A stretch of 64,000 nucleotides of DNA from Archangium violaceum. Its GTDB lineage: Bacteria > Myxococcota > Myxococcia > Myxococcales > Myxococcaceae. A program made the translations under genes and the position numbers. Each line of letters starts with the position of its first letter. The first letter of the stretch is position 1. The stretch is from the NCBI RefSeq assembly GCF_016859125.1, contig NZ_CP069338.1:8249501-8313500 (forward strand), given 5' to 3'. Shown here in pieces: positions 1 through 64,000 of the stretch. The notes under the pieces are model-generated. The model ran no database searches and was not told the DNA's origin. It saw only the letters and a list, made by a program, of their open reading frames with translations.

Positions 1-1
1 C

Positions 2-1777
2 CCCTCGGGTGGAGCCACGGGTTCGCGCCCCGCGGTACGCAGGACCTCCACCGGCACCGCCCCCCGCACCGCGCCCGAGCCGGTGCTGGGGACGAAGCTC
101 GTCTGCTCCGCGGGCCCCTCCTCCGGTGAGGAGTTCGGGCTGGAGGATGGCGAGTACGTCGTTGGCCGGGCCAACGACAACCCCATCTGCATTCCGGACA
201 CCTCGGTGTCCCGCAGGCACGTGCTCATCCGCCGCGTGGGCGGAGGCTGGGCCGCGAGCGACCTGGGTTCCGGCAACGGCACCCTCCTCAACGGCGAGCC
301 CCTCACCGACGAGATGCCGCTGACGCACGGCGACATCCTCACGCTCGGCGACACGGAGCTGACGTTCAACGACACCTCCAACGCCACGATGATGATGCCG
401 ATGCCGGTGGCGCCCCCGACGCGGCCGGCCCGCTCGCGCCCCGCGGCCAGGCCCGCTCCCGCCGCCGACGCCGGGGATGAGGCCGATGCCGAGGGGAGTG
501 GAGAGGTGTCGTCCTCCGTTCCGCGCCGCCCGCCGCCCCGTCCCGAGGGCCGCGTGCGCTCCTCGCGGGGGCGAGCGGCGACGGCGGCGGCGGCGCCGGA
601 TCCGAAGGCGCAGCAGCGCAAGAAGCGCCTGTTGCTCCTCACCGCGGGTGTCTTCGTGATGCTGGTGGGCCTGCTGGCCATCATGAAGGTGCAGCAGCAG
701 CGGGAAGAGGAGGTCCTGCGCGCCAAGGCGCGGATCGCCCAGGAGCGGCGCGAGCAGATCGAAGCGCTCTTCCAGGAGGCCAAGAACCTCATCCGCGACG
801 GCAAGTGGACGGCCGCCAAGGCGAAGCTGCTGGAGCTGCAGGAGGCGGAGCCCAACCACGTGCAGCTGCCGGACTACCTGGCGCGCGTGCAGAAGGAGAT
901 CCCCAACCAGGAGGCGCTCGACGTGGCCAAGGCGGCGCTGGACAAGAATCAGCTCGGCCCCGCGGCCGCCGCCCTGGCCAAGGTGAGCAAGGACACCCAG
1001 CTCTTCGAGCTGGCGCGTACCCTCCGGGTGTCGCTGACCGACAAGGCCGACAAGCGCGTGCGTGAATCGCAGACGCTGTTGGAGCAGAAGCAGCTCGATC
1101 AGGCCAAGGCCATCACCGACGACGTGCTCGCGGCGTTTCCGGAGCACCGCGACGCCAAGGTCATCAACGAGCAGGCGGCGCAGGCCATCGCCATCCGCGA
1201 CGCGCCTCCGCCGCCCCCCACGCCGAAGGAGGCGCCCAAGCCGTGGGAGCAGGCCGTGGATCGCTTCCGCGATGGAGATCTACAGGGCGCGGTGGCCATG
1301 GCCAACGCCTGCTCGTCCAAGCACTCCCAGTGCAAGGTCCTGATGGGGCAGCTGACGGACTTCGGCAACCTCTACAAGAAGCTGGAGGACCTGGACGCCA
1401 AGGGCCTGGCGCGCCTGCTGGACCTGGACAAGAAGATCACCAACGGTCGCGGGAGCAAGCTGTCGCGCTCCGCGGGCACGCGCGCCGCCAACATCTTCTT
1501 CAAGAGCGCCTCGGCGGCGAAGGCGGCCGGACAGTACGGCCGCGCCATGGAGAACGCCCAGCGCGCCCTCCAGGCCGACCCCGGCCATGTCGGTGCCACC
1601 AACATCGTCAGCGAGCTGCGCGCGAAGGCCAAGGACGTCTACCTGCAGGCCTATGCCCTCAAGGACACCAATCCCGAGGACGCCGTGCTCAAGTTCAAGG
1701 AGGTCCTCGCCATGAGCCCGGCGGAAGACGAGACGCACCAGAAGGCGAAGTCCTGGATCGAGAAGCTCCAGCGATGA
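2..1777 (+). CDS. FHA domain protein with membrane anchor and TPR-like tail (5' partial)
   Basis: The reading frame is open to the left edge. The first possible start inside the window is GTG at 83, but the residues before it (Pro/Thr/Ala/Arg-rich) look like a linker that continues the protein, so I treat it as truncated. Counting from the GTG, an FHA phosphothreonine-binding domain covers about residues 5-95, with the signature GRAND, SRRH and GSGNGTLLNG. A Pro/Ala/Arg-rich linker follows, then one transmembrane segment near residues 183-202 (LLLLTAGVFVMLVGLLAIM), then a helical TPR-like region to the end. Inferred role: a cytoplasmic phosphopeptide-reading domain tethered to the inner membrane, with the tail outside; myxobacteria carry many FHA proteins linked to Ser/Thr kinases. 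Its stop overlaps the xseA start (ATGA), so the two are probably cotranscribed. Confidence 0.85.
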   Translation, partial: PSGGATGSRPAVRRTSTGTAPRTAPEPVLGTKLVCSAGPSSGEEFGLEDGEYVVGRANDNPICIPDTSVSRRHVLIRRVGGGWAASDLGSGNGTLLNGEPLTDEMPLTHGDILTLGDTELTFNDTSNATMMMPMPVAPPTRPARSRPAARPAPAADAGDEADAEGSGEVSSSVPRRPPPRPEGRVRSSRGRAATAAAAPDPKAQQRKKRLLLLTAGVFVMLVGLLAIMKVQQQREEEVLRAKARIAQERREQIEALFQEAKNLIRDGKWTAAKAKLLELQEAEPNHVQLPDYLARVQKEIPNQEALDVAKAALDKNQLGPAAAALAKVSKDTQLFELARTLRVSLTDKADKRVRESQTLLEQKQLDQAKAITDDVLAAFPEHRDAKVINEQAAQAIAIRDAPPPPPTPKEAPKPWEQAVDRFRDGDLQGAVAMANACSSKHSQCKVLMGQLTDFGNLYKKLEDLDAKGLARLLDLDKKITNGRGSKLSRSAGTRAANIFFKSASAAKAAGQYGRAMENAQRALQADPGHVGATNIVSELRAKAKDVYLQAYALKDTNPEDAVLKFKEVLAMSPAEDETHQKAKSWIEKLQR

Positions 1778-3519
1778 AGAAACGGCGAGGGACGGGAGAG
1801 GCTCCGCCGGAGGACTCCGCCACCGGGCAGGGAGACCTCTTCGGCGGCGCGTTGGGGACACCGAAGAAGGCGAAGGCGGTGGTGGTGGCGGCCCCGAAGC
1901 CGCCTCCCGAGGCTCCGCCCAGGCCCGCCGTGCCTCCGGCTCCCTCGGAGCTGGAGGACGTGTCCGCGGCGCTGCCGTCGCTGCCCGGTGCGCCCTCTCG
2001 CCCGGCTCCGACGCGCACGGTGCTCACCGTGGGCGAGCTCACCCAGCAGCTCAAGTCGACGATCGAATCGCGCTTTCCCCGCGTGCTGGTGCGCGGAGAG
2101 GTGTCCGGCTTCCGAGGTCCCAACGCCCGTGGCCACCTGTACTTCACGCTGAAGGACGCGGAGGCCTCGCTCGACGTGAAGATGTGGGCCTCGCAGGCGG
2201 CGCGGTTGCGCTTCGCCCTGAGAGATGGCCTCGCCGTGGTGGCCGAGGGCAGCGTGGACCTCTACGCGCCCGCCGGCCGCTACAGCCTCATCGCCTACAA
2301 GCTGGAGCCGGAAGGAGAGGGCGCCCTGGCGCTCGCTTTCGAGCAGCTCAAGGAGCGGCTCGCGGCCGAGGGCCTCATTGGCGACAACCGCATCCGTCCG
2401 CCGCGCCCGCTGCCCTTCCTGCCCCGGCGCATCGGCGTGGTGACGAGCCGCACCGGCGCCGCGCTGCAGGACTTCCTGCGCGTGCTGCACTCGCGCAACC
2501 CGCGCCTGTCCGTGCTGCTGTGTGACGCGCGCGTGCAGGGCGAGGGCTCCGCCGAGGAGGTGGCTCGCGGCGTCGAGCGCCTGTCGCGCACGGACGTGGA
2601 CGTCATCGTCGTCACGCGCGGAGGTGGCTCGAAGGAGGACCTCTGGACGTTCAACGAGGAGCGGGTGGCGCGCGCCATCTTCGCCTCGCCCGTACCGGTG
2701 GTGTCCGCCATCGGCCATGAGATCGACTTCACCATCTCGGACTTCGTGGCGGACTGGCGCGCGCCCACGCCCAGCGCGGCGGCCGAGCGGCTCGCCCCGG
2801 TGTTGCAGGATCTGGAGTACGCCCTGGCCACCTGGTCCGTGCGCCTGCGCAAGGCGGCCGAGCGCCGGGTGCTGGAGCTGCGCGAGCGGTTGGGCTCCCT
2901 GCGCGGGGGCGTGGTGGATCCCCGGCGGCGGCTCTCCACGGAGCGGCTGCGGCTGTCGGATGCCGAGGACGCGATGACGCGGGTGATGCGCCAGTTGCTG
3001 CGGGACCACCGCGAGAATCTCCGGGGGCACACCGAGCACCTGCAGCGCCAGCGTCCTCAGGCCCGGCTGGCCGAGCAGCGGGCGAGGTTGGTACAGCTCT
3101 CCGCGCGGCTGAAGGACGCGGTCCGGGCGGACGTGGCGGCGCGGCGGGCGAGCGCGGCCCGGGCCCGGTTGGAGCTGGAGCGGGTGTCTCCCATCACGCG
3201 GGTGGCGGAGATGCGGGCCCGGGTGGCCCACCAGAAGGCCCGGCTGGTCGCCCTGGAGAAGGACACCCTGGCGTCGGCCCAGCGGCACTTCCAGCGTCTG
3301 GAAGGGCAGCTGGACGCCCTCAGTCCCCTGAAGGTCATGTCCCGCGGCTACGCGGTCACCTTCCGCAAACGCGATGGGGGCGTGGTGCGCTCCATCTCGG
3401 ATGTGCAGCCGGGGGAGGTCCTGGGTATCAAATTCGCCAATAACGGGGCGAAGACACTCCAGTCGTGCGAGGAGATTGAGGCCACCGTCACCTCCGTGAA
3501 GGGACCGGTGGATTGCTGA
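1774..3519 (+). CDS. xseA: Exodeoxyribonuclease VII large subunit
   Basis: Catalytic subunit of exonuclease VII, which degrades single-stranded DNA into oligonucleotides in the cytoplasm together with XseB. The 581-residue product is longer than the usual 400-450 because of an N-terminal Lys/Ala/Pro-rich extension of about 80 residues. An OB-fold follows (about 83-178), then the nuclease domain with TRGGGSKEDLW (281-291), GHEIDFT (314-320) and WRAPTPSAAAE, all hallmarks of the family. Residues 340-540 are the long helical, coiled-coil part that binds many XseB copies. ATG 1774 overlaps the FHA gene stop by 4 bp. xseB follows after a gap that holds a hairpin. The extension has no recognisable domain and may be disordered. 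Confidence 0.95.
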   Translation: MKKRRGTGEAPPEDSATGQGDLFGGALGTPKKAKAVVVAAPKPPPEAPPRPAVPPAPSELEDVSAALPSLPGAPSRPAPTRTVLTVGELTQQLKSTIESRFPRVLVRGEVSGFRGPNARGHLYFTLKDAEASLDVKMWASQAARLRFALRDGLAVVAEGSVDLYAPAGRYSLIAYKLEPEGEGALALAFEQLKERLAAEGLIGDNRIRPPRPLPFLPRRIGVVTSRTGAALQDFLRVLHSRNPRLSVLLCDARVQGEGSAEEVARGVERLSRTDVDVIVVTRGGGSKEDLWTFNEERVARAIFASPVPVVSAIGHEIDFTISDFVADWRAPTPSAAAERLAPVLQDLEYALATWSVRLRKAAERRVLELRERLGSLRGGVVDPRRRLSTERLRLSDAEDAMTRVMRQLLRDHRENLRGHTEHLQRQRPQARLAEQRARLVQLSARLKDAVRADVAARRASAARARLELERVSPITRVAEMRARVAHQKARLVALEKDTLASAQRHFQRLEGQLDALSPLKVMSRGYAVTFRKRDGGVVRSISDVQPGEVLGIKFANNGAKTLQSCEEIEATVTSVKGPVDC

Positions 3520-3522
3520 CGT

Positions 3523-3549
3523 CCGGGTGCAAGTCTTCCTGGCACCCGG
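3523..3549 (+). other. Perfect 8-bp inverted repeat between xseA and xseB
   Basis: CCGGGTGC (3523-3530) and GCACCCGG (3542-3549) flank an 11-base loop just after the xseA stop. No T-tract follows directly, so it is not a standard intrinsic terminator. It could slow or stabilise the transcript 3' end, or help set the ratio of XseA to the more abundant XseB. This is inference from structure and position. Confidence 0.45.
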
Positions 3550-3602
3550 GTACGTGCCTCCTCTAGAGTCCCCCGGCTTTTTTGCGTCGAGGTGGACTGG
3601 AA

Positions 3603-3959
3603 GTGGCGAAGGACAGCAAGGGCAAGGCGGCGGAGGAAGTCCCCGAGCAGTATGGGGACGTGGTGCAGCGTCTCGAGGACGTGGTGGCGCGGCTGGAGGG
3701 CGGCACCCTGTCACTCGAGGACTCGCTCAAGTCGTTCGAGGAGGGCATCAAGCTGGTTCGTCGCGGCGAGCAGCTCCTCAACGCGGCGGAGAAGCGCATC
3801 GAGGAGCTGTTGAACGAGGACGGCCGGGACGCGGTGGTGCCGCTGCAGACGGGGGTGAAGGCCCCCGCGGTGCCCTCCGCGCCCGCTCCCGCCCCGTCGC
3901 GGGGGAGCTCGGGCGCTTCCCGGTCCGCTCCGCCCCCCGAGGACGACGTGCCGTTCTAG
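3603..3959 (+). CDS. xseB: Exodeoxyribonuclease VII small subunit
   Basis: Small helical subunit that coats the XseA coiled coil. Typical family features are seen near the N-terminus: a sequence running EQYGDVVQRLEDVVARLEGG, then SLEDSLKSFEEGIKLVRR and a helix ending in RIEELL. The C-terminal ~40 residues are Pro/Ala/Ser-rich and acidic at the end (EDDVPF), making 118 residues against the usual 75-85. I chose GTG 3603 because GAGGTGG lies 7 bases upstream; TTG 3582 in the same frame is possible but has no ribosome site. It follows xseA and precedes a receiver gene by 30 bp. Confidence 0.92.
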   Translation: MAKDSKGKAAEEVPEQYGDVVQRLEDVVARLEGGTLSLEDSLKSFEEGIKLVRRGEQLLNAAEKRIEELLNEDGRDAVVPLQTGVKAPAVPSAPAPAPSRGSSGASRSAPPPEDDVPF

Positions 3960-3989
3960 GCGCGCGCGAGTAGACCTATCGGTACCCAC

Positions 3990-4379
3990 ATGCCGAAGCC
4001 CAAGGTCACCATCGTCGACGACGACCGCGATACGCGGGAGTTGCTCTCGTTCGCCCTGGAGTCGGAGGGCTTCGAGGTCAACGCCGCGGCCAACGGGCTG
4101 CGGCTGATCGCCTCCCTGCAGCTCAAGCGGCCCGACGTCATCCTCATGGACGTGAACATGTCCTGGATCGACGGTTTCGAGCTGTGCAAGGCAGTGAAGA
4201 AGAACGAGCAGTTCCGGGACATCCCCGTCGTCTTCATCAGTGGGCGCGGGGAGCCGGAGGACAAGCGGCGCGGGCGCGAGGCCGGTGCCGCGGACTATTT
4301 CGTGAAACCCCTGGATCTCAACGCGCTCATCGCGCGGCTGCGCGAGCTCATTCAGTCGCCCGCTCCCGAGGTGCCCTGA
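3990..4379 (+). CDS. Stand-alone CheY-like response regulator receiver
   Basis: A single receiver domain of 129 residues with no output domain. The acidic pocket is D10/D11, the phospho-acceptor D54 (ILMDVNMSW), the switch Ser S84 (VVFISGR) and the conserved Lys K106 (YFVKP), so it should be phosphorylated. The partner kinase is unknown; the hybrid kinase at 12.3 kb is on the same strand but too far away to assign. No Shine-Dalgarno is visible before ATG 3990. The gene sits inside the xseB-ispA-dxs operon: ispA begins one base after its stop, so it is probably expressed with isoprenoid genes, although nothing shows that it controls them. Confidence 0.92.
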   Translation: MPKPKVTIVDDDRDTRELLSFALESEGFEVNAAANGLRLIASLQLKRPDVILMDVNMSWIDGFELCKAVKKNEQFRDIPVVFISGRGEPEDKRRGREAGAADYFVKPLDLNALIARLRELIQSPAPEVP

Positions 4380-4380
4380 C

Positions 4381-5271
4381 ATGTCGTCTTTCGCTTTGGA
4401 CTCGTACTTGAACGCCCAGCAGCAGCGGGTGGAGAAGCTGCTGGACTCGCGCTCGGCGGAGATGGGCACCCAGGTGCCTCCGCGCCTGCTCGAGGCCATG
4501 CGCTACTCGCTGCTGGCGGGTGGCAAGCGGCTGCGGCCGGTGCTGTGCCTGGCCTTCGCGGAGGCGGTGCTGAAGCAGAGCGCCGTCACGCGCATGGTCG
4601 AGGACTGCGCGTGCGCGCTCGAGTACATCCACACCTACTCGCTGGTGCACGACGACCTGCCGTCCATGGACGACGACGACATGCGCCGCGGGCGGCCCAC
4701 CAACCACAAGGTCTACGGCGAGGCCATGGCGATTCTCGCGGGAGACTCGCTGCTCACGGACGCCTTCGCCCTGGTGGCGGGGGGCCCCGAGCCGGTGCGC
4801 GGCCTGCTCTGCCGGGAACTGGCCGTGGGCGCGGGCTCGGCGGGCATGGTGGGTGGCCAGGTGCTGGACATCGCCGAGGATCGCCCGGCTCACATCGACT
4901 ACCTCACCCGCATGCACCGTCTGAAGACGGGTGCCCTCATCCGCGCGGCGTGCCGCATGGGCGTGCTCGCCGCCGGTGGGGACGCGGACGCGCTGGCTCG
5001 CGCGGACACCTACGGGGATGCGGTGGGGCTCGCCTTCCAGATCGCCGATGACATCCTGGACGTCACCGGGGATGCGTCCTCCATGGGCAAGCCGGTGGGG
5101 GCGGATGCCGCCGCCGGGCGTTTCACCTTCCCGGCGGTGCTGGGGCTGGAGGAGTCCAAGAAGCTCGCGGCGAGCAAGGTGGCCGAGGCCATCTCCGCCG
5201 TGAAGACGCTGGAGCCCCAGGAGGGCCCGTTGGCGGCGCTCGCGCGCTACTCGGTGGAGCGAAGCTCGTGA
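4381..5271 (+). CDS. ispA: Polyprenyl diphosphate synthase, farnesyl diphosphate synthase type
   Basis: Condenses isopentenyl diphosphate with allylic diphosphates to farnesyl (possibly geranylgeranyl) diphosphate, the precursor of quinones, undecaprenyl lipids and myxobacterial terpenoids. The first Asp-rich motif is DDLPSMD at 91-97, with the two-residue insertion typical of bacterial type II FPP synthases and the preceding TYSLVH as in E. coli IspA. The second is DDILD at 223-227. GGKRLRP (47-53) and the RRGRPTNH stretch are also present. Length 296 residues is normal. It starts one base after the receiver gene and ends overlapping dxs by 4 bp, an arrangement common in bacteria (xseB-ispA-dxs). 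Confidence 0.95.
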   Translation: MSSFALDSYLNAQQQRVEKLLDSRSAEMGTQVPPRLLEAMRYSLLAGGKRLRPVLCLAFAEAVLKQSAVTRMVEDCACALEYIHTYSLVHDDLPSMDDDDMRRGRPTNHKVYGEAMAILAGDSLLTDAFALVAGGPEPVRGLLCRELAVGAGSAGMVGGQVLDIAEDRPAHIDYLTRMHRLKTGALIRAACRMGVLAAGGDADALARADTYGDAVGLAFQIADDILDVTGDASSMGKPVGADAAAGRFTFPAVLGLEESKKLAASKVAEAISAVKTLEPQEGPLAALARYSVERSS

Positions 5272-7025
5272 GGGAGCGGCTCCTGCCGCGCATCCAATCC
5301 CCAGGGGACGTGCGATCGCTCCCCGAATCCGAGCTGCCTGGCCTGTGCGAGGAGCTGCGTGAGGACATCATCTCCCTGTGTGGCCGCGTGGGTGGCCACC
5401 TGGGGGCCTCGCTCGGCGCGGTGGAGCTGATCGTCGCCCTGCATCGCGTCTTCCACTCGCCCCAGGACGCGCTCATCTTCGACGTGGGCCATCAGGCCTA
5501 TGCGCACAAGCTGCTGACGGGCCGGCGCGAGCGCATGGGCACCCTGCGCCAGGCCGGGGGGATCTCTCCCTTCCTGGATCCCCGCGAGAGCTCCCATGAC
5601 GCGCTGGCCGCGGGCCACGCGAGCACCGCCGTCTCCGCGGCGCTGGGCATGCTCGAGGGGCGGCGCCTGCAGGGGCGGCCCGGGCACGTGGTGGCGGTGG
5701 TGGGGGACGGGGCGCTCACCGGTGGGCTCACCTTCGAGGGCCTCAACAACACCGGGGGCACGCACCTGCCGCTGGTGGTGGTGCTCAACGACAACCAGAT
5801 GTCCATCTCCGCCAACGTGGGCGCCATCCCCGCGCTGCTGCGCACGCGCGAGGCGCGGGCCTTCTTCGAGGGGCTGGGCTTCACGTACCTGGGGCCGGTG
5901 GACGGGCATGACCTGGGGGCGCTCACGCACGCGCTGCGCGAGGCCCGAGCCTCCACGCGCCCGGTGGTGGTGCACGCGTTGACGCAGAAGGGGCGGGGTT
6001 TTCCTCCGGCCGAGGCGGACGCGCAGACGCGTGGCCACGCCATGGGGCCCTATGAGTGGCGAGATGGGAAGCTGGTGCGCTCGCGCGGCGGCCAGCGAAC
6101 CTTCAGCGAGGCCTTCGCCTCCGCGCTGGAGGACGTCATGGCCCGCGATGCGCGCGTGGTGGCGGTGACGCCGGCCATGTTGGAGGGCTCGGCGCTGGTG
6201 GGCCTCAAGCAGCGCTACCCCGAGCGTGTCTTCGACGTGGGCATCGCCGAGCAGCACGCCGTCACCTTCTGCGCGGGGCTCGCGGCCACCGGGCTGCGGC
6301 CCGTGTGCGCCATCTATTCGACCTTCCTGCAGCGCGCGTACGACCAGGTCATCCACGACGTGTGCCTGCCGGGCGTGCCCGTGTTGTTCGCCGTGGATCG
6401 CGCCGGGTTGGTGGGTGCGGATGGCGCCACGCACCAGGGCACCTACGACGTGGCCTCGCTCAGGCCCATTCCGGGCCTCACGTTGATGGCGCCGGTGACG
6501 GGCGAGGATGTGACGGCGATGCTCGCCACCGCGCTCTCGTTGCCCGGGCCCTCGCTCATGCGGTTTCCGCGCGGCACCCTGCCGGTGCTGCCCGCGGAGC
6601 AGAACCCGGGAGCGGGTCCGGTGCGTGGGGCGCGCTGGTTGAAGCGGGCGACGGAGGCGCGAGTGTCCTTCATCACCCTCGGGCCTCTGGGCATGTCCGC
6701 GCTGGAGGCCGCGGGTGGGGAGCCGGGCTGGAGCGTGCTGGACGCGCGCTTCGTCTCTCCGCTCGACGAGGCCTCGGTGCTGAAGGCCGCCGCGTGCGGG
6801 CGCGTGGTGGTGGCGGAGGAGGGGACGACGCACGGCGGGTTGGGCGGCGCGGTGTTGGAGTTGCTCGCCGCGAGGGGCGTGAGCGCGCGGGTGACGTTGC
6901 TGGGCATGCCGGATGCTTTCGTGCCCCATGGGGATGCGCGCGTGCAGCGGGCCGAGCTGGGGCTGGATGCCGCGGGCCTGCGACGCGCCGCGCAGGCCCT
7001 GCTCTCCGAGGGAGGTGCACGGTGA
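5268..7025 (+). CDS. dxs: 1-deoxy-D-xylulose-5-phosphate synthase
   Basis: First enzyme of the MEP isoprenoid pathway; joins pyruvate and glyceraldehyde 3-phosphate using thiamine diphosphate. Visible signatures are GGHLGASLGAVEL (His at 44), FDVGHQAYAHKLLTGR, the ThDP/Mg motif GDGALTGG (147-154) with the following LNN, LNDNQMSIS, and in the transketolase-like second half DVGIAEQHAVTFCAGLA and DRAGLVGADGATHQG. At 585 residues it is slightly shorter than the usual 620-640. GTG 5268 overlaps the ispA stop, and the dxs stop overlaps the tlyA start. Translational coupling of ispA, dxs and tlyA is therefore likely. Confidence 0.96.
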   Translation: MRERLLPRIQSPGDVRSLPESELPGLCEELREDIISLCGRVGGHLGASLGAVELIVALHRVFHSPQDALIFDVGHQAYAHKLLTGRRERMGTLRQAGGISPFLDPRESSHDALAAGHASTAVSAALGMLEGRRLQGRPGHVVAVVGDGALTGGLTFEGLNNTGGTHLPLVVVLNDNQMSISANVGAIPALLRTREARAFFEGLGFTYLGPVDGHDLGALTHALREARASTRPVVVHALTQKGRGFPPAEADAQTRGHAMGPYEWRDGKLVRSRGGQRTFSEAFASALEDVMARDARVVAVTPAMLEGSALVGLKQRYPERVFDVGIAEQHAVTFCAGLAATGLRPVCAIYSTFLQRAYDQVIHDVCLPGVPVLFAVDRAGLVGADGATHQGTYDVASLRPIPGLTLMAPVTGEDVTAMLATALSLPGPSLMRFPRGTLPVLPAEQNPGAGPVRGARWLKRATEARVSFITLGPLGMSALEAAGGEPGWSVLDARFVSPLDEASVLKAAACGRVVVAEEGTTHGGLGGAVLELLAARGVSARVTLLGMPDAFVPHGDARVQRAELGLDAAGLRRAAQALLSEGGAR

Positions 7026-7762
7026 AGCCGCGCAAGGAGCGCATCGACGTGCTGGTGGTGGAGCGGGGGCTGGCCGAGTCGCGCACGAAGGCCCAGGCGC
7101 TCATCCTCGCCGGCCAGGTGGTGGTGGATGACCAGCGGGTGGACAAGCCCGGCGCGCTGGTGCCGGTGGAGGCCGAGCTGCGTCTCAAGGGCGAGGTGCT
7201 GCCCTACGTGTCCCGGGGTGGGCTGAAGCTGAAGGCCGCCATCGAGCGTTTCGGCCTGGATGTGCGGGGCAGGGTGGCCGCCGACATCGGCGCGAGCACC
7301 GGTGGCTTCACCGACTGCCTGCTGCAGGAGGGCGCCATCCGCGTCCACGCCATCGACGTGGGCTACGGCCAGCTCCACGAGAAGCTGCGCACGGATGCTC
7401 GCGTCCGCTCGCGAGAGCGCGTCAATGCCCGCTACCTCTCCGCCGAGGAGCTCCCCGAGCCCGTGGACGTGGTGGTCATCGACGTGAGCTTCATCTCGCT
7501 GACGCAGGTGTTGCCGGCGGTGTTTCCCTTCCTGAAGCCCGGGGGCCTGCTGGTGGCGCTGGTGAAGCCCCAGTTCGAGGTGGGGCCCGACAAGGTGGGG
7601 AAGGGCGGCGTGGTGAAGGACCCCGCCGCGCGCCAGGGAGCCATCGACTCCGTCTCCGCCTTCGTCCGCGAGCAGGGCCTCACGGTGCGCGGAGTGATGG
7701 ACTCGACGGTGCCCGGGCCCGCGGGCAACGTCGAGGCCCTGCTCGTCGCGGACAAGCCGTGA
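7022..7762 (+). CDS. tlyA: TlyA family rRNA (cytidine-2'-O)-methyltransferase
   Basis: An S4 RNA-binding domain (about residues 7-66: IDVLVVERGLAESRTKAQAL) is followed by an FtsJ-type SAM methyltransferase (AADIGASTGGFTDCLLQ, VDVVVIDVSFISL, LVALVKPQFE). TlyA proteins methylate ribose 2'-OH of cytidines in 23S rRNA, and the longer type also in 16S rRNA; loss gives capreomycin resistance. The 246-residue length fits the shorter type I, which would act on 23S rRNA only, but this is inference from length. Start GTG 7022 overlaps the dxs stop by 4 bp. Convergent with the HAD gene 12 bp downstream. Confidence 0.93.
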   Translation: MKPRKERIDVLVVERGLAESRTKAQALILAGQVVVDDQRVDKPGALVPVEAELRLKGEVLPYVSRGGLKLKAAIERFGLDVRGRVAADIGASTGGFTDCLLQEGAIRVHAIDVGYGQLHEKLRTDARVRSRERVNARYLSAEELPEPVDVVVIDVSFISLTQVLPAVFPFLKPGGLLVALVKPQFEVGPDKVGKGGVVKDPAARQGAIDSVSAFVREQGLTVRGVMDSTVPGPAGNVEALLVADKP

Positions 7763-7774
7763 CGCGGTGGGTGC

Positions 7775-8434
7775 TCAGGCCGCCGTCGACCAGCGGCTCA
7801 CGCACTCGGCGATCTCCGCCGGACGATCGGCGATGTGGTTCGGCCCGGCCTCCCGCAGTCGGACGTCGGCGTCGACGCCCCAACGGACGGCGATGACCCG
7901 CACGCCGACGTCCTTGCACGCCTGCACGTCCCGGTGCTCGTCGCCCACGTAGACGAGCTGGTCGGGGGTCAGCCCGGCTCGCTTCATCAGCGCGCGCAGC
8001 AGCCTGGCTTTGCCGAAGATGCTGCTGCTGCAAGAGATCTCATCCACCCAGTCCTCGGCCGAGTGCCGCCGGAGGAAGGCCCGGATGTTTCCCTCGTCGT
8101 TGGACGACAGGATCATCAACTTGAGACCCCGGGCCCTCAGCTCCTGGAGCAACTCGGGGATGCCCTCGTTGAACTCGATCGACTGTATCGCCTGCCGGAA
8201 GTTCCGGGTGAGCTGAACCACTAACCAGGGCAGTTTGTATGGCGCGACCCCGAGCTCCTTGCACCGCTCGAAGATGGACAGCTCCCGCATCTTCGCGAGG
8301 TTGTCGGCGGTCAGCAGGCCGTACCCGTTCTTCTCGGCGAGCTCGTTGTAGAGCTTGATCGCCGCTTCCCTCGAGTCCGCCAGCGTCCCGTCGAAATCAA
8401 ATACGACATGCGTGATCACGAGCCTGTCTCCCAT
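7775..8434 (-). CDS. HAD superfamily phosphatase (phosphoglycolate phosphatase-like)
   Basis: The 219-residue product has the full HAD set: motif I DFDGTLAD (nucleophile D13, acid D15), a helical cap, motif II LSSND, a Lys in FGKARLL, and the acidic motif VYVGDEHRDVQAC. The cap arrangement is of the Gph/PpaX type, so small phosphorylated metabolites are the likely substrates; the exact one cannot be read from sequence. It is the last gene of a minus-strand group with the lipoprotein gene 22 bp upstream and the OmpA-like gene before that. Confidence 0.88.
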   Translation of the reverse strand: MGDRLVITHVVFDFDGTLADSREAAIKLYNELAEKNGYGLLTADNLAKMRELSIFERCKELGVAPYKLPWLVVQLTRNFRQAIQSIEFNEGIPELLQELRARGLKLMILSSNDEGNIRAFLRRHSAEDWVDEISCSSSIFGKARLLRALMKRAGLTPDQLVYVGDEHRDVQACKDVGVRVIAVRWGVDADVRLREAGPNHIADRPAEIAECVSRWSTAA

Positions 8435-8456
8435 CGCGCCCGGGTTCTTCCACTGC

Positions 8457-10019
8457 TCAGAGCCGTTCCCGGTACCAGGCCGGAGCGAACGGCTTCACCA
8501 GCCTGGGGCCCACGCGCAGCCAGAGCTCGCCCGCGTCGTCCAGCGCACCGTAGAGGCTGCCACCCGGGACCTGGTAGCGGTACAGCTCGCCCTTCTCCGC
8601 CGCGTCCGTGGCGAGGAGCTCCACCGGATAGGGGAGCGGATTGCTCGTCGTGGGGGCCGCGCTGTTGAACATGTAGAAGGTGCTGCTGTAGGCGCCCGCG
8701 CCCGGCTGCGCGAAGCGCGTGACCAGCGCTCCATTCGGGGTGAGCGGCTGACGGTCCTTGTTCACGAGCTTGCCCGCGGTGCTCGAGCCGTCCTTCACAT
8801 CCAGGAACCAGAACCGGTTCGTGGTGAGTGCCGCCAGCCGCGAGCCGTTGTCGTACGGCACCAGCGCGGTCACGTATCCCGGGAGATCCTCGGTGATCCA
8901 CAGCCGGGTCTCCGAGCCCGGCTTGCACTGGCTCGCCGTGCCGATCTTGCAGGCCCGGACGTTCGCGGCTGTCTCTCCCTGGGTGGCCAGGTACAGCACG
9001 GTGCCGGCGGGGTTGAACGCCACCGGCGGCGGCTGGTCGATGGGGATCGTCTCGATGTCATACCACTCCTTCAACTCCCCGTCGGAGTAGTTCAGCACGC
9101 CCACCTTGACGTGGATGGTTCCCGTCTCGACGGTTCCCAGCAGCGGCACCACAACGGTGGTCTTGTCGGATCGTAGGAGCGGATCGCCGATGAGCTGGCC
9201 CTCGTGCAGGAAGCTCCTTGCTTCCCACTTCGTAACTCCCGCGGGGGTCGTGAGCCGGAGGCTCCCTCCGTCGCTGATGAAGGCGTTGCCATCCGGGTCC
9301 ACCGAAACGATGTCCACCAGCCCCTCGAACAGGGCGGTCTTCTCGAAGTTCGTGTTGATCGCGAAGGCTCCCATGCCGCGTGTCCACACCCAGCGCCATC
9401 CGGTGCCCGCGGGGATGCGGTCGGTGATGGTCGTGGTCGCGTCGCAGGGGATGGGCATCTCGAAGAACTCAGGGTGCGTCGGATCGCTCTTCTTCACCCT
9501 GTAGAGGAACGGGAGGTTGCCCTGCATCCCGCACCCGATGAACGCCGCGTTGGCACCGCTGCCATCGACGACGAAGTAGTCCGTCACCACCTGCGACTTG
9601 GCGTCCACGGGCTCCACCACCTCTTCCACCGGGAAGAACGTGGCCGACTGGGCCTGGGAGACGTTGGTGCGCCCATCCGCGCAGGTGGCGCGCGCGGTGA
9701 GGGACAGGCTCGCGGAGATGCCTCGCGTGAAGCGGATCTCGTTGAACCCCAGCTCCACCTGGGTGGGGTTGCCGCCGTAGGTCACCCGCTTCACCACCAC
9801 GTTGTTGTCGAGCAGCTCCAGGCTCTGCACCTGGTCGCAGCCGGACACGGAGAGGGAGAGCTTGACGCTCTTGCCCACGGTGTTCGGCTCGAGCACCTGG
9901 ATGCTGACCTGGGGTGGATCCGGCGTGGTGGGCGGCGGGGGATCGTTGCAGGCGAGCGAGAAGAACGACAGCAGCAGCGCCGGGCGCACGAAGGCCCGGG
10001 TCGGGGGGAAGGTGGCCAT
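8457..10019 (-). CDS. Predicted lipoprotein of unknown function
   Basis: A 520-residue protein beginning with a signal peptide and lipobox SLAC (acylated Cys24), followed by NDPPPPTTPDPP, a typical Pro-rich tether at the membrane surface. Residues after ~40 begin with an Ig-like segment (SVSGCDQVQSLELLDNN), and the rest is rich in beta strands with recurring V-DP-G and short hydrophobic strands, which suggests a propeller-like fold. No catalytic motif is recognised. The neighbour upstream is an OmpA-family outer-membrane protein (39 bp gap), so a cell-envelope role is likely. Confidence 0.8.
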   Translation of the reverse strand: MATFPPTRAFVRPALLLSFFSLACNDPPPPTTPDPPQVSIQVLEPNTVGKSVKLSLSVSGCDQVQSLELLDNNVVVKRVTYGGNPTQVELGFNEIRFTRGISASLSLTARATCADGRTNVSQAQSATFFPVEEVVEPVDAKSQVVTDYFVVDGSGANAAFIGCGMQGNLPFLYRVKKSDPTHPEFFEMPIPCDATTTITDRIPAGTGWRWVWTRGMGAFAINTNFEKTALFEGLVDIVSVDPDGNAFISDGGSLRLTTPAGVTKWEARSFLHEGQLIGDPLLRSDKTTVVVPLLGTVETGTIHVKVGVLNYSDGELKEWYDIETIPIDQPPPVAFNPAGTVLYLATQGETAANVRACKIGTASQCKPGSETRLWITEDLPGYVTALVPYDNGSRLAALTTNRFWFLDVKDGSSTAGKLVNKDRQPLTPNGALVTRFAQPGAGAYSSTFYMFNSAAPTTSNPLPYPVELLATDAAEKGELYRYQVPGGSLYGALDDAGELWLRVGPRLVKPFAPAWYRERL

Positions 10020-10058
10020 GGTGGCGCCCAGTCTAGCCCGGGCGCCATCCGCCAGGCA

Positions 10059-12137
10059 TCAACGCTCCAGGATGACGAACTCCACGCGCCGGTTCAGCTC
10101 GCGGCCCCTGGGCGTGAGGTTGGGAGCGACGGGGCGGCTGTCGCCGAAGCCCTCGGACTCGATGCGCGCCGGCTCCAGGCCGAGCTGGATGAGGGCATCG
10201 GCCACCGCGCGCGCCCGGTCCTTCGACAGGTTCAGGTTGGCCGTCTTGTCACCCTGGTTGTCGGTGTGCCCCTCGATGCGCAGGCGCTTGATGCCGGTGC
10301 GCACCACGAGGTCCACCACCTGCGAGAGCATCGGGTAGCTGTCCGGGAGCAGCACGGCCTTGCCATCCGCGAAGCGCAGGGACTGGAGCAGCTCCAGCTT
10401 GTCGTTCTCCCGCTTCACCTGCCACTGCTTCGGCTCGGGCTCGAGGTCGAACGCGAGCTCCAGCGAGGTGCCGTCGGTGAGCTGCACGGGGCGCGTCTGG
10501 GCCAGGAATCCGGGGGCGGTGACCTCCACCACGTAGTGGCCGGCCGGCAGTTGCAGCGAGTGGGACGCCGCGTTGGCCGCGGAGAAGGCCACCTGCCGCG
10601 ACTCGGGGCCGCCCAGGAAGGCCAGCGTGGCCGACACGGGCTTGCGCTTCGAGGTGACGGCGAGGGCGAGCGTCGCGGGCTTCACCTCCGCCACGAGCTC
10701 CAGCTCCACGCTGGTCGTCTCTCCCGCCTTCAGCACGACCTCCTTCTCCATCGGGAGGTAGCCCTCCTTGCGCACGGAGAGCTTCACCGTGCCGCTCGGC
10801 AGCGCGTACGTGAGGAAGCGGCCGTCACCCGGAGCCGAGGCGACCGGGGGCAGCGTCGAGTCCACCAGGGCCACGAAGACGCCGGGGATCGGCTGGCGCG
10901 TCTTCGCGTCCAGCACCACGCCGGACACCTGGGACGTCTGGGGCGCGGCGACGGCGGTCCGCGTCACCGCCGGCTCGTGGACCACCCGCTCGACCACGCG
11001 CGTGCCACCGGTGGCCTGGAGCGAGGGGTCCACGTTGAAGGAGGCGCCGAGCACCAGGTTGAAGGGAGGCACGGGCTGCACCCCGTAGCCCACCTGGCGC
11101 GTGAGGCCGAGCTCGGCCGCCGCGGTGAAGGTGAGGTTCTGCAGGGCCGTCACCCGGACGCCCAGCCCGAGCGTTCGTGGCGCCACACTGCCCACGGACA
11201 CGGCCGTCCCATCCGGCGAGGCAAGCTGGCCGTCCGGCACGCCCAGCGGCGAGGCCAGGCCGTACTCGATGAACGGCGTGGCGATGGGCAGCGGCGCCTC
11301 CAGCCCGAGCCCCACGGTGAAGCGGGAGTAGCGGTTGATGCCCAGCGCGTACTCCTCGGAGGCGTTGAGCCGCCCGGCCTCCACCAGCGAGCCCGTGCCA
11401 TCGAACATCAGGCCCAGGTTGGTGTGGACGCGCAGGGGTAGTCGCGGATCCAACGTGCGCGCGTCGTAGGTGGCCACCGCGCGGGGCGAGAAGCCGAAGG
11501 CGATCTTGCCATCGCCCACGCCGGAGAAGGTCATCACGCGCACGTCGCCCCCCGCCCACAGTCCGGGCAGCCACTGCTTCGTGGCGCGGGCCCCCAGCGT
11601 CACGTCGCCGAGCGCCTGGATGAGGGTGGGGGAGGAGCGGGAGTTGGTATTGGTCGAGGCCGTGTAGGACAGCGACACGTCGAGGAAGTCGAGCGGCACG
11701 TAGCCGATGGCGAAGGTACCGGCCGTGCGAGTGTTGTTCGCGTCCAGGACGGGGAAGTCCGGGGAGGAGAAGAACTCGCCCGTCACCGAGAAGCGCAGCA
11801 CGCCCGTGCGTCCGAGGTCCGCGCCGCTCACGCGCAACAGTCCCACACCGCCCGTGGAGGTGGAGGCGTGGCGCAGGTTGCTCGCGTCCCTCCAGCCGTT
11901 GCCCAGCGTGGCGGGGCTGTGGGCCTCATAGGGCCGGGCATTTGTCCGAAACCCAACCATTGGGGTGGGTTCCGGGGCGGACGAGGCGGCAGGCGCTCGT
12001 TCTTCCGGGGGTGGAGCGGCCGGGATGGAGGTGGAAGTAGGAGTTCCCTCCGCCCGAGCCGCGCCAGCGCCCACGAGGGCCGTCAGCAGCAGGGAACGCA
12101 GGGGAAAAGGGGTCTGCGCAGCTCGCGGAAGTCGCAC
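10059..12137 (-). CDS. OmpA-family outer membrane protein with carboxypeptidase-regulatory-like domains
   Basis: 692 residues. Start GTG 12137; signal peptide RSLLLTALVGAGAARA, probably cut before EG. Residues ~60-390 are rich in alternating strands typical of an outer-membrane barrel (porin-like). Then come Ig-like modules of the carboxypeptidase-regulatory/PEGA kind (SGVVLDAKTRQPIPGVFVAL; LPSGTVKLSVRKEGYLP; LPAGHYVVEVTAPGFL). The C-terminus is an OmpA peptidoglycan-binding domain with IEGHTDNQGD, NLNLSKDRARAV and GFGDSRPVAPN. It should link the outer membrane to peptidoglycan. It heads a minus-strand group and is divergent from the hybrid kinase gene. Confidence 0.9.
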   Translation of the reverse strand: MRLPRAAQTPFPLRSLLLTALVGAGAARAEGTPTSTSIPAAPPPEERAPAASSAPEPTPMVGFRTNARPYEAHSPATLGNGWRDASNLRHASTSTGGVGLLRVSGADLGRTGVLRFSVTGEFFSSPDFPVLDANNTRTAGTFAIGYVPLDFLDVSLSYTASTNTNSRSSPTLIQALGDVTLGARATKQWLPGLWAGGDVRVMTFSGVGDGKIAFGFSPRAVATYDARTLDPRLPLRVHTNLGLMFDGTGSLVEAGRLNASEEYALGINRYSRFTVGLGLEAPLPIATPFIEYGLASPLGVPDGQLASPDGTAVSVGSVAPRTLGLGVRVTALQNLTFTAAAELGLTRQVGYGVQPVPPFNLVLGASFNVDPSLQATGGTRVVERVVHEPAVTRTAVAAPQTSQVSGVVLDAKTRQPIPGVFVALVDSTLPPVASAPGDGRFLTYALPSGTVKLSVRKEGYLPMEKEVVLKAGETTSVELELVAEVKPATLALAVTSKRKPVSATLAFLGGPESRQVAFSAANAASHSLQLPAGHYVVEVTAPGFLAQTRPVQLTDGTSLELAFDLEPEPKQWQVKRENDKLELLQSLRFADGKAVLLPDSYPMLSQVVDLVVRTGIKRLRIEGHTDNQGDKTANLNLSKDRARAVADALIQLGLEPARIESEGFGDSRPVAPNLTPRGRELNRRVEFVILER

Positions 12138-12145
12138 GGCGGCCG

Positions 12146-12173
12146 AGTATACGCGGGGGGCCCTGGCTCACAA
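12146..12173 (-). promoter_or_regulatory. Possible sigma70-type promoter for the OmpA-family gene
   Basis: Read on the minus strand: TTGTGA (12173-12168), 16-base spacer, TATACT (12151-12146), then the GTG start at 12137. The -10 matches five of six consensus bases. The predicted transcript start would fall almost on the start codon, so the mRNA would be close to leaderless. Prediction from sequence only. Confidence 0.4.
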
Positions 12174-12322
12174 TTCTTGCTCGGACCCGTCGAGTCCGAC
12201 ACGCTGGCCCCCAGCCAGCTTCAGCGGCATGATTCGGACCCGCGCATGATGGTTGACGCTTTCTTCCAAAATTTCCGGTCTCTCCATTCGGCCACGCATG
12301 GCCAGGTATACCGAGGGTGTTC

Positions 12323-14824
12323 GTGAGAGCCGAACTCGTGGGGTCACGTGGTCGCGTCCTGGTGATCGGCGCGCGGGAGGCCAGTGAGGCCATGCTCGCG
12401 CACCTGTCCGATAGCGGCTTCCAGTGGGCCATCACCGAGGACGTGCAGGAGCTGCCGGGACTGGTGGACTCGTTGCGGCCGGACGCCATCCTCGTGTCGG
12501 CCACCGGCAAGCGGGCCACCGAGGCGCTCAGTGCCGTGCGCCAGGATGCGCGGCTGCGCGAGGTCCGGGTGCTGGCGGATCTCACGCGCTCCCGCTCGGA
12601 GGTGCTGCGCAAGCTGCCCGTGGACGACTGGGTGCGCAACCTCGAGGAGCTCTCCTCCCGGTTGGACTCGGCGCTGCGCGAGCGGCGGCTCATGGAGCGC
12701 ACCCGCAACCGCATGGAGCGGCTGCTGGAGATCACCCAGGCCGCCACCAGCTCGCTGGAGCTGGAGCAGATCCTCCGCCTCGCGGTGGAGAAGGTGGGCG
12801 CCGTCGTCAACGCCGACCGCTGCTCCGTGGTGTTGGTGGATGACTCCAGCGCGCGCACCGCGAGCGTGGTGGCCACGCTGGAGGATCCGGGCCTGTCGCT
12901 GGACGTGGACCTGGCGCGCTACCCCGAGCTGCGCAGGGCCCTGGAGACGCGCCAGCCCGTGCTGGTGGAGGAGGCCCAGCGGGATCCGCTGATGGAAGAG
13001 GTGCGTCCCACCATCGCCCCGCTCGGCGTGCGCTCCATCCTCGTGCAGCCGCTGGTGTGCCAGGACGAGCTGCTCGGCGCGCTCTTCCTGCGGATTTCCC
13101 GAGGCTCCGAGGGCTTCGGCCGCGACGAGCAGGAGTTCGCCCAGGCGGTGGCGGCGGCGCTCGCCAACTGCATCCGCAACGCCCGCCTGCACACCGCGCT
13201 CAAGCGCAAGCGGGACGAGCTCGAGCTGGCCTACGTGGAGCGCTACCGCGAGCTGACCGAGGCCAACCGCCGCCTCAAGGATCTCAACCGGCTCAAGGAT
13301 GAGATCATCGCCGTGTGCAGCCATGATCTGCGTGCCCCGCTGCAGGTGCTGCTGGGCCATGGCCGGCTGCTGCTGGAGGGCGGGTTGGATCCCCAGCAGA
13401 AGCAGTCCGCCGAGGCGATGATGCGCCAGGGCCGGAAGATCCTCGGCCTGGTGGAGTCGCTGCTGGAGCGTGGCAAGGGCGACGTGGCGCGGTTGTCCAT
13501 CGAGCCGCGCGTGCTGGACATGGCGGTGCTCTGCAAGGAGAGCGCGACCGAGCTGGAGATCCTCGCCGCCGAGCGCGGGGTGGCGCTGAGGGCCGAGGCC
13601 CCCGAGAGCATGATGCTCATCGGTGACGAGCTGAAGCTGCACGAGGTGCTGCAGAACCTCATCACCAACGCCATCCACCACGCGCAGGACGCGGGCGAGG
13701 TGGTGGTGAAGGCCTCGCGGCTGGCGCGGCCGGACGGGGACGTGGCGCGCATCGTGGTGCAGGACGACGGCAAGGGCATTCCCCCCGAGGAGCTGCCGCT
13801 CGTGTTCGACCGCTACCGCAGCGGCGCCAAGGGCGGTGGTGGCACGGGGCTGGGGCTCGCCATCTGCAAGGAGTTCGTGGAGCTGCACGGCGGGGAGATC
13901 TGGGCCGAGGCCCCGGCCGAGGGGGGGGCCGCGTTCATCTTCACGCTGCCGCTGGCACAGGAAGTCTCCCGGGCCGTGCAGAACCTCCCGCACAAGGACA
14001 CGGCGGAGCAGCCGCGCGTACTGGTGGTGGAGGACGAGCCGGAGATCGCCGCGGTGCTGGTGGAGGTGCTGCGCTCGCGCTACCGCGTGGACGTGGCGCG
14101 CGATGGCGCCGAGGGCCTGGCGCGGGCACGCACGTCCAAGCCGGACCTGGTGGTGATGGACGTCTTCCTGCCCAAGCTGGACGGCCTGGACGCCGCGGTG
14201 GCGCTCAAGTCCTCCTCGGACACCGCCGGCATCCCCGTCATCCTCCTGTCCGCCCACCAGGGCGTGGCCGACAAGGTCCGCGCGCTCAACCTCGGCGCGG
14301 TGGACTACATGAGCAAGCCCTTCAACGCCATGGAGCTGCTGGGCCGCACCGAGCGCGCCCTCAAGCTGCGCAAGGCCGAGACGGAGCTGGAGCGCACCTC
14401 CTCGCTCATGCGGCGCAGCGGGAACGATCCCCTGACGGGGCTCTATGACCGGCGCGGCCTCATGCTGCGGTTGGACCACGAGGTGAGCCGGGGGCGGCGC
14501 TACAACCGTCCGGTGAGCCTCGCCGTCCTCCGCCCGGATCGCCCCGTGCCCGACGAGCTCCTGCGCGGCATTCCCGAGGTGATGCGCGCACGCCTGCGCA
14601 CCCAGGACATCCTCGGCCACCTGGGCGAGGGCGTGCTCGCCGTCGTCCTGCCCGAGTGCAATGTTGAAGCGGGGCGCAACGTCATCAGCCGCCTGTTGCC
14701 GGATGTCGAGAAGCACACAGGGGTGGAGTACCGCTCGGCGGTGGCGGACGTGAGCCACGACAGCGAGCCGGCGGATCGCATCCTGGAGAGGCTGGGCGCA
14801 CCCGCCCCCGTGCCGAAGCTGTAG
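12323..14824 (+). CDS. Hybrid sensor histidine kinase with receiver and degenerate GGDEF-like domain
   Basis: Cytoplasmic, no membrane segment. Domain order in the 833-residue product: a receiver-like N-terminus (~8-105) without a clear Asp pocket, a short coiled coil, GAF (~140-290), a second coiled coil, HisKA with CSHDLRAPLQ (H334), HATPase with NLITNAIHHA (N449), DDGKGIP and GTGLGLAI, then a true receiver (EDE; D613 in VVMDVFLP; K665 in MSKPF), then a GGDEF-like domain (NDPLTGLYDRRGL) in which the active-site loop reads GHLGEG instead of GGDEF, so no cyclic-di-GMP synthesis is expected. I prefer GTG 12323, with GAGGG 5 bases upstream, over GTG 12317. Signal and target unknown. Confidence 0.9.
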   Translation: MRAELVGSRGRVLVIGAREASEAMLAHLSDSGFQWAITEDVQELPGLVDSLRPDAILVSATGKRATEALSAVRQDARLREVRVLADLTRSRSEVLRKLPVDDWVRNLEELSSRLDSALRERRLMERTRNRMERLLEITQAATSSLELEQILRLAVEKVGAVVNADRCSVVLVDDSSARTASVVATLEDPGLSLDVDLARYPELRRALETRQPVLVEEAQRDPLMEEVRPTIAPLGVRSILVQPLVCQDELLGALFLRISRGSEGFGRDEQEFAQAVAAALANCIRNARLHTALKRKRDELELAYVERYRELTEANRRLKDLNRLKDEIIAVCSHDLRAPLQVLLGHGRLLLEGGLDPQQKQSAEAMMRQGRKILGLVESLLERGKGDVARLSIEPRVLDMAVLCKESATELEILAAERGVALRAEAPESMMLIGDELKLHEVLQNLITNAIHHAQDAGEVVVKASRLARPDGDVARIVVQDDGKGIPPEELPLVFDRYRSGAKGGGGTGLGLAICKEFVELHGGEIWAEAPAEGGAAFIFTLPLAQEVSRAVQNLPHKDTAEQPRVLVVEDEPEIAAVLVEVLRSRYRVDVARDGAEGLARARTSKPDLVVMDVFLPKLDGLDAAVALKSSSDTAGIPVILLSAHQGVADKVRALNLGAVDYMSKPFNAMELLGRTERALKLRKAETELERTSSLMRRSGNDPLTGLYDRRGLMLRLDHEVSRGRRYNRPVSLAVLRPDRPVPDELLRGIPEVMRARLRTQDILGHLGEGVLAVVLPECNVEAGRNVISRLLPDVEKHTGVEYRSAVADVSHDSEPADRILERLGAPAPVPKL

Positions 14825-14844
14825 GGCCGGGTTAGACTCGGGGC

Positions 14845-16719
14845 GTGCGCCTGCCTCGAACCCTCACCCGAGCCGTGTCCCTCCTGGCCCTCGTGGGGCT
14901 GGGTGCGGCCGCGGCGCCCGCCTCGCGCCGGCCCGCGGTGGACCGGTCGGCCATGCGCGAGGCCATCTCCGCGGCGGCCAGCGACGAAGGCATCGCCTCG
15001 TCCGCCAGCTACGCGCATTACCTGCGTGCGAAGCTCCTGGGCTTCCAGGGCAGACACCGGGACGCGGCCGACGAGCTGCGCCTGGCGCTGGCCACCGACG
15101 ACAACAACCCGCACCTCCTCACGCAGCTCGGAGAGGAGTACGCGCGGCTGGGGGACCTGACGCGCGCCGAGCGCGAGCTGCGGCGTGTGGTGGCGCGTCA
15201 CCCCCGGTACTACGCCGGGCGGTTGATGCTGGGGCGCGTGTTGATGGAGAGCGGCAAGTCCGCGCGTGCCCGGGTGCACCTGCGGCGCGCCATCCAGCTC
15301 AAGCCCCGCGAGCCGGAGGCCTACCTCGTCCTCGCGCAGCTCCACCTGGAGGGGCGCGCGAACGAGCAGGCCGTGAAGGTGGTGGAGTCGCTGGCGGCGG
15401 CGCTGCCCGGTGAGGCCTCCGGCTACCGGCGGCTCGGGTTGGCCCTGGCCGAGCGGGGTGATGCGTCTCGGGCCGGGCAGATGCTGGCGCGGGCCGTCGA
15501 GCGCGACCCCGGGGACGTGGAGTCGCTGACGACGCTCGCGCAGCTCCACGAGAAGGCCGGGCGCCTCGCCCAGGCGGAGGACGCCCTGGCCCGGGCCCTG
15601 GAGAGGGATCCGGACAACCAGACGGTGCTGATGAGCGCGGGTCGGCTCGCCCTGCGGCTCGGCTCTCCGGTGCGGGCGCGGGCGTACTTCGACCGGCTGC
15701 TGTCGATCACCAGGGACCCGGAGCTCACCGTCCGGGTGGCGCTGTCCTTCCTGGCCGCGCGGGACACCGCCTCCGCCGTGGAGGTGCTGGATACCGCCCG
15801 GAAGGGAAGGGGGGCGTCGCCGCGCACCTCCTTCTACGCGGGCCTGGTGCACGAGCGGCTGCGCCACTTCGACGCGGCCTCCGCCGCCTACGCCGAGGTG
15901 CCGGACTCCTCCGAGCTCTTCTCCGAGGCGCGCACCCGTCACGCCATCTGTCTCTCGCGGGCGGGCAGACACGAGAAGGCGATCGCCCTGTTGCGCGACG
16001 CCCTGGCCGAGCGTCCCGACGACGCGGAGCTGCGGGTGCAGTACGCCCGGGCGCTGGAGCGCGGTGGCTCGGCCGGGGACGCCGTGGCCTCGCTGAAGGA
16101 GGGCCTCGAGCTCGCGCCGGGAGCGGAGCTCCACGAGGCGCTCGCCTCCACGCTGCAGCGGCAGGGGCGCGCCACCGAGGCGATTGCCCTGTTGCGCGCC
16201 GCGATCGATCGGGAGCCCCGTGAGCCGTCCCTGCGCTACGTGCTCGCCTCCGTGCTGCTGGGGCAGGGGGACGAGCCGGGGGCCATGACCTGGATGCGCA
16301 GCGTGCTCGAGGTGGATCCGGACCACGCCGCGGCCATGAACTTCATCGGCTACCTGCTGGCCCAGCGAGGCCGGGACTTCGCCGAGGCGGAGCGGCTGGT
16401 GCGGCGCGCGTTGGAGCTGCGTCCGGATACCGGCTCCTTCCTCGACTCGTTGGGGTGGATCCACTACCAGCGCGGCGACTATCCACGCGCGGTGGAGGCG
16501 CTGGAGCGGGCGGCGGAGTTGGAGCCGGAGGAGCCCGTCATCCTGGAGCACCTGGGCGATGCCTACCAGCGCGTATCGCGCCCGGGTGACGCCGCCGGGG
16601 CCTGGAGGCGCGCGCTCGAGCTCCTGGCCTTGAATCCGGAGGCCGCCGACCCGGCCGATCAGCGGGCGCTCATCGAGCGGAAGCTGAAGTTGCTATCCAC
16701 CGGTGCTTCGGGCCGATAA
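14845..16719 (+). CDS. Large TPR-repeat protein, probably exported
   Basis: 624 residues. The N-terminus (RTLTRAVSLLALVGLGAAAAPA) is a hydrophobic signal sequence without lipobox, so the protein is likely periplasmic. Almost the whole remainder is tetratricopeptide repeats, seen as recurring A..L..A (e.g. DVESLTTLAQLHEKAGRLAQ, PVILEHLGDAYQRVSRPGDA), with 12 or more units and the common NFIGYLLAQRG and FLDSLGWIHYQRGDY elements found in bacterial TPR scaffolds. It should act as a protein-protein scaffold; no partner can be named. It starts 21 bp after the kinase gene and its TAA overlaps the next ATG (TAATG), so the three genes look like an operon. Confidence 0.87.
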   Translation: MRLPRTLTRAVSLLALVGLGAAAAPASRRPAVDRSAMREAISAAASDEGIASSASYAHYLRAKLLGFQGRHRDAADELRLALATDDNNPHLLTQLGEEYARLGDLTRAERELRRVVARHPRYYAGRLMLGRVLMESGKSARARVHLRRAIQLKPREPEAYLVLAQLHLEGRANEQAVKVVESLAAALPGEASGYRRLGLALAERGDASRAGQMLARAVERDPGDVESLTTLAQLHEKAGRLAQAEDALARALERDPDNQTVLMSAGRLALRLGSPVRARAYFDRLLSITRDPELTVRVALSFLAARDTASAVEVLDTARKGRGASPRTSFYAGLVHERLRHFDAASAAYAEVPDSSELFSEARTRHAICLSRAGRHEKAIALLRDALAERPDDAELRVQYARALERGGSAGDAVASLKEGLELAPGAELHEALASTLQRQGRATEAIALLRAAIDREPREPSLRYVLASVLLGQGDEPGAMTWMRSVLEVDPDHAAAMNFIGYLLAQRGRDFAEAERLVRRALELRPDTGSFLDSLGWIHYQRGDYPRAVEALERAAELEPEEPVILEHLGDAYQRVSRPGDAAGAWRRALELLALNPEAADPADQRALIERKLKLLSTGASGR

Positions 16720-17573
16720 TGTCTTCCCCGGACACCATGGCGCGCTTCGACGAGGGCTTCTTCACTGGGAAGGACGGGCTCCGGCTGTACTGGATGTCCG
16801 AGCATCCGGAGCAACCCCGCGCCCACGTGGCGGTGGTGCACGGATACGGCGACCACATCGGCCGCTACCGCACGACATTCGACGCGCTCACGGCCCAGGG
16901 GTTCGCCGTCCACGGTTTCGACTACCGCGGGCATGGTCGCGCCGATGGACGCCGGGGCTTCTGCGACTCCTGGCCCGACTACCTGGACGACCTGGCGGGC
17001 TTCTGGGAGCGGGTGCGCAGCGCGGCCAACGGGCGCAAGGTCTTCGTGCTCGCGCACAGCCATGGCGGGCTGATGGCGGTGCACCTGCTCAAGCGCGGCG
17101 GGCTGCAGGGCGTGAGCGGCATGGTGCTGTCGGCACCCTATTTCAAGCTCGCCATCACTCCGCCCGTGATGAAGCTGATGGCCGCCCGGGCGGTGGGCAA
17201 GGTGCTGCCATGGCTGCCCATCAAGACCGAGCTCTCGCCCAGGGATTTGAGCCGGGACGAGGCGGTGCAGCGGGCGGTGCGTCAGGATCCCCTCTACAAT
17301 CACACCGTGACCCCGCGTTGGTTCATCGAGTCCACCCAGGCCCAGGCCCGGGTGATGACGCTGGCCTCGGAAGTAACGGTGCCGCTCTTCCTGCTCAGCG
17401 GAGCGGAGGACGGAGTGGCGAGCGTGGAGACCGGCCGTGCCTTCTTCGAGGCCGTGGGCTCCAGGGACAAGCTGTACAAGGTATATCCGGGGATGCGTCA
17501 CGAGCCGCTCAACGAGCTCGGCAAGGAAGAGGTCCAGCGGGACATCTCCAACTGGATCTCCGCGCATCTCTGA
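16719..17573 (+). CDS. Alpha/beta hydrolase, monoacylglycerol lipase/lysophospholipase type
   Basis: 284 residues, no signal peptide. The fold is that of serine aminopeptidase S33/lysophospholipases: oxyanion region VVHGYGDH, DYRGHGRADGRRG, nucleophile elbow AHSHGG (S114; the first position is Ala rather than Gly), acid D231 (SGAEDGV) and His261 (PGMRHEPLNE). Likely hydrolyses lyso- or monoacyl glycerolipids in the cytoplasm or at the inner membrane. ATG 16719 overlaps the stop of the TPR gene. The bactofilin genes follow after 62 bp. Confidence 0.87.
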   Translation: MSSPDTMARFDEGFFTGKDGLRLYWMSEHPEQPRAHVAVVHGYGDHIGRYRTTFDALTAQGFAVHGFDYRGHGRADGRRGFCDSWPDYLDDLAGFWERVRSAANGRKVFVLAHSHGGLMAVHLLKRGGLQGVSGMVLSAPYFKLAITPPVMKLMAARAVGKVLPWLPIKTELSPRDLSRDEAVQRAVRQDPLYNHTVTPRWFIESTQAQARVMTLASEVTVPLFLLSGAEDGVASVETGRAFFEAVGSRDKLYKVYPGMRHEPLNELGKEEVQRDISNWISAHL

Positions 17574-17635
17574 CGTAGGTTCCAATTCCTTACAGAGCAC
17601 ACTTCGTTGGCGAGGACGCTTCCGAGGGTCACCGC

Positions 17636-17980
17636 ATGGCACAGGGCGAGCAGACGGGCATCATCGGCAAGGGCATCGTCATCCGGGGCAATCTGACCGG
17701 TGGCGGCGATCTCATCATCGAGGGGCGGGTGGAGGGGCAGATCTCCCTGAAGAACCACCTGACCATCGAGGGCACTGGAAAGGTCCAGGCGGACATCCGC
17801 GCGGAGGAGCTGACCATCAACGGCGAGGCGAGTGGCAACATCGACGCCTCGGGCCGGGTGGCCATCAACGCCTCGGCGAAGGTGGCGGGGGACATCAAGG
17901 CCCCGCGCGTGGTCATCGAGGATGGCGCCGTCTTCAACGGCTCCATCGAGATGGACGTGAAGCTGCCGGACGACATCTAA
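17636..17980 (+). CDS. bacN: Bactofilin (BacN-like)
   Basis: 114 residues made almost entirely of the bactofilin (DUF583) right-handed beta-helix: short hydrophobic strands every ~6 residues (LIIEGRVEGQISL, HLTIEGTGKV, VVIEDGAVFNGSIEM). Bactofilins polymerise without nucleotides into filaments. In M. xanthus BacN, BacO and BacP form the pole-proximal scaffold that positions the chromosome segregation proteins. I assign bacN from its place first in a three-bactofilin cluster followed by padC; assigning letters by order is inference. Short flexible ends, no Pro-rich tail. Confidence 0.88.
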   Translation: MAQGEQTGIIGKGIVIRGNLTGGGDLIIEGRVEGQISLKNHLTIEGTGKVQADIRAEELTINGEASGNIDASGRVAINASAKVAGDIKAPRVVIEDGAVFNGSIEMDVKLPDDI

Positions 17981-18028
17981 GCGGGCCTTGGGGCCAGCGC
18001 AACCCTTCGGGAGGGGTGGACTACACTC

Positions 18029-18355
18029 ATGGCGAATACGGTCATTGGTTCGAGCATTGTCATCGACGGTGAGATCTCTGGCGACGAGGATCTGGTCATC
18101 CAGGGGACGGTGAAGGGGAAGATCTCCCTCAAGGAGAGTCTCTTCGTCGAGGGCAGCGGCGTCGTCGAGGCGGACATCGAGACGCAGAACGTGGAGATCG
18201 CGGGCCGCGTGACGGGCAACATCGCGGCCTCCGACAAGGTGGAGCTGAAGACGGACTGCCGCGTGGTGGGCGACATCAAGGCCCCGCGCATCCTCATCGC
18301 CGATGGAGCCTCCTTCAAGGGCAACGTCGACATGGACATTCCGAAGGAGCGCTGA
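18029..18355 (+). CDS. bacO: Bactofilin (BacO-like)
   Basis: 108 residues, bactofilin beta-helix (GSSIVIDGEISGDEDLVIQG; VVGDIKAPRILIADGASFKG) with very short ends. It shares the segments GDIKAPR and ISLK with the preceding protein, so the two probably arose by duplication and can co-polymerise. ATG 18029 lies 48 bp after the bacN stop; GGAGGGG is about 13 bases upstream, farther than usual. The next bactofilin gene starts 3 bases after its stop. Confidence 0.88.
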   Translation: MANTVIGSSIVIDGEISGDEDLVIQGTVKGKISLKESLFVEGSGVVEADIETQNVEIAGRVTGNIAASDKVELKTDCRVVGDIKAPRILIADGASFKGNVDMDIPKER

Positions 18356-18358
18356 TCC

Positions 18359-19054
18359 TTGGCCACCGCGAAGGAACTGGCCCCAGGGGCCGTCAACAAC
18401 ACCGTGGTGGGTCAGTCCATCCTCATCAGCGGCAAGCTGACGGGTGACGAGGATCTGACCGTGCGCGGCCGGGTGGAGGGGGAGCTCACGCTGAGCCGCA
18501 CCCTCATCGTGGAGCCCACGGGCGTGGTGAAGGCGAACGTGGCGGTGAAGAACGCCATCGTGAGCGGGGTGGTGGTGGGCAACATCAACGCCACCGAGAG
18601 CGTGGAGCTCACCCGCGAGGGCCGCATGGTGGGCGACATCCACGCCCCGCGCGTCATCATCGTGGACGGCGCGAGCTTCCGCGGTCGCGTGGACATGGGT
18701 GAGGTGGAGCCGGGCCGCGTGCCCGCCGAGCGTCCGGCGCTGCCGCGTCCGGCGACCGTGCGTCCCGCGGTGCGTCCGGGCACCAATGTGCCGGCCCGTC
18801 CGGCGCTTCCGAGCGCGCGTCCCACTCCGCCGGCTGCTCCAGCCGCGACGCGTCCGATGGCAGCGCCCGCTCGTCCGGCGCCTCCTCCGGCCGCCACCAT
18901 GCCGGCCCGTCCGGCGCCCCCCGCGCCGCCCGCCGCCAGGGCCGCCGAGCCCACCCGTCCCGAGCCTCCCCGGCCTCCGGCCTCCGCGCCGGTTCCGCCG
19001 ATGGTGGCCGAGGGTGCCAGGAAGAAGGTCGTCGTGAAGAAGAAGGGCCGTTAA
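18359..19054 (+). CDS. bacP: Bactofilin with long Pro/Ala-rich basic tail (BacP-like)
   Basis: 231 residues. A bactofilin beta-helix (about 15-115; [38 protein letters not shown]) is followed by about 105 residues of Pro/Ala/Arg repeats (PARPALP, PARPAPP) and a highly basic C-terminus, [10 protein letters not shown]. BacP of M. xanthus has the same design: its tail recruits partner proteins (the SofG GTPase and motility factors; PadC contact). Start is TTG 18359 with AAGGAG 10 bases upstream, in the bacO stop region. padC follows 70 bp downstream. Confidence 0.88.
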
Positions 19055-19124
19055 AGCGTTGTGGTGGCGCCATCGCGCCGCCACTCCGCCGTCCGCGGGA
19101 CGACGGGCCGATCCAGGGGTGCCG

Positions 19125-19967
19125 ATGAACGCCATGAACGCCGAGAACAGAATCGACGAGGTGGACGCGAAGCCGAGCACCCCGGCGGAGGAGTCGCCCG
19201 GGGAGCCCGCTCCCGAAGCATCCGCCGCTTCCTCCGAGCAGCAGGAGGGGACGGCGGAGGCTTCCGCGTCCGGGTCCGCCGAAGCGGCCACGGGTGAGCC
19301 GCCAGCGGGCGAGCAGTCCGCGCCTCCGGCCGGGAGCGCGGAGGAGGTCGCGCCGCGCCGCCGCGGGAACGTGGCGCCTGCCCACATTCCGCTGGAGCGG
19401 ATCGACGAGGATCCCACCTTCCAGATGCGCCCGCTGGGGGACCTGTCCGCGCTGGCCACGGATCTGGCGCGGCTGGGCCAGCTCTTCCCGGTGGACGTGC
19501 GCTTCAAGCCGCCGGATCGCTTCCAGATCATCTCTGGCTTCCGCCGGGTGGCGGCGCTGCGGTTCCTCAAGAGGGACCGGGTGCTGGCCCGCCTGCACAC
19601 GGACCTGTCGGATGAGGACGCGCTGCTGATGGCGCTGGCCTCGGCCATCCATGGTGCGCCGGTGGACCGGGAGGAGCTGGAGGCCAGGCGGGCACAGCTC
19701 GAGGCCGAGGGGAAGCTGACGCCCATCGCCCGGGACATGCTGGAGAAGGCGCTGGCCGTCGATGACTCGCTGGCGCCGGAGACCGTGGACGAGGAGGTCG
19801 ACGCGGATGAGCTGGCTGCGGAGGCCACCCAGCGGTTGGTGGATATCAACCAGGATCTCGCCCTGCTGGCGGACGTATTCGCCGACCTCGATGAGACGCG
19901 GAAGCAGGAGCTGCTCACGCAGCTGCGCTACTCCTCGGATCTCGTGGCCTGGCTGGAGAGGTTGTGA
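19125..19967 (+). CDS. padC: PadC-like ParB/Srx-domain protein of the bactofilin-ParABS system
   Basis: 280 residues: a disordered Ala/Glu/Pro-rich N-terminus (1-80), a ParB/Srx fold (about 83-180) with [15 protein letters not shown] and the CTP-binding box GFRR (138-141, as in ParB GERR), then a helical acidic C-terminus. It has no helix-turn-helix, so it should not bind parS. In M. xanthus, PadC binds CTP, attaches to the bactofilin scaffold and recruits ParA. ATG 19125 is chosen over GTG 19059 because the latter lies only 4 bases after bacP. Its stop overlaps pyrE by 4 bp. The name rests on position after bacNOP and on the domain plan. Confidence 0.85.
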
Positions 19968-20533
19968 AGGTGGACGTGCTCGCGTCTGACAGGGCCCGCC
20001 TGCTGGAGCTGCTCACCGAGCGCTCCTTCGAGCGGCGCAAGGTGGTGCTGTCGTCCGGCAAGGAGTCGGACTTCTACATCGACTGCAAGCGCACGGCGCT
20101 GCTGGCCGAGGGGCACTACCTCATCGGCCGGCTGTTGCTGCAGGCGGTGCGCCGTGAGGCCCCCGAGGCGGTGGCGGTGGGCGGTCTGACGCTGGGGGCG
20201 GATCCGCTCGCCTCCGCCGTCAGCCTCACCAGCTACCTGGCGGCCTCGCCCCTGCATGCCTTCATCGTCCGTAAGGAGCCCAAGGGGCACGGGACGGGCC
20301 AGTGGATCGAGGGCATGAAGGCGCTCGCCCCCGGTGCGCCGGTGGCCATCCTCGAGGACGTGGTCACCACGGGCGCTTCCACGCTCAAGGCCATCGAGCG
20401 GGCGCAGCTCGAGGGACTGAAGGTACTCGGGGCGTTCGCGCTGGTGGACCGGCTGGAGGGTGGACGCGAGGCTGTCGAGGCCTCCGGGCACCGGCTCTTC
20501 ACCCTGTTCACCCGTAAGGACTTCATTCCATGA
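19964..20533 (+). CDS. pyrE: Orotate phosphoribosyltransferase
   Basis: Converts orotate and PRPP to orotidine 5'-monophosphate in de novo pyrimidine synthesis. The PRPP loop is [14 protein letters not shown] (127-140), and the family motifs [14 protein letters not shown] and [12 protein letters not shown] are present; 189 residues is normal for the class found in this group. Start GTG 19964 overlaps the padC stop by 4 bp, so pyrE is coupled to the bactofilin operon. The link between a metabolic enzyme and polar scaffold genes is positional only. Its stop overlaps the next ATG. Confidence 0.94.
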
Positions 20534-21159
20534 AGACGCGGTTGCGGCTCGCGGCGCTGATGGTGGCGCTCGCGGGCTGTGTCTCCACGCCACCCACGCT
20601 GGGGGATCCCGCTCCGGTGCTGAAGGACGAGCGCCAGGAGCTGCACTACCAGCAGGTGTTGGAGCGGTTCTCGGCTCGCGACGAGCTCTACAGCGGCTTC
20701 GACACCATGATGTTCGCCGCGGCCACCCTGCAGACGCAGGCCTTCCGCGAGGCCCGTCTCCAGAGGGCGGCCATCTTCAAGGCGCTGAGCCAGGAGCGCG
20801 TCCGGGAGCTCCTCACGCAGGAGATGGCGGAGGTGGTGCAGGCGCACGAGTTCTTCCTCGGCGTCCACGTCTTCAACTACCGCTACGAGGACTTCGATCG
20901 GCCCTCGTCCATCTGGAACATGGTGATGGTGACGCCCGCGGGAGAGGTGCGGCCCCTCAGCGTCGAGCGGCTGGGCCGGGCGGACATGGAGATGCGCGCC
21001 TTCTACCCGTACATGGGTGTCTTCTGGGTGGGCTACCGCGTGCGCTTCCCCACCACGTTCCTGGACGGCAGGCCCGTCATTCCCCCCGACACCGAGCGCG
21101 TGGTGCTGCGCATGGCGTCCACGCTCGGCAAGGTGGAGATGCGGGTGCACGCGCGCTGA
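20530..21159 (+). CDS. Predicted lipoprotein of unknown function
   Basis: 209 residues with a clear lipoprotein signal: [17 protein letters not shown], acylated Cys17. The mature part is mainly helical in its first half and strand-rich in the second (FFLGVHVFNYRYEDF; MRAFYPYMGVFWVGYRVRFP). No family is recognised. Starts by a 4-bp overlap with pyrE and ends 19 bp from the convergent LOG gene. Likely anchored in the envelope. Confidence 0.82.
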   Translation: MKTRLRLAALMVALAGCVSTPPTLGDPAPVLKDERQELHYQQVLERFSARDELYSGFDTMMFAAATLQTQAFREARLQRAAIFKALSQERVRELLTQEMAEVVQAHEFFLGVHVFNYRYEDFDRPSSIWNMVMVTPAGEVRPLSVERLGRADMEMRAFYPYMGVFWVGYRVRFPTTFLDGRPVIPPDTERVVLRMASTLGKVEMRVHAR

Positions 21160-21178
21160 GACGCGCGCACCCGGTGCT

Positions 21179-21775
21179 TCAGGTCTGGTCGGGCCGCAAC
21201 ACCGGCTTGTCCGGGGCGAGCGGCTGCCCGGCCTTCTGGAGCTGATCCAACAGCGCGGCCGGCGAGGCGTCACAGGCGAAGGGTTGGGCGCGTGTCTCGG
21301 GGATGAAGCCCTCGTCGACCGCGCGCCGCATGAGCGCCAGCAGCGGGGCGTAGAAGTCCGCCACGTTCAGCAGGCCGATGGGCTTGTGGTGGATGCCGAG
21401 CTGGGCCCAGGTGGTGATCTCGAAGAGTTCCTCGAAGGTGCCCACGCCGCCGGGCATGGCGATGAAGGCGTCCGCGCGCTGGGCCATCATCGCCTTGCGC
21501 GTGTGCATGGAGTCCACCAGGTGCAGCTCGGTGAGGCCCTTGTGGGCGATCTCCCGGTCGCTCAGCATCTGGGGCAGGACGCCCACCACCTTGCCGCCTC
21601 CGGCGAGCACCGCGTCCGCCACGACGCCCATCAGCCCCACGCTCGTGCCGCCGTAGACGAGGGTGAGCCCGCGCCGGGCGAGCTCCGTGCCCAGGTGCCT
21701 GGCTCCCTCGAGGTAGTCAGGCCGGGCCCCCATCCGCGAGCCACAGAAGACACATACCGACTTGAGTTCCATCAT
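21179..21775 (-). CDS. LOG family protein (cytokinin riboside 5'-monophosphate phosphoribohydrolase-like)
   Basis: 198 residues with the LOG/TIGR00730 Rossmann signature: [20 protein letters not shown], the active-site stretch [10 protein letters not shown] (107-116) and the upstream Arg in MHTRK. LOG proteins hydrolyse the N-glycosidic bond of nucleoside 5'-monophosphates; bacterial members act on AMP/related purines or on modified cytokinin nucleotides. I chose ATG 21775, which overlaps the rhomboid stop (TGATG); TTG 21778 and ATG 21772 are alternatives. Last gene of the nadB-rhomboid-LOG group. Confidence 0.88.
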
Positions 21776-22464
21776 CAAGGAGTCCCTCGGAAACGTTCAG
21801 GGTGGGCCGCGATGTAGACCACGGCCACGGTGATGGCGAGCAACAACGGAGCGGCGAGGGAGAAGACGCGCGGTCCGGAGCGCAGGGCGAGGCCCAGGGG
21901 CAGGCCGAAGAGGAGCCCTCCGAGGTGTCCGGCCCAGCTCACCCCCGGCAGCAGGCTGATGACCGCCACCTGCGCGAACCAGAGCAGGAGGCTGCGGCGG
22001 AACTCCTGCCCGGAGGTGACGAACATGGCGCCTCCCCAGCCGAGGATCATCCCCGAGGCCCCCACCGTGGGCGTGGTGAAGTTGAAGAGCATCGCGAAGG
22101 TGGACGCCCCCATCGCGGTGACGAGGGAGATGAGCAGGAAGCGCCCGCTGCCGATGCTCCGCTCCAGGGGTGCTCCCAGCGAGTACGCCACCATCATGTT
22201 GAAGAACAGGTGGATGGGGCCGCCGTGCGCGAAGACGCAGGTGAGCACGCGCCAGTACTGACCCTCCTGGACGAGGGGGCCGAAGAGGGCGGTCCTCTGG
22301 AAGACGGGGCCCAGCTCCGCCCGGAGGGTCGCGCCCTGACTCAGGAAGGCATCCAGGACGAACAGGGCCACCGAGCCCGCGATGACGGCCGCGCACACGG
22401 GAGGCCAGCGGCGGAGCCCGGTCGGCTCAGGGGAGGGCTCGATGGGCGTTTCGTCCGAGGTCAT
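21775..22464 (-). CDS. Rhomboid family intramembrane serine protease
   Basis: 229 residues, six or more predicted membrane helices. The catalytic dyad is visible: Ser in GASG (S138) and His180 ([12 protein letters not shown]), plus the conserved HxxxN (H85-N89, HLFFN) and [10 protein letters not shown] of loop/helix 1-2. Rhomboids cut transmembrane helices of membrane proteins; the substrate is unknown. It overlaps the LOG gene start and begins 7 bp downstream of the nadB stop. Confidence 0.9.
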
Positions 22465-22471
22465 CCGGAAC

Positions 22472-24061
22472 TCAGAGTTCGCGCCGGACGACGGTGTCGC
22501 GCTTCCAGCGATGGTCGTCCGTGTTGGGGTAGTCCAGCGTGAAGTGCAGGCCGCGGCTCTCCTTGCGTCGGCTGGCGCAATCCACGATGAGGCTGGCCAC
22601 CTCGCAGATGTTGCGCAGCTCGATGACGTCGCGTGTCACCTTGAAGCGCCAGTAGTAGTCGCGGATCTCCTCGCGCAGCAGCTCCAGCCGGCGGCGCGCC
22701 CGCATCAGGCGCTTGTCCGTGCGGACGATGCCCACGTAGTTCCACATGAGCCGGCGGATCTCGTCCCAGTTGTGGGTGACGACGACGCTCTCGTCCGAGG
22801 TCACCGCGCTGCCCTCGTCCCACTCGGGCGGCTCCTCCTTGCGTGGGGCCAGGGCGCGCATCTCCTCGGCGCAGACGGCCGCGGCGCGGTGACCGAAGAC
22901 GAGCCCCTCCAGCAGCGAGTTGGAGGCGAGCCGGTTGGCGCCGTGCAGGCCGGTATGGGACACCTCGCCGATGGCGTAGAGGCCGGGCAGGGTGGTGCGG
23001 CCCTGCAGGTCCGTCACCACGCCACCGCACATGTAGTGGGCCGCGGGCACCACGGGGATGGGCTGCACGGCCATGTCGATGTTGAAGGCCTTGCAGGTGG
23101 CGTAGATGTTGGGGAAGCGCTCCATGAGGAAGGCGCGTCCCAGGTGCGTCATGTCCAGGTGGACGCAGTCATCACCGGTGCGCTTGAGCTCGGCGTCGAT
23201 GGCGCGCGCCACCACGTCGCGTGGAGCCAGCTCGGCCAGACGGTGGTAGCGCTCCATGAACTGCTGGCCGTTGCGCAGCCGCAGCTTGCCGCCCTCGCCG
23301 CGCAGTGCCTCGCTGATGAGGAAGCTCTTGGCCTCCGGGTGGTACAGGCAGGTGGGGTGGAACTGGTAGAACTCCATGTTGGCCACCTCCGCCCCCGCCC
23401 GGTACGCCATGGCCACGCCATCCCCGGTGGCCACGTCCGGATTGGAGGTGTAGAGGTACACCTTGCCCGCTCCACCGGTGGCCAGCACCGTCACCCTGCC
23501 CAGGAAGCGCTCGATGCGCCCCTCGTTCGTGAGCGCGTACACCCCCAGGCACCGGCCGGGGACGCCCTGGCCCGGTTTCCGGTCGACGATCAGATCGATG
23601 GCCGAGGTGTTGGGGAAGAAGGTGATGTTGGGTTGCGCGTCGCACGCCTCCACCAGGGCGCGCTGTACCTCTCGCCCGGTGATGTCCCCGGAGTGGATGA
23701 TGCGGCGCTGGGAGTGGCCGCCCTCGCGCGTCAGATCGAACTCACCGGAGACGCCCCGGTTGAACTCGGCGCCCAGGGTCACCAGCTCGCGGATGCGATC
23801 CGGGCCCTCGCGCACCGTCACCTCCACGGCATCCAGGTGGTTGAGACCCGCACCGGCCTCCAGGGTGTCCTGGATGTGGGCCTCGAACGTGTCCGTGGGC
23901 GACAGCACGCTGGCGATGCCCCCCTGGGCGTAGGCGGTGTTGCTTTCGTACCGCTCGCGCTTGGTGAGGACCGCCACGCTCCCGTGCCTGGCCGCCTGTA
24001 GGGCGAACGAGAGGCCGGCGACACCACCACCCAAAACCAGGAAGTCGAACCGATGGGGCAT
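22472..24061 (-). CDS. nadB: L-aspartate oxidase
   Basis: FAD enzyme that oxidises L-aspartate to iminoaspartate for NAD synthesis. The Rossmann FAD motif is LVLGGGVAGLSFAL at the N-terminus; SNTAYAQGG, GGHSQRRI, TVLATGGAGKVY, EFYQFHPT and the mid-protein CLYHP match the succinate dehydrogenase/aspartate oxidase family, and TGLHGANRLASNSLLEGLVFG is the conserved FAD-binding end. Length 529 is normal. nadA and nadC are not nearby, so the pathway is scattered. Confidence 0.95.
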   Translation of the reverse strand: MPHRFDFLVLGGGVAGLSFALQAARHGSVAVLTKRERYESNTAYAQGGIASVLSPTDTFEAHIQDTLEAGAGLNHLDAVEVTVREGPDRIRELVTLGAEFNRGVSGEFDLTREGGHSQRRIIHSGDITGREVQRALVEACDAQPNITFFPNTSAIDLIVDRKPGQGVPGRCLGVYALTNEGRIERFLGRVTVLATGGAGKVYLYTSNPDVATGDGVAMAYRAGAEVANMEFYQFHPTCLYHPEAKSFLISEALRGEGGKLRLRNGQQFMERYHRLAELAPRDVVARAIDAELKRTGDDCVHLDMTHLGRAFLMERFPNIYATCKAFNIDMAVQPIPVVPAAHYMCGGVVTDLQGRTTLPGLYAIGEVSHTGLHGANRLASNSLLEGLVFGHRAAAVCAEEMRALAPRKEEPPEWDEGSAVTSDESVVVTHNWDEIRRLMWNYVGIVRTDKRLMRARRRLELLREEIRDYYWRFKVTRDVIELRNICEVASLIVDCASRRKESRGLHFTLDYPNTDDHRWKRDTVVRREL

Positions 24062-24069
24062 GTGTCAGA

Positions 24070-24098
24070 CCCTTAATGGCTGTAAGTACCGGAAACAA
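24070..24098 (-). promoter_or_regulatory. Candidate promoter of nadB
   Basis: On the minus strand: TTGTTT (24098-24093), 17-base spacer, TAAGGG (24075-24070), then nadB ATG at 24061. Spacing is ideal, the hexamers partly match. Divergent with the promoter listed next; prediction only. Confidence 0.35.
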
Positions 24099-24107
24099 GG
24101 CGATTTC

Positions 24108-24136
24108 TTGAGGACTTTTGGGCGGGGATCTAAGGT
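24108..24136 (+). promoter_or_regulatory. Candidate sigma70-type promoter of the lytic transglycosylase gene
   Basis: TTGAGG (24108-24113), exactly 17 bases, TAAGGT (24131-24136). The gene starts at ATG 24149, so the transcript leader would be only a few bases. Four to five bases of each hexamer agree with consensus when read for high-GC promoters; unproved. Confidence 0.45.
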
Positions 24137-24148
24137 TGGGGCGCCGAT

Positions 24149-24838
24149 ATGCGACCCATCTCATTCCTGCTGCTGCCCGCGCTGTTGCTTGCCCCCCTGG
24201 GAGCCCGTGCGTCCGAGGGCATCTACAGGTACGTCGAGAAGGACGGGACCATCATCTACACGAACGTCCCGCCTCCAGGCACGAAGAAGGTGAGCAAGCT
24301 CAAGGGCACCTTCTCCGAGGCACCCGCGCCCTCCGCTCCGGTGCGGGGCCGGGCGCGCACCCCGGAGGCGCTCGAGCCTTACATCGTGAAGGCCGCCGAG
24401 CGCTACCGCATCCCCACCGCGCTGGTGCGGGCCATCATGCACACGGAGAGCAACTTCAACTCCAACGCGGTGTCCCCCAAGGGCGCCAGCGGGTTGATGC
24501 AGCTCATGCCGGGGACGGCCTCGGAGATGTACGTGAAGGACATCTTCGACACCCGGGACAACATCGAGGGTGGGGTGCGCTACCTGCGGGTGCTGGCCAA
24601 CCAGTTCGGGGGCGACATGGTGAAGATGGTGGCCGCGTACAACGCGGGCCCCGAAGCCGTGCGCAAGTACGGGGGGCAGGTGCCACCGTACGCCGAGACG
24701 CAGGCCTACGTTCGCAAGGTGCTCCAGCTCTACTTCCATTACAAAGAGCGCGAGCGGCTCTCGAAGGACGAGCCCCGCGGGACGGATTCCGATGGCGACG
24801 ACGCGCGTGACGGGGCGGGGGCAGAAGAGCCCCGTTGA
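24149..24838 (+). CDS. Soluble lytic murein transglycosylase with DUF4124 N-terminus
   Basis: 229 residues. Signal peptide to about residue 21 (ALLLAPLGARA), then a DUF4124-like strand pair (GIYRYVEKDGTIIYTNVPP) and an SLT lysozyme-fold domain with catalytic Glu100 (MHTESNFNSNAVSPKGASG), GLMQLMPGTA and VAAYNAGPEAVRKYGG. It cleaves the glycan strand of peptidoglycan in the periplasm, forming 1,6-anhydro ends. The C-terminus is acidic. The next gene begins inside its last 47 bp. Confidence 0.92.
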   Translation: MRPISFLLLPALLLAPLGARASEGIYRYVEKDGTIIYTNVPPPGTKKVSKLKGTFSEAPAPSAPVRGRARTPEALEPYIVKAAERYRIPTALVRAIMHTESNFNSNAVSPKGASGLMQLMPGTASEMYVKDIFDTRDNIEGGVRYLRVLANQFGGDMVKMVAAYNAGPEAVRKYGGQVPPYAETQAYVRKVLQLYFHYKERERLSKDEPRGTDSDGDDARDGAGAEEPR

Positions 24839-26303
24839 CGAGGAGTTCCTGAAGCAGCTCTACCAGGGCGGAGAACTGCTGACGCAGGGCAGGGTGCCCG
24901 AGGCCCGACAGTTGCTCGAGCGGGCCCACCAGCTTCAACCGAGGAACGAGAAGGGCCGCAACCTGCTCGGGCTGGCCTACTTCAAGCTGGGCCTCTTCGA
25001 TCGGGCGGCGGAGCTCTACGAGGCGCTGGTGCGCGACAACCCGGTGGACGCCACGCTGCGCGTCAACCTGGGGCTGGTCTACCTGAAGACGAACGCCCTG
25101 CAGCGCGCGATGCGCGAGTTCGAGGCGGCGACGGAGCTGCAGCCGGACCACAAGAAGGCGCACAACTACCTGGGGCTGGCGCTGGCGCAGGCCGGGGAGT
25201 ACGGCCGCGCGCGCGAGCACTTCCTCCGGGCGGGCAGCGACGTGATGGCGGACAAGATGGCCAGGGCCATCGCGGGGGAGCGCTTCACCCGGCCCTCCCG
25301 GAGCGTGCCCGCCTACCAGGCTCCGGCGCCCGCCGTGCGTCCGGCCGCTCCCTCCGAGGGCCAGTGGGGCGCGCAATTCGGTCTGGACGAGGCTCCTTCC
25401 ACCGACGGTCCGGCCATGGCTGGAACCTCGGACGAGGAACCGCGGTTCGCCGAGGACGAGGGGCCGCCGGCCCTGACGCAGAGCCCGCCGGGCGAGGGCG
25501 CTGGAGCAGGCAACGAAGCGGCTGGACATGTCGAGGCCCACTCCGAGACCTCCTTCGCGGAGGTGTCCGCGGCGGGGGGAGGGGCGGCCGAGCCATTGCC
25601 GGAGTCCCTGGAGGGCGCTACCCCCGAACTGCCGTCGAAGCTCCTGGCGTTCCGGCCGGGCGTGGACGTGCCGGTGCTGACCGAGCTGGTCCCGGCGTTG
25701 GCACTCGCGGGAGCGAGCCAGGTCGAGCCCTTCCGGGTGGGTCCCCACGGCTTCTCCGCGTACGTGCAGGGCGAGCTCCTCACTCGGTTGGATGGGCTGG
25801 TGGCCTTCAGCGGGCAGCTCCAGTTCCAGCCGGAGATGAAGCGCTTCCGGGGCCGCGCCACGGACGAGCTCTTCGGCGAGGGGATGGACCAGCTCGTGCG
25901 CGTCATCGGGACGGGGGTGCTCTTCCTCGAGTCGGCGGAATCGCGCGGCTTCCTGGTGGTGGACCTGGGCGACGAGGGGGCCTACCTGCTCGAGGGGTGC
26001 GTCTTCGCCTTCGAGGAGGCGGTGGCCTTCGAGAATGGCAAGGTGCCCTCGGACGTGCTGCCGGACCTGGACCTGGTGTACCTGCGTGGGCAGGGCAGGG
26101 TGGTGCTGCGCCTGTCCGGGTCCCTGCGCTCGGTGGCCGTCTCGGGGGATGCTCCGGTGACGGTCCCCCTGTCCCACCTGGTGGGCTGGCAGGGCAAGGT
26201 GACCCCCCGGGTGGTCGTGCTGCCGGGAAACGACGAATCTCCCCGGGGTGCCGTGGAACTGAGCGGTGAAGGATTTGCCCTCATCGCCCTGCCAGTCCGG
26301 TAG
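24792..26303 (+). CDS. TPR protein fused to an AIM24-like domain
   Basis: 503 residues: an N-terminal TPR array (about 15-155; GRNLLGLAYFKLGLFDRAAELYE, KKAHNYLGLALAQAGEYGRA), a Pro/Ala/Glu-rich linker (160-275) and a C-terminal beta-rich AIM24-like domain (about 290-500), recognised from TGVLFLESAESRGFLVVDLG and FAFEEAVAFENGKVP. AIM24-type domains are found in many bacteria but their role is not known. No signal peptide. ATG 24792 overlaps the upstream gene by 47 bp; GTG 24807 is another possible start. The frame ends 11 bp before pgsA. Confidence 0.78.
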   Translation: MATTRVTGRGQKSPVDEEFLKQLYQGGELLTQGRVPEARQLLERAHQLQPRNEKGRNLLGLAYFKLGLFDRAAELYEALVRDNPVDATLRVNLGLVYLKTNALQRAMREFEAATELQPDHKKAHNYLGLALAQAGEYGRAREHFLRAGSDVMADKMARAIAGERFTRPSRSVPAYQAPAPAVRPAAPSEGQWGAQFGLDEAPSTDGPAMAGTSDEEPRFAEDEGPPALTQSPPGEGAGAGNEAAGHVEAHSETSFAEVSAAGGGAAEPLPESLEGATPELPSKLLAFRPGVDVPVLTELVPALALAGASQVEPFRVGPHGFSAYVQGELLTRLDGLVAFSGQLQFQPEMKRFRGRATDELFGEGMDQLVRVIGTGVLFLESAESRGFLVVDLGDEGAYLLEGCVFAFEEAVAFENGKVPSDVLPDLDLVYLRGQGRVVLRLSGSLRSVAVSGDAPVTVPLSHLVGWQGKVTPRVVVLPGNDESPRGAVELSGEGFALIALPVR

Positions 26304-26314
26304 AAGGCTCCGAC

Positions 26315-27004
26315 ATGGATCGAGCTGAGCGTGCGTTGCGGAAGCGGCAGAAGAAGGAGGAGCGGGCGCGGCGTCGGGCGGCGCGCCAGCCCAGCGTGCT
26401 CGTCCAGGAGTTCTGGAACCTGCCCAACATCCTGACGCTGGGACGCATCTTCCTCATCCCCGTCTTCGTGTGGCTCACCTACGACGCGGATCCGCTCTCC
26501 TCGCTGCTGGCGGCGGCGGTGTTCGCGGTGGCCTCCATCACGGACGTCATCGACGGCTACCTGGCGCGTCGCTGGAACCTCATCACCGTGGTGGGCAAGT
26601 TCATGGATCCGCTGGCCGACAAGCTCATCGCCATGGCGGCCCTGGTGATGATGGTGCGGCTGGGGCGCATCGCCGCCTGGGTCATCATCGTGCTGCTGGC
26701 GCGCGAGTTCATCGTCAGCGGCCTGCGCACCATCGCGGCGAGCGAGGGCATGGTCATCGCCGCCGGGCAGGAGGGCAAGTGGAAGACGTCCCTCCAGCTC
26801 GTGGGCATCATCTCCCTCTGCGTGCACTACGAGCACGTCATCGACGTGGGCTTCTATTCGGCCCCCGTGGACTTCAACAAGGTGGGCCAGGTGTTGGTCT
26901 ACTTGTCGGGGGCGTTCTCGGTGTGGAGTGCCGTCGTCTACTTCCGCGCCTTCCTCTCCATGCTGGCCAGGCGGGGGAGTGGAACCGACGCACAGAAGGC
27001 TTGA
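26315..27004 (+). CDS. pgsA: CDP-diacylglycerol-glycerol-3-phosphate 3-phosphatidyltransferase
   Basis: Inner-membrane enzyme that makes phosphatidylglycerophosphate, the committed step to phosphatidylglycerol and cardiolipin. After a basic N-terminus rich in Arg/Lys, the CDP-alcohol phosphotransferase motif appears as DVIDGYLARRW...GKFMDPLADK, including all four Asp. Four to five membrane helices surround it. 229 residues is close to the usual 180-200 plus the basic extension of ~30. The stop codon lies inside the promoter of the tRNA pair. Confidence 0.93.
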   Translation: MDRAERALRKRQKKEERARRRAARQPSVLVQEFWNLPNILTLGRIFLIPVFVWLTYDADPLSSLLAAAVFAVASITDVIDGYLARRWNLITVVGKFMDPLADKLIAMAALVMMVRLGRIAAWVIIVLLAREFIVSGLRTIAASEGMVIAAGQEGKWKTSLQLVGIISLCVHYEHVIDVGFYSAPVDFNKVGQVLVYLSGAFSVWSAVVYFRAFLSMLARRGSGTDAQKA

Positions 27005-27029
27005 CGCACCTGGAACCGGACTGTATATC
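27001..27029 (+). promoter_or_regulatory. Sigma70-type promoter for the tRNA-Gly pair
   Basis: TTGACG (27001-27006), exactly 17 bases, TATATC (27024-27029). Each hexamer matches five of six consensus bases. It overlaps the pgsA stop codon. Transcription would begin near 27036, giving a precursor with a ~50-base leader before the first tRNA. Confidence 0.7.
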
Positions 27030-27086
27030 CCCCCTCACTTTCGACGGCGCCGCGAGGCAACGCCGGAGGTCATCAGGAGTCGAGAA

Positions 27087-27161
27087 GCGGGAATAGCTCA
27101 GCGGTAGAGCATCGCCTTGCCAAGGCGAGGGTCGAGGGTTCAAATCCCTTTTCCCGCTCCA
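27087..27161 (+). tRNA. tRNA-Gly (anticodon GCC), copy 1
   Basis: 75 bases including a genomically encoded CCA. Acceptor GCGGGAA pairs with TTCCCGC; D arm GCTC/GAGC; anticodon stem TCGCC/GGCGA with loop TTGCCAA, anticodon GCC; T arm GAGGG/CCCTT with loop TTCAAAT. It reads GGC and GGU codons, which are frequent in this GC-rich genome. Identical to copy 2. Confidence 0.97.
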
Positions 27162-27177
27162 CACACTCCGGCCTGAT

Positions 27178-27252
27178 GCGGGAATAGCTCAGCGGTAGAG
27201 CATCGCCTTGCCAAGGCGAGGGTCGAGGGTTCAAATCCCTTTTCCCGCTCCA
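27178..27252 (+). tRNA. tRNA-Gly (anticodon GCC), copy 2
   Basis: Base-for-base identical to copy 1, starting 16 bases after its CCA end (period 91 bases). Likely one transcript with copy 1, processed between the two genes, ended by the terminator that begins two bases after its CCA. Confidence 0.97.
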
Positions 27253-27253
27253 G

Positions 27254-27294
27254 AAAAAAGGCCCCCTGGGAAGCCAGGGGGCCTTTTTGTTTTC
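27254..27294 (+). terminator. Intrinsic terminator after the tRNA pair
   Basis: Stem GGCCCCCTGG (27260-27269) and CCAGGGGGCC (27274-27283) with loop GAAG, preceded by A-runs and followed by TTTTTGTTTT. The A- and T-runs extend the stem, so it could work in both directions. The strongest terminator in the window. Confidence 0.93.
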
Positions 27295-27303
27295 AGTTCC
27301 GGT

Positions 27304-27333
27304 TTGACGGTGCCCGCATGCTTTGCCTAGGGT
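27304..27333 (+). promoter_or_regulatory. Possible promoter of the wzm-wzt operon
   Basis: TTGACG (27304-27309), 18-base spacer, TAGGGT (27328-27333), 110 bp upstream of wzm ATG 27443 and just after the tRNA terminator. The -35 is good, the -10 weak. Fits the need for a separate promoter here. Confidence 0.4.
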
Positions 27334-27442
27334 GCGCGGCCCCGAGTGGTTCGCTCCCGGGCAGCAGGGCGGCCTGCCATGCGGAATGGGAATCCGTGGG
27401 GCCGTTCCCCTCCCCCTTCCCTTGCTGTATGGATAGCGCCGC

Positions 27443-28222
27443 ATGTTCCGCAACCTCCGAGAACTCTACCAGTACCGGGGCCTCCTGCTGAGCCTGACGC
27501 AGCGCGAGCTCAAGGCGCGCTACCGCAATTCGGTACTCGGGTTCCTCTGGACGTTCCTCAACCCGATGCTGCACATGGCGGTCTACACGCTCCTGTTCTC
27601 CGTCTACATGCGGCAGAAGATGGAGGCCTACACGTACTTCGTGTTCGTGGGGCTGCTGCCGTGGATCTGGTTCTCCAGCTCCCTGGGCGCCGGGGCCAGT
27701 GCGATCAGTGATCGGCGGGATCTGCTCACCAAGGTGCGTTTCCCGGCCCAGGTGCTGCCGGCCGCCGTGGTGACCACCAACCTCATCAACTTCCTGCTGT
27801 CCCTGCCGTTGATGCTGGTGTTGGGGATGTTCTTCGGCCGCTTCCCCACCTGGCACATCGTGGCCTTCCCGGCGGTGATGGTGACCCAGCTGTGTGTGAC
27901 GCTTGCGCTCGTGTATCTGCTCTCCGCGCTCAACGTCACCTTCCGAGACCTGCAGCAGATCGTCGCCAACCTGATGACGCTCTGGTTCTTCGTCACCCCC
28001 ATCTTCTATCAGGCGACCACCATCCCCGAGCGTTTCCGCACGCTGGCCGTGCTGGCCAACCCCATGGCGGTGATGGTCACATCCTACCAGGCCATCTTCT
28101 ATGAGCAGCGCCTGCCGGATCCGGCGCCCCTGCTGATATGGATGACCATTGCCCTCGGTCTGCTCTGGGTTGCGTCCGAAATCTTCGAGCGTCGCCGCGA
28201 GGAGTTCGCGGAGTTCATCTGA
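27443..28222 (+). CDS. wzm: O-antigen/polysaccharide ABC exporter permease
   Basis: 259 residues with about six membrane helices and the ABC-2 polysaccharide exporter signature RELKARYRNSVLGFLWTFLN at the N-terminus and NLMTLWFFVTPIFY in the C-terminal half. Wzm pairs with Wzt to export undecaprenyl-linked O-antigen chains across the inner membrane before ligation to lipid A-core. Its stop overlaps the wzt start by one base. In M. xanthus wzm, wzt and wbgA are needed for O-antigen. Confidence 0.93.
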   Translation: MFRNLRELYQYRGLLLSLTQRELKARYRNSVLGFLWTFLNPMLHMAVYTLLFSVYMRQKMEAYTYFVFVGLLPWIWFSSSLGAGASAISDRRDLLTKVRFPAQVLPAAVVTTNLINFLLSLPLMLVLGMFFGRFPTWHIVAFPAVMVTQLCVTLALVYLLSALNVTFRDLQQIVANLMTLWFFVTPIFYQATTIPERFRTLAVLANPMAVMVTSYQAIFYEQRLPDPAPLLIWMTIALGLLWVASEIFERRREEFAEFI

Positions 28223-29526
28223 TGCAAGCTCCATCCAAGGATGCCATCGTCCTGCGTGACGTGGTGAAGCGCTTCCGGAAGAGCACCATCCGGGGCGAGT
28301 ACACGACCTTCAAGTCCGAGCTGGTGCGCTGGTTGCGTGGCCAGCGGCGCAAGCAGGATGCCACGGTCATCGAGGCTCTCCGGGGCATCAACCTCACGGT
28401 GCCGCGCGGCAAGACGATGGGGATCGTCGGCCGGAACGGCTCGGGCAAGAGCACGCTGCTCAAGCTCATCACCGGCATCTACACGCCGACCTCGGGACAC
28501 ATCGAGCTCAACGGCCGCATCTCCGCGCTGCTGGATCTGGGCGCCGGCTTCCACCCGGACTTCTCCGGTCGGGAGAACATCCTCATCAACGGCGTCATCC
28601 TCGGCATGTCGCGCGCGGAGATCCGGGCGCGCATGGATGAGATCATCGCCTTCAGCGAGCTGGGCGACTTCATCGACGAGCCGGTGCGCACGTACTCGAG
28701 CGGCATGTACATGCGTCTGGCCTTCGCGGTGGCCACGCACGTGGACCCGGAGATCCTCATCATCGATGAGATCCTCGCGGTGGGCGACGAGCACTTCAGC
28801 CGCAAGAGCATGCAGAAGATGACGGAGTTCCGGAAGTCCGGGAAGACGATCGTCATCGTCACGCATGACCTGGGCACGCTCGAGCGCTGGTGCGATCTGG
28901 CCGCGTGGATCGACGGCGGGCGCATCCGCGAGGTGGGGACGCCCGAGGATGTCGTCCGGCATTACAAGCAGGCCGTGCGACTCGCGGAGGCCAGCGGCCT
29001 GCCCATGCACGCGCCGGCCCTTGCCAAGGACGGAGGTGCCCTGCCGACGTTGGAGGTGTCGGGGCTGCGCCCCGGTTCCCCTGTCGTCCTCGAGTTCCTC
29101 CGGCTGACGAATGCCCGGGGCGAGGAAGTGCAGGCGGTGGGTACGGAGGAGGGCCTGGAGTTCCACATCGGCTACAACGCCGAGCAGCCGGTGGAGGAGC
29201 TGGGCTTCTCGCTCGGGCTGCTGCGCGCGGATGGCACCCTGGTGTACCGCACCAGTACCTTCGCCGAGGGCGTCCAATTGCCGCGCCCCGTCTCCGGGCG
29301 GGGGACGGTGCGGCTGAGCATCGAGCGGCTCGGACTGCTGGCCGGGGACTACGCATTCGAGGTGGCGGCCCGGAGCTCCAACGGGGCCATCCATGACGAG
29401 CGCAAGAGCGCCTGCCCGTTCTCGGTGCGTGCCACCGGCTTGGACGAGGGGCTGGTGCGGCCGGTGCACCGCTGGCGGCTGGATGGCATCGCCGAGGCGG
29501 TCTCCGTGAGACAGGTCGTCTCTTGA
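28222..29526 (+). CDS. wzt: O-antigen ABC exporter ATPase with C-terminal glycan-binding domain
   Basis: 434 residues. The ATPase half has Walker A GIVGRNGSGKST, signature YSSGM and Walker B ILIIDEILAVGD, with the switch His in VTHD. After residue ~255 comes a beta-sandwich of about 170 residues like the Wzt C-terminal domain (LEVSGLRPGSPVVLEF, VEELGFSLGLLRADG, RLGLLAGDYAFEVAA). In E. coli O8/O9a this domain recognises the terminal modification of the finished glycan before export, so a chain terminator should exist. ATG 28222 is chosen because it overlaps the wzm stop. Next gene overlaps by 4 bp. Confidence 0.93.
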   Translation: MQAPSKDAIVLRDVVKRFRKSTIRGEYTTFKSELVRWLRGQRRKQDATVIEALRGINLTVPRGKTMGIVGRNGSGKSTLLKLITGIYTPTSGHIELNGRISALLDLGAGFHPDFSGRENILINGVILGMSRAEIRARMDEIIAFSELGDFIDEPVRTYSSGMYMRLAFAVATHVDPEILIIDEILAVGDEHFSRKSMQKMTEFRKSGKTIVIVTHDLGTLERWCDLAAWIDGGRIREVGTPEDVVRHYKQAVRLAEASGLPMHAPALAKDGGALPTLEVSGLRPGSPVVLEFLRLTNARGEEVQAVGTEEGLEFHIGYNAEQPVEELGFSLGLLRADGTLVYRTSTFAEGVQLPRPVSGRGTVRLSIERLGLLAGDYAFEVAARSSNGAIHDERKSACPFSVRATGLDEGLVRPVHRWRLDGIAEAVSVRQVVS

Positions 29527-30371
29527 GCCGGGGCGGTACGGCGCGGGGCTCGAGTCCCGTGTGGCTCGGTATCGTGCTGTACCGCAACCCCCGCGAGGAG
29601 TTGGAGCGGCTCGTCGCCTCGCTGGCCGCGAACCGGGAGACGCCGGGGACGCCGGCCTTCCAGGTGCGATGGTTGGACAACTCGCCCACCGAGGCGCTGC
29701 GTGACGTGGTGCTCGCGTTGTCGCCGGAGGCGGATTACCGCTTCTCCGGGGCCAACCTCGGCTTCGGTGCCGCCCACAACCGGCTCATGGCCGAGGCCTT
29801 CGCGGATCCCGGGGTGCGCCACTACGTCTGCGTGAATCCGGACGGCGTGCTGCACCCCGAGTGCCTGCGCGAGCTCGTCACGGAGGCGGAGCGGCGGCCC
29901 CGCACGGGATTGGTGGAGGCCCAGCTCTTCCCCGACGAGCACCCCAAACCGTACGACCCGGAGACGCACGAGACGCCCTGGTGCTCCGGGTGCGTGCTGC
30001 TGGTGCGGCGCGAGCTGTTCGAGTCCATGGGCGGCTTCGACGAGCGCTTCTTCATGTACTGCGAGGACGTGGACCTGTCCTGGCGGGCCCGGGCCGCCGG
30101 CTTCTCCATCCGCGTGGCACCCCGGGCCTTCGTGCACCACTACACGGTGACGCGGGAGCTCAGCGCGGATCGCGAGCGCCGTGTGCGCCGCAGCGCGGCC
30201 CTGCTCGGCGCCAAGTATGGAGATCTGGAGTTCGCCCGGGCACGCATGAAGGAGTACCTGGAGCTCGGGGGTGAGCCCTTCTCGCTCCCGAAGGAGCCGC
30301 GTCCGCCGCGGGAGCTGGCCCGGGTGGCCGACTTCCAGCACCTCTTCGAGTTCGCGGAGCCACGCTGGTGA
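29523..30371 (+). CDS. Family 2 glycosyltransferase (rhamnosyltransferase-like)
   Basis: 282 residues, GT2 fold of the COG1216 type: VWLGIVLYRNPREELERLV, LDNSPTEA, GANLGFGAAHNRL, donor-site Asp in CVNPDGVL, and the acceptor-site element FFMYCEDVDLSWRARAAGFSI. No membrane segment. TTG 29523 overlaps wzt by 4 bp, so it belongs to the exporter operon and probably adds a sugar to the O-antigen; a dTDP-rhamnose donor is possible given rfbBDAC at 37.5 kb, but the sugar cannot be read from sequence. Confidence 0.88.
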   Translation: MSRGGTARGSSPVWLGIVLYRNPREELERLVASLAANRETPGTPAFQVRWLDNSPTEALRDVVLALSPEADYRFSGANLGFGAAHNRLMAEAFADPGVRHYVCVNPDGVLHPECLRELVTEAERRPRTGLVEAQLFPDEHPKPYDPETHETPWCSGCVLLVRRELFESMGGFDERFFMYCEDVDLSWRARAAGFSIRVAPRAFVHHYTVTRELSADRERRVRRSAALLGAKYGDLEFARARMKEYLELGGEPFSLPKEPRPPRELARVADFQHLFEFAEPRW

Positions 30372-31795
30372 GCACCAGGGAGCGCGACAGAGTTCTCCTG
30401 GAGGAGCTGGATACCCGGCTGCGGCGGCTCGTGCTGGAGCGCGTCCGGGAGGGGGCCCGCGTGGCCCTCCTCGGCGAGGCTCCGGAGCTGACCCGGGCCC
30501 TCGACGCCGCTGGCTGCGAGGTGCTCGTGGCTCCGGCTCCAGCCGAGCGGGTGGAGCGGCTGCGTGCGTTCGCTCCCACCCACGTGGTGCTTCCGGTGGA
30601 AGACGGTGAGCCGTTGCACCAGGCTCGCGAGGCCGCCGAGGCCGTGCCCGGTACCGAGCTCCTCCTGGCGATGCGCAACGCCGGTGCGTCGGCCGCCCTC
30701 CTGGAGACGCTGCTGGGACTGGCTCCGGGCCGGCCGGGCCTCTCGGCCGAGGCATTGCTGCGAGGCCTGTCCTCCCTTGGGCTCGAGGTGCGGCACCAGG
30801 AGCTCATTCCCCGCGATGACTCCACGGAGGCGCTTGCTCCGGGCACCGCGCGTGCCCTCCGACGGCTCCTGGCGCAGCTCAGCCCCACCGCCGAGGCGGA
30901 CGGGCTGCTCCTGGCCCTCGGACGCGCGCCCTCACGTCCTCCCGCGCGGGAACCGGGGCTGCTCAGCGTCGTGCTCTGGGCGGGAGACACGCCGGCGGCC
31001 TCGCTCGACGAGACGCTGTTCTCGCTCGCCTGTCAGGAATACCGCCCGTTGGAGCTCCTGGTGGTGCTGCCTCCGGGCGCCTCCCTGGCGGAACCCGAGG
31101 CCCGCACGCTGCTGGAGCGCTACCGGCGCCTCCGGGAGTTCTCCTTCCAGCTCATCCGCGTCCCAGACGGCGGGATGGCCCGGGGTGTGCGCGAGGCACG
31201 GGGCCAGTACCTGTCCTTCCTGGATGCCTCCTGCGTCGTATACCCCGCCCATTACCCGCAGCTCGTCCAGCGGCTGCGCGAGGGCTCCGCGGCGTGGGCC
31301 TTCGCCCGTTCCCGGTGGACCCTCGTCCGCCAGGCGGAGGGGGGCCGCTTCATCGCGGACAAGAAGCCCTTCCCATTGGGAGATGACTTCGAGTTCTCCC
31401 ATCTCCTGGAGCACCCGGCACTGATGTACGGGCTCGTCATCGATCGCACCCGGGTGGGCACCTTGCCGCTGGAGGTGGTGGACCCGCTGGAGGCCCCGCG
31501 GGCGGACCTGCCCCTGCGGCTGGCGAGTCTCTTCGAGCCCGTCTTCGCCGCCGGACTCGCGACGTGGGAGTGGCGCGCGCTGGGAACCGAGCCCGTGGCG
31601 CCTCCCACCCCATCCCTCCAGGTGCTGCTCCCGCTCTCCTCTCTGGAGGAGCGGATGGCCCGGGCCCAGGCCCGCGGCGAGAGCACCAGGGGCCTCCGGT
31701 ACCAGGCCATCGATCGGCTCAACCAGCGCATCCGGGAACGCTTTCCCGGAGTACACGCCCGGGTTCGCGCCCTGGCCTCCCGCATGCTGCGATAG
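30368..31795 (+). CDS. Glycosyltransferase-like protein with degenerate GT2 domain
   Basis: 475 residues. The first ~170 look like a worn Rossmann/methyltransferase-like domain (ARVALLGEAPELTRALDAAGC); residues ~195-400 resemble a GT2 domain (LLSVVLWAGDTPAASLDETLFSLACQEYRPLELLVVLP, then GARGVREARG-like GMARGVREARGQYLSFLDASC) in which the usual DxD reads LDASC, so donor binding may be altered. The basic C-terminus could be peripheral to the membrane. It may be the counterpart of M. xanthus WbgA, which follows wzt; that is inference from position. Ends convergent with the interrupted gene. Confidence 0.7.
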   Translation: MSTRERDRVLLEELDTRLRRLVLERVREGARVALLGEAPELTRALDAAGCEVLVAPAPAERVERLRAFAPTHVVLPVEDGEPLHQAREAAEAVPGTELLLAMRNAGASAALLETLLGLAPGRPGLSAEALLRGLSSLGLEVRHQELIPRDDSTEALAPGTARALRRLLAQLSPTAEADGLLLALGRAPSRPPAREPGLLSVVLWAGDTPAASLDETLFSLACQEYRPLELLVVLPPGASLAEPEARTLLERYRRLREFSFQLIRVPDGGMARGVREARGQYLSFLDASCVVYPAHYPQLVQRLREGSAAWAFARSRWTLVRQAEGGRFIADKKPFPLGDDFEFSHLLEHPALMYGLVIDRTRVGTLPLEVVDPLEAPRADLPLRLASLFEPVFAAGLATWEWRALGTEPVAPPTPSLQVLLPLSSLEERMARAQARGESTRGLRYQAIDRLNQRIRERFPGVHARVRALASRMLR

Positions 31796-31860
31796 GTCCG
31801 GGGCCCGCGCACCGGCCAGGACCTCGGTACTTGAACATGCCAGCGAAGCGTGGGAGCCGC

Positions 31861-32854
31861 TCACCGCCGACGCAGCAGGCGCTTGCCCAGGAGGTAACCC
31901 GGGTAGATGCCCGGCAGGCGCCGTGCCAGACCGAGGAACCGGTGCCCCAACGAGTGGCGCAGGTGCTCCAACTCCTCGGTCGTGGCGGTGAGCTGCTGGC
32001 GCAACGCGTCCGCCTGGGCCCGCGCCTCACCGAGCTGCGCCTGGAACGCCTGCGACGTGGAGTCGAGTTGCTGGCGCAACGCGTCCGCCTGGGCCTCGAG
32101 CGCCTGCGTGGTGGCGGCGAGCCGTGCCCGGGCCTCCTCCCGCTCGGCCCGCACCGCGGCCAGCTCCGCCTCCATTCGCTTCAGCCGTGAGTCCTGCGCG
32201 GTGGCGAGTTTCTCCATCCGCAGTTGCCCCAGCCGCGCTCCCGCTGGCTCCGGCGCGAACCACTCCAGCAGGGGCGCCCCGCGATCGAGCAGCCGCTTCC
32301 AGCGCCCCAGCCGCCCCAGGAGTGCCTCCGGCGACCAGGCCTCCCAATCGGGTATCAGGTAGCGGAATACCAGGAAGTGGAGCAGCCGGCGCCGCAGCCG
32401 CTCCTCCTCCTCCGTGAGCGTGAAGGGCTGCTCGGCGAGGGCCTGGCGCAGCTGCTCCGGATCCGGCCCCAGGTCGCGCGTACACCCCCGGCCCGCATAG
32501 GGCGACTCGCCGAAGGTGTACACCACCTTGCCGCGGGCCAGCGCCTCCAGCCCCACCGAGGAGTTGATGGTGAGCACCGCGTCGGCCACTTCGAGCAGGG
32601 CCTCGGCGGGCAGCTCCTGCACGAGCTTCACGTGGCTCGCCAGCGTTCGTGGAGGGAGCGGGTGGTGCGGGTGGGGCCGGACCAGGACATGGTGCTGCTC
32701 CGGCGACGTCGCCGCGGTGACGAGCTCCAGCAACTCGCTCCCGCCCAGGCGGGACCACCGCAGCGTGTTCGAGTCACGCGGCACCTGGAGGAAGACGGCC
32801 AGCACCCGGCGGCCCGGGGTGAGCTCCAGGCGCCGGGCAATCTCCTCGCGGCTC
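31861..32854 (-). pseudogene. Interrupted glycosyltransferase gene, C-terminal part
   Basis: C-terminal ~331 codons of a gene split by an IS. The piece contains a capsule-synthesis-like glycosyltransferase end (LSREEIARRL, VLAVFLQVPRDS, HVLVRPHPHHPLPP, LTINSSVGLEALARGKVVYTFG: the E/GxEAL element that binds donor). A coiled coil follows (KRMEAELAAVRAEREEAR; QADALRQQLDSTSQ), then a basic end KRLLRRR. The 5' part is at 34594-35169. Together they would give about 520 residues, probably a cytoplasmic/peripheral glycosyltransferase of the O-antigen. This part has no start of its own that fits. Confidence 0.85.
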
Positions 32855-32874
32855 AAGAGCGCTCGATAAATCCC
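32855..32874 (+). repeat. Left terminal inverted repeat of the IS
   Basis: Twenty bases matching the right end at 18 positions; perfect core TCGATAAATCCC at 32863-32874. Confidence 0.8.
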
Positions 32875-32973
32875 AGGAAGTGAAAGCTGGGTGATCCAAA
32901 GGTGGGTGGGGAAGGCAAAGCCCCACCCCTGGGGTTCGGGTGCAAGAGGTACCATGTGAAGTAGGCAGGGGGA

Positions 32974-34377
32974 GTGAGCCAGAAGAAAGCGCGGGCAGCA
33001 GAGGGAAGAGTCCGGACGAAAGAGCCGGACAGGTCGCAAGGCTGGCTGTTCAAGCAGATGCCGGAGCAGTTGGTGGAGCCGGAGCACCCGGTGCGGGTAG
33101 TGGCGGCGGCGGTGGAGGCGTTGGACCTGAGAGGCTTTCTGGCCGGGGCCAAGGCGGTGGAGGGACATGCGGGACGCCCGGTGACAAGTCCCCGGTTGCT
33201 GTTGGCGCTGTGGGTGTACGGGATTCAGCAGGGAGTGGGGACGGCGACGGAGCTGGCGCGCCGGTGCGAGGAGGACAGGGCGTACCAGTGGCTGGCCGGT
33301 GGAGTGAAGGTGAGCCACGACAAGCTGAGCCAGTTCCGGGTGGAGCACCTGGAGGTGTTGCAGCAGGTGTTTACCGACGTGCTCTCGGTGCTGTTGCAGC
33401 AGGGGCTGGTGAGTTTGGAGCAGGTGGCGCAGGACGGCACGCGGGTGAGGGCCAGTGCCTCGGCGCCTTCGTTCCGGCGAGAGCAGTCGCTGCGGGAGTG
33501 CCAGGAGCAGGCCGAGCTGCACTTGCAAGCGGTGCTGGCGCAGAAGGACGACCCGGAGCTGACGCGTGGGCAGCAGGCGACACGAGAGGCCAAGGCGCGT
33601 GACTACCAGGCGCGGGTGGACGCGGCGCTGGAGGCGATAAAGCAACAGCAGGCCAGGAAGAAGGGGGCGGACAAGGAGAAGGTGCGCGCCTCCACCACGG
33701 ATGCGGATGCACGGGTGATGAAGATGGCCGATGGGGGTTTCCGACCCGCCTACAACCTGCAATTCGCGGTGGCTGGGGAGGCGCTGGGAGGGCCAAGAAC
33801 CATTGTGGGAGTGGAAGTCACCAACCAGGGCAGCGACATGGGCAGCGTGAGCCCCATGGTGGAGCAGATTGAGCAACGCACGGGCCAGGTGCCCGAGCGC
33901 GTGCTGGCCGATGGCGGCCATGCCACGTGCGCAGACGTGAAGCAGTGCGCGGCCAAGGGGGTTGAAGCGCTCATTTCGGTGCCCGAGCGCATGGCCCAGG
34001 CCGGGCAGCAGGGGGACCATTCCCCCGAGGTAGAGGCGTGGCGTGAGCGCATGCGCACCGACGAGGCCAAGGAGCAGTACAAGGCCCGCGCCGGCCTGGT
34101 GGAGAACGTCAACGCGCAGGTGAAGGGGCGCTATGGCCTGACGCAGGTGACGGTGCGGGGGCTGGAGAAGGTGAAGTGTGTCGCCTTGCTGGTGGCCCTG
34201 GCGCACAACCTGGCCGCACACGGCCAGCCTCTGGTGGATGCGCTGCTGGCGCGCCAGAGCGCGCTTGCCGAGCCGGCTCACCTCCTCGAGCTGGCTCCAG
34301 GCAACGCGGCCTCTCTCGGTGGCGGCATCAGTCCGGTGCCGGTGGACCAGGTCACCGCCTTGCCTGCTGGCTTCTGA
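32974..34377 (+). CDS. IS1182-family transposase
   Basis: 467 residues, apparently intact. Features: N-terminal RTKEPDRSQGWLFKQMPEQL, helical DUF772-like domain (PRLLLALWVYGIQQG, KVSHDKLSQFR), and the DDE residues in VAQDGTRVRASASA, LADGGHATCAD and GLVENVNAQVKGRYGL (Glu). Between the first and second Asp lies the long Lys-rich insertion typical of IS1182. GTG 32974 follows GCAGGGGGA. Complete frame, so the element may still be active. Confidence 0.92.
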   Translation: MSQKKARAAEGRVRTKEPDRSQGWLFKQMPEQLVEPEHPVRVVAAAVEALDLRGFLAGAKAVEGHAGRPVTSPRLLLALWVYGIQQGVGTATELARRCEEDRAYQWLAGGVKVSHDKLSQFRVEHLEVLQQVFTDVLSVLLQQGLVSLEQVAQDGTRVRASASAPSFRREQSLRECQEQAELHLQAVLAQKDDPELTRGQQATREAKARDYQARVDAALEAIKQQQARKKGADKEKVRASTTDADARVMKMADGGFRPAYNLQFAVAGEALGGPRTIVGVEVTNQGSDMGSVSPMVEQIEQRTGQVPERVLADGGHATCADVKQCAAKGVEALISVPERMAQAGQQGDHSPEVEAWRERMRTDEAKEQYKARAGLVENVNAQVKGRYGLTQVTVRGLEKVKCVALLVALAHNLAAHGQPLVDALLARQSALAEPAHLLELAPGNAASLGGGISPVPVDQVTALPAGF

Positions 34378-34573
34378 CGGCCAGCCCCCTGCCGCGTGTG
34401 GTGTGACCGGGCCTCTCAGGCTCCAACCAGGCGATGAGCCCCCGGGCTGTGTGGTTGAATCCCGCTCTCGCCTGCTTCCCACCTGTACAACCCCCCCCTC
34501 CAACTCCGCGCCTCGGGATGGGCGATTTCCTCCGCCCTCCCCTCCACTTCCTGATCGCGCTCTGCTCCCGCGA

Positions 34574-34593
34574 GGGATTTATCGACTGCTCTT
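34574..34593 (-). repeat. Right terminal inverted repeat of the IS
   Basis: Complement of the left repeat (18 of 20 bases), next to the 5' part of the interrupted glycosyltransferase gene. Confidence 0.8.
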
Positions 34594-35169
34594 CAGGGGC
34601 GAGGGCGCCATGGCCTCGGTGCGCAGCCACTCCAGCTCCAGCTCCTGCTCGAGGGTGAGCGGCTGCTCGCGCACCATGGGCCAGACGTCGGGTAGGGACG
34701 AGGCCCCGTTCACCCCCCGCGGATCGGCGAAGTACAGCACGGGGTTGGGTGGGCGCATCGGGCCGAGCTCCTGGTGCATCAGCACGATGCCTCGCTCCGC
34801 GGTCGCCGCACGCAGCGGCGCATTGACGGTCCAGGTCACCACCGCGTCCGGGCGCGTGCGCTCCAGCAGGGCCTCGATGAAGGGGTGCCAGATGGGCATG
34901 TCCGGGTCTGTCATCAGCCGCACCCACTCGGCGTCGAGCTGGGCTGGCTCCTCGGGCAGGGCCGGGCTCACGCCGAGGTCCGCTGGAGAGAGCAACCACG
35001 GCGCCGCATCCGGCCGGGCCGCCTTGATCGCATCGGAGACGGCGAACAGGGGCGAGGCCCCTCTCCGGGTGAGCTCCTGACTCAGGGCCAGCCAGCGGCC
35101 CACCACCCACTGGAAGTCGAGTGGACGCCCACGGACGGGGAAGGGTTCAACGAAGAAGAGGACTCGCAT
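34594..35169 (-). pseudogene. Interrupted glycosyltransferase gene, N-terminal part
   Basis: ATG 35169 begins MRVLFFVEPFPVRGRPLD, the start of a nucleotide-sugar glycosyltransferase-like N-domain. The frame runs about 192 codons (ELEWLRTEAMAPSPL) until the IS, where it meets a stop a few codons inside the element. The continuation is at 31861-32854. Loss of this glycosyltransferase may change the O-antigen of this strain. A truncated product could still be made but would lack the catalytic C-domain. Confidence 0.85.
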
Positions 35170-35276
35170 GGGGCGCAGGTGCTTGGATCGAAGACGTGTG
35201 ACCTTCTCGTATACTCAGAATATGCAAGAAGGCCATTGCCACGGCACTCGACCCTGGCGGGCCTACGGGCGTGCGC

Positions 35277-35786
35277 TCAGGACCTCCGTCTCCGGCTCCT
35301 GGGCGACCGCTCGGAAGCGGGGGCTGGAGCGGACTCCTCCTTCGCGGGCCTTCCGGTCCGCTCGAGCGCGGCCAGTCGTGCCATGACCTCACGGCGCCAG
35401 GCCGCCTGGGTCCGGGACTCCTCGCGTTGGTGCTCGTAGATGAGCGCCAGCGAGTCGAGGATGGCCTCGTTGAACTCCACCTGCTTGCGCAGCACCTCGT
35501 TGATGAAGGGCTGGAAGGCGAGCCGGAAGGCGCGCTTGGCCACCACCAGCACGGGGCCGACCACCGGACGGTGCGAGGTGGGTGGCTCCGCGTAGCGGCT
35601 GTCCTTCTTCGAACGGGGTGCCTGGAGGAGGGGCGGCCACTCGGTTACGGCCGGAGCTCGCTGGGAAGCGGCGAGCAGCTGGCGGACCGACTCCACCTGC
35701 TCCGGATCGGGCTCGGGCAGCCGTCCGGCCTCCTCGACGAGGCGCTCGGGAGTCGGAGTCGTGGTGAGAAGATCTTCAGGACGCAC
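35277..35786 (-). CDS. Small protein partnered with the GT4 gene
   Basis: 169 residues from GTG 35786 (overlapping the GT4 stop by 11 bp). N-terminal Pro/Thr/Glu segment, then a helical part with FRLAFQPFINEVLRKQVEFN and EAILDSLALIYEHQRE, and an Arg/Ser-rich end (PRSRRRRS). Segments of the type INEVLxKQxEFNE occur as linkers in multi-domain glycosyltransferases and methyltransferases from polysaccharide clusters, so I suggest an accessory or scaffold role. No catalytic motif. No signal peptide. Confidence 0.65.
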   Translation of the reverse strand: MRPEDLLTTTPTPERLVEEAGRLPEPDPEQVESVRQLLAASQRAPAVTEWPPLLQAPRSKKDSRYAEPPTSHRPVVGPVLVVAKRAFRLAFQPFINEVLRKQVEFNEAILDSLALIYEHQREESRTQAAWRREVMARLAALERTGRPAKEESAPAPASERSPRSRRRRS

Positions 35787-37413
35787 GGTGGGCTCCAGTG
35801 GCCCGCAGGGCCTGGACGAGCGCGGACACGGTGGGCTCCATCCGGCCGGGCTCGAAGGTGAGCAGCCGCTGGCCCAGGCGCTCGGCCAGGCCAGGCGTGA
35901 AGGCGGGGTGGGAAGCGTCACGGACGCCCCAGGCCTCGATGGACAGGTGGGGCAGGGTGTCCCGTGCGAGGAGCGAATCCGCGGGGAGGAAGACGGTGGG
36001 CGCGCGCGAGGTGCGCAGCGCGGTCTGCAGCGAGGAGGAGCCGGGCAGCTCCCGCGTCGCGTCACGGGGCAGGGGCTCGTCGGGGGTGAAGGCGCTCACC
36101 TCCAGCCCACCGGCGCGCATCGAGCGCGGTGCCAGTTCCACGGGCCGTGGCTGGGGATCCAACGTCAGCAGGCGGGCACCGGGGAGTTGCTCCGCGAGCC
36201 GCCGCGCGAGCTGGGACCCGGGCGCCTCCGGAAAAGCCACGAAGCCGGGGCACACGAGGTTGACTCCCGAGGCCTCGCTCCTGGCGGCCGGTGCGCGCGG
36301 GGTGCCTTCCAGGAAGGGCAGGAGCGCTTCGCGCACGGCCTCGGCTACGGCCTCCTGGCCGAGCTGCCCCACCCGCGCGCGCTGGGCGGCGATGATCTCA
36401 CGCCGCAGGGCCGGATCGCGCTCCAGCACCGCGAGCAGCCGCGCCATCTCCAGCGGCTCGTTCGTCAGCGAGGCGATTCCCGCACCGCCCATGGTTTCGG
36501 GCACCGCGGCGGCGCCATACGCCACCACGGGCACGCCGCGGTACATGGCCTCCAGCAGAGGCACGCCGAAGCCCTCGTGCCGACTCATGGAGAGGTACAC
36601 CGACGCCACCGAGAAGCACGCGGAGAGCTGCGCCGCGCTCACCCTCCCGAGGAACTGGACGCGCTCGGCCCCGAGCATCTCCTTCAATCCGTACAGGTAC
36701 GCGCCGTAGGGTGTTTCCCGGTTGAGGTAGCCGGCGACGATGAGGCGGCTCCGGGGTTGGTACAGCCGCTGCCAGGCGGTGAAGACGCGCAGCACGTCAT
36801 CGACACGCTTGCTCGGCACGGCGCGGCCCACGAAGAGGAGGTTGGCGCACCCGTCGTCCAGCTCGGCGCGCAGGACCGGATCCGGCGCCACGTCGAAGGT
36901 GCGCCAGTCCACCGCGAAGGGCAGCACCGACACCTGGGAGTAGCCGGCGGCCACCAGCTCCTCGGCGCTGAAGCGCGAGTAGGCCCACGCGCACTCCACT
37001 AGCGAGCGCATCGCGAGCAGCTCGTCCCGGGCCGCCTCGCAGGCGTGGGCTACCTTGTGCTCGAAGCCCTCGAAGAGCCGGGCGGGCGTCACGTTGTGGT
37101 ACACGAGTGCCTTGCGTCCCGGCGAGCGGGCGATCAGCGGCACGAGCCTCGATTCGAAGCTGTGGTGGATGATCAGCGCGCTCGTCTCGTCCGCTTCACG
37201 CGGAAGATCCTTCGCGGGCCTCACCAGCGAGCGGCACTCCTCATCCCACTGCTCCGCGTAGATCTCCGAGGCGTAGCCCCAGCCGCGCAGCAACTCGCGC
37301 AGGTAGCGCACCTGGTTGCCTACCGCATCACCCCAGGCCAATCGCGGTACCAGTTGATGAACCCCACGGGCTGTTGATGGGCTGGCCGCCCGTCTGCTTT
37401 TCGGGAGTTTCAC
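35776..37413 (-). CDS. Family 4 glycosyltransferase
   Basis: 545 residues. GT-B fold: N-domain HQLVPRLAWGDAVGNQVRYL with LIIHHSFESRLVP and LVYHNVTPA; C-domain LLFVGRAVPSKRVDDVLRVF, then the donor-binding E-x7-E element RHEGFGVPLLEAM, VPVVAYGAAAVPETMG. The C-terminal ~150 residues are an extra domain with strand/helix pattern but no clear match. GTG 37413 follows GGAAG. Probably transfers a sugar in the O-antigen; donor unknown. Divergent from rfbB, sharing a 116-bp intergenic region. Confidence 0.85.
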   Translation of the reverse strand: MKLPKSRRAASPSTARGVHQLVPRLAWGDAVGNQVRYLRELLRGWGYASEIYAEQWDEECRSLVRPAKDLPREADETSALIIHHSFESRLVPLIARSPGRKALVYHNVTPARLFEGFEHKVAHACEAARDELLAMRSLVECAWAYSRFSAEELVAAGYSQVSVLPFAVDWRTFDVAPDPVLRAELDDGCANLLFVGRAVPSKRVDDVLRVFTAWQRLYQPRSRLIVAGYLNRETPYGAYLYGLKEMLGAERVQFLGRVSAAQLSACFSVASVYLSMSRHEGFGVPLLEAMYRGVPVVAYGAAAVPETMGGAGIASLTNEPLEMARLLAVLERDPALRREIIAAQRARVGQLGQEAVAEAVREALLPFLEGTPRAPAARSEASGVNLVCPGFVAFPEAPGSQLARRLAEQLPGARLLTLDPQPRPVELAPRSMRAGGLEVSAFTPDEPLPRDATRELPGSSSLQTALRTSRAPTVFLPADSLLARDTLPHLSIEAWGVRDASHPAFTPGLAERLGQRLLTFEPGRMEPTVSALVQALRATGAHRAS

Positions 37414-37460
37414 GATACTTCCAGCGTCTACCTGTGAGGCGGGCAGCGCACAAGGCCGCC

Positions 37461-37489
37461 TTGACGTCCCCTGGCCCCTTCGCTACTCA
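37461..37489 (+). promoter_or_regulatory. Possible rfbBDAC promoter
   Basis: TTGACG (37461-37466), 17-base spacer, TACTCA (37484-37489), 40 bp before rfbB. Good -35, weak -10. Positioned in the divergent gap between the GT4 gene and rfbB. Confidence 0.35.
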
Positions 37490-37529
37490 GGCCCCTCGGT
37501 ATTCACATCTTTACTCTCCGAGTTCGTCG

Positions 37530-38549
37530 ATGAACGTCCTTGTCACAGGTGGCTGCGGTTTCATTGGGTCCAACCTCGTCAAGTACCTGCGCCGTGTGCG
37601 CCCGGACTGGACCGTCATCAACCTGGACAAGCTCACGTACGCGGGCAACCTGGAGAACCTCAAGGAGCTCGAGGGCGATCCCAAGCACGTCTTCGTGCGC
37701 GGTGACGTGGCCAACCGTGAGCTCGTCGAGCACCTGATGGGCGTGCACCGCATCGACGCCGTCATGCACCTGGCGGCCGAGAGCCACGTGGACCGCTCCA
37801 TCCTCGGCCCCGAGGCCTTCATCCAGGCCAACGTGCTGGGCACCCAGCAGCTGCTCGAGGCCAGCCGCGTGCGCGGCATCAAGCGCTTCCTCATGGTCTC
37901 CACCGACGAGGTGTACGGCTCGCTCGGCCCCACCGGCTACTTCACCGAGACCTCGCCGCTGCAGCCCTCCAGCCCCTACTCGGCTTCCAAGACGAGCTCG
38001 GATCTTCTCGCGCTGGCCTGGCACCACACCTTCGGCATGGACGTGGTGGTGACGCGCTGCTCGAACAACTACGGCCGCTACCAGTTCCCCGAGAAGCTGA
38101 TTCCGCTCATGGTGGTCAACGCCCTGCACGACAAGCCGCTGCCCGTCTACGGCGACGGCGCCAACGTGCGCGACTGGCTCCACGTGGAGGACCACTGCTC
38201 GGCGCTGCTCACCGCGCTGGAGAAGGGCAGGGCCGGTCAGGTCTACAACATCGGTGGCAACTCCGAGCGCAAGAACATCGAGATCGTCAAGGCGATCCTC
38301 GGCCTGCTGAACAAGCCCGAGTCCCTCATCAAGTACGTGAAGGATCGTCCGGGGCATGACCGGCGCTACGCCATCGACCCGACGAAGATCCGCACGGAGC
38401 TGGGTTGGACGCCCTCGCACACCTTCGAGCAGGGCCTCCAGGAGACGGTGCGCTGGTACGTGGACAATCCGGCCTGGTGGGAGCGCGTGATGAGCGGCGC
38501 GTACCGCCAATACTTCGACACGCAGTATCGCGCGCGCCTCAACGGCTGA
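37530..38549 (+). CDS. rfbB: dTDP-glucose 4,6-dehydratase
   Basis: Second step of dTDP-L-rhamnose synthesis. NAD-binding GGCGFIGSNLVKYL at the N-terminus, LAAESHVDRSI, the catalytic STDEVYGS and YSASK, and RCSNNYGRYQFPEKLIP plus YGDGANVRDWLHVEDH, all diagnostic of RmlB. 339 residues from ATG 37530, which fits the family; an upstream in-frame start would add unrelated residues. First gene of the rhamnose operon (rfbB-rfbD-rfbA-rfbC); the order differs from the common rfbBDAC only by nothing, i.e. the usual one. Confidence 0.96.
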   Translation: MNVLVTGGCGFIGSNLVKYLRRVRPDWTVINLDKLTYAGNLENLKELEGDPKHVFVRGDVANRELVEHLMGVHRIDAVMHLAAESHVDRSILGPEAFIQANVLGTQQLLEASRVRGIKRFLMVSTDEVYGSLGPTGYFTETSPLQPSSPYSASKTSSDLLALAWHHTFGMDVVVTRCSNNYGRYQFPEKLIPLMVVNALHDKPLPVYGDGANVRDWLHVEDHCSALLTALEKGRAGQVYNIGGNSERKNIEIVKAILGLLNKPESLIKYVKDRPGHDRRYAIDPTKIRTELGWTPSHTFEQGLQETVRWYVDNPAWWERVMSGAYRQYFDTQYRARLNG

Positions 38550-38564
38550 GCCAAGGGCCTCTCC

Positions 38565-39464
38565 ATGCGATTCCTCGTCACGGGTTCCAACGGGCTGGTG
38601 GGCAGCCGCGTGTGCGCGCTCCTCGAGAAGGGCGGGCACGAGGTGGTGGGTCTGGGCCGCGGTCCACGCCGCACGGTGGGCGCCTACCGCTATGTGGAGT
38701 GCGACCTCACGCGCGAGCAGGACGTGGGCTCCGCCATCGCGGCCGCGGCCCCCGAGGTCATCATCCATCCCGCCTCCATGACGGAGGTGGACGCCTGTGA
38801 GCGCGAGCCGGAGCAGGCGTACGCGGCCAACGTCACCGCCGTGGAGGCGGTGGCCCGGGGCGCGCGCAAGCTGGGCGCGCACCTGGTGCACGTGTCCACC
38901 GACTATGTCTTCGACGGTGAGCACGGGCCCTATGACGAGCAGGCGCTGCCCAACCCTCGCGGTGTGTACGCCCTCACCAAGCACATGGGGGAGCAGGCGG
39001 CGCGCACCTTCGTTCCCGGCTGCGCCATCGCGCGCACGGCCGTGGTGTTCGGCTGGCCGGCCGCGGGTCGTCCCAACTTCGGCGCCTGGATGGTGGGGGC
39101 CCTGGAGAAGGGGCAGCAGGTCCGTCTCTTCGAGGACCAGTTCGTCTCCGCGAGTCTCGCCGACAGCGTGGCCGAAATGCTGGTGGAGCTGGGTGAGCGC
39201 AAGCTGGGCGGCATCTGGAACACCTGCGGCGCGGACGTGGTGGATCGCGTCAGCTTCGGCCGCGCGCTCTGCGAGGTATTCGGCTTCGACCCGGGACTCA
39301 TCACGCCTACCCGCCTGGCGGACATGAAGCTCGCGAGCCCTCGCCCGCTGCGCAGCGGCCTGAAGGTGGACAAGGTTCGCTCGCAGCTCCGCTCGCAGCC
39401 GCTGCCGCTCGCCGAGGCGCTCGCCCGCTTTCACTCCGCCTGGAAGGTGGGGCGCAGTGCTTGA
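38565..39464 (+). CDS. rfbD: dTDP-4-dehydrorhamnose reductase
   Basis: Final NADPH-dependent step giving dTDP-L-rhamnose. Rossmann motif VTGSNGLVGSRV, HPASMTEVDACE, VHVSTDYVFDGEHGPY and the catalytic YALTKHMGE are typical of RmlD. 299 residues. Starts 15 bp after rfbB. Followed by a 99-bp gap with two inverted repeats before rfbA. Confidence 0.93.
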   Translation: MRFLVTGSNGLVGSRVCALLEKGGHEVVGLGRGPRRTVGAYRYVECDLTREQDVGSAIAAAAPEVIIHPASMTEVDACEREPEQAYAANVTAVEAVARGARKLGAHLVHVSTDYVFDGEHGPYDEQALPNPRGVYALTKHMGEQAARTFVPGCAIARTAVVFGWPAAGRPNFGAWMVGALEKGQQVRLFEDQFVSASLADSVAEMLVELGERKLGGIWNTCGADVVDRVSFGRALCEVFGFDPGLITPTRLADMKLASPRPLRSGLKVDKVRSQLRSQPLPLAEALARFHSAWKVGRSA

Positions 39465-39472
39465 ACCGGTTC

Positions 39473-39517
39473 CATCGGGCCGGATATAGCCCGATGACAC
39501 CCGTATCCGATGGTGTC
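39473..39517 (+). other. Two adjacent inverted repeats between rfbD and rfbA
   Basis: CATCGGGC (39473-39480) pairs with GCCCGATG (39489-39496); GACACC (39496-39501) pairs with GGTGTC (39512-39517). CGGATA (39481) could also pair with TATCCG (39504). No T-tract follows. Could be an operator, an mRNA stabiliser or an attenuator-like structure that changes the rfbA level. Confidence 0.5.
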
Positions 39518-39563
39518 CGAGGGCCAGGTCGTACCGCGTCCGGCGGACCCTGCGAGGAAAGTC

Positions 39564-40445
39564 ATGAAGGGAATCGTTCTCGCCGGTGGCTCCGGCACGC
39601 GGCTGTATCCACTCACGCGTGTGGTCAGCAAACAGCTGCTGCCCGTCTATGACAAGCCGATGATCTACTACCCGGTCACCACGCTGATGCTGGCGGGCAT
39701 CCGGGACATCCTGATCATCTCCACGCCCACGGACCTGCCGCGCTTCGAGGAACTGTTGGGCAGCGGCAGGCAGTGGGGCGTGAACTTCCAGTACGCGGTT
39801 CAGCCCAGCCCGGATGGGCTCGCCCAGGCCTTCATCATCGGCCGCGAATTCGTGGGCAGGGATCCGGTCTCCCTCATCCTCGGCGACAACATCTTCTACG
39901 GCCATGGCTTGAGTGAGCAGGTGAAGCGCGCGGCGGCGCGCGAGTCGGGCGCCACCGTGTTCGGCTACTACGTGAAGGATCCGGAGCGCTACGGCGTGGT
40001 GGAACTGGACGCGCAGGGCCGTGCGCTGAGCCTCGAGGAGAAGCCGGCGAAGCCCAAGTCCAACTACGCGGTGACGGGCCTGTACTTCTACGACAACCAG
40101 GTGCTGGACATCGCGAAGAACCTCAAGCCCTCCGCGCGTGGCGAGCTGGAGATCACCGACGTCAACATCGCCTATCTGCGCCAGAATCAGCTCCAGGTGG
40201 AGCTGATGGGGCGTGGCTACGCGTGGCTGGACACCGGTACCCACGAGTCGTTGATGGAGGCCTCCAACTTCATCCAGATCATCGAGCACCGACAGGGCCT
40301 CAAGGTGGCGTGCCCCGAGGAGATCGCCTTCCGCATGGGCTACATCTCCGCGGACCAGGTGGCGGAGCTGGCGCACCCCATGCGCAAGAACGAGTACGGG
40401 CGCTACCTGCTGGATCTCATCGAGAACAAGGGGGCCCGGACATGA
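39564..40445 (+). CDS. rfbA: Glucose-1-phosphate thymidylyltransferase
   Basis: Makes dTDP-glucose from dTTP and glucose 1-phosphate, the entry to the rhamnose pathway. Signature [20 protein letters not shown] at the start, [24 protein letters not shown] and [20 protein letters not shown]. 293 residues from ATG 39564 (GAGGAAA upstream); the longer frame from 39510 is not needed. Its stop overlaps rfbC by 4 bp. Confidence 0.96.
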
Positions 40446-40993
40446 ACATCATCCAGACGGAGTTGCCAGGGGTCCTCCTCCTCGAGCCCAAGCGCTTCGG
40501 CGACGATCGTGGCTTCTTCATGGAGATGTTCCATGCGAAGCGCTACGCGGAGGTCGGCATCTCCGGGCCCTTCGTGCAGGACAACTTCTCGCGCTCGGCG
40601 AAGGGGATCCTTCGCGGCCTGCACTTCCAGGAGCCGAACGCGCAGGGCAAGCTGGTTCAGGTGCTGGTGGGCGCCGTCTATGACGTGGCGGTGGACGTCC
40701 GCCGCGGCTCGCCGACCTTTGGCAGGTGGGTGGGCGTGGAGCTGAGCGCGGACAACCGGCGCCAGTTGTGGGTGCCGCCGGGGTTCGCGCACGGCTTCTG
40801 CGTCCTCTCCGAGAGCGCGGACTTCCATTACAAGTGCACGGACTTCTACTCGCCCACCACCGAGCGGGGCATCGCCTGGAACGATCCGGATCTGGGCATC
40901 CCCTGGCCGGTGACGTCGCCGCTGCTGTCGCCCAAGGACGCGGCCGCGCCGCGGCTGAAGGACGCGCCGGTGCTGCCCGTCTACGCGGGTTGA
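40442..40993 (+). CDS. rfbC: dTDP-4-dehydrorhamnose 3,5-epimerase
   Basis: Cupin enzyme that epimerises dTDP-4-keto-6-deoxyglucose. Catalytic His61 (ILRGLHFQ) with Tyr136 (CTDFYSP), and [18 protein letters not shown] and [15 protein letters not shown], are all in place. 183 residues, normal length. Ends the rhamnose operon, 6 bp from the convergent GT gene. Confidence 0.95.
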
Positions 40994-40999
40994 GCTCCG

Positions 41000-43204
41000 C
41001 TACTTCTTCGCGCCGAGCAGGGCGAACTCCTCGAGCGCCTGGGCCGTATGGAGGATGGACGTGTCCCAGGACAGTCCTCGCACGTACTCGAAACCGGCGG
41101 CGATCTGCCGCTGGCGGTAGGGCTCGTCCTCGAGGAGGTGGCTGATTTCGTGTGCGACGCCTTCCACGTTGGGAGGCGCCAGCACCACCGCGTCCTTCGG
41201 GTAGGCGGCGCGGGTGCTCTCCACGTCGATGTCCACCACCGGGCAGCCGCACGCGGCGATCTCCTGCGGCAGCAGGCTGTAGTTGGTGAAGGAGATGCAG
41301 AGCGCCACGTCGCTGCTGGAGAACACCCGCCGCAGCCCGGCGAAGTCCAGCATGCCATGCCCCACGAAGGGGAAGGGCAGGGACGAGTCCGGCATGTGCG
41401 TGCCCGCGATGTGGATCTCCACCTCGGGGAAGCGCTCCTTCACCTTGCGCAGGGCGAGGGCCGCGAGTTGGAAGCCCCGGCGGGGCGTGTGCGGCCTCAT
41501 GTAGGCGAAGACCCGGCGGCGCGCTCCCTTCGGCACGGGCTCCGGGTAGTAGACGTCATGCTCCACCGCGAGCGGGAAGCTCCGGGCGTGCATGCCGTAC
41601 TTCTCGCGCATCATCTGCTCGAGCCAGGGGCCCGCCGTCAGCCCGTAGAAGCCGAAGCGGTAGGTGTCCTCCGCGAACTGCCACTCGGCTCCCATCGGGT
41701 AGAAGGCCGGCTCGAAGTCCTGGATGAAGTAGACCCTGGCCGGAGCGCAGTGGCTGGCCCGCACCGGGTAGGCGGTGTTCCAGGACGTGGCCAGCACCAC
41801 GTCCGCCGGCTCCATCTCTCCGTTCAGATGACGCACGGGAGCGGCGATGGGCAGGTACCACTCGTGCACCAGTGCCTGCAGCCGCATGGGCTCGGTGGGC
41901 ATGTGCGCGCTGTCCACCAGGTAGATCCGGCACGAGTGCCCCAGCCGCTCCAGCAACTGGATGGTGCGGAAGATGGTCATGTGCCCACCTCCGCCCCGGC
42001 CGAAGGACGGGACGACCCAGTTGAGGACCAGGTGCTTTGGATCCACCTGTCGGCGCACGACCGGCGTGCCGGGCGACAGGCCACTGGCCGTGTCCATGAA
42101 TGAGTAGTGCGCCTCCTCCCACCAGGGCCGCGAGGTCTTCCCCTGGGAGCGCAGCGCGCGCCGGATGTCGACCAGGGTCCGGCTGAGGCCCTGGGTCTGG
42201 TACTTGCGCCAGTGCGCGACGGTCTGGCGGGTGAGCTGGGCGAGCGTACCCAGCCGGCCACGCTCGGCCCGTGTGTCCCGCCAGAGCCTCTTCACCTCCT
42301 GGTGCAGCGGTGGCAGAGGGGCGCCGTGCGTGGCCTCCTCCCCGAGCCCGGGATGCGGGGAGAAGCGGCGCACCATGCTCGTGGGGAGCAACTCGTGGCG
42401 CTCGCCCAGGAACCAGCCCAACGCCTGCCCCACGTCTCGTCCGAGCGTGACGCCCGGCCTGTCGCGCAGCAGCTCGCGGATGCCGGGCATGTGCGGAGAA
42501 TCGAAGTGCTCGCGATAGAAGCGCGCCTCGTCGAAGGCACGGCGGACCTGGGTCCACGGGGATGGGTTGCGGCTGTCCCGCACCACGGCCCGGGGGGTAT
42601 AGGCCTTGGTGTAGCCAGCCTCCAGGATGTCCGCCACCCAGCGCTGGAGCACCATGGGCTCCATGTCCCGGAAGGGGAACTGGGCCCATACCGAGCGGCG
42701 CAGGGCCGTGTTGTCGGAGAAGAGGTGGTACTGGGGCCTGTGGGCTTCGTAGTGGGCCCAGCCCTCGGGGCCCGGACGGATGCGGGTGAAGGTGGTGTCG
42801 GTGTCTCCTCGCGAGGGGGAGCCGCCGGGGGGCGCCACGTGGCGTCCGAAGACGCCGGCCACCTGCTCGTTCTCCCGCATCGGCGCGAGCAGTTCGCGCA
42901 GCCACGAGGCGTCCGCCGGGACGACCTCCGGGGAGAGGAGCGCCACGAAGGGGCTGGGGCTGTTCTGGATGGCCAGGTTGAGGGCGGAGCCGAGACGGGT
43001 GCTGGCGGGGTCGAGCTCGAGCAACCTCGCGGGGAACGAGCGGATGACGTCCACGGAGCCATTCCGGGAGCCGGAGTCCACGCACAGCACGTCGAAGGGG
43101 AAGTCCGTCTGCTGGGAGAACACCGAGGAGAGGCACTCGCTCAACAGGGCACCCCCGTTCTTCATGGGGATGATGACGGTCACCAACGGATTGTCTTGCG
43201 CCAT
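41000..43204 (-). CDS. Two-domain glycosyltransferase: GT2 plus WsaF-like GT4 domain
   Basis: 734 residues. N-terminal GT2 domain (LVTVIIPMKNGGALLSECL, VDSGSRNGSVDVI, PSPFVALLSPEVVPADASW). A helical linker from ~250 to 385, then a WsaF-like GT-B domain: NWVVPSFGRGGGGHMTIFR, VYFIQDFEPAFYPMGAEW, TAGPWLEQMM, RRRVFAYMRPHTPRRGF and TNYSLLPQEIAACGCPVVD. WsaF of Geobacillus transfers beta-1,2-rhamnose, so L-rhamnose from the neighbouring rfb genes is a plausible donor; inference. Related by many matches to the C-terminal part of the gene at 47.4-50.9 kb. Confidence 0.85.
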   Translation of the reverse strand: MAQDNPLVTVIIPMKNGGALLSECLSSVFSQQTDFPFDVLCVDSGSRNGSVDVIRSFPARLLELDPASTRLGSALNLAIQNSPSPFVALLSPEVVPADASWLRELLAPMRENEQVAGVFGRHVAPPGGSPSRGDTDTTFTRIRPGPEGWAHYEAHRPQYHLFSDNTALRRSVWAQFPFRDMEPMVLQRWVADILEAGYTKAYTPRAVVRDSRNPSPWTQVRRAFDEARFYREHFDSPHMPGIRELLRDRPGVTLGRDVGQALGWFLGERHELLPTSMVRRFSPHPGLGEEATHGAPLPPLHQEVKRLWRDTRAERGRLGTLAQLTRQTVAHWRKYQTQGLSRTLVDIRRALRSQGKTSRPWWEEAHYSFMDTASGLSPGTPVVRRQVDPKHLVLNWVVPSFGRGGGGHMTIFRTIQLLERLGHSCRIYLVDSAHMPTEPMRLQALVHEWYLPIAAPVRHLNGEMEPADVVLATSWNTAYPVRASHCAPARVYFIQDFEPAFYPMGAEWQFAEDTYRFGFYGLTAGPWLEQMMREKYGMHARSFPLAVEHDVYYPEPVPKGARRRVFAYMRPHTPRRGFQLAALALRKVKERFPEVEIHIAGTHMPDSSLPFPFVGHGMLDFAGLRRVFSSSDVALCISFTNYSLLPQEIAACGCPVVDIDVESTRAAYPKDAVVLAPPNVEGVAHEISHLLEDEPYRQRQIAAGFEYVRGLSWDTSILHTAQALEEFALLGAKK

Positions 43205-43281
43205 GGATTCGCTGCGCGCGCCATTCGCCAGACGCCGCGGATGGTCGCTCGCGGGCGCGCTCTATACCATCATCCGGGGAT

Positions 43282-44406
43282 ATGACGGAGTTCCGCCAGG
43301 GTGGTGATGGACGCGGGGTGGTTCGTGGCCTCCATGTGCCCGTGCTGCTGTTCGCGCTGTTGGTCTCGGGCTGTGCCACGGGCCCGGGGCTCCGGGCCGC
43401 GGTCGCGCTGCCCTCCGAGTCCTTGCGCATCCGGACATCGGACGGCTGGAGCCTGGCGATGCGGCGCATCCCCTCCGAGGGGCCGGCGCGGGGACGTCCT
43501 GTGCTGCTCGTGCCAGGGTTGGCGTCGGGCGACGTGAGCCTGCTGCTGGAGCCGGCTCACAGCCTCGCGGGATGGTTGGCGGCGCATGGCCGCGAGGTGT
43601 GGACGGTGTCGGTACGAGGCACCGGTGACTCGGATCGCACGGACGCGGCGGCGGGACGCATGCCGGGCTATGGGCTCGACACACTCTGGCGCGAGGACTT
43701 CCGCGCGGCCCTGCGCACCGTGCGCCAGCGCACCCGCTCCGAGCAGGTGGATGTCGTGGCCTACAGCCTGGGGGCGCTGTTGCTCTACGCGTACCTGGCC
43801 GAGGACGGCGAGGGCGTGGGCGCGGCGGTGACCCTGGCCGGGCCCACGCGCCTGGACCGGAGCTCGCCCTGGCTGGTGGGGCTCGCGGAGCTGGGCTCGG
43901 GCCTGGTGTCGCGGGAGGACACGCTCGACATGGGCCTCCTGTCCTCGCTGACGGCTCCGGTGCAGGCCTGGCTGCGGGGCAATCCGGTGGAGCGCTTCGT
44001 CTTCGACACGCGCAACACCCCGCGCGAGCGGTGGCGGCGCTTCGCCTCGTGTGTCTTCGGCGAGCTCTCCGGCGGCGTGGTGGAGGATTTCGTCCGGATG
44101 AGTCGCACCGGTCGCTTCACCAGCAGGGAGGGAGGCCGGGACTACCGCGAGGGCCTCGCACGCGTGCGGGTGCCGGTGTTGGTGATGGCGGGGGAGGGGG
44201 ACCAGCTGGCCTCCGTACGCGCGGTGCATGATGGCTATCTGGCCCTGGGCGGACCCAAGGCGTGGCGGCTGCTCGGTACCCGGACGGGCCTCGCCGCGGA
44301 CTATGGCCACGTGGACCTGATCCTCGGCGACCGGGCGCCCCTCGAGGTGTGGACACCCCTGCTCGTGTTCCTGGAGCGCGCCGCCTCGGGCCGTGTCACC
44401 CGGTGA
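43282..44406 (+). CDS. Alpha/beta hydrolase lipoprotein
   Basis: 374 residues. Lipobox LLVSGC with Cys31; the true start may be downstream at GTG 43318, which would give a more ordinary lipoprotein signal. The mature part is an alpha/beta hydrolase: VLLVPGLASGDVSLL, TVSVRGTGDSDR, nucleophile AYSLGALL (first position Ala instead of Gly), acid in MAGEGDQLAS and His in DYGHVDLILG. Probably an envelope-attached lipase/esterase. Divergent from the GT gene and followed by the YihY gene. Confidence 0.82.
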   Translation: MTEFRQGGDGRGVVRGLHVPVLLFALLVSGCATGPGLRAAVALPSESLRIRTSDGWSLAMRRIPSEGPARGRPVLLVPGLASGDVSLLLEPAHSLAGWLAAHGREVWTVSVRGTGDSDRTDAAAGRMPGYGLDTLWREDFRAALRTVRQRTRSEQVDVVAYSLGALLLYAYLAEDGEGVGAAVTLAGPTRLDRSSPWLVGLAELGSGLVSREDTLDMGLLSSLTAPVQAWLRGNPVERFVFDTRNTPRERWRRFASCVFGELSGGVVEDFVRMSRTGRFTSREGGRDYREGLARVRVPVLVMAGEGDQLASVRAVHDGYLALGGPKAWRLLGTRTGLAADYGHVDLILGDRAPLEVWTPLLVFLERAASGRVTR

Positions 44407-44534
44407 CGGCCCGGGGGCCGCTGCTCCGGATGCTCCGAGAGGGGACGAGCGAGCGGGCCCGTATGCTCCGAGGAACAGGCTGGGGTAGGCGAGCGGAGTG
44501 CGCATCCTTGCCTCGTCACCCGGAAGGAGGCGCG

Positions 44535-45572
44535 ATGGTTCTCCCAGGCAAGGGGATGAGCTGGAAGGAGTTCTTCACGGAACTGAAGAACGAGTACCAG
44601 AACGACAAGATCAGCAATGTGGCTGGAGCGGTGACGTTCTTCGGCGTGTTGGCGCTGTTCCCGTTCCTCCTGTTCCTCGTGGCGCTCGCGAGCGTCATCA
44701 TCGATCCCGCTCGAGCCGAGGTGCTGATCCAGGAGTTGGGCCGGGTGGCACCGGATGCGGTGACGCAGATCGTCGGCCAGCGCCTGCATGATCTGGCGGA
44801 GGGCAGCAACGTGGGGCTGCTGACGGTAGGTGCGCTCGGCGCGGTGTGGGCCGCCTCGGGCGGGGTAGTGGCGATGATGGACGCGCTCAACACCGTCTAT
44901 GACGTGGAGGAGTCCCGGCCCTTCTGGAAGGTGCGAGGCATCGCCATCCTGGTGACGCTGGGGGGCGCGGTGCTCTCCATCCTCGCCTCGCTGGCCATGG
45001 TGGCCACGCCGGCCTTCGCCAACTTCCTGGGGGAGCCATTTGGCACCCTGGTCATGTGGCTGCGCCTACCCTTCGCGGGCCTGCTGATCATGCTGGTGTG
45101 GGCGCTCATCTACTACTTCCTGCCGGACGTGAAGCAGACCTTCAGGTTCATCACGCCCGGCTCGGTGGTGGGCGTCATCATCTGGCTGGCTGCGTCCTGG
45201 GGCTTCTCGGTGTATGTGCGCAACTTCGGCAGCTACGACGCGAACTACGGCGCGCTCGGCGGTGTCATCGTGTTGCTGCTGTGGATGTGGATCTCCTCGC
45301 AGGTCATCCTGCTGGGCGCGGAGATCAACGCGGTGCTCGAGCACCGCTCACCGGAAGGCAAGTCCCCAGGGGAGAAGCGGCCACGCCCGGGAGGCCCCAC
45401 CATGACCAAGGGCCAGAAGCGGGAGCGGGAGCAGAAGGATCTCGAGGAGCGCCTGCGTCCGCCGCCTCCGAGGAGGCCCGAGCCGGCCCGGATGACGCCG
45501 CTGGGGGCGGCGACCACCTGGGCCACGGGCTTCGGGTTGGGGTGGTTCCTGTTGCGCCGCGGCAGCCGTTAG
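44535..45572 (+). CDS. YihY/BrkB family membrane protein
   Basis: 345 residues with about six membrane helices (LFPFLLFLVALASVII; GIAILVTLGGAVLSILASLA; PFAGLLIMLVWALIYYFLP; GSVVGVIIWLAASWGF; GGVIVLLLWMWISSQVILLG) and the family elements AVTFFGVLALFPF, GAVWAASGGVVAMMDALN and NFGSYDANYGALGG. Formerly annotated as ribonuclease BN, but the family is a membrane protein of unclear function. GGAGG 5 bases before ATG 44535. The C-terminus is basic/Pro-rich with a short last hydrophobic segment. Confidence 0.9.
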   Translation: MVLPGKGMSWKEFFTELKNEYQNDKISNVAGAVTFFGVLALFPFLLFLVALASVIIDPARAEVLIQELGRVAPDAVTQIVGQRLHDLAEGSNVGLLTVGALGAVWAASGGVVAMMDALNTVYDVEESRPFWKVRGIAILVTLGGAVLSILASLAMVATPAFANFLGEPFGTLVMWLRLPFAGLLIMLVWALIYYFLPDVKQTFRFITPGSVVGVIIWLAASWGFSVYVRNFGSYDANYGALGGVIVLLLWMWISSQVILLGAEINAVLEHRSPEGKSPGEKRPRPGGPTMTKGQKREREQKDLEERLRPPPPRRPEPARMTPLGAATTWATGFGLGWFLLRRGSR

Positions 45573-45602
45573 GCCACCGCGCGCGCACGGCCCGCCGCTC
45601 GG

Positions 45603-47201
45603 CTACCGACGCTGGGCGGCGTGGTACGGGTTCTTCTCGAGGAACTCGGCGAAGGTCCCGTTGAAGTCGTTGACGGGCTTGCCCGCCTCCAGGCTCCAGA
45701 TGCGGGTGGCCACCTCGGAGATGAGCTCCTGGTCGTGCGTCACGATGATGGCGGTGCCCTCGTACTTCTGAAGGCCCTCGGCCAGGGCGCTGATGGACTC
45801 CAGGTCCAGGTGGTTGGTGGGCTCGTCGAAGATGAGCACGTTGTCCTGGTTGAGCATCAGCTTGCAGAGCAGCAGGCGCACCGTCTCACCACCGGACAGG
45901 GTGTCCGTGGGCTTCATCCGCTCCTCGCCCGAGAAGAGCATCCGGCCCAGCACACCGGAGATCTCCTCGTTGGTGAGCTTGGTGTTGATGTCGCGCAGCC
46001 ACTCGAAGGCCGTGGTGCCCTTGCGGATGGTGCCGTGGTGGTCCTGCGGCAGGTAGCCCATGGAGGCCTGGTGGCCCCAGGTGATCTTCCCCGCGTCCGC
46101 CTCCACCTGTCCGGCGAGCATCTTCACCAGGGTGGACTTACCCACGCCGTTGCGGCCGATGACGCAGATCTTCTCGCCCTTGCATACCAGGCCGCTGAAG
46201 GGCTGGACGACCGTCTGGCCGTCGTAGCTCTTGGTGATGCCATCGAACTGCAGCGTCTGCTTGCCGCTGGCCTGCTTCACGTCGAAGCGGATGAAGGGCC
46301 GCGCGATGTTCGAGCGCTTGAGATCGTCCGTCTTCAGCTTCTCGATCTGCTTGATGCGGCTCTGCACCTGGGAGGCGCGCGTACCGGCGTGGAAGCGGGC
46401 GACGAAGTCCTGCAGCTGGGCGATCTTCTTCTTCTTCTCGGAGACCTCGGACTCGACCCGGCTGCGCAGCTGGGCCTTCTGCCTCACCATGTCATCGTAG
46501 CCACCGGTGTACTGGATGATGGTCTCGTAATCGATGTCCGCGATGTGCGTGCAGATGGAGTTGAGGAAGTGCCGGTCGTGGCTGATGGTGATGAGCACGC
46601 CCTCGAAGGCCATGAGGAACGTCTCCAGCCAGCGGATGGAGGCGATGTCCAGGTTGTTCGTGGGCTCGTCGAGCAGCAGCCCCTGGGGCTTGCCGAAGAG
46701 CGCCTGGGCGAGCAGCACGCGCAGCTTGAGGCCGCCGGTGAGCTGCTTCATGGGCCCCTCGTGGGTGGAGGCGGGGATGCCCAGACCCTCGAGCAACGAG
46801 GCCGCCTCGGACTCGGCGCTGTAGCCGTCCTCCTCGGCGATGACCATCTCCAGCTCGCCCAGCCGGTTGCCGTCCTCCTCGGTGATGTCGGACTTCGCGA
46901 GGATGGTGTCCTTCTCCTTCATGGCGTCCCAGAGGGCCTTGTTGCCCATGAGGACGACATCGAGGACGCGATCGTTCTCGTAGCGGAAGTGGTCCTGGCG
47001 GAGGATCCCCAGCTTGTTGGGGCGGGAGATGGTGCCCATGTCCGCTTCCTCGTCTCCCGCGAGGATCTTCATGAACGTGGACTTGCCCGCCCCGTTGGGG
47101 CCGGTGAGACCGTAGCGGCGGCCGGGCGAGAAGGCGACGTTGACCTCCTCGAAGAGCTTCTTGGGCCCGTAGGCCTTGGAGACGTTGGTGATGGTGAACA
47201 T
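45603..47201 (-). CDS. ybiT: ABC-F family ATPase, YbiT type
   Basis: 532 residues, soluble, two ABC cassettes: GPNGAGKST and GRNGVGKST (Walker A), LLLDEPTNNLDIASIRWLE and LIFDEPTNHLDLESI (Walker B plus D-loop). The second signature is LSGGE; the first is LTGGLKLR, as expected for YbiT rather than EttA or Uup. The linker between cassettes is short and charged (EVSEKKKKIAQLQDFVARF). ABC-F factors bind the ribosomal E site and help translation. ATG 47201 is preferred over the upstream frame. Convergent with yihY. Confidence 0.92.
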   Translation of the reverse strand: MFTITNVSKAYGPKKLFEEVNVAFSPGRRYGLTGPNGAGKSTFMKILAGDEEADMGTISRPNKLGILRQDHFRYENDRVLDVVLMGNKALWDAMKEKDTILAKSDITEEDGNRLGELEMVIAEEDGYSAESEAASLLEGLGIPASTHEGPMKQLTGGLKLRVLLAQALFGKPQGLLLDEPTNNLDIASIRWLETFLMAFEGVLITISHDRHFLNSICTHIADIDYETIIQYTGGYDDMVRQKAQLRSRVESEVSEKKKKIAQLQDFVARFHAGTRASQVQSRIKQIEKLKTDDLKRSNIARPFIRFDVKQASGKQTLQFDGITKSYDGQTVVQPFSGLVCKGEKICVIGRNGVGKSTLVKMLAGQVEADAGKITWGHQASMGYLPQDHHGTIRKGTTAFEWLRDINTKLTNEEISGVLGRMLFSGEERMKPTDTLSGGETVRLLLCKLMLNQDNVLIFDEPTNHLDLESISALAEGLQKYEGTAIIVTHDQELISEVATRIWSLEAGKPVNDFNGTFAEFLEKNPYHAAQRR

Positions 47202-47390
47202 GGGGGCGCTTCTAGCGAAAGGGGGAGGCGGCCGGAAGTGAGGACCCCTTGTAACCCCCGATGAGCGGTCTTCTATGCCCCCGGAGAGGCGGGAATCAGG
47301 CCCCATCAGGCAGGCTCCGATGTAGGATGCCCGCCAGATACCTGACTGCCCGCCTGGTGGGCTACCGAGCGGAGTTCCCCCTCGAACCGC

Positions 47391-50300
47391 TCAGCCGTGG
47401 CTCCGCTCTTTCCTGCGCGCGGGCTCCATGGCGTCGCTGGCCCTGGGCTGGGCGTCGGCGTTCTGGATGGGCCCGCCATTGGGCATGATCAGCAGCTGCT
47501 TCACCGGGAGCTCCAGGACGTCCTCGAAGCGGAGCCCGCGCGCCTTGAATTCGGCCTCGGAAGGAATGTGGTACTTCACGCCGCCCTGGACCAGGAAGAC
47601 GCGGGCGCCACCGATGCCTCGTACGAGCGAGCCGTCCGGGAGTCCCGCGGGCTGACGCTTGCCGAAGTAGGCCTCGACGAACGCGTTCTCCACGTGGACG
47701 AACGACGACTCCCAGCTGAACTCCTTCACGTACGCGAGCCCCTCGGCCGAGAGCCGCTCGCGCCTGACGCGGTCGTCGAGGATGCCGATGACGGTGCGCG
47801 CGATGCCCAGGGGATCGGGCGGGGCGAGCACCACCGGCGAGTCGTCCCCGAACGTGCCACGCATGCTCTCCACGTCGACGTCCACGACCACCGCGCCACA
47901 CGCCATGGCCTCGATGGGCAGGAGCGAGTAGTTGGTGAGCGAGGTCAGCAGGGTGATGGCCGACGAGCTGTGCTGCTGGCGCAGCTGTTCCTCGTTCTGC
48001 AGTCCCAGGACCGTCGCCTCGAAGGGCACGTCGCGGTAGCCGAGGTCACCCGTGCCGAAGATGGCGATGCGCGTCTGCGGGCGCTGCTCCTTCACGTGGG
48101 CCAGCGCGGCCAGCAGCAGCTCGGTTCCCCGCCGCTCGGTGCTCGGACGCATGTAGACGAGCACCCGGTGCGGGTCGCGCTCGAACCGGGGGTCGGGGAA
48201 GTAGACGCCGGGCTCGTAGCCGAGGTGGAAGAAGCACCCCTGCATTCCATAGCGGCCGGTCATCATCTGGTGGAGCCAGGGGCTGGCCGAGATGCCGAAC
48301 AGGTTCATCCGGTAGGTGTTCTCCGCGAACACCCCGAGCGAGCCCTTCGGGTAGAAGTGCGGCTCGAAGTCCTGGATGAAGTACGCCTTGAAACGGGTGT
48401 TCTGGCGCTCGTACACGGCGTACGCCGTCGACCAGTGCGTCGCCAGGAGGACGTCGCTCTCCTCGACGTGCGCGGTCGTGTCGTGGATGTCCACGCCCGG
48501 CAGCGGCTGGTAGTGCCCCTCCATGAACTGGCGCAGCGCCTGCGGCGAGCCGTGCTCCGAACGGCCGTGCACATAGACGCGGTTCGTGACGCCCAGCGAC
48601 TGGAAGTAGCGCACGAAGCGCAGGATGCTCATGTGGCCACCGGAGCCCATCCCGATGTCCGGAATGATCCAACTCATCACCAGCGGGAGCGCGTCGAGCT
48701 GACGGTCCTTGCGGTGGAGGGCGTTGAAGTTCAGGCGCAGCTCGTCCTGGAGATCGACGTCGCCGACCACCTCCAACAAGGGGCGAAGCTCCTTGCCCGG
48801 GCCGCGTTTCTGGAGCGCGCCGCGCATCTCCTCCAGGACGGAGGGCATGCCCTTCGCCCGGGACTCGCGCCAGATGTTGCGGCCGAGATCGGCCAGCAGC
48901 CGTCCGCGGTGGATGGCGCCGCGCACGACGTCCTTCGCGCCATGGCGAAGCTGCTGCATGCCCGTCAGGTGGTTGACCGCGTAGAAGCCGGCGTTCCACC
49001 CGCTCGCGGTGGCCTGGCGCTTGAGGTCCTCGAGCATGGCCCTCGGGCGGCGCGTGCGGACGAGCTGGTCCAACTGCAGCTGGTGGTTCTGCTTCACGAA
49101 GACGCCATTGCCGAACGTCTCGTTGTGCTCGAGCTGGAAGTAGGCACTGGCCACCGGGAAGGGCGGTCTGGCCAGCAGGCCCGAGAGCGTCTGGGTGACG
49201 AACCGGGACAGGTCGCTCGAGAGCAGACCGCGCTCCTGCAGGAACGCCCAGACGGTGGGCGCCGAGGCGAGGACGCCCCGGTGGAAGTCCCGCGTGAACT
49301 GCTCGTGGACCCGGTTCTCGCCAGGGTCCGTCAGCCGCTCCGCCTGGACCCTGCCCTCCACCAGCCGATAGCCCGTGACGCTGCCGTTCTCCGAGTTGAA
49401 CAGCATCTCGATGGGCGCCTGCGGAGCGAGCAGGTGCTCACCGTGATCGCCCCGGTTGTCGTCGAACAGGAAGCCGGTCTTGGTGCAATTGGCCGGCTGC
49501 GGGTTGAGGAACCGGAAGAGGCTCAGGAACAGACCGCTCCAGTGCACCTGGGGAAGAACGCGCGCCAAGTTGTCCTGGATGGTGCCCCGCCACCCGATGT
49601 CCACCACCAGCACCCGCTTCGACTCCGGGGTGATGCCCTTCTGCTCCAGGTAGCGCAGCAGCAGATCGCGCCGCCCCTTCAGGGCCTGGAGGAGGGTGTT
49701 GCAGAACCGCTCGTTGGCGAGCAGCCCCCGGAAGCGCGCGTCCTCCCACGGCCGCTCGATGACCTCCTCCAGGGAGACGCCGGACTCCTTCACCAGCTCC
49801 GCGACCGCCTCCACCTGGACCCCCAGCGAGGTCAGGAAGGTGCGCAGCGAGTGGCGCGGGTACATCGTCCAGAGGCGGTTGAGCTCCGTGAGGTTGAGCT
49901 GCTGGATGGATGCGCCGAAGGTGGCGATACGGCTGACCTCGAGCACCTCGGCCGCCGGCAGCTCCAGCCCGGGATTCGAGGCGAGGATGCGCTCGTGGAT
50001 CTCCTTGAGGATCTCCCCCTCGCGCGTGAAGTAGTAGACGCGCTTCACGCCCTCGGCCAGCGCACGCTCCAGCGCGAACACGACGTAGAGCACGAGCACG
50101 GGTGAATACTTCACGCCCAGGTTGAAGTGGCGATCCGCTCGCGTGAGGGCGCCCGCCTTGTGGTGCGTGCGCAGCCGCTCCTTGAGCGCCCGCCAGTACG
50201 GGGTGAGGTCTCCCGCCATGCGCCGTTGGAACTGGTGCGCGAGCCGCTGCCGCTTGCGCTCCTCGTCCGGGTTGAAGAAGTGCACGGCCTTGATGCCATG

Positions 50301-50948
50301 GCTGCGCGGAACGGCGACGTCCGACTGCTCGTTGTCCCCGATGTGCTGGTGCCGTGGGGGCGTGACGCCGCTCTTCTCCTGGAAGCGGGTGAAGAGCCGC
50401 CCCGAGCGCTTGTTCACGCGCTCCGAGCACGAGGACATGCCTCCGTGAAGGGCCAGCTCCGGGTGTTTGGCCGCGATGAGCTCGTGGAGCTGCGCGCTGG
50501 GGACGTAGAAATCGCTGAGGAAGTACAGCTCGTGCCCGGACGCCACGCGCGACAACAGCCGGCCGATGCGCGCGTCCGGGTAGCTCACGTTGAACTCGGC
50601 GGCCCACTCCTGCGCGCAGACGTCCTTCACCATCGCGGCGTGCTGGGCCTCGGACACGTGCGGCGCGATGGTGCCCAACGTGAGCGCCCAGACCTCGCGC
50701 AGCTCGTACTCGTCGTCCAGCCCCTCGCGCTTGCGCTGGTCGCCGATCTCCACCTCGCTGGCGCGGCGCCGCTCGTGGATGGCTCGCTGGGTACGGTAGC
50801 CCGGAAGCAGCGTGGACCCGTACTTCAGGAGCACATACCGGGCCGCCGCGAGCTTCGTCTCATCGGGATGACAGCGTCGCCTGAGAAGCGTATCCCACAC
50901 ATCGACCGTGGTCACATTCACCGCCAGAGTCCCCTTCTGTCCTATCAT
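47391..50948 (-). CDS. HAD-type front end fused to WsaF-like glycosyltransferase
   Basis: 1185 residues. (1) HAD-like domain ~10-225: TVDVWDTLLRR (D16, D19), FLSDFYVP, KRSGRLF and HIGDNEQSDV. (2) ~240-480: a COG5610-like part with VYYFTREGEILKEIHERI and VVDIGWRGTIQDN. (3) ~500-740: helical linker. (4) ~750-1110: WsaF-like GT-B domain with SWIIPDIGMGSGGHMSILR, AYFIQDFEPHFYPKGS and TNYSLLPIEAMACGAVVVD. (5) C-terminus VFLVQGGVKYHIPSEAEF, a short module seen in surface-polysaccharide enzymes, then LIMPNGGPI. Likely builds the O-antigen. No signal peptide. Starts 22 bp downstream of the GT2 stop (minus strand). Confidence 0.82.
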   Translation of the reverse strand: MIGQKGTLAVNVTTVDVWDTLLRRRCHPDETKLAAARYVLLKYGSTLLPGYRTQRAIHERRRASEVEIGDQRKREGLDDEYELREVWALTLGTIAPHVSEAQHAAMVKDVCAQEWAAEFNVSYPDARIGRLLSRVASGHELYFLSDFYVPSAQLHELIAAKHPELALHGGMSSCSERVNKRSGRLFTRFQEKSGVTPPRHQHIGDNEQSDVAVPRSHGIKAVHFFNPDEERKRQRLAHQFQRRMAGDLTPYWRALKERLRTHHKAGALTRADRHFNLGVKYSPVLVLYVVFALERALAEGVKRVYYFTREGEILKEIHERILASNPGLELPAAEVLEVSRIATFGASIQQLNLTELNRLWTMYPRHSLRTFLTSLGVQVEAVAELVKESGVSLEEVIERPWEDARFRGLLANERFCNTLLQALKGRRDLLLRYLEQKGITPESKRVLVVDIGWRGTIQDNLARVLPQVHWSGLFLSLFRFLNPQPANCTKTGFLFDDNRGDHGEHLLAPQAPIEMLFNSENGSVTGYRLVEGRVQAERLTDPGENRVHEQFTRDFHRGVLASAPTVWAFLQERGLLSSDLSRFVTQTLSGLLARPPFPVASAYFQLEHNETFGNGVFVKQNHQLQLDQLVRTRRPRAMLEDLKRQATASGWNAGFYAVNHLTGMQQLRHGAKDVVRGAIHRGRLLADLGRNIWRESRAKGMPSVLEEMRGALQKRGPGKELRPLLEVVGDVDLQDELRLNFNALHRKDRQLDALPLVMSWIIPDIGMGSGGHMSILRFVRYFQSLGVTNRVYVHGRSEHGSPQALRQFMEGHYQPLPGVDIHDTTAHVEESDVLLATHWSTAYAVYERQNTRFKAYFIQDFEPHFYPKGSLGVFAENTYRMNLFGISASPWLHQMMTGRYGMQGCFFHLGYEPGVYFPDPRFERDPHRVLVYMRPSTERRGTELLLAALAHVKEQRPQTRIAIFGTGDLGYRDVPFEATVLGLQNEEQLRQQHSSSAITLLTSLTNYSLLPIEAMACGAVVVDVDVESMRGTFGDDSPVVLAPPDPLGIARTVIGILDDRVRRERLSAEGLAYVKEFSWESSFVHVENAFVEAYFGKRQPAGLPDGSLVRGIGGARVFLVQGGVKYHIPSEAEFKARGLRFEDVLELPVKQLLIMPNGGPIQNADAQPRASDAMEPARRKERSHG

Positions 50949-50970
50949 GCCGTGACCGTCCCAACTCCTC

Positions 50971-52113
50971 TCACGCCCTGGGCGCCAGGCGGGCCCTCAT
51001 CGCGTGCAGCAACGTCCGCATGAGGGAGGCGTTGCGCACTACAACCTCGGGCAGGTGCTTGGCCATCAGGCGTTTGCCGTCCTCGAGCAACCCCGTTTCG
51101 GGCTGCGGCCTGGCCTCCGCGGGAGCGTTCGCCTTGCGAACCAGCCCCTGCAGGTGCTCGGCCGACAACAGCAGATCGAGTGAGACCCCCGATCGATCGA
51201 GGAGATCCTTCAGCGCTCGCTCCAGTGAGCCGTCCGCGAGCGCGCTCTCCAACTCCGCGTCCGTCTGTCCGAGCGAGCGCAGGTACAGGGTGGGCAGCGG
51301 CAGGAAGCTCTCGTTGCGCAGCAGGAACGACATCACCTCGGACGCGGAGCACCCGTTCGGAACCCCGCGCGGCGCGAGTCCCTGCCGCCCCAGCGCCGAG
51401 GCGAAGACGAAGGCGTTTTCGCACACGTGCTTCCAGATGTTCGACTCGGAGATGGTGTTGGTGTCGTGCACGCGGTAGTGCAGCAGCGGCTCCTCCAGCC
51501 GGCGAACACCATGGCGCTCGGTGACCCGCAGGGCCCAGTCCCAGTCGTGCGCGTAGCGCAGCGAGCGGAAGCCCCCCAGCGTGTCGAACACCTCTCGCGA
51601 GAAGAAGAAGTTCGACGTGGTCATGGCGATGTTGCCCACCCAGAACCCGGCGGACGGCGGCCCGCCCGCGGCCTTCTGGCACACGCGCTCGTAGTAGCCG
51701 CGCGGACCTCCGGTGCAGGGCCGACCCGCCTCGTCGACGATCTCCACCGCGGAGATCCCGAAGAAGGGACCGTTCGCCTCGCGGGCCGCGGCGAGCATCC
51801 GCTCGAGGCGCGTGTCCGCATAGACGTCGTCGGAGTTCAGGATGGAGATGAACTGCCCGCGCGCGTGGCCGATGGCCTCGTTGAGGGTGTTGTGCGCACC
51901 CCGGTTCTCGCGGCTGAAGAGACGCACGCGCGGCTCGTTCGCGTAGCGCTCCTTCAGGTACTCGGGGGAGCCATCGCGCGAGCCGTCGTCCACGATGATG
52001 CACTCGACGTTCGCGTGCGTCTGCCGCAGGACGCCATCCACCGCCTCGCCAATGAACCGGCGATGGTTGTAGGACGGAATGACGACACTCACGAGTGCGG
52101 ATTGCTGATCCAT
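50971..52113 (-). CDS. Family 2 glycosyltransferase with C-terminal helical tail
   Basis: 380 residues. GT2 domain ~7-230: VVIPSYNHRRFIGEAVDGVL, VDDGSRDGSPEYL, the DxD-type element ILNSDDVYAD, and HDWDWALRVTERHG. After ~250 the protein is mainly helical with Leu-rich segments and ends in basic residues. ATG 52113 overlaps the end of the methyltransferase gene by 25 bp, so the two are coupled. Together with the 1185-residue enzyme this makes a three-gene minus-strand unit. Confidence 0.9.
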   Translation of the reverse strand: MDQQSALVSVVIPSYNHRRFIGEAVDGVLRQTHANVECIIVDDGSRDGSPEYLKERYANEPRVRLFSRENRGAHNTLNEAIGHARGQFISILNSDDVYADTRLERMLAAAREANGPFFGISAVEIVDEAGRPCTGGPRGYYERVCQKAAGGPPSAGFWVGNIAMTTSNFFFSREVFDTLGGFRSLRYAHDWDWALRVTERHGVRRLEEPLLHYRVHDTNTISESNIWKHVCENAFVFASALGRQGLAPRGVPNGCSASEVMSFLLRNESFLPLPTLYLRSLGQTDAELESALADGSLERALKDLLDRSGVSLDLLLSAEHLQGLVRKANAPAEARPQPETGLLEDGKRLMAKHLPEVVVRNASLMRTLLHAMRARLAPRA

Positions 52114-53315
52114 TGTCGTCCCTTCGAATAGAGGCGGGAGATGAGCGCTCGCGAGTAGTTGATGGGACGCAGCCGGGTGCGAAGCTGCTCGCATTCCTGG
52201 CGACACTGGTCGAGGCGCTCGTTCTGCCGGGCGATTTCCCGGGCGCGTTCCTCCGCCACGGCCTGCGCGGAGATGAGCTGCGCATCCAGCCGGGCCTTTT
52301 CTTCCTGGCGCTCGGCGATGAGCCGGGCGATTTCCCGGGCGCGCTCCTCCGCCACGGCCTGCGCGGAGATGAGCTGCGTATCCAGCCGGGCCATCTCTTC
52401 CTGGCGCTCGGCGATGAGCCGGGCGATTTCCCGGGCGCGCTCCTCCGCCACGGCCTGCGCGGAGATGAGCTGCGTATCCAGCCGGGCCTTCTCTTCCCGG
52501 CGCTCGGCGATGAGCCGGGCGATTTCCTGGGCGCGCTCCTCCGCCACGGCCTGCGCGGACACGAGCTGCTGCGTCACGTGGTCCTGCATGGACGTGAGGA
52601 TGCTCGCGTCGAAGGTGACGCTCTCCGGCAGGCGCACGTCGGAGCCCGGCTCGAGCGAGCACACGGCGATGAGGTACTCGTACGAGAGCGGGCGTTCCGC
52701 GCTCACGAACTCACCCCGGTCATCCGTCGTCACGGAGTACGAGGCCAGGGGCTTGTCACTCGTGACGAGGCTGAAGTACCCGGCCCGCTGCTGGGCGATG
52801 TGGACCTGGGGAAAGCGGGCCTCGAGCAGTTGGGTGAACTGCGTCCGCTCGAGCTCGTGGAGGTGGTAGGGGTTCGCGTAGTCGCGCGCCGTGCTGTAGA
52901 CGGCCTTGTCCGGGGTGGAGAGGATCAGCTGTCCGCCCTTGCGCAGCACCCGATGCACTTCCTGCAGGAAACGCTGTTGCTCCGCCTCCCCGACGTGCTC
53001 GAGCGTCTCGAACGAGATGACGACGTCCACGCTCGCATCGGCCAGGGGCAGTGCCGTCACGGAGCCCTCGAGGAACTCGAGGTTGGGCCGCACGTAACGG
53101 GAACGGGCGTGCTCGAGCGCCTCCCGGCTCACATCCACGCCCACGACCTTATCCGCGAAGCGGGCAAGGTACGCGCTGCCGTAGCCCTCACCCGAGGCGA
53201 CATCGACCACGGTCCTACCCCGAACGAGCTCTGCGACCAGGAAGTAGCGGTGCCAGTGCTCCAGCGCGATCTGGAGGCCCATGTTGGGTAGGAATCTCTC
53301 GCCGGTCGGATCCAT
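52089..53315 (-). CDS. SAM methyltransferase with four-repeat coiled-coil tail
   Basis: 408 residues. Class I methyltransferase at ~30-200: VVDVASGEGYGSAYLA (SAM motif I), VVGVDVSREALEHAR, VISFETLEHVGE and VLRKGGQLILSTPD. Residues ~255-375 are four copies of a 32-residue helical repeat, typical unit AQAVAEERAREIARLIAERQ then EEKARLDTQLIS. The tail (LRPINYSRALISRLYSKGRQ) is basic and could attach to membrane. This plan, methyltransferase then coiled coil then amphipathic end, resembles the E. coli O9a chain terminator WbdD, though there is no kinase domain. It starts the minus-strand unit (tgt is divergent). Confidence 0.87.
   Translation of the reverse strand: MDPTGERFLPNMGLQIALEHWHRYFLVAELVRGRTVVDVASGEGYGSAYLARFADKVVGVDVSREALEHARSRYVRPNLEFLEGSVTALPLADASVDVVISFETLEHVGEAEQQRFLQEVHRVLRKGGQLILSTPDKAVYSTARDYANPYHLHELERTQFTQLLEARFPQVHIAQQRAGYFSLVTSDKPLASYSVTTDDRGEFVSAERPLSYEYLIAVCSLEPGSDVRLPESVTFDASILTSMQDHVTQQLVSAQAVAEERAQEIARLIAERREEKARLDTQLISAQAVAEERAREIARLIAERQEEMARLDTQLISAQAVAEERAREIARLIAERQEEKARLDAQLISAQAVAEERAREIARQNERLDQCRQECEQLRTRLRPINYSRALISRLYSKGRQWISNPHS
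52227..52566 (-). repeat. Four tandem 96-bp repeats in the methyltransferase gene
   Basis: The string CTCCGCCACGGCCTGCGCGG begins at 52251, 52347, 52443 and 52539, i.e. a period of exactly 96 bp (32 codons, in frame). The middle copies differ by only a few bases. Outer copies fade: the first (52227-52250) and last (after ~52560) are partial. Equal-length units keep the reading frame, so copy-number change would give longer or shorter coiled coils. Confidence 0.93.
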
Positions 53316-53664
53316 GTGGAGTCAAAGTTCTTCCGCAAAGGAGGGGGCTTAAACCAGATTTCGTGGCCCTCGAATAGGGTTGCTGACGGACACGCGCTGC
53401 GCCTGCCCGGGCGCTCTCCCAGTAGGGCCTTTGTCGGGCAGTGGGTTCGCAGGGCACATGCGTTCATTCCAGAACGTGGAATTTCAGCGGCGCTCTTGGT
53501 TTACATGGAACCAATTATTTCCTTGTCCCAAGGTGCTCCCTCAGTGAAGCGCCGCTCGGCCATGGAGTGTCAGGAGGCGGAGCGCGAGCTTGGAGGGGAA
53601 GGAGACGAGCGCCGAGCAGATAGCGGGCATGTCCCGCGCCCGTCACGGGTATAAGGGCTCGGAA
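53316..53664. promoter_or_regulatory. Intergenic region with two inverted repeats (methyltransferase/tgt divergence)
   Basis: About 350 bp without a supported gene. It contains ATTCCA-GAACG-TGGAAT (53466-53482) and TTGGTT-TACATGG-AACCAA (53496-53514), both perfect 6-bp inverted repeats, in one of the few AT-richer stretches of the window (TTACATGGAACCAATTATTT). They could be operators for either divergent gene. No clear -35/-10 pair was found. In-frame starts of tgt upstream of 53665 lie inside this region but add no conserved residues. Confidence 0.5.
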
Positions 53665-62591: not shown

Positions 62592-64000
62592 TCAGTCGGA
62601 GTATCCGTTCGCGCGAGAGACGGGAGCACTGGTGCTGGAGATGGCCAGGGCCTTTCCCTTCTCCGGCAGGGGATGCATCGAGAAGCCGAACGCCTCCGGG
62701 TTCGACTGGAAGGCGAGGAACTCCGCGTCCCGGGCGAATCGCGGGTGCTTGCGAAGCGCGTCATCCAGGAGGATCAGCCCGATCTCGTGCTTCCGGAGGA
62801 ACTCTCCGAAGGGCTCCTGGCCGGCGTTCAAGTACACCCGGCGATAGCGAGGACCCAGGTAGGCGTCATATCCGCCCTGCGCCTCGATCATGCCGAGGCT
62901 CTTCCCGGGTTCCAGCCGCTCCGTCAGACGGAGGGCCGCGATGGACCGCACCATTCGCAGGTGCTCATCCGTTCTTCCGGGTGATGCGCCGAGTGAGAGG
63001 TCCGGGGTGACCACCAAGAGCCCGAGTCCCAACAGCACGCCGAGTACCCGACCCACGGGCTCGCGCTCATCCCACGTTCCCAGGACGGAACCGAGTGTGG
63101 CCAGGACGGCCGCGACCATCACCCCCTGGATGATGAGGTAATGGGTCCGGGGTTGGATCAGGATGGCGGACAACACGATGGGGATTTCCACGAGCAACAG
63201 CATCCCGATGATGCGTTGGAGCCGTGGCTCCGCCATCGCCGCTCGGAAACGTCTCCACCGCCACGCCAGCAGCGCCATCTGCCAGCCCACGGCCACGAGC
63301 AACAGCAGGCGCCCCACACGCTCCACCGTCCACGCCCCGGCCACCGCCGAAGTGCCCCCATACCCCGCGAAGAAGAGACCCACGGAGACGACGAAGTAGC
63401 GCTTCAGGTTGACCCCGAGGTGCCAGAAGAACTCCCGCGGGTTGCTCCTGAGCGCGGCACCGACGCTGTCCACGTTCCCGAAGACGGAGTGGATCACCTG
63501 ATCGCATTCACCCCAGGCGTCGATGGGGAGCTGGGTGCGCGCGACGTAATTGACGGCGAAGTGCTGGCAGAAGGCATAGAACCGCCGGTTGCTCGTGTTG
63601 CCAAACGGGTTGCCCAACACCAGGAGCAGCACCAGCGTGATGAGCCCGAAACCCGCGACGAGGAACGCGGCTCGTGGGAGCGCGGCGCGGCCCTCGCCGA
63701 GCACCTTCCTGCCCACGAGGAACAGGAAGACGGCGGTGGTGAGGAGGAAGGCCACGAAGAACTCCGGGCGGGCGAAGGACGCCAGCAGCAGCCCCCCCGC
63801 CACCACGGCCCAGAAGCCCTCCTTCGACTCGACGAAGGAGGCGACGAGCCACACGGCCAGCAGGACGAGGAGGGCGAGGAGCGTCGGCCTCGGAAGGGTG
63901 TGGGGGGCCGCCGACAGCAGGTAGATGGCCGAGCCGAGGAGCGCGAGTGTCGGCCTCGCCCCCATTCTCCGCATGAAGGCGTAGGAGCCTCCCACCGTGA
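62592..64000 (-). CDS. Membrane protein (partial, N-terminus beyond right edge)
   Basis: Open to the window's right end, so the true start is outside; at least 469 residues are seen. Eight or more membrane helices (TLALLGSAIYLLSAAP, LLALLVLLAVWLVAS, FLVAGFGLITLVLLLVLGNP, LLLLVAVGWQMALLAW, MLLLVEIPIVLSAILI, VLGVLLGLGLLVV) and a soluble C-terminal part (~130 residues). The overall plan, with a loop rich in Arg/Asn between helices, resembles polytopic glycosyltransferases of the GT39/ArnT type, but the catalytic N-terminal part is missing. Convergent with ppc. Confidence 0.6.
   Translation of the reverse strand, partial: TVGGSYAFMRRMGARPTLALLGSAIYLLSAAPHTLPRPTLLALLVLLAVWLVASFVESKEGFWAVVAGGLLLASFARPEFFVAFLLTTAVFLFLVGRKVLGEGRAALPRAAFLVAGFGLITLVLLLVLGNPFGNTSNRRFYAFCQHFAVNYVARTQLPIDAWGECDQVIHSVFGNVDSVGAALRSNPREFFWHLGVNLKRYFVVSVGLFFAGYGGTSAVAGAWTVERVGRLLLLVAVGWQMALLAWRWRRFRAAMAEPRLQRIIGMLLLVEIPIVLSAILIQPRTHYLIIQGVMVAAVLATLGSVLGTWDEREPVGRVLGVLLGLGLLVVTPDLSLGASPGRTDEHLRMVRSIAALRLTERLEPGKSLGMIEAQGGYDAYLGPRYRRVYLNAGQEPFGEFLRKHEIGLILLDDALRKHPRFARDAEFLAFQSNPEAFGFSMHPLPEKGKALAISSTSAPVSRANGYSD

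What the first reader, a model, noticed from the sequence alone, without database searches (positions are those of the whole stretch)
52089..53315. Candidate O-antigen chain terminator and molecular ruler: methyltransferase plus exact 32-residue coiled-coil repeats
The methyltransferase ends in four near-identical 32-residue repeats encoded by 96-bp DNA units, with an amphipathic basic tail. E. coli WbdD stops O9a chains by methylation/phosphorylation, and its coiled coil sets chain length. This locus has Wzm and a Wzt with a glycan-binding C-domain, which in known systems recognises a terminated chain. Inference: this protein caps the chain and its repeat number sets chain length.
Basis: partly seen in the sequence, partly recalled or inferred. 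Interest (0 to 1): 0.8.

Follow-up and report, generated by a model that had tools for sequence, protein, structure and literature searches.

The report
Repeat-built coiled-coil glycan-chain terminator
A soil bacterium carries what looks like an enzyme that stops surface-sugar chains growing by capping them with a methyl group, held on a rod made of repeated DNA units whose number could set the chain length; it belongs to a probably imported three-gene set and lies near a second, broken terminator.

Summary
In detail: a 408-aa methyltransferase (MT) ends in 3.6 copies of a 96-bp unit (three full, one half; 96% match). The model shows one 144-residue helix, ~21 nm.

Context supports the interpretation. 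The gene heads a three-gene set: MT-coiled coil, GT2, and a ribofuranosyltransferase (like PDB 7shg) fused to a WsaF-type rhamnosyltransferase. Rhizobium sp. RU33A has the same set in the same order; its rod keeps the 32-residue period but is about twice as long. A myxobacterial relative fuses MT-coiled coil-GT2-WsaF in one protein. Wzm and Wzt occur in the held stretch of 7 of 14 homologous loci. This resembles known polymerase-terminators (Klebsiella O7, E. coli O101/O162 MT, WsaE, WbdD) without a kinase.

Against a simple link to the local Wzt: it lies 22.6 kb away, a sister species keeps Wzm/Wzt but lacks the cassette, and a GT99-type (beta-Kdo) coiled-coil gene beside Wzt is interrupted by an IS element. 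Capping and ruler action are inferred.

Verdict: probably a glycan-chain terminator subunit; new variant of a known kind. Boldest reading: an imported methyl-capping terminator replaced a broken Kdo-capping one.

The parts
52089..53315 (-). Methyltransferase-coiled-coil protein (408 aa), candidate chain terminator
   Evidence: ORF; Pfam; AlphaFold2 model
52644..53315 (-). Class I SAM methyltransferase domain, about residues 1-224
   Evidence: Pfam; PDB structural neighbours Z 17.9-20.1 in the 50 rows shown
52173..52604 (-). Continuous predicted helix, residues 238-381 (~214 A): the rod
   Evidence: model (residues 237-252 have pLDDT under 50); length computed
52226..52569 (-). 96-bp tandem repeat array, 3.6 copies; one unit = 32 residues, which equals 3 heptads + 1 hendecad, ~47.5 A
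52119..52169 (-). Short basic helix after the rod, residues 383-399
   Evidence: model; charge +5, moment not exceptional
50971..52113 (-). GT2 glycosyltransferase (380 aa); its start overlaps the MT gene's end by 25 bp
   Evidence: Pfam (on a longer ORF); 53% identity to the Rhizobium GT2
47391..50948 (-). Ribofuranosyltransferase (HAD phosphatase + PRPP-type transferase) fused to a WsaF-type rhamnosyltransferase, 1185 aa
   Evidence: PDB 7shg E 1.1e-29 residues 15-574, Bcs3, WsaF 2x0e E 3.8e-8 residues 814-1084; Pfam WsaF_N/C
27443..28222 (+). Wzm permease (ABC2_membrane); the only match of this protein in the genome at E<=0.001
   Evidence: Pfam
28138..29526 (+). Wzt ATPase with Wzt_C glycan-binding domain (about 29098-29460)
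   Evidence: Pfam
34579..35169 (-). N-terminal piece of an interrupted GT99 (beta-Kdo transferase type) gene
   Evidence: Pfam PF21912 E 6.9e-8, 33.3 bits against cut-off 27
31864..32855 (-). C-terminal piece of what is probably the same interrupted gene: Capsule_synth/GT99-like part + coiled coil + basic tail
   Evidence: searched as 31864-32973: Pfam PF05159 E 1.7e-11; PDB 5fa0/8cse E ~3e-4 and KpsC E ~2e-3; coiled coil at residues 251-344; boundary to the IS estimated
32856..34592 (+). IS element with DDE transposase (32974-34377) lying between those two pieces; imperfect terminal inverted repeats
   Evidence: Pfam; inverted repeats 32844-32874/34574-34604, 84%; exact ends estimated
37374..40993 (+). 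dTDP-rhamnose genes (rmlB, rmlD by Pfam; rmlA, rmlC named from recalled motifs)
   Evidence: conserved in G002 and G005

Best explanation
The protein is the terminator subunit of a polymerase-terminator complex encoded by a three-gene cassette that was probably acquired horizontally. The GT2 and the ribofuranosyl/rhamnosyl fusion elongate a ribofuranose- and rhamnose-containing chain at the inner membrane; the coiled coil oligomerises and holds the methyltransferase about 20 nm away; when the growing chain reaches it, O-methylation of the end sugar stops growth. Each 96-bp unit adds one register-neutral 32-residue block (~4.75 nm), so copy number sets rod length and, by the WbdD precedent, modal chain length. 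Shown here: sequence architecture, homologies, cassette conservation in one other genome, repeat period and rod-length difference. Inferred: methyl capping, the end sugar, oligomerisation, ruler action, and export by the genome's single Wzm/Wzt.
For: Methyltransferase plus 144-residue helix. Same cassette and order in Rhizobium L017, 43-53% identity; MT domains pair 100/100 in a 14-row tree. Ribofuranosyltransferase and WsaF homology. Fused MT-CC-GT2-WsaF protein in L023, in a stretch whose Wzm/Wzt are 64%/54% identical to the window's. Wzm and Wzt both found in 7 of 14 homologous loci. The Rhizobium rod keeps lag 32 (0.89 against a 99% shuffle maximum of -0.03), with 5 individually significant units, about 8 by register, against ~4. 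One Wzm match in the genome. Precedents: Klebsiella O7 ORF6/ORF7 (PMC11231755, passages and Discussion part 1); E. coli O101/O162 MT with coiled coil, intact gene required for O-methylation (PMC13168486, passages); WsaE methyl cap (PMC2943079, passages); WbdD rod length sets chain length (PMC5082667, passages); a Wzt binding domain that recognises a methyl-only cap in Aquifex (PMC9445017, passages); Wzm/Wzt needed for O-antigen in Myxococcus xanthus (PMC7484181, passages).
Against: No functional data. The cassette is 22.6 kb from Wzm/Wzt on the other strand; sister G002 keeps Wzm/Wzt/rml without it. The GT99-type coiled-coil gene beside Wzt suggests that the transporter's native cap may be Kdo. 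7 of 14 homologous loci show no Wzm/Wzt in the held stretch (one of them only 5 kb long). One of 14 proteins scored (L032, which does lie beside Wzm/Wzt) shows no coiled coil. WsaE methylated independently of chain length in vitro. Tail amphipathicity is not exceptional. Two of nine core positions of the repeat are R and K. The first residues of the modelled helix are of low confidence.
Confidence: 0.6

Rival explanations
1. The methyltransferase decorates internal or side residues of a glycan and does not stop growth; the coiled coil only gathers the glycosyltransferases.
For: MT matches are to general class I families; none of the 25 of 43 NCBIfam matches shown reaches its cut-off. The 50 structural neighbours shown are diverse methyltransferases with Z 17.9-20.1. 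One of 14 proteins scored lacks a coiled coil.
Against: A terminator role is established or proposed for proteins with the same architecture; a long rod that varies in length is not needed for mere recruitment (inference).
Confidence: 0.2
2. The cassette makes a separate polymer, or is a recent arrival with little effect; the Wzm/Wzt O-antigen ended in Kdo set by the GT99 coiled-coil protein, or is ended by another enzyme now that this gene is broken.
For: MT gene absent in 5 of 5 other genomes of the genus at E<=1e-30 while G002 keeps Wzm/Wzt; GT99-CC pieces begin 2.3 kb from Wzt.
Against: Only one Wzm match in the genome; the GT99 gene is interrupted; the cassette's three reading frames are open and tightly packed; Wzt_C differs from G002 more (76%) than the ATPase part (95.7%), though binding domains may simply evolve faster.
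Confidence: 0.15
3. The repeat number has no function: slippage in a tolerant helical linker.
For: Units 1-3 are nearly identical at DNA level, as expected of recent duplication; helical linkers tolerate such changes (general knowledge). DNA tandem repeats lie in the coiled coil in only 3 of 15 regions scanned.
Against: Unit sizes 32 (21+11) and, in Lichenihabitans, 46 (35+11) are those that keep a coiled-coil register (arithmetic mine; core positions printed for the 32 unit only; sizes). The 32-residue period is shared with Rhizobium, where no DNA tandem repeat is found, so the unit is probably old.
Confidence: 0.15

Closest known systems
Klebsiella pneumoniae O7 ORF6/ORF7 polymerase-terminator (PMC11231755; passages and Discussion part 1 seen)
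   Same: N-terminal methyltransferase, coiled coil, GT2 modules, ribofuranosyltransferase, dTDP-rhamnose genes, Wzm/Wzt
   Different: The O7 terminator also has a kinase-type domain and carries its GTs in one polypeptide; here no kinase, three genes, ribofuranosyltransferase fused to a WsaF-type GT, rod made of near-identical repeats
E. coli O101/O162 MT (PMC13168486; passages seen)
   Same: Methyltransferase with C-terminal coiled coil and no kinase mentioned; intact gene required for O-methylation; ruler role proposed there
   Different: Polymer and GTs differ; sequence homology to the window protein not tested here
WsaE/WsaF of Geobacillus (PMC2943079; passages seen)
   Same: Methyltransferase with rhamnosyltransferases, 2-O-methyl cap, WsaF homologue, rml genes, Wzm/Wzt
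   Different: WsaE is one trifunctional protein; whether it has a coiled coil was not examined here; its methylation was length-independent in vitro
WbdD of E. coli O9a/O8 (PMC5082667 and PMC3482155; passages seen)
   Same: N-terminal methyltransferase, long C-terminal coiled coil of about 20 nm, polymerase encoded apart
   Different: O9a WbdD has a kinase; no sequence match found; its rod is not described as tandem repeats in the passages seen
WbbB, GT99 (PMC9587256; start of abstract in a search listing)
   Same: The interrupted neighbour gene matches the GT99 family and has a coiled coil
   Different: That gene is broken here, and the methyltransferase is a different terminator type

Membership tests
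[quoted passage not shown]
   Pfam; helix 238-381; coiled-coil score residues 256-383
Coiled-coil polymerase-terminator systems (general) | Encoded with polymerising glycosyltransferases | tested here: met
   GT2 and Ribf/WsaF genes directly downstream, same set in Rhizobium; that they polymerise is inferred
Coiled-coil polymerase-terminator systems (general) | Wzm/Wzt with a glycan-binding domain that takes the capped chain | tested here: inconclusive
   One Wzm match in the genome and a Wzt with Wzt_C, but 22.6 kb away; specificity unknown; 7 of 14 homologous loci have Wzm/Wzt
Coiled-coil polymerase-terminator systems (general) | Loss of terminator or change of rod length alters chain length | not testable with these tools
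   Needs mutants and gels
WbdD (E. coli O9a type) | Kinase domain between methyltransferase and coiled coil | tested here: not met
   Only methyltransferase families in Pfam at E<=0.001; about 17 residues between the last MT strand and the rod in the model
WbdD (E. coli O9a type) | Sequence or structural homology of the MT domain to WbdD | tested here: inconclusive
   No entry named WbdD in the 60 of 61 phmmer matches shown nor in the 50 rows shown by each structural search; absence from a cut list does not exclude it
WbdD (E. coli O9a type) | C-terminal membrane helix and polymerase-binding site | tested here: inconclusive
   Basic helix 383-399, amphipathicity not above shuffles
Klebsiella O7 ORF6/ORF7 type | Ribofuranosyltransferase partner | tested here: met
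   By homology: 7shg E 1.1e-29, Bcs3 E 7.6e-11
Klebsiella O7 ORF6/ORF7 type | Methyltransferase-kinase-CC-GT2-GT2 in one protein | tested here: not met
   No kinase match; GTs in separate genes
WsaE type | One trifunctional MT-GT-GT polypeptide | tested here: not met
   Split genes here; a fused MT-CC-GT2-WsaF form exists in L023

The most novel reading that the evidence does not exclude
Terminator swap: in this lineage a beta-Kdo-capping GT99 coiled-coil terminator beside Wzm/Wzt was knocked out by an IS element, and an imported methyl-capping polymerase-terminator cassette took over O-antigen termination through the same transporter; the new terminator's rod is a DNA-repeat-built ruler whose length can be reset by one register-neutral 96-bp unit at a time.
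Probability: 0.22. Interest if true: 0.78.

Novelty: new variant of a known kind. Interest (0 to 1): 0.57.

Why it matters
How bacteria set and evolve surface-glycan length becomes testable here: a ruler made of clean, register-neutral DNA repeats can change by unit steps through ordinary repeat recombination, with predicted steps of ~4.75 nm. The cassette also predicts a concrete glycan (ribofuranose and rhamnose, methyl-ended) in a myxobacterium, and the broken GT99-type terminator beside Wzt offers a natural case for asking how a transporter's cap specificity follows a change of terminator.

Tried and rejected
WbdD homology by sequence: no entry named WbdD among the 60 of 61 phmmer matches shown at E<=0.01. 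The structural lists show 50 rows each, diverse methyltransferases (Z 17.9-20.1), so no family can be read from them. CgnL (7pd7, Z 19.2), reported as the nearest relative of the Klebsiella O7 MT domain, is tied with many others and proves nothing.

More copies of the cassette: 397 genomes of the order of G195 gave only G195 itself, for the MT protein at E<=1e-50 and for the fusion at E<=1e-100; strict cut-offs, so more distant cassettes may exist. Plasmids: MT matches in 11 records, of which I opened 4; fusion matches in 55 records, 25 listed, none covering 80% of the query; GT2 matches in 8. I saw no whole cassette there. The one genome-contig scan gave two loci.

Cassette site in the genus: the tgt to ABC-F interval of G002 and G005 holds no match to a cassette gene; in G001 and G003 ABC-F was not within the 20 kb fetched and in G004 only 12 kb of contig lay on that side, so 2 of 5 are informative on the site.

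Rhizobium Capsule_synth neighbour as a relative of the interrupted gene: no match in the window at E<=1e-4. Interrupted-gene pieces in the loci held at that time: none at E<=1e-4. Wzt C-domain against PDB sequences: no hit at E<=1, so no ligand can be inferred. The ORF 31861-34503 listed first is partly antisense to the transposase and is not a gene as such.

It gave one segment inside an MT domain (L024, 104-124), which I disregarded. The tree and the score used 14 proteins; L030 (G078) was left out of both.

Repeat-unit counting in L017: 5 units pass the 95% shuffle maximum; about three more are only in register, and one stretch (about 282-316) is irregular.

Full report
What is there. The window lies in a 12.68-Mb single-contig genome. 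ORF 52089-53315 (-) encodes 408 residues: a class I methyltransferase followed by a helix predicted to run from 238 to 381 without a break, then a short basic helix 383-399 (mean pLDDT 75, three sequences in the alignment, residues 237-252 under 50). The DNA under the helix holds 3.6 copies of a 96-bp unit at 96% match. Three units differ from each other by 2-7 nt; the fourth shares only its residues 2-19. Thirty-two residues equal three heptads plus one hendecad; with steps 3,4,4 and then 3,4 three times the core positions read L A A A I I R K L, so seven of nine are apolar and adding a unit leaves the register intact. At 1.485 A per residue (recalled value) the rod is about 214 A and a unit 47.5 A. 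WbdD's capping domains are stated to stand about 200 A from the polymerase (PMC5082667, passages).

The gene set. The MT gene overlaps by 25 bp a GT2 gene (50971-52113), which is followed after 22 bp by a 1185-aa gene (47391-50948). Residues 15-574 of the latter match the solved ribofuranosyltransferase 7shg (E 1.1e-29) and in part Bcs3, the Hib capsule polymerase with HAD phosphatase and ribofuranosyltransferase; residues 814-1084 match the rhamnosyltransferase WsaF (PMC10299916, passages). Pfam gives WsaF_N and WsaF_C. dTDP-rhamnose genes lie at 37374-40993. The predicted polymer therefore contains ribofuranose and probably rhamnose (inference).

Relatives. Rhizobium sp. RU33A (L017) has the same three genes in the same order; MT-CC 43%, GT2 53%, fusion 51% identical. 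In a tree of 14 MT domains the two pair with 100/100 support, although one is an alphaproteobacterium; hence horizontal transfer is likely. Within the phylum 9 of 195 genomes, the own one included, match at E<=1e-25; I took the regions of all eight others. In the genus 0 of 5 others match at E<=1e-30; the GT2 has no match in 95 other genomes of the family at E<=1e-40, and the fusion matches in the genus only through its WsaF part. Of the 14 proteins compared, 8 are 792 aa or longer; 5 of those 8 were run in Pfam and all 5 carry glycosyltransferase domains. L023 (G011) reads MT - coiled coil - GT2 - WsaF in 1351 aa: the order of our operon in one polypeptide. Its GT2 and WsaF parts are distant from ours (25% identity, E 3e-5 and 3e-8).

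Transporter. Of 14 homologous loci held (L017, L018, L023-L034; L030 only 5 kb), 7 have both Wzm and Wzt matches in the stretch, up to about 13 kb from the MT: L018, L023, L024, L026, L027, L029, L032. Three genomes whose stretch lacked them have a Wzm match elsewhere (G195, G162, G080; 3 of 3 searched). In the own genome Wzm has one match, the window's. Wzt_C over the cut-off occurs at two places, the window's Wzt and a 744-aa frame at 5239199 that I did not study.

Rod length. The Rhizobium rod keeps a 32-residue period at protein level (lag 32 scores 0.89, 99% shuffle maximum -0.03), with no DNA tandem repeat found. Five units are individually significant and about eight are in register, against about four here. 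Of 15 homologous regions scanned, DNA tandem repeats fall in the coiled coil in three: the window, Lichenihabitans (138 bp = 46 residues, 2.2 copies, 98%) and Methylovirgula (21 bp, 2.8 copies, 86%); two others have short repeats outside it. A coiled-coil segment of at least 21 residues beyond the MT domain was scored in 13 of 14 proteins; the Shinella protein L032 has none.

Wzm/Wzt are 22.6 kb away on the other strand. Sister genome G002 has Wzm (92%), Wzt (87%), both GTs beside them, GT4, rml genes, the 734-aa GT (67%), ABC-F and tgt, but no cassette. Between the two species Wzt_C is 76% identical and the ATPase part 95.7%, which may mean changed specificity or only faster evolution. Beginning 2.3 kb from Wzt lies an interrupted gene: its N-terminal piece (34579-35169) matches the GT99 N-terminal family; its C-terminal piece (31864 to about 32855) matches Capsule_synth, the structures 5fa0/8cse (named 'N-acetyl glucosaminyl transferase' in the table; their identity as WbbB is recalled) and KpsC, and ends in a coiled coil and a basic tail. 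Between the pieces sits an IS with a DDE transposase and imperfect inverted repeats. That the pieces are one gene is inferred from order, strand and family. WbbB caps O-antigen with beta-Kdo (PMC9587256, start of abstract; PMC11231755, passages). So this locus once had a GT99-type coiled-coil gene, probably a Kdo terminator, that is now broken. Its pieces had no match in the other loci held, so whether relatives keep an intact copy is unknown.

Reading. Best supported: the protein is the capping and ruler subunit of a methyl-ended ribofuranose/rhamnose glycan system (0.6). In E. coli O101/O162 an MT with coiled coil is required for O-methylation and a ruler role was proposed (PMC13168486, passages). 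A Wzt domain can recognise a methyl-only cap (PMC9445017, passages). A caution: WsaE methylation was length-independent in vitro. The bold reading, a terminator swap onto the same transporter, is not excluded.

Novelty in print. The coiled-coil ruler is established. My two searches for tandem repeats or duplication in such rulers (15 of 20 papers listed, 12 of 117 listed; titles and abstract starts only) showed no paper on it; the library lacks most subscription papers, and the original ruler paper was not held.

Noticed in passing
window 31864-35169: A GT99-type, coiled-coil, probably Kdo-capping terminator gene beside Wzm/Wzt is split by an IS element with a DDE transposase.
   Followed up: partly
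window 27087-27252: Two tRNA-Gly (gcc) genes as a 91-bp tandem pair, 100% match, just before Wzm.
   Followed up: no
own genome C1:5238863-5239537 (L058, L062): A 744-aa frame with two Wzt_C-like stretches, one over the cut-off, away from the O-antigen locus.
   Followed up: no
L049 17581-18225; window about 35277-36065: Small protein conserved in the O-antigen locus of three species (84% and 57% identity to the window frame); by look it has a basic, helix-rich end; function unknown.
   Followed up: no
L031 9917-12961 (Lichenihabitans plasmid): MT-coiled-coil-GT2 protein whose rod holds a 138-bp tandem repeat at 98% match, unit of 46 residues.
   Followed up: partly
L017 2-9603 and L051: In Rhizobium sp. 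RU33A the cassette lies near a large polyketide-synthase-like gene (named by look, no family search run), an export protein (Poly_export/SLBB), a Sulfatase-family gene and a Capsule_synth gene.
   Followed up: no
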